Source: Desulfobulbus sp.
GTDB taxonomy: Bacteria; Desulfobacterota; Desulfobulbia; Desulfobulbales; Desulfobulbaceae
Direction of reading: 5' to 3'
NCBI GenBank assembly: GCA_028684915.1
Contig: JAQUEZ010000075.1
Location: forward strand, 1 to 27,060
DNA length: 27,060 nucleotides
Of the stretch, positions 1 to 27,060 are shown piece after piece. Position 1 is the stretch's first letter; every line of letters starts with the position of its first letter. The position numbers and the translations under genes were made by a program. The notes beneath the pieces were generated by a model, which was given only the letters and a program-made list of their open reading frames with translations, was not told the DNA's origin and ran no database searches.

Positions 1-617
1 GTGCTGACGGTGACGGTTCCGGCTTGGGCCGTGATCAGCGTGCGTATTTTTTGCCGCCGCCAGCGCTCAAGATGCTCCGGAGCGGGCAGGACGCCCTGTT
101 GGCGCTGACCAGCGGAAACCACAATCAAGGCTGGGTTGACTGCGGCGATGAACGCTTCTCCCGCCGAGGTGCGGCTGCCGTGGTGCGGCGCGAGCAGGAC
201 GTCGGCGCGAAGACGAGCCCCCGTCTGCAGCAGTTGGGCTTCACTTGAAACGCCGACGTCGGCGGGCAACAGCAAACTGCGCGCCCCGTACTGCAGATGC
301 AGCACCAGGCTACGGTCATTGGCGGAGGCTGCGGAGTCTTTGATTAATCCAGGCATTCCCAGGCATTGCAGTCGCAAGTCGCGGCCCTGTTCGAGCAGAT
401 CTCCGACCGAAGCAGTCTGAATCGGAATGCTCGCTTGGCGCACTGCATGAAGCAGTCGCTCGTACCCGGGCTCTTCGCCGACGTCGCCATTGACGATCAG
501 GCGTCGCGGCTGAAAGCGGGCCACGACAAACGACAAGCCGTTGTAATGGTCGCCGTGGGGATGGGTGATGATCAGACCGTCAAGCCGCCAGATGCGTTTT
601 CGCCACAGGAATGGGGC
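1..617 (-). pseudogene. comEC: comEC, 3' part only (metallo-beta-lactamase domain), interrupted
   Basis: This is the C-terminal metallo-beta-lactamase-like domain of the DNA-uptake channel protein ComEC/Rec2, read on the minus strand and running off the left edge. Translation gives APFLWRKRIWRLDGL, then ITHPHGDHYNGL (the HxHxDH metal-binding motif), LLLPADVG and later LLAPHHGSRTS. These are the landmarks of the ComEC nuclease-like domain. There is no start codon and no channel domain. Recognisable homology ends near 615-620; the residues FYFPFR encoded up to about 638 may still be comEC, and an in-frame stop occurs at 645-647. The upstream side is AT-rich DNA unlike the GC-rich comEC part, so the gene appears split by an insertion. 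The missing 5' part may lie beyond the far end of the element. Identity as comEC is well supported; that insertion rather than simple decay caused the break is inference. Confidence 0.85.
535..570 (+). other. protospacer-like site with AAG PAM inside comEC
   Basis: Positions 538-570 match the leader-distal CRISPR spacer (reverse complement of 1541-1573) at 27 of 33 positions. In crRNA orientation the first 11 nt are identical and mismatches fall at spacer positions 12, 15, 16, 21, 30 and 33. Positions 12 and 30 belong to the every-sixth-base set that type I-E crRNAs leave unpaired. The three bases immediately 5' (535-537) are AAG, the canonical type I-E PAM in E. coli. The site encodes the ComEC metal-binding motif; the spacer would encode ITHPHEDHYNG against ITHPHGDHYNG here. 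The match, PAM and orientation are seen directly; that this is the targeting site used for insertion is inference. Confidence 0.8.
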
Positions 618-884
618 CCATCGAAAGGGGAAGTAAAATTGTACTAATTTATATAATTATAAATAAAATCAGTTTGTTGTAGTCGGTAATGTTACTAACC
701 TGCAACTATTTTGTTACCGATTGGTTTCGCAATTTTTCCAAGATCAAGATATGTGGATTTCTTGAAAATTTAATGCAGCAATCTGTTGTTTTTCACATAT
801 CAACCTTCTGGTTTTACGTTAATATATTACACTTCTATCGTTTCGATGAGCCACCCCGCGACCTGATCCCGATGGAGACCAGTC
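618..884. other. comEC/element junction and AT-rich element end
   Basis: This gene-free AT-rich stretch begins where ComEC homology fails. A TGT at 640-642 could be a Tn7-like terminus, but I see no convincing array of repeated transposase-binding sites behind it. An inverted repeat TCGGTAA (683-689) and TTACCGA (714-720) with a 24-nt centre lies 40-100 bp inside the junction and could be a recombinase-type site. The exact end cannot be fixed without the opposite end of the element or an uninterrupted comEC for comparison. Confidence 0.45.
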
Positions 885-1324
885 ATGATCCAGCCCGGCT
901 TTTTTGACCTGCAAGACCGATTGCACAAAATCGACAAGAACGCGGCGACCCGCTTGCCAAGATCAACGAGACGGTCATTTGGGATATGTTTCGTCCAGCG
1001 CTTGAAAAGGCTCGGGACAAAAACCGGCAATCCAATGTTGGTCCGAAGGGGTACGATGTCATCTTGCTGTTTAAGATTTTTATCCTGCAGTCGCTGTACA
1101 ATCTGTCGGATGACGCGACCGAGTTTCAAATTCTCGACCGGCATTCTTTGACCTGGTCCAGGATCCGTTCGCGGATCGAGCACATCTTTGGTGTATAGGC
1201 CCAGAGAGCGTGTACTTTGCTGTTGCGTACGATCGGCATAACCCGAGCCCGAGTAAAAATCGGTTTGCGCAATTTAGCGTACAACATTGACCGGATGGGG
1301 ATGCTTCTGGCGACAAGCAGGTGA
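885..1324 (+). pseudogene. decayed IS5-family transposase (internally deleted)
   Basis: The 5' part reads MIQPGFFDLQDRLHKIDKN, then shifts frame near 943 and continues as WDMFRPALEK, YDVILLFKIFILQSLYNLSDD and EFQILDR. This is the N-terminal region of IS5-family DDE transposases. It is joined directly to the C-terminal signature IRSRIEHIFG, a TAG stop at about 1196-1198, and then TLLLRTIGITRARVKIGLRNLAYN before the final stop at 1322-1324. About 200 residues containing the DDE catalytic core are missing between the two parts. With a frameshift, an internal stop and the deletion it cannot be active. No clear terminal inverted repeats were found, so the insertion boundaries are unknown. It is probably a later insertion into the element end. 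Confidence 0.8.
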
Positions 1325-1480
1325 AGTGCGCCCTGGAAGCGGCAAAATGGCAGAAGAGCGCCATCCAGCGCCTAGTGAGGCGGCAGCAGGGTGCAAAACC
1401 GATCGGATTAAAAGGCAGAAGAGCATGGTCTTTGTGAAAAAAATGCCGGTGAGGGCTGTCGGGGCTTGTTGAGCTAAATT

Positions 1481-1509
1481 TCAAGATTCCCATATAAATA
1501 TAATCTTGA
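1481..1509 (-). terminator. inverted repeat just past the CRISPR array, possible terminator
   Basis: TCAAGATT (1481-1488) and AATCTTGA (1502-1509) form a perfect 8-bp inverted repeat with a 13-nt AT-rich loop. It lies 4 nt beyond the leader-distal repeat, downstream of the array as transcribed on the minus strand. The T-tract after it is short, so it is a weak terminator candidate. It could equally be an end of the neighbouring IS remnant. Confidence 0.35.
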
Positions 1510-1512
1510 TAA

Positions 1513-1662
1513 ATCATATTCCCCGCACACGCGGGGCAACTATTACCCATCCTCACGAGGATCATTACAACGGCGAAACATCCCCGCACACGCGGGGTAA
1601 TTGGCCATACAGACACCAAAACCACGGAAATTTACGAAACATCCCCGCACACGCGGGGTAAT
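1513..1662 (-). CRISPR. type I-E CRISPR array: 3 repeats, 2 spacers; terminal spacer matches comEC
   Basis: The 28-nt repeats occupy 1635-1662, 1574-1601 and 1513-1540, with the palindromic core CCCCGCACACGCGGGG starting at 1643, 1582 and 1521. The period is exactly 61 nt, and both spacers are 33 nt (1602-1634 and 1541-1573), as in type I-E arrays. Read on the minus strand the array follows cas6e, and the repeat ends GGGGATGTTTCG, comparable with the E. coli crRNA handle region. The first two repeats are identical, while the leader-distal one (1513-1540) keeps the core but differs at both flanks. The distal spacer matches the comEC fragment at 538-570. I found no match for the proximal spacer in the window. 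The array is tiny and has no adjacent cas1-cas2, so it probably does not acquire new spacers. Confidence 0.93.
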
Positions 1663-1738
1663 CTCTTGCTGTACAAACCTGATATTACAAGATATATAAA
1701 ATGCAAATTATTCCACTAAATCAACATGCCAAGTGAGT
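1663..1738 (-). promoter_or_regulatory. CRISPR leader region
   Basis: The 76 nt between the cas6e stop codon and the first complete repeat are AT-rich, as leaders usually are. No promoter could be placed confidently, so the array may be transcribed either from here or by readthrough from the cas operon. The call rests on position and the orientation of the array. Confidence 0.5.
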
Positions 1739-2413
1739 TTACTCGAATGAAACAGGGTGAGCTATTGTCATCATTCCAAAGCCAAATATTTTTTGGGGAC
1801 CTATACCCGCAACTAAAGCCTTGCTGAATTCATACGAATCAACTACTTCGAGTAACCCATCGAATTGACATGTCGAAAGGGAGATTTCCTCAGCATTGGC
1901 TTGTTCTTGTTTTCGAACCAATGTTAACTGATTGGAAAATTCATATCGCAATGCCTTAAATCCATGTCCTTCCGATCGCCTAACAAACCAATTTTCAATA
2001 TCATTTCTTTTAAAAATTGGAAATTTCTTCCCGCGACTGTACCCATTAAAATGATTCTTTATTGGGCAGGCAAGTAAACTAAAATAAAATTGATCTCCAT
2101 GTTTGATTAGGAACTGAACAGATTTTACACCCAAGACTTTTTTTAGCTGAATGGATCCTCCCTTATTTCTATGTTCAGCTGATATCCAATCTGGTTCTTC
2201 TTTTGATTGGACGAGACAATAGACTCCACAATTATCCTCCTTACCTGTCAGGTGAAATAGAAACGGTTGATTGCTGCCAGCAGGATTGCATGGATACGCT
2301 AACCATATAAGTTGATGTAATTGATAGCGAAATATTCTTTTTTTTTCAGGGTGACTAACCTGGATTAACGATAGAAAAAAACTGACTTCAGTCGATATGA
2401 AGTGATCACTCAT
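1739..2413 (-). CDS. cas6e: Cas6e (Cse3/CasE) pre-crRNA endoribonuclease
   Basis: The 224-residue product is the normal length for Cas6e, which cuts pre-crRNA 3' of each repeat hairpin and stays bound as the head of Cascade. The N-terminal RYQLHQLIW fits the family position of the catalytic histidine (here about His33). The C-terminal GIGPQKIFGFG is the glycine-rich loop that closes RAMP-fold Cas6 proteins. Its start overlaps the end of cas5e by 8 nt, and its stop lies 76 nt before the first repeat, so it is the last gene of the cas operon. The repeat hairpin (6-bp stem, 4-nt loop) is a suitable substrate. Confidence 0.9.
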   Translation of the reverse strand: MSDHFISTEVSFFLSLIQVSHPEKKRIFRYQLHQLIWLAYPCNPAGSNQPFLFHLTGKEDNCGVYCLVQSKEEPDWISAEHRNKGGSIQLKKVLGVKSVQFLIKHGDQFYFSLLACPIKNHFNGYSRGKKFPIFKRNDIENWFVRRSEGHGFKALRYEFSNQLTLVRKQEQANAEEISLSTCQFDGLLEVVDSYEFSKALVAGIGPQKIFGFGMMTIAHPVSFE

Positions 2414-3164
2414 TTTTGAAATCTCGCCGATATAACCGCACTGTTCTGTTTTTAAAGGTTCTCAAGGAACCTGAACGATGTTCTGCAATCACATCAGTTC
2501 CAGCATCATTCCATTTATTTAATAGAACACTATTCTTGTCGTCGAGCTCTGTCGGTAACCTGAGAAGGCATTTTGTTGGTTTTAGATCTCCCACGGAGAG
2601 TGCGGAAAGACGTGAGAACAATCGTTCGCATAAATCCTCAGTTGAATCAACGTGTAGGACCGTCTCTTCTGGATTTGTTAACGGCGCTGATAATGGATTT
2701 GATCGTCGCCCAAGATATGGCGTGAATTTTGGTTGTTGTAGGGCAAAAACGAGTTGTTCGAGCCAAAGCTCTCCCTCGTTATGTTTTGGAATTAGAGCAG
2801 CAACATCCAACCCGTCTGAAATATACCCTCGATGACTAATTAGAGCATGTTCCCTTGGTTTATCAGCCATAGTCAGGCTATTGCTGGTCGTATGATAATC
2901 TGAAAAAAGTACAGGCCGATGAGTTGATGTTATGCCAAGGAGTTGGGATTTCTCGTAGGAGACAGCACTTAAGGTGCAAACTAAAAATCCACTGTACCAC
3001 GCCTTAACTTGGATTGGCGAATGATGGTCGACTCCCATGCAAGCGCCAACCAGCCCAAGGATAGCACTTGCTGTTGGCCATTGCTGTGTCCAACGATCAT
3101 CTCCGACTGATGTTGCTCCCCAGGATCGTATAGATCCTCGCAAGCTTAGAAGAAGACAGTTCAT
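2406..3164 (-). CDS. cas5e: Cas5e (CasD) Cascade subunit
   Basis: Cas5e binds the 5' handle of the crRNA at the base of Cascade. The product begins MNCLLLSLRGSIRSWG, the family N-terminus, followed by PTASAILGLVGACMG and, near residue 170, KFTPYLGRRSNPLSAPL, both typical of Cas5e. I chose the start at 3164 because its ATG overlaps the cas7e stop as ATGA; an upstream ATG at 3182 would add only six residues. Length (252 aa) is normal. It is part of the four-gene minus-strand cas operon. Confidence 0.9.
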   Translation of the reverse strand: MNCLLLSLRGSIRSWGATSVGDDRWTQQWPTASAILGLVGACMGVDHHSPIQVKAWYSGFLVCTLSAVSYEKSQLLGITSTHRPVLFSDYHTTSNSLTMADKPREHALISHRGYISDGLDVAALIPKHNEGELWLEQLVFALQQPKFTPYLGRRSNPLSAPLTNPEETVLHVDSTEDLCERLFSRLSALSVGDLKPTKCLLRLPTELDDKNSVLLNKWNDAGTDVIAEHRSGSLRTFKNRTVRLYRRDFKNE

Positions 3165-4366
3165 GTTTCTGGAATGGCGCATCGGATAGCCTCAGTTGCT
3201 TTTTCAATAGTCGATTCCACCAATGTCTTGAGGTCGGTATCTTGCTCATTGATCCCCATGCATTGCTCAAAGCCGCTAAAAATTCCAAATCGTTGATGCC
3301 GGTCATCCAGCCACGCAATAAAACATTGCCTTGCTTCTTCGAGGAAACCGCCATGTTGCGCTTTGGGGACAGGTCGTTCAAAAGCATTCTGCGCACTATA
3401 TGGAAATGCATTTCCATATGTGATATACGCACAACTGGGGAGGTCATGATTAGCATAATTAGATTGATTTCCAACAGGATTTCGACAAAGTGTAGCGAAT
3501 AGAAAAGCTGCAATAAGATCTCTCGTCATGTCGACTAACTGCGATCTATCCAGGTGCGGGAAGGCAGATGTGATATTTTGGCTTAACAGCGACACATCCA
3601 GGCAATAGTAGTGATAGAAAACACCAGATCCAAAAGATCTTGAATTGAGATGCCCACTTTCGTGGATTCCAGAGATTCTGTTTAAATCGTCTACCGCCGA
3701 CCAGTAATCCTGTTCAATATGGGATTCATGTACTGTGAAGCCATGGCTGATTTGTAAAGGGGAATCAATGTCCCTGAAATACGATGAAGCTGTTGTGAAC
3801 CTTCCAAAAAGCTGCAACTCTGGAGAAAGTGGTCCCACAGACGTTCTCTTGTTCTTTAGCTGTTTAATAATTTCTGTAATATCCTTTATAGTTATATCAC
3901 CATGCTCTGTAACTTCAAGCATGGCATTAGCTAAATATTCGATTTCAGATATAGAAAAGGCTACTAGCTGGGTAAGATCCTGTTCGTTGTGATCTTGAGT
4001 TTTGTGTCGGCTAAAAAAAAATGGAAATGAGGTTAGAGCTTGGTCTATTTCATTTTCATATGTTTTGGGATCTTTGTTGAGGTTCTGAATCTTTTTTTCG
4101 AGAGTGATTTTTATAGAATGAGCACCTTTTCTTGTGCGCACCATGCGAGTTGCTCCATATTTTTCATGTGCATAATCAAGAAATTGCTCAAAGATTTCAC
4201 TGTGTCTTATAGAATATTTTTCAGATTGACTCGAGTATCGCAATCTCCGGCATCCGCCCATAATCATTGTCTTGGGGCGACCTGATTCGTCTCGATTGAG
4301 GTTGGAAGCTGCATGCGATTTGAGTAAATGGAGTTCGATTCGACATCCGGGCTTAGGCGTGAACAT
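3161..4366 (-). CDS. cas7e: Cas7e (CasC/Cse4) Cascade backbone subunit
   Basis: Six copies of Cas7e form the crRNA-binding backbone of type I-E Cascade. The N-terminus contains IELHLLKSHAASNLNRDESGRPK and GGCRRLRYSSQSEK in two parts, hallmarks of the family. Later come QISHGFTVH, DDLNRISG, NPVGNQSNYANHD and NAFERPVPK. The start at 4366 (MFTPKPG) has GGAG seven bases upstream and overlaps the cas8e-cas11 fusion gene by 14 nt; upstream ATGs at 4381 and 4396 are less likely. At about 401 residues it is slightly longer than E. coli CasC. It is translationally coupled to cas5e. Confidence 0.9.
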   Translation of the reverse strand: MFTPKPGCRIELHLLKSHAASNLNRDESGRPKTMIMGGCRRLRYSSQSEKYSIRHSEIFEQFLDYAHEKYGATRMVRTRKGAHSIKITLEKKIQNLNKDPKTYENEIDQALTSFPFFFSRHKTQDHNEQDLTQLVAFSISEIEYLANAMLEVTEHGDITIKDITEIIKQLKNKRTSVGPLSPELQLFGRFTTASSYFRDIDSPLQISHGFTVHESHIEQDYWSAVDDLNRISGIHESGHLNSRSFGSGVFYHYYCLDVSLLSQNITSAFPHLDRSQLVDMTRDLIAAFLFATLCRNPVGNQSNYANHDLPSCAYITYGNAFPYSAQNAFERPVPKAQHGGFLEEARQCFIAWLDDRHQRFGIFSGFEQCMGINEQDTDLKTLVESTIEKATEAIRCAIPET

Positions 4367-6509
4367 TATCGGTCTCCGCATGATTTTTTTCCGCAAAATA
4401 GCCAGTCGCCCATCGGCGCATGACCATATTAGGACGGAAATTGAACTCCTCTAAATCAAAGAGCAATAGCCCGAAATCCAAATGTATCAAACTTCTTTTT
4501 TTTGTTCTGATAATACCTAAAATTTGCTGTAAATATTCGATTAGACCATTTTGTTCATATTCATTGAACAGAAATTCAACTCTTTCTATATTTATGCAAC
4601 TGTTATGTTTTGATAATACTGATCCAAAATTTGCATAATCGGTAACTGGAATAATGAATTGTAATAAATGTAATGCATGTTCGTATAGCGGTTGGTATAA
4701 TTTGTGGCACTCTTTCCTTGCCATATTCATGCATAACCAAAAATATCGTGAAGTATAGGGGTTCTTGTTGTTTATCAATTGAGATTTTTCCTGTTCGCCT
4801 AACAAATAATAACATTCAGCAAAGGCTTGTCCTGCCTTCACAGACTGATTTGATGCTAAGAATGGAAGATTTATAGTCATAAAACCGTCTCCTAATAGCT
4901 TGCGAGTGGCCGTAAATTCTTGAAAGCGATCTTGAAATGACAAGGATCCATTATTCCAAACATCTTCTATAAATTGAAACCAGCATGATCTAATTTTTTT
5001 TTCAAATCGATAAATTAAATTATCTTTCCATGATTCAGGCAGATTGTTAATCATTTTGTATTCATGGAAAATAGAATCAGCGGTGTTCCATATATCCTGG
5101 TAGATATTTATGATAGAAGAAGTTTCAAACGCCTTCTGATGTCGTTGAACATTTTTTTTATTTGTATCACCGATCAGTAAATATCTAATTCTATCTCTAA
5201 TATTTTTAATATATTCTTCTGATTTTTCTGCTAAGAATAGTATCAGATCTAACTTGTGCTCGTTAAACAACCCTGTGCTACCACAATGGTACTGAAAAGC
5301 ACCTCTCACATCTTGATTTTTTGCTGCATACTTCAGTGAAAATAAAACCAATTCACTTTGACCTGCACTTTTGTTTAAATCAATTATTAAATTAAGTGAT
5401 TGGATTACGTGTGAGGGGCAACGATGTGCGAGGCTGATGATCGACCAAGAGGGCATTGAAAAACCATGGTATGGCAGGCTGGCGCTGGCCATATTGGAGT
5501 TTTCTTCATCTTCAGATCTTTGGGTTAATACAGATGGATGATCTGTCTTGGTATACATTTTTCCCATTATTCCCGGAACTTGTGCTTTGCAATTTGCAGG
5601 GGCCAGTTCCCTGACCTTTCTGTAGAGGGCTATTTCTGATAAAATTCTAAAAGTCTTAAAAACCAACGTGGTTTCGCCGCTAATCTCGCACTTGTCGAGT
5701 TCCGGTGGATCAAGCACAATCGCGCGACTCTGGAAAAGCCGAATATTTGCAGTTCCAGATATTTTTTTTATACCGCTGAGGTAAGGCCAGAATGGTGGCC
5801 TGTCATCATGCTCTAACCCTCCGTTATTCTGACAGTCAGGAATCCACGGTAATGGTAGTGATGGTTCCCAGTATTGAGAATAACCGGGCAGGACTGCGCT
5901 AAACAATCGTTGTCTCATTGTTTTGCCGTAATGATAATGGGCGAGGGCGCGCCCAGTCAGATTACCAATTGTCCAGTACTGAGTGCCTCCTTTGGACAGG
6001 GTACAGGAAGCAAAAAGAAAGAGAGCCGTTAAGTCGGGTCCAAGTTTCATGGGGATAGGACTCATCCGGCGCAACCCCTTAGCTTCGACACCATGTATAT
6101 TTGGGATGAACGGCCACATAAGTCGCGCTATGTTTTCTTTCCTTTCAAACCTGCCCCAGGCTGATGGTATTTGCAGGAATGCACCATTTCCTACTAGGGC
6201 GAATCCTTTTAATTTCTCCAATACATCACATATTCTTTGGATTAATGTTCCAAGTTCTCCCGATTGCTCGGTACAGATCAATCTTGAATAGTCTTTTTTG
6301 GATATTCCTTTTGACCAGATAGAATCAACAGCTACCTGTAAGATTGAGGCTAACAATTCGTGCTGTATGCTGGATAAAAAACCAAAGCTCGGAACGTGAA
6401 AGAGGGGAGTATCGGAAAGGAGGATATCAGGTAATGATAACCGGATGGTATCACCTGACTCGTTGGCAAGTAGCCAGATCGGATCTAACGACAAATTCAA
6501 ACTTTGCAT
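4353..6509 (-). CDS. Cas8e-Cas11 (Cse1-Cse2) natural fusion
   Basis: The 718-residue protein is too long for Cas8e alone (about 500) and fits Cas8e plus Cas11. Residues 1 to about 540 have a Cas8e layout: N-terminal FLSSIQHELLASILQ, AFLQIPSAWG, IPMKLGPDLTALFLFA, FWPYLSGIKKI, then a helical C-terminal bundle. Residues from about 545 resemble Cse2: a helical region, RYFWLCMNMAR, IERVEFLFNEYEQNGLIEYLQQIL in parts, and the family ending LDFGLLLFDLEEF then MRRWATGYF. No separate cas11 gene lies between it and cas7e. Cas8e reads the PAM and recruits Cas3; Cas11 braces the R-loop. The start has GGAG six bases upstream. No cas3 is present, so the complex probably binds DNA without degrading it. The Cas11 assignment is from motif memory and merits profile confirmation. 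Confidence 0.75.
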   Translation of the reverse strand: MQSLNLSLDPIWLLANESGDTIRLSLPDILLSDTPLFHVPSFGFLSSIQHELLASILQVAVDSIWSKGISKKDYSRLICTEQSGELGTLIQRICDVLEKLKGFALVGNGAFLQIPSAWGRFERKENIARLMWPFIPNIHGVEAKGLRRMSPIPMKLGPDLTALFLFASCTLSKGGTQYWTIGNLTGRALAHYHYGKTMRQRLFSAVLPGYSQYWEPSLPLPWIPDCQNNGGLEHDDRPPFWPYLSGIKKISGTANIRLFQSRAIVLDPPELDKCEISGETTLVFKTFRILSEIALYRKVRELAPANCKAQVPGIMGKMYTKTDHPSVLTQRSEDEENSNMASASLPYHGFSMPSWSIISLAHRCPSHVIQSLNLIIDLNKSAGQSELVLFSLKYAAKNQDVRGAFQYHCGSTGLFNEHKLDLILFLAEKSEEYIKNIRDRIRYLLIGDTNKKNVQRHQKAFETSSIINIYQDIWNTADSIFHEYKMINNLPESWKDNLIYRFEKKIRSCWFQFIEDVWNNGSLSFQDRFQEFTATRKLLGDGFMTINLPFLASNQSVKAGQAFAECYYLLGEQEKSQLINNKNPYTSRYFWLCMNMARKECHKLYQPLYEHALHLLQFIIPVTDYANFGSVLSKHNSCINIERVEFLFNEYEQNGLIEYLQQILGIIRTKKRSLIHLDFGLLLFDLEEFNFRPNMVMRRWATGYFAEKNHAETDNVHA

Positions 6510-6564
6510 TGCGACTCCGATGCAATATTTGCAAATCTTGAGATGTGGTCAATCTTTCTAATTT

Positions 6565-6589
6565 AATAATTATTATGAAAATAATTATT
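6565..6589. repeat. paired AT palindromes upstream of cas8
   Basis: The 10-bp palindrome AATAATTATT occurs at 6565-6574 and 6580-6589, upstream of the cas operon and just past the end of the RHH-like gene. The spacing of 15 bp between copies could suit a dimeric regulator, for example a ribbon-helix-helix protein, or the pair may form an AT-rich transcript end. Low complexity makes chance occurrence quite possible. Confidence 0.3.
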
Positions 6590-6596
6590 ATAAATA

Positions 6597-6863
6597 TTAT
6601 TGAGATTCAGTGTCTATAAAAATTAATTTTCGTTGAGATAAGATGTGGCATATATATGCACTAGCGTTTTTAAAACCTTTTTTATCTGATTCGAATTTTA
6701 TATCTCTTCTCAGATCCTTAGATATTGAAAGAAGAAATTTTCCCATATCAACATGCTGGTTCTCCTTTTTTAATAAATCTTTTGGCTCTTCCTCCTGTGG
6801 AATATCTTCATAGAGGCTACCAATTAAGATTACTTTTTTCCCTTTTTTTTTGTTTTTCCTCAT
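6597..6863 (-). CDS. small basic protein, possible ribbon-helix-helix DNA-binding protein
   Basis: The 88-residue product starts with a lysine-rich stretch. It has a predicted strand-helix-helix segment in its second half (GKFLLSIS, KDLRRDIKFESDKKG, then NASAYICHILSQRK) that resembles Arc/MetJ-type ribbon-helix-helix domains. I do not recognise a specific family. It lies 87 nt upstream of cas8e-cas11 on the same strand, so it may be the first gene of the cas operon, and it diverges from the XRE gene. It could be an operon regulator or part of a toxin-antitoxin pair. A role bridging Cascade to the integration machinery is only a speculation from position. The ribosome binding site is weak. Confidence 0.5.
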   Translation of the reverse strand: MRKNKKKGKKVILIGSLYEDIPQEEEPKDLLKKENQHVDMGKFLLSISKDLRRDIKFESDKKGFKNASAYICHILSQRKLIFIDTESQ

Positions 6864-6906
6864 TTTTCTTTAACCGGTACGGGTCATGGGTAAGAAATTC
6901 GGCGCT

Positions 6907-6972
6907 TGCTCCTAATTTGGGAGCATGGTAAAAATATCTTACCTTGCTCCTAAAAAGGGGTCAAGGTAAGAT
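6907..6972 (+). promoter_or_regulatory. tandem palindromic operator candidates overlapping the XRE start
   Basis: Two similar units, both beginning TTGCTCCTAA, start at 6907 and 6945. The first contains TGCTCC (6907-6912) and GGAGCA (6920-6925). The second is enclosed by ATCTTACCTTG (6936-6946) and CAAGGTAAGAT (6962-6972), a perfect 11-bp inverted repeat whose right arm includes the ATG of the XRE gene. The pair sits in the divergent intergenic region between the RHH-like and XRE genes. Autoregulation by the XRE protein, or a hairpin masking the start codon in mRNA, are both plausible. Confidence 0.5.
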
Positions 6973-7222
6973 GGAAAAGACTATTCACAGTAAGGCATAC
7001 CAAGTCATCCGCGTCTGGCTAATTTCTATGCGTCAGGAAAAGAACATCACCCAACGAGAACTTGCCAGCATTCTACAGGTTACCCCTTCATGGGTCGGTA
7101 AAGTCGAATTGGGCGAGAGGCGAATTGATCTTGTGGAGTATGTACGGGTATGCAGAGCACTAAATATCGATCCGCACATTGGTTTGGAATTAATTGTGAA
7201 ACAGGTCGATCAGGAAGGTTGA
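6971..7222 (+). CDS. XRE-family helix-turn-helix regulator
   Basis: The 83-residue protein is a single helix-turn-helix XRE domain: RQEKNITQRELASILQV is helix 1-2 and TPSWVGKVELGERRID the recognition helix and following turn. Such proteins are small dimeric repressors. I start it at MEKTIHSKAYQ (6971), with AAGG a few bases upstream; an in-frame upstream start at 6944 would place the inverted repeat inside the gene. The gene diverges from the RHH-like gene upstream of the cas operon, and palindromic sites lie over its own start. XRE regulators are known to control guide expression in type I-F3 CRISPR-associated transposons, so control of the cas/CRISPR end is a reasonable hypothesis. Confidence 0.85.
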   Translation: MEKTIHSKAYQVIRVWLISMRQEKNITQRELASILQVTPSWVGKVELGERRIDLVEYVRVCRALNIDPHIGLELIVKQVDQEG

Positions 7223-7312
7223 GAAGAGGTTTGTTCTGTTTTATGATTTTTCACCACCCAGGGTGTGGCGGCACTCGGATCAAACCACTACACGGGAATT
7301 TCTTCGCCATTA

Positions 7313-7840
7313 TCATGCTTCTTTGCCAACCGGAGAACTATTGATCCATTCTTGATCTTCCTTGGTAAGTGTCATTTTTTCTGGCTCGCACTGGCGGAGC
7401 ATGTCTTCAGTGTTGTATTCGAATGTTTTTGTAGGTGTCAAAAGGTCTTCTTCTTTCGTCAGGACTTTCTTAGGTTCACCTTTCATCTGTTGGCTCACTA
7501 TCTTGGGGCCCAATAATCTAGGGCGCTCCGGGTACCATACATCAAATTCAGGCCCAATTCTCCAGCTCTGTACATCTTCGCGTGCATCGAGCCACGCGGT
7601 AATTTTCATCATCTTCCCATCAGTATCATCAGAGCGAGAACCACCAAGCTCAACTACTACGTCCAATATGTTTTCCTTGCCACCACCGCCACAAATAAAT
7701 CCGTTCAATTCCATGGCTTCCTCGACGAAGGCGTGAAAAAAATCATCGAATCCATCTTTTTGGGAGCGTATGACGACGAGTTGAACTCCCCACTGGGCAA
7801 ACTCGCCAATATTTTTTTTCTTACGTAGTCGCTTTTTCAT
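7313..7840 (-). CDS. YggL-like (DUF469) protein with C-terminal extension
   Basis: Residues 1 to about 107 resemble E. coli YggL, a small protein reported to associate with the 50S ribosomal subunit. The shared features are the basic start MKKRLRKKKNIGEFAQWG, a glycine-rich middle (GFICGGGGKENI), and SWRIGPEFDVWY at the end of the domain. E. coli YggL stops at about this point, but here about 65 more residues follow, rich in Lys, Glu and Pro, with no domain I recognise. It stands alone between the XRE gene and the TIR module. Whether it is cargo with a defence role or a passenger housekeeping paralogue is unknown. Confidence 0.7.
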   Translation of the reverse strand: MKKRLRKKKNIGEFAQWGVQLVVIRSQKDGFDDFFHAFVEEAMELNGFICGGGGKENILDVVVELGGSRSDDTDGKMMKITAWLDAREDVQSWRIGPEFDVWYPERPRLLGPKIVSQQMKGEPKKVLTKEEDLLTPTKTFEYNTEDMLRQCEPEKMTLTKEDQEWINSSPVGKEA

Positions 7841-8164
7841 CTTTTAGTGCAGCATTGCAGCATTAAGCTGAAGCCTCGATAGTTTGTTTGATTGACAATA
7901 TTTTCATACGTCCGCTACCTATAGCGGCTCGCATTATTTAACGAGCCATCCCATAATAAAGTCAATTCTCGGTCCATTTTATTCGACTCGTTAAGTACTT
8001 CGGCCGAGTAGAGTCGAAAACTATTGAAATGGTAAAGATAAACAGTAGTAATATTAGGCAGAGGCGATTGCAGAAATATTTTGAGCTTCCATTTGCAAAT
8101 CTCAACTTTACCTAATCAAATAGAAACAGTATTACCATGCTGCCTTTCCCATCTTGTTCATCGG
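7841..8164. other. intergenic region between YggL-like gene and TIR module
   Basis: No gene is evident. A stem CGACTC...GAGTCG lies near 7985-8015 around the palindrome TCGGCCGA, which could end minus-strand transcription from the TIR module. TTTGCAAATCTCA at 8092-8104 recurs at 14476-14488 on the other side of that module (see the repeat entries). Confidence 0.35.
8087..8107 (+). repeat. direct repeat copy 1 flanking the TIR module
   Basis: TTCC plus A plus TTTGCAAATCTCA, then ACT. The 13-nt core is identical to the copy at 14476-14488, in the same orientation. The two copies bracket the TIR/membrane-protein operon and the IS200 remnant. Confidence 0.4.
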
Positions 8165-9331
8165 CTATCCGAGAAATCGGGAGCGAAAGTGCGTGCGGAG
8201 GAACTGGCGCATCTCGCGATAAACGTAAATTTCGAGCTGGCGCAAGGCTGCGATCTTGGCATATAGGTCATCTCCGACGGCGTTGAACTGCTGGCGGATT
8301 AGCTTAACTTGCTCAGCATAGAGCTTGTATCGTTCAGCATCGAGTGAGTAGCCCATTCCCTGATCAACCAACCGAAAATATAGTCCCCAGGCAGCTGCGA
8401 CGCCGCTGAGCGCGATCAAGATGTTCGAAGGGATACTTTCTTGTCCGCTGACGAGTAGAATCCACATCCCGGCTAGAGTTAAAGAGACAATATAGACGAA
8501 TGTGGCGATGTTTCCGCTCATTATAACGCGGCTAGCCATATTACCCTGGCTAGAATTCTCCTCCTTTAGGTTCAACTGGGCATAAATTTCCTGAATTCCA
8601 ATCCTGCTCCGTGACAGGCATTCCAGGAGTTCCCGATGATCGTCGGTCATCGATGTTCCGGGTAAGACACGATTCACCTGCCAGACGCTCTGCCCCCAGG
8701 CGTGTGCATCGTCATGATCGTCGGCAATCCAACGAATTCCTTCCGCAAAGCTCCGCGCCGAAAGGTTTTGGTCAGTATCACTTATGAAGACTCTAAGCGC
8801 TCCGTCGCGTAAGGATCGATACTTTTCGAGCTTTACGTCATTGCCCATCGCGTCAATCGTCGCATCGATTTCATTAACCAAATATTGAAAATAGAACTGC
8901 CGTAGTCGTTCTGTCCACAGACGGTGCGTCAACCACTTGGCTCTTCCGGTATGCCCGAGGAGATGCCAGAGACCCATTAGTCCGCCAACCAAGACGAAAC
9001 CGCAGCCAACTGCGATGACTATGCTCTGAAGAACCTTGGTTGGCAATAATGACCCGAAAGCGAGTAGGGATGCTCCATTTACGCTCAATAACGCCCCCGT
9101 CACGCCATGACGATTAATTCTTTTCTTGGCTAGACTGGCTAAACGATCGTGCCTTTCAAACTCTTCACGGAGTGCTGCCCAATCGAGGACACGAAAAGCT
9201 CGTGGCGAGGCCTCCGCGACTGTTCGTCGCGCTGGCTCCGTCAGCAAAAGGTCGTCATTGCCCCAGCCTGCCAGGGTATTGAAGGATGCCTCATCTGATC
9301 TAATAAACGGCTGGACAGTCACGCCAATCAT
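8165..9331 (-). CDS. four-helix membrane protein, SLATT-like putative effector
   Basis: The 388-residue protein has two hydrophobic hairpins, at about residues 77-95 plus 100-124 and 274-295 plus 302-319. Each hairpin is followed by an amphipathic helical stretch (KWLTHRLWTERLRQFYFQYL; AERYKLYAEQVKLIRQQF). This tandem two-TM-plus-helix plan resembles SLATT/DUF4231-type membrane effectors found with nucleotide- or NTPase-sensing defence proteins, but I cannot assign a family with certainty. The start at 9331 overlaps the stop of the TIR-STAND gene as ATGA, which fixes the reading frame and implies coupled translation. An ATG at 9361 is possible but would overlap more. A role in membrane disruption upon activation of its partner is inference. 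Confidence 0.65.
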   Translation of the reverse strand: MIGVTVQPFIRSDEASFNTLAGWGNDDLLLTEPARRTVAEASPRAFRVLDWAALREEFERHDRLASLAKKRINRHGVTGALLSVNGASLLAFGSLLPTKVLQSIVIAVGCGFVLVGGLMGLWHLLGHTGRAKWLTHRLWTERLRQFYFQYLVNEIDATIDAMGNDVKLEKYRSLRDGALRVFISDTDQNLSARSFAEGIRWIADDHDDAHAWGQSVWQVNRVLPGTSMTDDHRELLECLSRSRIGIQEIYAQLNLKEENSSQGNMASRVIMSGNIATFVYIVSLTLAGMWILLVSGQESIPSNILIALSGVAAAWGLYFRLVDQGMGYSLDAERYKLYAEQVKLIRQQFNAVGDDLYAKIAALRQLEIYVYREMRQFLRTHFRSRFLG

Positions 9332-12300
9332 GGTCGTCTCTTTGAGACGAGCCGCTGGCATCTAAAAAGCAACCTTCCAAAAAGGAGACAAACCGCGGCG
9401 ATGGACAATTTAGAGCGGGCCTGGTTGGGCATAGGCTTATAACACGCAATACTCATCTGATCTATGGGTTTACCATCCTTTAATTTGAGGAACGACGTAT
9501 CGTAGCCTTCCACCGGTTTTTTGTCCTCCATCCTGATAATCAGGATCTTATCAACCCTCATGAGATAGATGTGAAGCTCATCTGTAGCCACCCAATCTAT
9601 AGGATAGGTTTTTCCATTATCGAAACTGATCTCAATCTGCCGGCGATTAAAGTGATAACCTACCCAGAGCGGCGTTGCCCCAAACGGTGCGTCATGCACC
9701 AGACAGAGCTTGCCCTGGGCATTTACCATAAGCCCGATGTTCATCTTGACAGAAGTCAGTCCGACGTCATTCGCGTTCAGTTTGTGCTTTTCAGCAAGTC
9801 GTTTTAATGCTGCGCAAACTTTAGGCTTCAAATCCGGACTATTGATTCGTCGACCAGCTTCGCTGTCCAACCAGGTCAGCGCGAACCGCAACTCCAGATC
9901 GTATCCAGAATGTTCCGCAAATTTGATTGCGGGCAGTAAGTGCCGTTCAAGGTCTATCATCAGATCAAATCGGGCCGCGAGATGAATTAACGACTTGATG
10001 GCACCCGACTTGGCTGCGGCGTCCGCAACAGATTCTAACTCCTTATCGAGCTGATTAGTGCCCGCGTTCATTTCAGCGAACAGATCGATCACCCGTTGCT
10101 GACCATGGACAACTGCCGCCATCAGCGCTGTTTTACCATTGGCCGCGGCGCCTGAAATGGATGTCAGATTGGTAAGCCGATGCAGAATCGCTAAGTTGCC
10201 ACACATAGCTGCTTCCACGATTGGGAGATCCCCTTTCGAGTTGCCAATCGCCGGATCAGCACCATGTTGCAACAGTAGATCGAATAGCCTCTCGTCGCCA
10301 TAGCTAGCGACTTTAACGAGCGCCTCGCTGAGCCATTCTTGTGTCCGATTGCTCGCACCACTCAGGATGAGTTCGGCTATTTCTAAATTGCATTCCTCGA
10401 TCGCGGCAAGGGCGATACGGCCTTGCACAACGTCACTCAAGTCTAGCGCACCGAATTCATCGAGCAGCGCTCGAACGACTTCCACATGCCCATACCTTAC
10501 TGCCAGCATAAGCGGATTGTCATCGAGCGAGCCCTCGGATAGTGGCCTGCCTCCCCTCGCCAATATTGCAGGAACCGCTGCCGAAATGCCCCATTTTGCT
10601 GCAAACTGCAAAGCGAAATCGAACGTATTCTTTTCTTCATGCAATTTTGTAGCAAGACTCTCAAAAAAGGAATGGAAAGCATTTTTCTCTTCTGCCGGAG
10701 CTTCCGACACACATTCGGCCAGCAGCGTGGCTAGGTGGCTGTCCCACCCAATCTCGCCGGGAAGCGGAACGTCCAACTGGAATTCCTTCCCAGAGGGTAA
10801 ATCGTTTTTGCTCGCCTCAAGAAGTTGCCGTGCGAGCGTTTCGCTTGCATTCGGAGTCAGAACGTTCGGAAGCTCTAGTAAGAGGGTCGCAGCTTCACGC
10901 GCCTTTAGCACATGGCGTGATGCCAGCGCTTGCTTGAATGCCCGGCCGGCCAATTCGTACGCCAAATGCAACTGTCCAAGTCCCAGGTAAGCCCGACTAG
11001 CTTCGATGTCCACCCAGGGACGAAGCTGTGAACGATCATGCAATTGCGCCAATATTTCAGGCACAGTGTCTAAGGCGTTTTGATGCTTTTGTAACCCATT
11101 AAGGGATTCGAGAACTACTACCATCCAGCCGCCGTCCGCTTCCTTGTGCGAATTTTGCGCCGCTTTGTCACACATGATTCGGGCAAGTTCAAGCATGCGC
11201 AGCCACTGGTCGGAGGTGCGACGGTCTCGTGGCACGAGGTGCAGCTGTTGCCACTCAAGAAATGCCCTATCCCAATCCAAAATGATTTTGGGCACCCTTG
11301 GATCCGCCTTCGCCTTGTCCATTGCAATGAGAAATCGGCCTGCGATGCTAGCATCCACCTCAGACCACAGCCATGCGGAGTAAAGTGAAACTACCGACCA
11401 ACTTTGGATCCAACTAACAAGCTCATTGAGGCGCTTTGGCCGATACCGAATCCAATCTCGTAACAGCCGCCAGGCCTCCCTTAGCTTACCTTGCCTCCTC
11501 AATACATCGGCTAGTCTAGGTTCAAGCATGAGTTTTTCAAGAAAGCTCGCACCTGCGATCCCGAGTCGCAACAAGCGCTCAGCCTCTGCAAACGATCCGA
11601 TATTTTGTTGGATAGCCGCCTGATGGTAGGCAAGCTGCATAGGCGTAAGGACCTCCGCGCCAAGCACACAAAGCTCCTTGGCGATTTCCCACTCGCTCAA
11701 ATGAATGGAGACGTAACTAGCTAGCGATAGGAATACTTTGAATCGCTCTACGCCAAGCGCCGCCTTGCTTTGCTCGAACCGGTCTGGTTGCACGAACAGC
11801 CATAGTAGGTTGAAGAGAATGCGATACTCACCGAGGTCAGACAACGTGCACCCGTCGCCCAGATTATCGCTCATCACTTTGCCCGCAGCCGCAAAATTGC
11901 CATTCTCGCAGTAGATCTCTACCGCCCGTACAAATGGCATCGCCTGAAGAATAGTTTTTGGGACAAAATAGGAAGGTCGAGCCGAGAGGTGAAGTTGAGC
12001 TGCGGTTTCCACCAACCCAGAGGCGGCAATGCGAAAGCTCTCTCGAATCACCGGATGCGCTGTATACTCCGTCCGGGACAGAGTTGGTACGGCTTGCAGA
12101 ATACCTTCCCGTGCCAACCGATCAAGCCGATCTACCAATTGCGCCACTGTTTCGGTCTGTTTCAACTTTCCTTCCGCTAGTCCTGCGACGAACATGTCCC
12201 GCAACCAATCTACCGGAGCACCGTCCGGAAACACTGCAACCGAAGCGATCAGCTTTTTGTCCGTTTCGTCAATCGCCTTCTGGTAATAAGCGAGCAATTT

Positions 12301-13893
12301 TCTCAACTTGGCGTTGAGGCTTCCCGGCTCCAAAAGTTCGGTTTTGCGCAACACCACCACAGCAGCGTTTGTCTGGACCATTTTCACGCGCTGCACGCTG
12401 TTGGCAAACACCATCAACCCAAGAGGGTGTCCGCTAAGTTCTGCGACAACCCGACGCAAAACCGGTGTCGGTGCCTGCACCCCTTTTCGCTGCAACAAGC
12501 GCACACCATCATCCAACGACAAGCCTGATAGCTCGATGGGAAGATAGTGCCCGCCACGAAATGGTATGAGATCGCACAGATCCAGGCGGCTGGTTACCAG
12601 GGCTGCCGATCGAACACCTTTCTGGTAACACAACCACAGCAACAAGGTGCGCACTCCGCCCTGCTGCAACATACCAACATCAGCGTTCAGGCTCGATGAT
12701 TGAATCACTTCCATGCCGTCCAGCAGCAACAGAATGGCTCGGCGGCGAAGCACTTCCAACATCCAAGCCTCGATCCCCTCCGACGGCCTACATTCATAAA
12801 GCACATCGTTAATGAACATGCCAAGTTCATGCACGAACTCGTCCTGGCTTCGTCCTCCATAGAAGGTGAATTGGAAGACGGCTTCAAAGTGCGACGGTTG
12901 CTGCTTGACGAGTAGGTCCTCAATCGTCTTCAACGCTAGACAAGTCTTCCCCGCGCCCCCGATCTGGCAAAGCGCCACAACACTAACATCGGGTTGAGTT
13001 AGCACCTCGGCAAGAAGTCCCCGCTCAGTAGTGCGGCCCTCGAATCCGTCGATCGGTGGGAAGGCTCCCACAGTTTTCCGCTTTGGTGCCGGGGAATCCT
13101 CAGTTTTGCGGTTGGTGGGCAACTCGCATGCCGGCAGAATTTTCGATTCGGCTACTCGCCTGTGTTGCTCTGCCAAGTTGCTGCGCAAGAGTTCAGAAAA
13201 TGCCACTAAGCGGCGATCCCGATCCGCCGCCTTGCGCAATTCGAAAATGTTGGGTTGACGTACCTTTTTTCGCTCGCGATGATCAAGGCCCGGAAAACTG
13301 TCGTTTGTCTGTTTCTTCAGATCGAAATCTGGCCACCTACCGTTGACTTGCGGCAACGGAATCACTGACGCCGTGGCGGAGACCACACCAACCTGTATCA
13401 CGTATAACGGCATTCCTTGCGCAACATGACGCCAAGCTAAAAAGGGGAGTTCAATCGCAGCACAGATCGGCGAGTTAATGTAATCCTGACTCAAAAGGAC
13501 GACTGCAGTCCTGCATCGCCAAAGCTGAGAAGCCAACTCCACCGTAAACTGCGTGCCAGTCGCAGTGCCCTGTTTGATAGATGCGAAGCTCATTGGGCGG
13601 TATGGCTCCATTGTGATAGGGCAGGAGAGCCGCGCCAACTCTGGGCCAAGGAAGCGTTCAAATTGGAAACGCCAGCGCTCGTCCTTTGTGCAATAAGAGA
13701 TGAAAACCGTCGGGCTACTGCCCTGAACCCAGTCTTGTTCTAGCGCAACGTGCAGCCATTCGGCCGCTCCTACTTCTAGGCCGAGCCTTGCGTATAGAGG
13801 GGGCTCTTGATCGCCAATCCCCGGCATCAATACCCTGTTTTGACAGCCTTGCACTGTCACCGACTCCGGCATTTTATCTGAACTTTTATTCAT
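9328..13893 (-). CDS. TIR-STAND NTPase with TPR-like and ankyrin repeats
   Basis: This 1521-residue protein is a large NLR-like sensor. Numbered from 13893, a TIR domain spans about residues 61-200 (TVFISYCTKDERW; SPICAAIELPFL, which places a glutamate, Glu148, where TIR NADases have theirs). A STAND/NB-ARC NTPase follows, with Walker A GGAGKT at 312-317 and Walker B ILLLLDG near 387-393. Next come a winged-helix and TPR-like helical region to about 1100, ankyrin repeats about 1115-1290 (DNPLMLAVRYGHVEVVRALL), and a beta-rich C-terminal segment. The model is that ligand binding by the repeats oligomerises the NTPase and activates TIR NAD+ cleavage. The start is uncertain: 13893 or 13872 are ATGs without a clear Shine-Dalgarno. 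A GTG at 13998 would reach the edge of the IS200 remnant but would add a hydrophobic segment. Confidence 0.85.
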   Translation of the reverse strand: MNKSSDKMPESVTVQGCQNRVLMPGIGDQEPPLYARLGLEVGAAEWLHVALEQDWVQGSSPTVFISYCTKDERWRFQFERFLGPELARLSCPITMEPYRPMSFASIKQGTATGTQFTVELASQLWRCRTAVVLLSQDYINSPICAAIELPFLAWRHVAQGMPLYVIQVGVVSATASVIPLPQVNGRWPDFDLKKQTNDSFPGLDHRERKKVRQPNIFELRKAADRDRRLVAFSELLRSNLAEQHRRVAESKILPACELPTNRKTEDSPAPKRKTVGAFPPIDGFEGRTTERGLLAEVLTQPDVSVVALCQIGGAGKTCLALKTIEDLLVKQQPSHFEAVFQFTFYGGRSQDEFVHELGMFINDVLYECRPSEGIEAWMLEVLRRRAILLLLDGMEVIQSSSLNADVGMLQQGGVRTLLLWLCYQKGVRSAALVTSRLDLCDLIPFRGGHYLPIELSGLSLDDGVRLLQRKGVQAPTPVLRRVVAELSGHPLGLMVFANSVQRVKMVQTNAAVVVLRKTELLEPGSLNAKLRKLLAYYQKAIDETDKKLIASVAVFPDGAPVDWLRDMFVAGLAEGKLKQTETVAQLVDRLDRLAREGILQAVPTLSRTEYTAHPVIRESFRIAASGLVETAAQLHLSARPSYFVPKTILQAMPFVRAVEIYCENGNFAAAGKVMSDNLGDGCTLSDLGEYRILFNLLWLFVQPDRFEQSKAALGVERFKVFLSLASYVSIHLSEWEIAKELCVLGAEVLTPMQLAYHQAAIQQNIGSFAEAERLLRLGIAGASFLEKLMLEPRLADVLRRQGKLREAWRLLRDWIRYRPKRLNELVSWIQSWSVVSLYSAWLWSEVDASIAGRFLIAMDKAKADPRVPKIILDWDRAFLEWQQLHLVPRDRRTSDQWLRMLELARIMCDKAAQNSHKEADGGWMVVVLESLNGLQKHQNALDTVPEILAQLHDRSQLRPWVDIEASRAYLGLGQLHLAYELAGRAFKQALASRHVLKAREAATLLLELPNVLTPNASETLARQLLEASKNDLPSGKEFQLDVPLPGEIGWDSHLATLLAECVSEAPAEEKNAFHSFFESLATKLHEEKNTFDFALQFAAKWGISAAVPAILARGGRPLSEGSLDDNPLMLAVRYGHVEVVRALLDEFGALDLSDVVQGRIALAAIEECNLEIAELILSGASNRTQEWLSEALVKVASYGDERLFDLLLQHGADPAIGNSKGDLPIVEAAMCGNLAILHRLTNLTSISGAAANGKTALMAAVVHGQQRVIDLFAEMNAGTNQLDKELESVADAAAKSGAIKSLIHLAARFDLMIDLERHLLPAIKFAEHSGYDLELRFALTWLDSEAGRRINSPDLKPKVCAALKRLAEKHKLNANDVGLTSVKMNIGLMVNAQGKLCLVHDAPFGATPLWVGYHFNRRQIEISFDNGKTYPIDWVATDELHIYLMRVDKILIIRMEDKKPVEGYDTSFLKLKDGKPIDQMSIACYKPMPNQARSKLSIAAVCLLFGRLLFRCQRLVSKRRP

Positions 13894-13997
13894 GTCTATA
13901 GCAACCGGAACAATCAAAAAAAATGGTTCAAAAATTAGCAACCAAAGGCTTAACTCTACTCTTCTTGCTCTCTTTGTCGTTCTTCTATTTTTCGACA

Positions 13998-14266
13998 CTA
14001 AACAACCACCGACTTGAAGTCGGTGGGTTTAAAATCGCGGACTGAAAGTCCAGCAATACCGGCAGGCTGCGCAGCCGGATATGGACATGATCCTTACTGA
14101 CCACTCCTCGCAAGATCTGAATCTCGTACCGTTCACATGTTTGGCGAACAAGGTCGCGTACTCGGTTGGCAAGGTCTCCCACCAGCATGGCGTAGCGGTA
14201 CTTGGTGACCCAGACGAAGTGATATTCGATCTTGTATTTTGTATGGCTTCCTTGGCGATATTCCAT
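13998..14266 (-). pseudogene. tnpA: truncated IS200 transposase tnpA
   Basis: The frame starts MEYRQGSHTKYKIEYHFVWV and runs through TKYRYAMLVGD and VRDLVRQTCERYEIQILRG to KDHVHI, which keeps the HUH metal-binding motif of Y1 transposases. After that the homology stops and the frame reads into the element's own end hairpins. The C-terminal half, with the catalytic tyrosine, is missing, so the protein would be inactive on its own. It could be mobilised in trans by a full copy elsewhere. The out-of-family tail continues to a stop at 13985. Confidence 0.8.
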
Positions 14267-14330
14267 GGCTGCCAGTATAAGTCAGCTGCTAGCAGAATGC
14301 TACCCGCCTGAAAGGCGGGGGTTTAAACCT
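14000..14330 (-). mobile_element. IS200/IS605-family remnant with terminal hairpins
   Basis: The stretch has a perfect subterminal hairpin at each side: CCACCGACTT/AAGTCGGTGG (about 14006-14026) and CCCGCCT/AGGCGGG (14303-14319), each followed on the plus strand by GGGTTTAAA. A truncated tnpA lies between them on the minus strand. The length of about 330 bp is well below the roughly 700 bp of an autonomous IS200, so it is a MITE-like derivative. It sits directly upstream of the TIR-STAND gene and may have displaced that gene's original promoter. Confidence 0.75.
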
Positions 14331-14591
14331 TCTTTTTCGGACGAATTAATATCCAGCGACTTCATAACTCATTAGTCACAATCTTCTATCTTAAAGTCAT
14401 CGACACAATTTAGATAAAAGATGAAAAAATTAAAAGTTTTTGGCACATCGAAATCTTTAGTGTAGAAAGATTTCCTTTGCAAATCTCAGCTGTAAAGTGA
14501 ACTCCCTATGTTGGGCTTATTCCTGATTATCCTTGACTCCATCAGGCAACACTTTTCAGAGATAGTGTGCCGCGTGAAGCGGGCCCACCTG
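14331..14591. other. intergenic region between IS200 remnant and Hsp90-like gene
   Basis: No gene is visible. The second copy of the 13-nt direct repeat TTTGCAAATCTCA lies at 14476-14488. A small GC-rich stem (CCGC with GCGG) near 14570-14582 follows the stop of the Hsp90-like gene on the minus strand and might act as a weak transcript end. Confidence 0.3.
14472..14491 (+). repeat. direct repeat copy 2 flanking the TIR module
   Basis: TTCC followed by TTTGCAAATCTCA and GCT. The 13-nt core matches 8092-8104 exactly in the same orientation, 6384 bp away, on the other side of the TIR module. Confidence 0.4.
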
Positions 14592-16937
14592 TCATTCCAT
14601 CTCAGGTGCCGAGGAAGCTACGACAACATCAAATCGGACGTAAAACTCCTTGAAGCCTTCAGCAATCCGAAATTCTGGCACCAGTAGATCGGGAACCGGG
14701 ATAAATATTCTATTCTTTGTGAATAAAGTTGTGGAAGGCATTACCGTTCCTGCTGCATCGGGCGTCTGAAGAGGCGTCTTAAGCTCGATGTCGTAATACA
14801 GAGTCAGCCCGCCAGAAGCATGGTTAAAAATGTAAACAATCCGATGGCCAGCCCAGATCACTTTCGTAGTATGGGGAAAACGAAAGAACTCCCCTTCACG
14901 TTTTAATGCTTTATCCGACAATCCGAGAAACAACTCACAGCCGTTAAGTTGTGGATACTTCTGATTTGCCACTAGAATCTTCGCAGTGCATTCGAGATCG
15001 GGTCTCATCACCGCAGGTGCGGCATCAAAATTGTTAAGATCAGAACTGGACTCTTCATCGGGTGCGGGGGATGAAACCACATCCGGCATATGCTGTTCCA
15101 GCTGCCCAATATCTGTCTTTTGAACCCGAACTGACTGCTGACCACTATGAGTTCGTGCATTTCTTATTACCTCTCCCAGATTTTTGTTACCTGAAAGAAC
15201 ATCGGCCAGCAGAGGTTCTAGTTCTCCCAGTTCGCTCTGCTCATATCGATATAGTTCACGATTTCGTTGCAGTAGCTTAAAAAGAACATCAGCACCTTGT
15301 CTCGTAGATGAAGGAACGAAGTCGGATATCTTCTTGTAGAGTTGCCCGCGCACAAAGTCCTTCACAAAGCCTGAGAAAACCTCCGGTGCAGTCCTGTAGC
15401 AATTGAGAATCGGTTGAATCGCGTTCATTCCCTTTGCGATGGATACATGAACGTTTTCGCCATCACGTTCCACAAGGATATTTACACCGTGCGTGATATC
15501 TGCTAACCGAACTGTCGCATTTGGGAGCAAGTAATCGTCACTCAATACGGTTGATATTCGGACCAGAAATGCTGCCTCTTCAAACGATAGGGATGGACCA
15601 TCATAGATCTTTGTGATAGTTGCCCTGTCAGGCACCTCTGGAAATTTTATGATTTCTCTTAGATATCGAGCGTGAACGCCTTTTCTTGGGTTTGACTGAC
15701 CGACACATAGTAGTGGTGATTCAGGCGAGGCGAATGTGTCGATCATTTGAGGGTCACGTCCCATGTAAAAGTATCCCCTCCCACCAGTCCTGATTAGAAT
15801 GTCTTCCAGTCGGACATTCTCTCCTGCAGGCAGCATCTCAATTGTGACGTTAGACGCCAATTTTAACATATTTTTAGACAGAATATATTGCATGAAGCCA
15901 TTGCTGCGATCTGCAAAGAGCGTTGCCCCAATCTTATCACTGATGGCGAACTCAGCCATCTGAATCACATTATTCAAATGTGCAATGCTGTCCCGGCTCA
16001 GGGCCTCCCGGCCAGCTGTAGGATGAAGAATCGTCAAGTTCGCCACACCGCCAAGGTTGTAGTATCCACTAACAGGTGCAGGAGCTAGGCCAAAAAAGTT
16101 CCGTAGTCCCATCAACTGCCCGGAGTTTTGAAGGAAGACGGCCTCGCCGATCACGGCCTCGCCAGCAAGGCTTAGGTTTGTCACCCTACACGCTGCTACA
16201 GCGTTTGAATCACAAAATGACTCAACTGTGCAATGGTATTCCCCAAGTTTAACATTCATCGTGCCGAGTGATTGAAAATCTCTTGTACGATGAAGATATC
16301 GCTCGTTAAGTGATTGCTGACTAATCAATGTACCGTTGATATAGATGCTGACAGGAACGTAGCGAACATACGGTTCCAAATAAGATCGAGCTTTATCGGC
16401 AGTGATAGTGTTTTGGGGATCAAGTGAAACCATCAAACGAGTTCCCGGCGTTCTTTCATCCTTCTGGCGACTCAATGAGATGCATTCCTTAGCAATGGAC
16501 AGCGCATCACGTTCTGCAGTGCTGATTAATGTTTCATCACTCGCGACAGCCCTTGTTTCGACCTTCAAGGCAGTGCAGACTCCAAAGTTTGCCATCGCAC
16601 CAATACCGAAGGTTCCAATCACTCCGGCACGCCTCGCCAACTCGCCTCGCTTACCGCTTGACCCAGCTTTCCAAAAGTTCTTTCGGAGAACCTCCTCAGG
16701 CATCCCGATGCCATTATCTTCAATTATGACTTGCTGACCAGACAGATCGACTGTGATTCTTCCTTCAGTCAAGGACGTGCCTTCGAGAGAGGCCCTCATT
16801 AGTATCGCATCATAAGCGTTCTGAACATTCTCACGCAGCATAGCCAATGGCGAGTCATATATTTCTTTTGAGAGAATCTCAAGGACTCGACTTGTCTCGA
16901 CTTCAAAGGTAATGCGCTCATCTATTAATGTACTCAT
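14592..16937 (-). CDS. GHKL ATPase, Hsp90/HtpG-like, with C-terminal extension
   Basis: The N-terminal 210 residues of this 781-residue protein form a GHKL (Bergerat) ATPase domain. LRENVQNAYDAI (34-45) carries the N box, DNGIGM (74-79) the G1 box and GTFGIGAM (108-115) the G2 box, arranged as in HtpG. A middle segment similar in size to the Hsp90 middle domain follows. The last 220 residues are beta-rich and unfamiliar (FPHTTKVIWAGHRIVYIFNH). Hsp90-like ATPases recur in anti-phage loci, probably as sensing or remodelling subunits. Here the gene overlaps the metallophosphoesterase stop by 4 nt as ATGA, so the two proteins are made together. The pairing suggests an ATPase controlling a nuclease or phosphodiesterase; the target is unknown. 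Confidence 0.8.
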   Translation of the reverse strand: MSTLIDERITFEVETSRVLEILSKEIYDSPLAMLRENVQNAYDAILMRASLEGTSLTEGRITVDLSGQQVIIEDNGIGMPEEVLRKNFWKAGSSGKRGELARRAGVIGTFGIGAMANFGVCTALKVETRAVASDETLISTAERDALSIAKECISLSRQKDERTPGTRLMVSLDPQNTITADKARSYLEPYVRYVPVSIYINGTLISQQSLNERYLHRTRDFQSLGTMNVKLGEYHCTVESFCDSNAVAACRVTNLSLAGEAVIGEAVFLQNSGQLMGLRNFFGLAPAPVSGYYNLGGVANLTILHPTAGREALSRDSIAHLNNVIQMAEFAISDKIGATLFADRSNGFMQYILSKNMLKLASNVTIEMLPAGENVRLEDILIRTGGRGYFYMGRDPQMIDTFASPESPLLCVGQSNPRKGVHARYLREIIKFPEVPDRATITKIYDGPSLSFEEAAFLVRISTVLSDDYLLPNATVRLADITHGVNILVERDGENVHVSIAKGMNAIQPILNCYRTAPEVFSGFVKDFVRGQLYKKISDFVPSSTRQGADVLFKLLQRNRELYRYEQSELGELEPLLADVLSGNKNLGEVIRNARTHSGQQSVRVQKTDIGQLEQHMPDVVSSPAPDEESSSDLNNFDAAPAVMRPDLECTAKILVANQKYPQLNGCELFLGLSDKALKREGEFFRFPHTTKVIWAGHRIVYIFNHASGGLTLYYDIELKTPLQTPDAAGTVMPSTTLFTKNRIFIPVPDLLVPEFRIAEGFKEFYVRFDVVVASSAPEME

Positions 16938-18379
16938 TTAACCCTCGCTTGGTATCTATAGCGTAATTCGCTCGCTGTTGGGTCGCTATTGCCTGCAACG
17001 ACGTCCAAGCGAAGCAACTCGCCGAGGCGCTGCTTGTCTCCCATTTCCCAGAGAGCGTCTGCAAGAAGCACGGCCTCGCTAACAGATTGTGGAGGAAATA
17101 AGCTGATAATCAGATCCGTGTCATAAGGCACAACTGTGTAACACTCTGCCAGCATTCGTCGTGCAACCCCGTCAGTCGGGGCTAGCGCAAGCAAAATGCC
17201 TCTCGCGCCATCATAGTCGTTTTGTGCAATCAACGACTCGGCTTGAGACAACTTGGAATTTAGGGAAGCCTGTGGGATCAGTGGCTTCTGGACTTCGAAG
17301 GTAAGCATGCTCGTGCAGGACTCAGCGTACCAGCCAGAGGACCAAACAGGGGAGGAAAGGGTTTCGTTGACCATTTGCCTTTGGTGAACAGTTGCGGAAA
17401 AGAAGGAAGTGTCGATTTCGATCACGTTGTATGACCTGCTGTGTCCGTGAGGAAGAGAGTGAAGTCCACCGCAGAGCGTTCCGGCACTGATGACGGTAAT
17501 CTTTCGACCAGTGCCGAAACGGAATCGCTCATCAATGAATGTTGACTTATGTTGGTGCCCGTGCAGTCCGATGCTGAAACCACAGTCGATCAACACCTGA
17601 AGGGTGTCCGCATCCATATAGTCGTCAGAGTGTGGGCCTCCAGCCGTATTGTGATGCCATACGGCTATTGGGATATACCCCTGATAACGAAGGCTCTCAA
17701 TTTCTCGTGCCGAAGCTGCTATTGCGTCAGGATGAATGCAACCAGCTTTGTGAAGCGGGTCATTGTTGTAGCAACTATTAAATGCAACAATTACGATCTC
17801 CTGAGAAGGGTAAGAGAAAATATCGTATTGCTTATCTGGTGAGAAGCTATAGTTACGTTTACCTCCATAGAAACGAAAGTAAAATTCGGCGAAGAGTTCA
17901 ATCCGACGATTATAGCCGTCGTTATCTGATAGCTTAAACAGTTGTAAGTCTTTCCAAGACCACCGATGTGTTGAGTGGGGTGAAAATAGGTCTGCTAACG
18001 CTTCATTGAGAGAGTGTGTAGATGGTGAAGAGAGAGGGGTGAGAGCTGCTAGTGTTGCTGGGAAGCTGACATCATGATTGCCAGGCACAAGAATTAACCG
18101 CTGGCGATCGCCATTGAGAAACGAATTGGCTAACTCGATAAGAAATGCTTCAGCTTCTTGATATTGCGTAGCAAGTGTATCGTTGGGTGTGGGATGAGCA
18201 GCAGGAACGCCGTAAACGATGTCTCCACTAACAACAATTAGCGACGGAGATGCAATTGCAGGCGTTCCTACGATGTAGCGATCACGATCATTAAGGAGTG
18301 AGCGCACAAGTGGCCCGTTACCAATTCCCTGAGTCGGATCACGATGAAGATCGGAAATATGCAAAATGCTGATTGCCAC
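16934..18379 (-). CDS. calcineurin-like metallophosphoesterase
   Basis: The 481-residue protein has every metal-binding motif of the calcineurin-like phosphoesterase fold: SDLH (Asp10, His12), SGD (Asp53), GNHD (101-103), WHHN (about 241-244) and GLHGHQH (271-277). It should be a two-metal hydrolase acting on phosphodiesters or phosphomonoesters, possibly nucleic acid or nucleotides. Residues after about 375 are helical and repeat-like (LSQAESLIAQNDYDGARGIL), probably for protein contacts. It starts at a GTG with GAGAGAGG about seven bases upstream. It is the first gene of a two-gene operon with the Hsp90-like ATPase. I do not recognise the pair as a named defence system, though the location argues for one. 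Confidence 0.8.
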   Translation of the reverse strand: MAISILHISDLHRDPTQGIGNGPLVRSLLNDRDRYIVGTPAIASPSLIVVSGDIVYGVPAAHPTPNDTLATQYQEAEAFLIELANSFLNGDRQRLILVPGNHDVSFPATLAALTPLSSPSTHSLNEALADLFSPHSTHRWSWKDLQLFKLSDNDGYNRRIELFAEFYFRFYGGKRNYSFSPDKQYDIFSYPSQEIVIVAFNSCYNNDPLHKAGCIHPDAIAASAREIESLRYQGYIPIAVWHHNTAGGPHSDDYMDADTLQVLIDCGFSIGLHGHQHKSTFIDERFRFGTGRKITVISAGTLCGGLHSLPHGHSRSYNVIEIDTSFFSATVHQRQMVNETLSSPVWSSGWYAESCTSMLTFEVQKPLIPQASLNSKLSQAESLIAQNDYDGARGILLALAPTDGVARRMLAECYTVVPYDTDLIISLFPPQSVSEAVLLADALWEMGDKQRLGELLRLDVVAGNSDPTASELRYRYQARVK

Positions 18380-18583
18380 AAAGCTGCCTCTCTCAAAATT
18401 CTATAATAATCGAAAATGCTGAATTTGATATTTTTTATGTCCAGCTGAAAAGTTAACATGTTTCCAATAAGTTGCAACTGACAGGAGATATCTTAACTTT
18501 GAGAATCAGACATTCACAGTGTATATTTTAAGATGAAACGAGATATGTACACGTCAAGGTAACCATTGGCCATTCATTTGACA

Positions 18584-19258
18584 TTACTCTGGCCCTAACT
18601 GCTTCAATTGTTGCAAGTATTCTATAAGGCAATGCACTTTTGTTGAAGGCATGTCTGTGTCGACTTTTACACAGTGTTTTGCCAACCGCTTGGCGTTAGC
18701 TATAGCCTGCTCAATAAGATCTTTCGTCTCTGAATAAATATCGCTGCACCCTTTCTCATAATCCGGGAAATATTTTTTTAGTTCACTAATAACCTTTTCA
18801 CAGATGGAGCCAGTTCCGGTGTCAAATTGTTTCGTCGTATAAGCAAAGTGGAGTAATAACCATAGTTCAAAACAGGGTACAGAGGTGGTGGCAATGACTG
18901 TATGTCCCTTAACTCTCTTAGTCCTGCGGATGACATCTAAGGCTTCCGCATAACTGGGGTGCTGATCCTTATCAAGGATACAATAAACTCGGTCGTACAC
19001 TTTTTCTTTACGATACTCTTCGAGGGCGAAATCGACGATGGTCCGAGGTGCTGAACCGGCGGTATTTTTCAGAATTTTTATATTAGCCGTATTCAGCTGC
19101 AGGTCATCAATTAATGCCTGGAAATAATTTGGCTCTGTTTTTTCCCCTTCGCAAACAATGAGCACCATGTCATAGGGCGATCTTCGTGCTGCTCGTCTCC
19201 GCAAGGATGCAGCGTTTTTGGCTTTGCGGCGGTGGAATAATTTATCCCCTCCACCCAT
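18584..19258 (-). CDS. rloB: RloB-like TOPRIM protein
   Basis: The 224-residue protein matches the RloB family: a basic N-terminus, then VLIVCEGEKTEPNYFQAL (the TOPRIM glutamate, Glu37), ILDKDQHPSY (the Asp-x-Asp pair, 96 and 98) and PCFELWLLLHF (131). TOPRIM nucleases cut or nick nucleic acid with Mg2+. RloA/RloB pairs were first described within type I restriction loci and resemble other ATPase-TOPRIM defence pairs such as PARIS. The start overlaps the last base of the rloA stop codon (TAATG), so translation is coupled. Conserved acidic residues are intact. Confidence 0.8.
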   Translation of the reverse strand: MGGGDKLFHRRKAKNAASLRRRAARRSPYDMVLIVCEGEKTEPNYFQALIDDLQLNTANIKILKNTAGSAPRTIVDFALEEYRKEKVYDRVYCILDKDQHPSYAEALDVIRRTKRVKGHTVIATTSVPCFELWLLLHFAYTTKQFDTGTGSICEKVISELKKYFPDYEKGCSDIYSETKDLIEQAIANAKRLAKHCVKVDTDMPSTKVHCLIEYLQQLKQLGPE

Positions 19259-20526
19259 TAGAATTTCACCTCGCCAATATATGGCAAAGCCCCGTATCGT
19301 CCTTGCAGGTATCCCTTTTCCAAAGCTTCTTTCTTCCTAGGGTGAAAATCCGTTAAAGGGTAGAGCTGAGTAGCCTTTTCCTCATCCTTCTCCATGAACC
19401 ATATCTGGTCACGACGGAGAATTTTTGCATCAAGGATAGAAGTGTCATGGGTGGAGAAAATCAGTTGGCCGTTTTTCTTATTACTGTCCTTGCTATGGAT
19501 CAGCTTGAGAAGATAACGGACTAAATGAGGATGAAAGCTATTGTCCAACTCATCAACCACAAGTATTCGGCCATTTTTTAAAAGATCAAGCCATGGCGCA
19601 GAGTAGGCAAACAGTTTCTGTGTTCCATCGGACTCTTCTCCCAGTGGCAGAGAGACATTTTTTTCCGAATCTCCAATACGATGACTGAAAAATACTTCCT
19701 TGTACGTTTTCCCCTCCAAATCATTTTTGATGGCAGCTCGCAGCTCTTCTGGCATTCCCTTTGGAAAAAGGGATAGCTCAATTTTTTTCTCTTTGATTTC
19801 AATGCCATCCACGTCAATGTCCGCATTTTGCATGAAGTTGAGAATATCGGCACAGGAGTCTTTATCCTCGCAGCTATCAGCTGAAAATGCGGGGGAAATA
19901 AGTTCGCCGTGCGGTATCGTAACCAGTTTCTTGAACCAGGTAAATACGGGCTGGAGCTGTTCGCTATTTAACTGTACAGCCGTGGAAAGGAATAGGGCGT
20001 TCGGCCGAGTATGTTCTTGCCATGTATTTTTTGAGCCAAGAAATTTACTGCCAAAATACCAACTCTCCTTTTCCCCTTTCGGGTCATAAGAACGCTCAAA
20101 CCAGCGCTGAGCCTTTGTTGTAGGATAGACCAAAAGCCATTCATGAAAAATTCTTTGTTGGGTGGCTTTAAAACCGTATTGGTAGCGGACTTTGTTTTGA
20201 ACAAAGATGATCTCAAATTCACTGGGTTGACTTGGACCCATCTCGTTGAACAAAAATGGCGTAGCATCAATACGCTCACCCGCTTGCGACTCCTTTGAGG
20301 AGGAAAGAACAAACTCCTGCATAAAGTCCAAGGCCTTGACTAGGTTGCTTTTTCCACTCCCATTAGGACCATAGATGACAGCCGAATGCAGCAATCGGGG
20401 CAAACCTATTGCTGGTGACAAAAAGCTGTTTTCTGCCTGCAGCTCTTTTGTGGTTGAGGCACTCATGTTCAAAGTTTGCCTTTCCCAGAATGAGCGAAAA
20501 TTTCTAACGCTAAATTCAATCAACAT
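19258..20526 (-). CDS. rloA: RloA-like AAA15/ABC-type ATPase
   Basis: The product begins MLIEFSVRNFRSFWERQTL, the usual start of AAA15/SMC-like ATPases. It has Walker A GPNGSGKS (53-60), a signature-like stretch PLGEESDGTQKLFAY, Walker B GRILVVDELDNSFHP, and LIFSTHDTSIL as the H-loop. About 422 residues is the normal size. I start it at 20526, which has AGGTGA just upstream, rather than at 20568. It precedes rloB with a one-base overlap. In analogous pairs the ATPase senses phage or nucleic acid and controls the TOPRIM nuclease; here that is inference. Confidence 0.85.
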   Translation of the reverse strand: MLIEFSVRNFRSFWERQTLNMSASTTKELQAENSFLSPAIGLPRLLHSAVIYGPNGSGKSNLVKALDFMQEFVLSSSKESQAGERIDATPFLFNEMGPSQPSEFEIIFVQNKVRYQYGFKATQQRIFHEWLLVYPTTKAQRWFERSYDPKGEKESWYFGSKFLGSKNTWQEHTRPNALFLSTAVQLNSEQLQPVFTWFKKLVTIPHGELISPAFSADSCEDKDSCADILNFMQNADIDVDGIEIKEKKIELSLFPKGMPEELRAAIKNDLEGKTYKEVFFSHRIGDSEKNVSLPLGEESDGTQKLFAYSAPWLDLLKNGRILVVDELDNSFHPHLVRYLLKLIHSKDSNKKNGQLIFSTHDTSILDAKILRRDQIWFMEKDEEKATQLYPLTDFHPRKKEALEKGYLQGRYGALPYIGEVKF

Positions 20527-20657
20527 TACATCACCTATCAAGTCAGCACAGTTGCGCATTAACTCCAAAAAATAATCTTAAAATGTATCTAGTCTGAATA
20601 TAATCATGTTTTTTGTGCAAAGTCTGCATTTTTTTAAATTAAATTCATTCTCCCGTG

Positions 20658-20686
20658 TTGACTTGGCCGCCTTATGAACTTAATGT
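20658..20686 (+). promoter_or_regulatory. candidate sigma70 promoter for the small ORF and CBASS operon
   Basis: TTGACT (20658-20663) and TAATGT (20681-20686) are separated by 17 bp, close to consensus. The promoter faces the small DUF2188-like ORF and the CBASS operon. Confidence 0.45.
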
Positions 20687-20775
20687 CCTCATTGGATTGC
20701 TGACAGGCTGCCATATGTGCCAATTTTTATTTCTCTTGGTACAAGATATGGTAGTTGAAAAAGCTGGAGATCATA

Positions 20776-20901
20776 ATGACACGAGGAGAAAATCAGCATG
20801 TAGCCGGGCACCCTGATGGCTGGGCGGCGAAGGGAGCTGGAAACGCCAGACAATTGGGGGAGAGATCGTTTTGTCAAAGACCGCCGGAGTCGGCAGCCTG
20901 A
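20776..20901 (+). CDS. small DUF2188-like ORF, probably truncated
   Basis: An ATG preceded by GGAG at seven bases opens a 41-residue frame containing ENQHVAGHPDGWAAKGAGNA. This closely follows the N-terminal pattern of DUF2188 proteins (QHVVPHxDGWAVKGxGNSR), which are normally about 65-75 residues long. The familiar C-terminal half is absent and the frame ends in unrelated residues (ERSFCQRPPESAA), so it looks truncated or frameshifted. It lies between the candidate promoter and the CBASS operon. DUF2188 function is unknown. It is too short for standard gene calling and could be a remnant. Confidence 0.45.
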   Translation: MTRGENQHVAGHPDGWAAKGAGNARQLGERSFCQRPPESAA

Positions 20902-20940
20902 CACAAAAGGAATCTACTTCCCACACCGGTATTCACTGGG

Positions 20941-20959
20941 TCACAATGTTTCATTGTGA
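20941..20959. promoter_or_regulatory. 8-bp hairpin upstream of Cap5
   Basis: TCACAATG and CATTGTGA are perfect complements around a TTT loop, 50 nt before the Cap5 start. No T-tract follows, so an operator or mRNA stem is more likely than a terminator. Confidence 0.4.
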
Positions 20960-21008
20960 AAAGCAGCGTATGCGTGGCGCGTAGCGGCGAATTTGTAGTG
21001 AGGATTGA

Positions 21009-22181
21009 ATGAGAAAGAACAAACAGAACATTAAGGAAGTCACCCGGTACATAAAGAAGGAAGTTGAACGGGAACTGTGGGCACGGGCTGCAGGACGTTG
21101 CCAGTTCAACGGGTGCAACCGCATACTCTACAAGTCTCCGGTAACTCAAGAGCGGGTGAATATTTCAGAGAAGGCTCACATCTATTCGTTTTCTGAAGAT
21201 GGTCCACGGGGATGGGGACCATTCAAAAAAAACCCTCAAAGCCTTAATGACGTCGGCAATCTGATGCTTATGTGTCATGACTGCCACGCGACCATCGACC
21301 AAGATAAAGACGGTTCCAAGTATTCTGCATCGCTGCTGCAGCAATGGAAAAAGGAACATGAACACAGAGTTGTCACGGTTACGGGCATTGCAGCCAACAG
21401 GAAATCTCATGTGGTTTTCTACGGCAGCAACATCGGTGAGCAACGATCTCCGCTTCAGCAGGAAGATTCCATGGAAGCAATGTTTCCGGAGCGCTATCCG
21501 GTATCGGAAAACTCTGTCTGCCTTTCCATGTCATGCTCCCATGAAGACAAAACGGCTGCGTTCTGGGAATCGGAATCGGATCATCTGAAACGGGTCTTTG
21601 ATCAGAAGGTTTTGCCTTTGATTGAAAGTGACCAGACAAAGCATTTCTCGCTATTCTCTCTGGCCCCGATGCCTTTATTGATCCAACTCGGGGCGCTTTT
21701 CACGGACAAGATTTCCGTGGATACCTATCAGCCGATCAGAGAGCCGAAAGGCTGGCATTGGCAGGAATTTCCTGATGGGTTCGAATTCATTATCAAGCAG
21801 CCTGAAGAGGTCGATGGAGCCCCGGTTCTGGTCATTTCTTTGAGCGACATTATCAATCATGAACGGATCAGAACGATCATGGGTGGACAGGTTTCTGTAT
21901 GGGAGTTGACTGTGCCGGAAGAACACCTCGGCAACGATAATATCCGTAACAGTGCGCAGCTTTCCATGATGCGGAGCATTATTCGAAAACTCATGGTTCT
22001 GATTAAGAATGTACATGGGTCTACTACTCCACTTTCCGTTTTCCCGGCAATGGCTGTCTCCTGTTCCATCGAGATGGGAAGAGCAAGGATGCCAAAAGCG
22101 GATATGCCGTGGATTATTTATGACCAGAACAACAAAGAGAAGAAGTTTATAAAAGCGATAACAATAGGAGACAGCCAATGA
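21009..22181 (+). CDS. cap5: Cap5-like CBASS effector: HNH nuclease fused to SAVED
   Basis: The N-terminal about 120 residues form an HNH nuclease: a Cys pair in GRCQFNGCN (31, 36), the AHIYSFSEDGPRG segment with His57, then NLMLMCHDCHATID with Asn84, Cys89, Cys92 and His93. The remaining 260 residues fit a SAVED ligand-binding domain, which senses cyclic oligonucleotides and triggers DNA degradation. Length (390 aa) is normal for Cap5. GAGG lies five bases before the ATG. The stop overlaps the CD-NTase start as ATGA, so the effector is the first gene of the CBASS operon. The SAVED assignment rests on context and domain size more than on motifs. Confidence 0.85.
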   Translation: MRKNKQNIKEVTRYIKKEVERELWARAAGRCQFNGCNRILYKSPVTQERVNISEKAHIYSFSEDGPRGWGPFKKNPQSLNDVGNLMLMCHDCHATIDQDKDGSKYSASLLQQWKKEHEHRVVTVTGIAANRKSHVVFYGSNIGEQRSPLQQEDSMEAMFPERYPVSENSVCLSMSCSHEDKTAAFWESESDHLKRVFDQKVLPLIESDQTKHFSLFSLAPMPLLIQLGALFTDKISVDTYQPIREPKGWHWQEFPDGFEFIIKQPEEVDGAPVLVISLSDIINHERIRTIMGGQVSVWELTVPEEHLGNDNIRNSAQLSMMRSIIRKLMVLIKNVHGSTTPLSVFPAMAVSCSIEMGRARMPKADMPWIIYDQNNKEKKFIKAITIGDSQ

Positions 22182-23371
22182 TTACCAATGAACAAAAACG
22201 AGTCGTAATAGACAACATGGTCAAATTGCTGGAACTCCCCGATTCGGCCTATGACAAAGCCCGCAAAAGATATGAGGATCTCGGGGAGTGGTTTGACCGC
22301 GATGAATCAGCAATGTCGGAAAACAATCCGCATATTTTCCCGCAAGGATCGTTCCGCCTTGGCACAGCGATACGCCCACTTGATGAAAGCGAAGACTATG
22401 ACCTTGATCTTGCCTGCAAGCTCCGGGTCGGAATAAGCAAGGAAAGTTATACCCAGGAATCTCTTAAAAAACTGATTGGTGTTGAGCTAGAATCCTATCG
22501 GAAAGCCCGTGGCATCAAAAGTAAACTGGAATCGAAGCATCGCTGCTGGCGTCTTGAGTATCAGGATGATCTCAGTTTTCACATGGATATAGTTCCTTGT
22601 ATTCCTGCAGATGAAAAACGGCAAACAGCAATATTGGAGTCTATCCGCAAGACAGGATTAGACGAGTTTGTGGCCGAGTCTGCATCCCAAACTACGATAT
22701 CCATAACGGATGATCTGCACAAGGGATACAAGCATATATGCGATGACTGGAACATCAGTAATCCTGAAGGATATGCCAACTGGTTTGAATACCGTATGAA
22801 TCCTCAGCAAACCAGAATCTGTCTGGAAAAGGCTCAGGTGGATGATGTGCCCTTGTTCAATAAAAAAACACCTTTGCAACGGGTTATTCAGATTCTGAAG
22901 CGTCATCGTGACAACTGGAGCAAGGACAACCCGGATTCCAAGCCTATTTCAATCATCATAACGACACTGGCCGCCAGAGCCTATAACGGTGAGACCGATA
23001 TCGTTGCAGCCCTCGGTAATGTCCTTGAAAAGATGGGTAGTTTGGTAAACCCGACAAGACCACGAGTTCCCAACCCTGTTGACCCTGAAGAGGACTTTGC
23101 CGACCGCTGGTATAGACAAGATTGTTTGCACTTGCGACTGGAGGACCATTTCAATGCTTGGCTATTGCAGGCGAAAATTGATTTTCAACACATTACATCC
23201 ACGACTGATACGGAATTTATCTGTGAACAGATCGATGAGAAATTTTCGTTGCGAGTTAATGAATCGGAGCTGAAGAAGCAGCTAGGGATTGGCTCTGCCA
23301 GCGTTAACATCATAACTCCAAAAACGCACACGATTGACCGGCAAGACTCGGCCAGACCATGGGAATGGTAG
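22178..23371 (+). CDS. CD-NTase (cGAS-like nucleotidyltransferase) of CBASS
   Basis: This 397-residue enzyme makes the cyclic nucleotide signal of CBASS. It has FPQGSFRLGTAIRP (the GS motif at 57-58), EDYDLDL (acidic residues 73-77 with the catalytic Asp-x-Asp) and SFHMDIVP (third Asp, about 137). A helical C-terminal core follows. Which clade it belongs to, and so which nucleotide it makes, cannot be fixed by eye. Cap5 partners described elsewhere respond to 3',2'-cGAMP made by CdnG enzymes, so that is the leading possibility. The protein ends RPWEW, whereas CD-NTases conjugated by the E2 machinery usually end in Gly or Ala. Confidence 0.9.
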   Translation: MITNEQKRVVIDNMVKLLELPDSAYDKARKRYEDLGEWFDRDESAMSENNPHIFPQGSFRLGTAIRPLDESEDYDLDLACKLRVGISKESYTQESLKKLIGVELESYRKARGIKSKLESKHRCWRLEYQDDLSFHMDIVPCIPADEKRQTAILESIRKTGLDEFVAESASQTTISITDDLHKGYKHICDDWNISNPEGYANWFEYRMNPQQTRICLEKAQVDDVPLFNKKTPLQRVIQILKRHRDNWSKDNPDSKPISIIITTLAARAYNGETDIVAALGNVLEKMGSLVNPTRPRVPNPVDPEEDFADRWYRQDCLHLRLEDHFNAWLLQAKIDFQHITSTTDTEFICEQIDEKFSLRVNESELKKQLGIGSASVNIITPKTHTIDRQDSARPWEW

Positions 23372-23375
23372 CTAA

Positions 23376-24035
23376 ATGGGAATATTAGCATTGAACGGCT
23401 TGAGTCAGTTTCTGAACGAGTATCCCGGCATGTCGACAGCTCCATGCTCGGATAATGGCGTATGCCTGCGTGGGAAATTTCGATTCAAGGCCAGTGAGTC
23501 TGGCGGTGATGAAATAGATGATTCCTACAAACTGCAACTTGTTGTTCCGGAGAAATTCCCCCAGGCTCTTCCAAAGGTCAAGGAAACCGACGGCAAGATT
23601 CCGCGTGATGGTAATTTTCATGTCAACCCAGATGGAACCCTTTGTCTGGGTTCACCGCTCAGGCTGTTGAGGAAAATCCATAGCGCCCCAAGTCTGACTG
23701 GCTTTGCAGATAAATGCCTCATGCCGTACCTCTACGCTGTTTCTTTCAAGTTGATGCACGGTGGAGATTTTGTATTTGGTGAGTTGGCTCATGGTGACCA
23801 AGGTATTATGGATGATTACTCCGCTATGCTGGGACTGAAAGAAAGGCACCAGGTAACACAGGCCATTCAGTTGCTGGGGGTTAAAAAACGGACTGCAAAT
23901 AAAAAGCCCTGTCCCTGCGGATGCGGGAAAAGACTTGGAACGTGCTCGTTTCACCATAAATTGAACGAATTTCGCAAAATGGCCACTCTCTCATGGTTCA
24001 AGGCACATGCCTTGAATGACTGGAACCGAATTTAG
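23376..24035 (+). CDS. E2-like protein of type II-short CBASS, with zinc-binding tail
   Basis: The 219-residue protein has an E2 ubiquitin-conjugating-like core. FHVNPDGTLCLGSP (81-94) has the E2 arrangement, with Cys90 as the probable thioester cysteine, preceded by PEKFPQALP, the E2 proline region. No E1 or JAB gene is present, which defines a type II-short CBASS. The C-terminal part holds CPCGCGKRLGTCSFHH, a SEC-C-like metal-binding motif. It starts 4 nt after the CD-NTase stop. The expected job is to attach the CD-NTase to a target through its C-terminus and so prime signal synthesis. Confidence 0.8.
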   Translation: MGILALNGLSQFLNEYPGMSTAPCSDNGVCLRGKFRFKASESGGDEIDDSYKLQLVVPEKFPQALPKVKETDGKIPRDGNFHVNPDGTLCLGSPLRLLRKIHSAPSLTGFADKCLMPYLYAVSFKLMHGGDFVFGELAHGDQGIMDDYSAMLGLKERHQVTQAIQLLGVKKRTANKKPCPCGCGKRLGTCSFHHKLNEFRKMATLSWFKAHALNDWNRI

Positions 24036-24211
24036 CGTAAGAGATGTAGGGTCAAACCACCTTTTCATGCTGTTTTGGAGGATAACCAGAAACTTGATAC
24101 TACTCTACTGAGTCTAGTTGGCGGCTAATTTGGCATAACATACCTGGAAAAAGTCGATGCCCAATGGTCAACACTTTTCCAATAAAGGGTCACTTGGGCT
24201 CTCTTTCTGAT
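24036..24211. other. convergent intergenic region
   Basis: The CBASS operon (plus) and the thermonuclease gene (minus) converge here. I see no gene and no clear bidirectional terminator. Confidence 0.4.
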
Positions 24212-24997
24212 TCAATGGCACCATTGCCTTTCACAAGGCACCCCATCGTTATTCCCATCCATCTTCGTGCCGGAGCAGTTTCTTAGAAAAAACGTCGCCT
24301 CCTCGCATGAAGTCATTTGCGAACAATGGGTTCTTCCGTCACATTTATACCGCGCTTTATTAAAAGAACCCTCACCTCCCGGGGTGTTACTCGGAGTTAG
24401 CGCTTTCCCTAATTTCGACAATAAAGATTCATCAGAACCTTTATTCGGTTTATCCCCCATTATGATCACTGGAGGCGTGGATTCTGATTGAGGTGCACCT
24501 TGCTTATTTTCCCTTTGTGCTGCTCGCCATTCCCAAGGCGGAATCACAACCGCTTCTCTCCACATACCTTTCTTTTGTTGCCGAGCAACCCCCTCTGCCT
24601 TGATCCAATCCGAGCAAAACTTTTCTTTGCAGTATTGCCGGTAAACCCAAGCAAAACCGTTCTGGATGATCAATTCATTGAGGCTCTGGCCGTCAACTGA
24701 CACCAGCCCGACAATGCGCCCGTACCTATCAATATCTTTCTGCTGAACTTCAACATTTCTTCCGGCAACCAATGCGCTTGTCAGTTCTTGTGCTTTTTGC
24801 CCGAAGCTCTGTTTCTCTTCTGGGGTGTCAATTCCGTACAGCCGGATTTTCTCTTCTTTTCCATTATGCAAAACCTTTATTGTGTCACCATCGGAAACTG
24901 AAACGACCTTGCCGGACCAGGCAAGACAGTGGGAGGGGAGGGAAACTGTGAGGAACAAGAAGGCGAGAGCAATGTTGAGCCCTATGGTAATTTTCAT
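24212..24997 (-). CDS. secreted thermonuclease (SNase) with Excalibur domain
   Basis: A signal peptide (hydrophobic residues about 7-21, ending near CLA) precedes a staphylococcal-nuclease domain of about residues 27-150: DGDTIKV (Asp38), IRLYGIDTPE (Arg52, Asp57, Glu60) and DRYGR (Arg94) are the metal and catalytic residues. A low-complexity linker follows. The last 45 residues form an Excalibur calcium-binding domain (CDGRTHCSQM, MDGNNDGVPCE). It should be an exported Ca2+-dependent DNase/RNase. Such nucleases are frequent on plasmids and integrative elements. The gene is alone on its strand, with no visible Shine-Dalgarno and no obvious partner. Confidence 0.9.
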   Translation of the reverse strand: MKITIGLNIALAFLFLTVSLPSHCLAWSGKVVSVSDGDTIKVLHNGKEEKIRLYGIDTPEEKQSFGQKAQELTSALVAGRNVEVQQKDIDRYGRIVGLVSVDGQSLNELIIQNGFAWVYRQYCKEKFCSDWIKAEGVARQQKKGMWREAVVIPPWEWRAAQRENKQGAPQSESTPPVIIMGDKPNKGSDESLLSKLGKALTPSNTPGGEGSFNKARYKCDGRTHCSQMTSCEEATFFLRNCSGTKMDGNNDGVPCERQWCH

Positions 24998-25228
24998 ACA
25001 TTAATCCGTTTTGAAATGGTTGTATCGACGACGGCAATAGGTTGCATGGCTCGCTATTTTGGTTCTATCTTGGTGACCGATCTGATTTGCTGACTAATTC
25101 GGCACACAATATCACCATGACTGCAAAAAATATGGGTTTTAGCTGATCTTTCTGGATCGCCCAGCGATAACGAAAAATTCTAGAATACTTCGTTCAAATC
25201 GTCCTTGGCAGGACGATATCCAGGCCAC
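24998..25228. other. intergenic region upstream of the thermonuclease
   Basis: This holds the presumed thermonuclease promoter, which I could not place, and at its right end the hairpin described at 25198-25217. No gene is seen. Confidence 0.4.
25198..25217 (-). terminator. hairpin after the NERD gene, putative terminator
   Basis: ATCGTCCT and AGGACGAT pair perfectly around a TGGC loop, 11 nt downstream of the NERD gene stop on the minus strand. Only a short T run follows, so it is a moderate terminator candidate. Confidence 0.5.
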
Positions 25229-26005
25229 TTAATGATTAATTTTGCGAATGGTTCGGCATTTCGGATATTGAGAGCAGCCCCAAAACTTTTCGCCTGGGAT
25301 TGTTGCTTTAGATGAAGCTCGCAAAACCATCAGGCTGCCGCATTTAGGGCAAAGTTGTTTTGAATCTTCATTGCTTCGAGAGCGAAGCCTTTCGATATGC
25401 TCAGATCTTGTCGCGAAGGTTGATTGCAGCTTACCGGATTCAATAGCTGCAACAACTGACTTCATTTGGTTCACATCCAGTTTGATAATTTCTTTGGATT
25501 TGATAAAGGAAATAAATCCTAATCCCCTGGTGACATTCTCAGGCAGGGTGGTTTTGAAGGTGCAATCTCCAACGAAGACGATGACTGACATGATTGCATC
25601 AGCACCTATTCCCAAGAGGGATTCAATCGCTTTTGTATGTTTAAAATTTTGTCGTAATGGATTTTGGAACTTGTTTTTCGTCTTGAATATTTGCTGTGTC
25701 CACGTAGGTTGAGCAGGGTCACCAAAAATCCAACCTTTCATATTCTTGGTTTCAACAACAAAAATACCATATTTCGAAACGAAAATATGATCTATTTGCG
25801 TTGTCCCATCAGGAGTTGATAGCATCACGTTATGAAATGGATGATACTTATTTTTATCAAGTAGCAATTTCGCTGCTATCTTGACTATCAGTTCTCCGAT
25901 CCACCCTTTCCCCACAGGTGACTTCAGAATAAGAATGGCTAGAACAATAATACTTAACCACCAAAATTTAAGAAAAACAGGGGATAGTATCGAGTATAGA
26001 TCCAT
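25229..26005 (-). CDS. membrane-anchored NERD nuclease with topoisomerase-type zinc ribbon
   Basis: A single transmembrane helix (about residues 10-28, FWWLSIIVLAILIL) is followed by a NERD domain, a PD-(D/E)xK nuclease-like fold. GELIVKIAAKLLL, TTQIDHIFVSKYG (Asp) and FVVETKNMKGW (Glu-x-Lys) are its landmarks. The last 40 residues are a zinc ribbon (CPKCGS...CSQYPKC) like the C-terminal fingers of topoisomerase I. Cytoplasmic DNA processing at the membrane is likely. It begins one base after the GmtX-like stop (TAATATG), so it belongs to the mobility operon. It could therefore assist DNA handling during integration, though a defence role is also possible. Confidence 0.8.
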   Translation of the reverse strand: MDLYSILSPVFLKFWWLSIIVLAILILKSPVGKGWIGELIVKIAAKLLLDKNKYHPFHNVMLSTPDGTTQIDHIFVSKYGIFVVETKNMKGWIFGDPAQPTWTQQIFKTKNKFQNPLRQNFKHTKAIESLLGIGADAIMSVIVFVGDCTFKTTLPENVTRGLGFISFIKSKEIIKLDVNQMKSVVAAIESGKLQSTFATRSEHIERLRSRSNEDSKQLCPKCGSLMVLRASSKATIPGEKFWGCSQYPKCRTIRKINH

Positions 26006-26006
26006 A

Positions 26007-26711
26007 TTAATTATTACTTAACCCTTTGAGAGCGCTGAGTTCATCGCCGAACAAGATGGTTTCTTGAGACCTGGTTGTCACAAGAGCCAAGATGACTTCA
26101 CCATTTTTTGTTTTAAATTCCAAGAAAGAGTTGGGGTTTTCAGCCAGTGCTAATAATTTTTTGATGGCTGATCGGGCATTGTCTGGAATCTCAAGTTGTT
26201 CCTCCTGTTGATGATGACTAATCAATTGCATGGATAAATCATCTTGTGCGCCCTGAGATATGGATTGATAGAGATCGATCGGATTCGATCTTGTTTTTTG
26301 CAATAGTTCTTTCTGGATATGTGCCATTGATTTTTCAAGAAACATGTTCCTTGAACGAAGCTGATCAATATACGCTTTTGTTTTCAGATCCAAGTCGGCA
26401 CAGGGATATTGTTGATGAACGAGTTCTGAGTCCCTTTTTTTTATTTTTGGAAGGTTATTTTCGTATTCTTGTTTGCGTAAATCAATGTAAAGACGCAATG
26501 TTTTGCTGTTCATTATTGTTTGTTTTTTGGGGCCGCCAAAATGATTTTCTGTGTACTGGGCAATTCTTGAATAATTTATTATGCCCTTCATCTCTTCTAT
26601 CGCATCGCATGCATTTTTTACGCATTCAAGTGAATGATGAAATTTTTTACTACTACTTTCCTTTAAAAATCGTTTTAAAGCTAACTCTGAATGTTCTGAT
26701 TTTAAGTTCAT
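26007..26711 (-). CDS. GmtX-like protein (gamma-mobile-trio type)
   Basis: The N-terminal 95 residues resemble GmtX, the third protein of the gamma-mobile trio of recombinase-based islands. ECVKNACDAIEEMKG, YSRIAQYTENHFGGPKKQTIMN and LRLYIDLRKQEYEN form a winged-helix-like unit with the GGPKKQ motif I associate with that family. A longer C-terminal part includes a coiled region (about 110-135) and is rich in Gln. Its start overlaps the stop of the incomplete upstream gene as ATGA, and NERD follows immediately. The likely role is DNA binding in integration or excision. Assignment is from memory of the family motif. Confidence 0.5.
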   Translation of the reverse strand: MNLKSEHSELALKRFLKESSSKKFHHSLECVKNACDAIEEMKGIINYSRIAQYTENHFGGPKKQTIMNSKTLRLYIDLRKQEYENNLPKIKKRDSELVHQQYPCADLDLKTKAYIDQLRSRNMFLEKSMAHIQKELLQKTRSNPIDLYQSISQGAQDDLSMQLISHHQQEEQLEIPDNARSAIKKLLALAENPNSFLEFKTKNGEVILALVTTRSQETILFGDELSALKGLSNN

Positions 26712-27060
26712 AGATTCAATCTCACTGAATCGAAATTTATACTTGATGATTTTGATTCATTTTTTTTGCTAAAATTTACGATAATATTCTCGGCTAAAGT
26801 TTGCAGATCCTTATTCTTCAGCACTGACAAGGGGAGAGGAATCCGTTGGTCGATGCAACGTTGTATGGTTTTGTCGTTTTCTTCACCAAGGGTATCATGA
26901 AGCCAACCTGCAAGGACAGAGGCGGCGTGAGTTGCATATTCTTGATCAGGGATTTGCAATAATAAATTTTGAGGAGAGTTTTCCGAGAGAATAATATTCA
27001 TAAATTCTCTTAGCATTCTACTCGCATCCTCTGGTAGCGGTATACCTTGTCTCTTAACTA
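26708..27060 (-). CDS. 3' part of a larger gene, possible integrase of the mobility trio
   Basis: The frame is open to the right edge (upstream codons read VKRQGIPLPEDASR before an internal ATG at 27016), so the gene starts outside the window. The visible 117 residues are helical, with no catalytic motif that I recognise (HAASVLAGWLHDTLGEEN, QRCIDQRIPLPLSVLK). In gamma-mobile-trio islands GmtX is encoded next to the GmtY/GmtZ recombinases, and here this gene overlaps the GmtX-like gene as ATGA. That makes GmtZ-like C-terminal sequence the leading but unproven guess. Confidence 0.4.
   Translation of the reverse strand, partial: VKRQGIPLPEDASRMLREFMNIILSENSPQNLLLQIPDQEYATHAASVLAGWLHDTLGEENDKTIQRCIDQRIPLPLSVLKNKDLQTLAENIIVNFSKKNESKSSSINFDSVRLNL

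Follow-up and report, generated by a model that had tools for sequence, protein, structure and literature searches.

A Cas3-less type I-E Cascade with a self-matching terminal spacer, and a GMT-like tyrosine-recombinase trio as its likely partner in insertion

Results

Organization of the locus

The window, the whole stretch of Desulfobulbus sp. DNA analysed here, is an entire contig of 27,060 bp and contains most of a mobile element, the CRISPR-side end of which adjoins a host comEC piece (Table 1). The full type I-E Cascade subunit set (Cas5e, Cas6e, Cas7e, Cas8e and Cas11) is encoded beside a short CRISPR array, and the far contig end cuts through a recombinase module that we call GMT-like. 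Between these lies a dense block of mostly defence-like genes: a TIR/NB-ARC-ankyrin protein, an IS200-like fragment, a HATPase and metallophosphatase pair, an AAA_21 and RloB pair, CBASS-like genes (HNH-SAVED, cyclase, E2), an SNase and a NERD protein.

Table 1. Features of the window (27,060 bp).
Feature	Position	Strand	Basis
3′ part of host comEC (C-terminal, metallo-beta-lactamase-like domain)	3..617	-	TIGR00361 ComEC_Rec2 E 6e-20; PF00753; 94% DNA identity to G441
PAM AAG	535..537	+	spacer/protospacer comparison
Protospacer in comEC, encodes conserved THPHGDH stretch	538..570	+	27/33 match; translation
CRISPR-side element end; motif common to L001 starts at 621 (TCGAAAG)	618..650	.	L001 and G441 comparisons
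Two-spacer CRISPR array; of its three repeats the last (1513-1540) is degenerate	1513..1662	-	crRNA sense on minus strand
Terminal spacer, proposed homing guide	1541..1573	-	match to comEC 538-570
Leader-proximal spacer	1602..1634	-	without match in window
cas6 (Cse3/CasE)	1739..2413	-	PF08798 E 2e-35; TIGR01907 above cut-off
cas5 (CasD)	2406..3182	-	TIGR01868 above cut-off; PF09704
cas7 (Cse4/CasC)	3161..4396	-	PF09344 E 2e-65; TIGR01869 172.5 bits, just below cut-off 178
cas8e-cas11 (Cse1-Cse2) fusion, 718 aa	4353..6509	-	Cas8e and Cas11 in single protein
Interior genes, mostly defence-like	7313..26005	.	dense block
GmtX-like protein, 234 aa	26007..26711	-	NF040692 GmtX weak: 14.1 bits, E 0.026, cut-off 40
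GmtZ-like integrase C-terminus, cut by contig end	26708..27058	-	53/99 identical to L009 GmtZ-like protein

With the model of the fusion, Foldseek found nothing at E 0.001 or below; the top entries were Cse1 and CasB. No Cas3 was found among the scanned window ORFs, in agreement with the Cas3-less Cascade described in an earlier note on this DNA, nor in the ORF list, as read, of a second locus (L001, below); in G001, the genome of that locus, a different contig has a cas3_core match that exceeds the cut-off, and Cas3 may act in trans. The fusion, Cas7 and the GmtX-like protein had no relatives in viral contigs, the fusion had none in plasmids, and window positions 1-8000 matched no plasmid. 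A phylum sample yielded the fusion in one of 395, again G001.

The leader-proximal spacer had no match in phages or viral contigs. Against plasmids it returned four Shewanella records (best E 0.02), with a match of 28/33, the first 17 positions identical, flanked by AGA and lying within an integrase gene, as if the non-homing spacers were aimed at plasmids. An ORF at 885-1151 was considered as a transposase remnant, a reading that is dropped because Pfam finds no domain in it.

The terminal spacer matches the interrupted comEC gene

The terminal spacer and comEC are identical at 27 of 33 positions, with AAG 5′ of the protospacer and five of the six mismatches at third codon positions, which confirms the match as it had first been reported. 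No shuffled terminal spacer (0/2000) scored 27 or more in the window, and the leader-proximal spacer reached a best score of 19, a chance value.

The comEC piece was matched in 232 of 257 Desulfobulbales genomes, the closest being that of G441 (93% protein identity). Window positions 1-617 align with G441 without gaps (578/617 identical), and the homology ends at 617. A break about 48-70 bp beyond the PAM-distal end of the protospacer had been claimed; the comparison with this relative, whose comEC is uninterrupted as judged at this junction only (its contig ends ~250 bp past it), sets the break at 617 and thus at 47 bp. The protospacer covers the stretch translated ITHPHGDHYNG. In 13 extracts from 11 relatives the same site matches the spacer at 25-28 of 33 positions with a 5′ flank of AGN throughout, and in G441 the match is 26/33 with a flank of ACA rather than AAG. 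Since the site is conserved in relatives, these sequences fit a reading in which the terminal spacer, as a guide, would target a conserved motif and would not have been copied from this host.

A second locus repeats the layout in a different gene

A profile search of the species-genome collection found a sole fusion locus, L001, in the Desulfobulbaceae MAG SZUA-575. It encodes Cas7, Cas5 and Cas6 besides the fusion, its Cas8e is 42% identical to that of the window, and its array holds two spacers and ends in a degenerate repeat. The terminal spacer matches a truncated sirtuin gene adjoining the array at 27 of 33 positions (read as 33 nt after a one-base boundary shift; as 34 nt, the match is 27/34), with an AAG PAM; the six mismatches all fall at third codon positions. 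A score of 27 or more was reached in 0 of 2000 shuffles. The other, leader-proximal spacer scored 21, a value reached by 193 of 2000 shuffles; its only match was one of 19 nt, and viral contigs gave none. The sirtuin open frame has 79 residues, against 195-302 in 14 relatives (loci fetched), and the family resemblance stops at GLWQK, ~47 bp past the protospacer.

Thus, in a homologous fusion locus, as the earlier note had suggested checking, the terminal spacer again matches the interrupted neighbour gene, and both PAM and distance agree with those of the window. The comparison covers two loci, the window and L001, which hold the sole readable arrays among 16 fusion proteins. That a spacer at 82% identity should resemble a nearby gene by chance might be argued from the imperfect match, and yet we consider it exceedingly improbable: no shuffle reached the score in either locus (0/2000 in each), PAM, orientation and offset agree, and the two non-terminal spacers are without such a match.

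L001 has two further features. Positions 4848-5471, upstream of its fusion gene, encode a separate 207-residue phage-integrase-family protein (PF00589). At 3566-4501, to the element side of the Cas operon, two 41-bp direct repeats that are 80% alike flank a small gene pair, which we take to resemble a toxin-antitoxin pair.

The element end beside the array

When the window and L001 are anchored at the PAM and compared without gaps, 50 bp of unrelated gene sequence are followed by the common TCGAAAGNNNAGTAAAANTNTACTANTT. The end motif TCGAAAG begins exactly 50 bp past the protospacer in both. Between window 571-1512 and L001 12345-11936, ten pairs of 30-mers reach 21/30 identities or more, and every one of them lies on that one diagonal; the best local alignment of the ends is, in a shuffle test by itself, weaker (4/2000). 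As an exact pattern, the end motif had no match over 11 loci, a search in which the pattern differed from the last bases of L001 and so missed L001 too, and none in viral contigs. The trio-side ends of two further genomes, G422 and G451, are similar to one another in the stretch directly before gmtY and show no clear copy of the CRISPR-side motif; terminal inverted repeats are therefore not established. Tn7-like ends start with TG or TGT, within terminal inverted repeats, and the CRISPR-side ends start instead with CCATCGAAAG in the window and ACCTCGAAAG in L001.

An alternative is that the terminal spacer does not serve insertion. It could be a regulatory or self-silencing guide that keeps comEC or the sirtuin repressed, or that prevents a further insertion, in an element that arrived by unguided recombination, given that a Cas3-less Cascade could work by binding alone and that mismatched self-targeting guides are tolerable without Cas3. 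However, the guided gene is the interrupted gene in both loci and the end lies 50 bp from the protospacer, neither of which silencing predicts, while the blocking of a second insertion is compatible with homing. We regard silencing with unguided arrival as very unlikely, and homing by the terminal spacer as the better account.

A tyrosine-recombinase trio accompanies the fusion

The GmtX-like protein of the window is identical at 127 of 238 positions to the third gene product of a complete trio operon in G422 (L009) and 25% identical to that of a Vibrio trio; it has 18 homologous clusters, one of them named Desulfobulbus, and its AF2 model has a pTM of 0.25. In G422, a GmtY-like protein of 514 residues and a GmtZ-like protein of 1195 residues precede the small third protein. 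Their hits to the GmtY and GmtZ models are full-length but score below the NCBIfam cut-offs (163 of 340 bits and 210 of 600, respectively), which is why we name the trio GMT-like, and the G422 homologue of the GmtX-like protein has no GmtX model hit. R246, H444-R447, H470/471 and Y480 of the GmtY-like protein, and R558, H793-R796, H820 and Y829 of the GmtZ-like protein, presumably take the catalytic-type R-HxxR-H-Y roles.

Among the 257 genomes of the order, the fusion occurs in G001 and G422, the GmtX-like protein in G422 and G424, and GmtZ in G422 and G451 (with two weak fragments besides), so that G422 has both the fusion and the complete trio. The protein database adds a fusion protein (P0005) and a GmtY (P0040), both on a contig listed as 119,040 bp, and, in a Desulforhopalus MAG, a fusion protein (P0014, ACI8ZB_003801) and a GmtY (P0050, ACI8ZB_003804) three locus tags apart on 64,343 bp; for both pairs, same-contig status follows from equal lengths and names. 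Equal lengths likewise link GmtX-like to GmtY-like proteins, on contigs of 7,969, 22,810 and 37,497 bp. Five of the 16 fusion proteins lie on contigs longer than 20 kb, and a trio member is found on three of these five; none was found on the 39,196 bp of L001 or the 61,899 bp of P0016. Conversely, the trio was found without a detected fusion in G424, G451 and Vibrio. Given both kinds of case, the trio may be separable from the fusion.

In G424 (L010 24-4437), the GmtX-like gene is nearly the same as in G422; after it come an AAA ATPase gene and a large gene that we presume to be subtilase-like, and the fusion profile found no cas gene in G424. The repeat pattern had no match in G422 or G424, hence there is no readable spacer there. 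In Vibrio vulnificus (L022 9239-15190) the same three-gene recombinase module occurs with no cas gene annotated in that stretch, and this is a possible Cascade-free comparison element.

A gamma-mobile-trio-like tyrosine-recombinase module is thus the likely inserter, and not Tn7 machinery of the I-F3 type. A CAST of the Tn7-like or another DDE kind, with a new I-E Cascade, would also use a homing spacer, with TnsABC/TniQ-type inserters beyond the contig ends and the trio as nested cargo; the distance of 47-50 bp is like that of I-F3 CASTs, as is an element whose array side is turned toward the target, and the left end of the element is off the contig. Against this, Pfam detected no Tn7-type domain in the window ORFs submitted to it (32 of 58). 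TniQ was not found in G001 or G422 either, a search that says little about absence, its control having matched nowhere. The ends lack the TG/TGT start, and at least three contigs carry the fusion together with trio members. We therefore hold such a CAST to be unlikely, if less so than silencing.

Discussion

Proposed mechanism

The evidence at the level of sequence consists of the self-matching spacer, the AAG PAM, the 47-bp break, the L001 layout and end motif, and the company of fusion and trio. The break lies beyond the self-matched site and a relative repeats the layout in a different gene, and for this reason Cascade likely guides the recombinases. The homing interpretation of the earlier note is accordingly supported, by the repeated layout in L001 and by the G441 comparison that places the comEC break at 617. 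We predict, with good confidence, that the Cas3-less type I-E Cascade homes by its terminal spacer and directs the GMT-like recombinases, with insertion ~47-50 bp past the target.

In the sequence of events that we envision, Cas6 would mature the crRNA, and Cascade, with no Cas3 at the locus, would bind the target without cutting. The bound complex would then make the DNA past the PAM-distal end available to GmtY and GmtZ, with the GmtX-like protein or Cas8e-Cas11 perhaps serving as a bridge. The element, predicted to take a circular form, would be linked to the target by these two through tyrosine-recombinase chemistry. It is probable, to a slightly lesser degree than the prediction above, that a crRNA-programmed Cascade steers the tyrosine-recombinase trio and so frees site-specific recombination from a fixed attachment sequence, comEC and the sirtuin gene being the programmed genes. 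If true, guidance of a tyrosine recombinase by crRNA would add a further chemistry of insertion, Cascade could couple to an unrelated integrase, and new tools for kilobase-scale insertion would be suggested. Site choice by some tyrosine-recombinase defence islands becomes testable through the terminal spacers beside trio genes.

Comparison with known systems

CRISPR-guided insertion is described for Tn7-like, Mu-like and telomeric transposons (PMC12669027, PMC10910872), and a 2025 classification lists CASTs of I-F, I-B, I-D, I-C and IV-A, Mu-like I-A and telomeric I-E5 (PMC12669027).

The I-F3 Tn7-type CASTs insert 47-51 bp past the protospacer, and the present locus shares with them a nuclease-less Cascade, a self-matching spacer and an equivalent insertion distance (PMC12452197). 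It differs in its type I-E effector with a Cas8e-Cas11 fusion, in a tyrosine-recombinase trio as the likely inserter in place of TnsABC-TniQ, and in a CRISPR-side end without a TG start. Of the I-F3 analogy drawn in the earlier note, the distance therefore stands, whereas the likely inserter is the trio and not I-F3-type Tn7 machinery. The same note knew of no established type I-E CAST; the transposon-associated I-E5 variant has already been published (PMC12669027). I-E5 CASTs are telomeric transposons with a Cas3 that has an active-looking HD domain and no TniQ-TnsD; they resemble the present element, in which no TniQ-TnsD was seen, in combining a type I-E effector with a mobile element (PMC12669027). 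I-E5 differs, as far as was seen, in its active-HD Cas3, of which neither of our two loci showed a counterpart, and in belonging to telomeric transposons.

In CasMu systems a Mu-like transposon is paired with an effector of type I-A or type V, and in one CasMu-V a cryptic homing spacer lies at a distance of 68 bp from the end (PMC10910872). As is likely here, they join a non-Tn7 transposon to an interference-defective CRISPR, but have a MuA-type transposase and other effectors (PMC10910872). With GMT elements (cited in PMC12715929) our element shares the three-gene module (GmtY-, GmtZ- and weakly GmtX-like) and a defence-rich cargo; it differs in scores below the NCBIfam cut-offs, in its Cascade and self-matching spacer, and in its Desulfobulbales host. 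The Tsy transposon (YRec-HTH-TnsF) is a tyrosine-recombinase element that interrupts the competence-related comM; two recombinase-type proteins and an interrupted competence-related gene are common to both, whereas the Tsy target is picked by the protein TnsF and not by a crRNA, and the gene sets differ (PMC10293859).

The open-licence literature searched, a scope outside which most subscription papers fall, gave no report of a CRISPR-guided tyrosine-recombinase element. The recombinase of IS110 elements is not a tyrosine recombinase. Like the guidance proposed here, an RNA sets the insertion site of that recombinase, in IS110 a bridge RNA acting with the IS110 recombinase and not CRISPR (PMC11208158).
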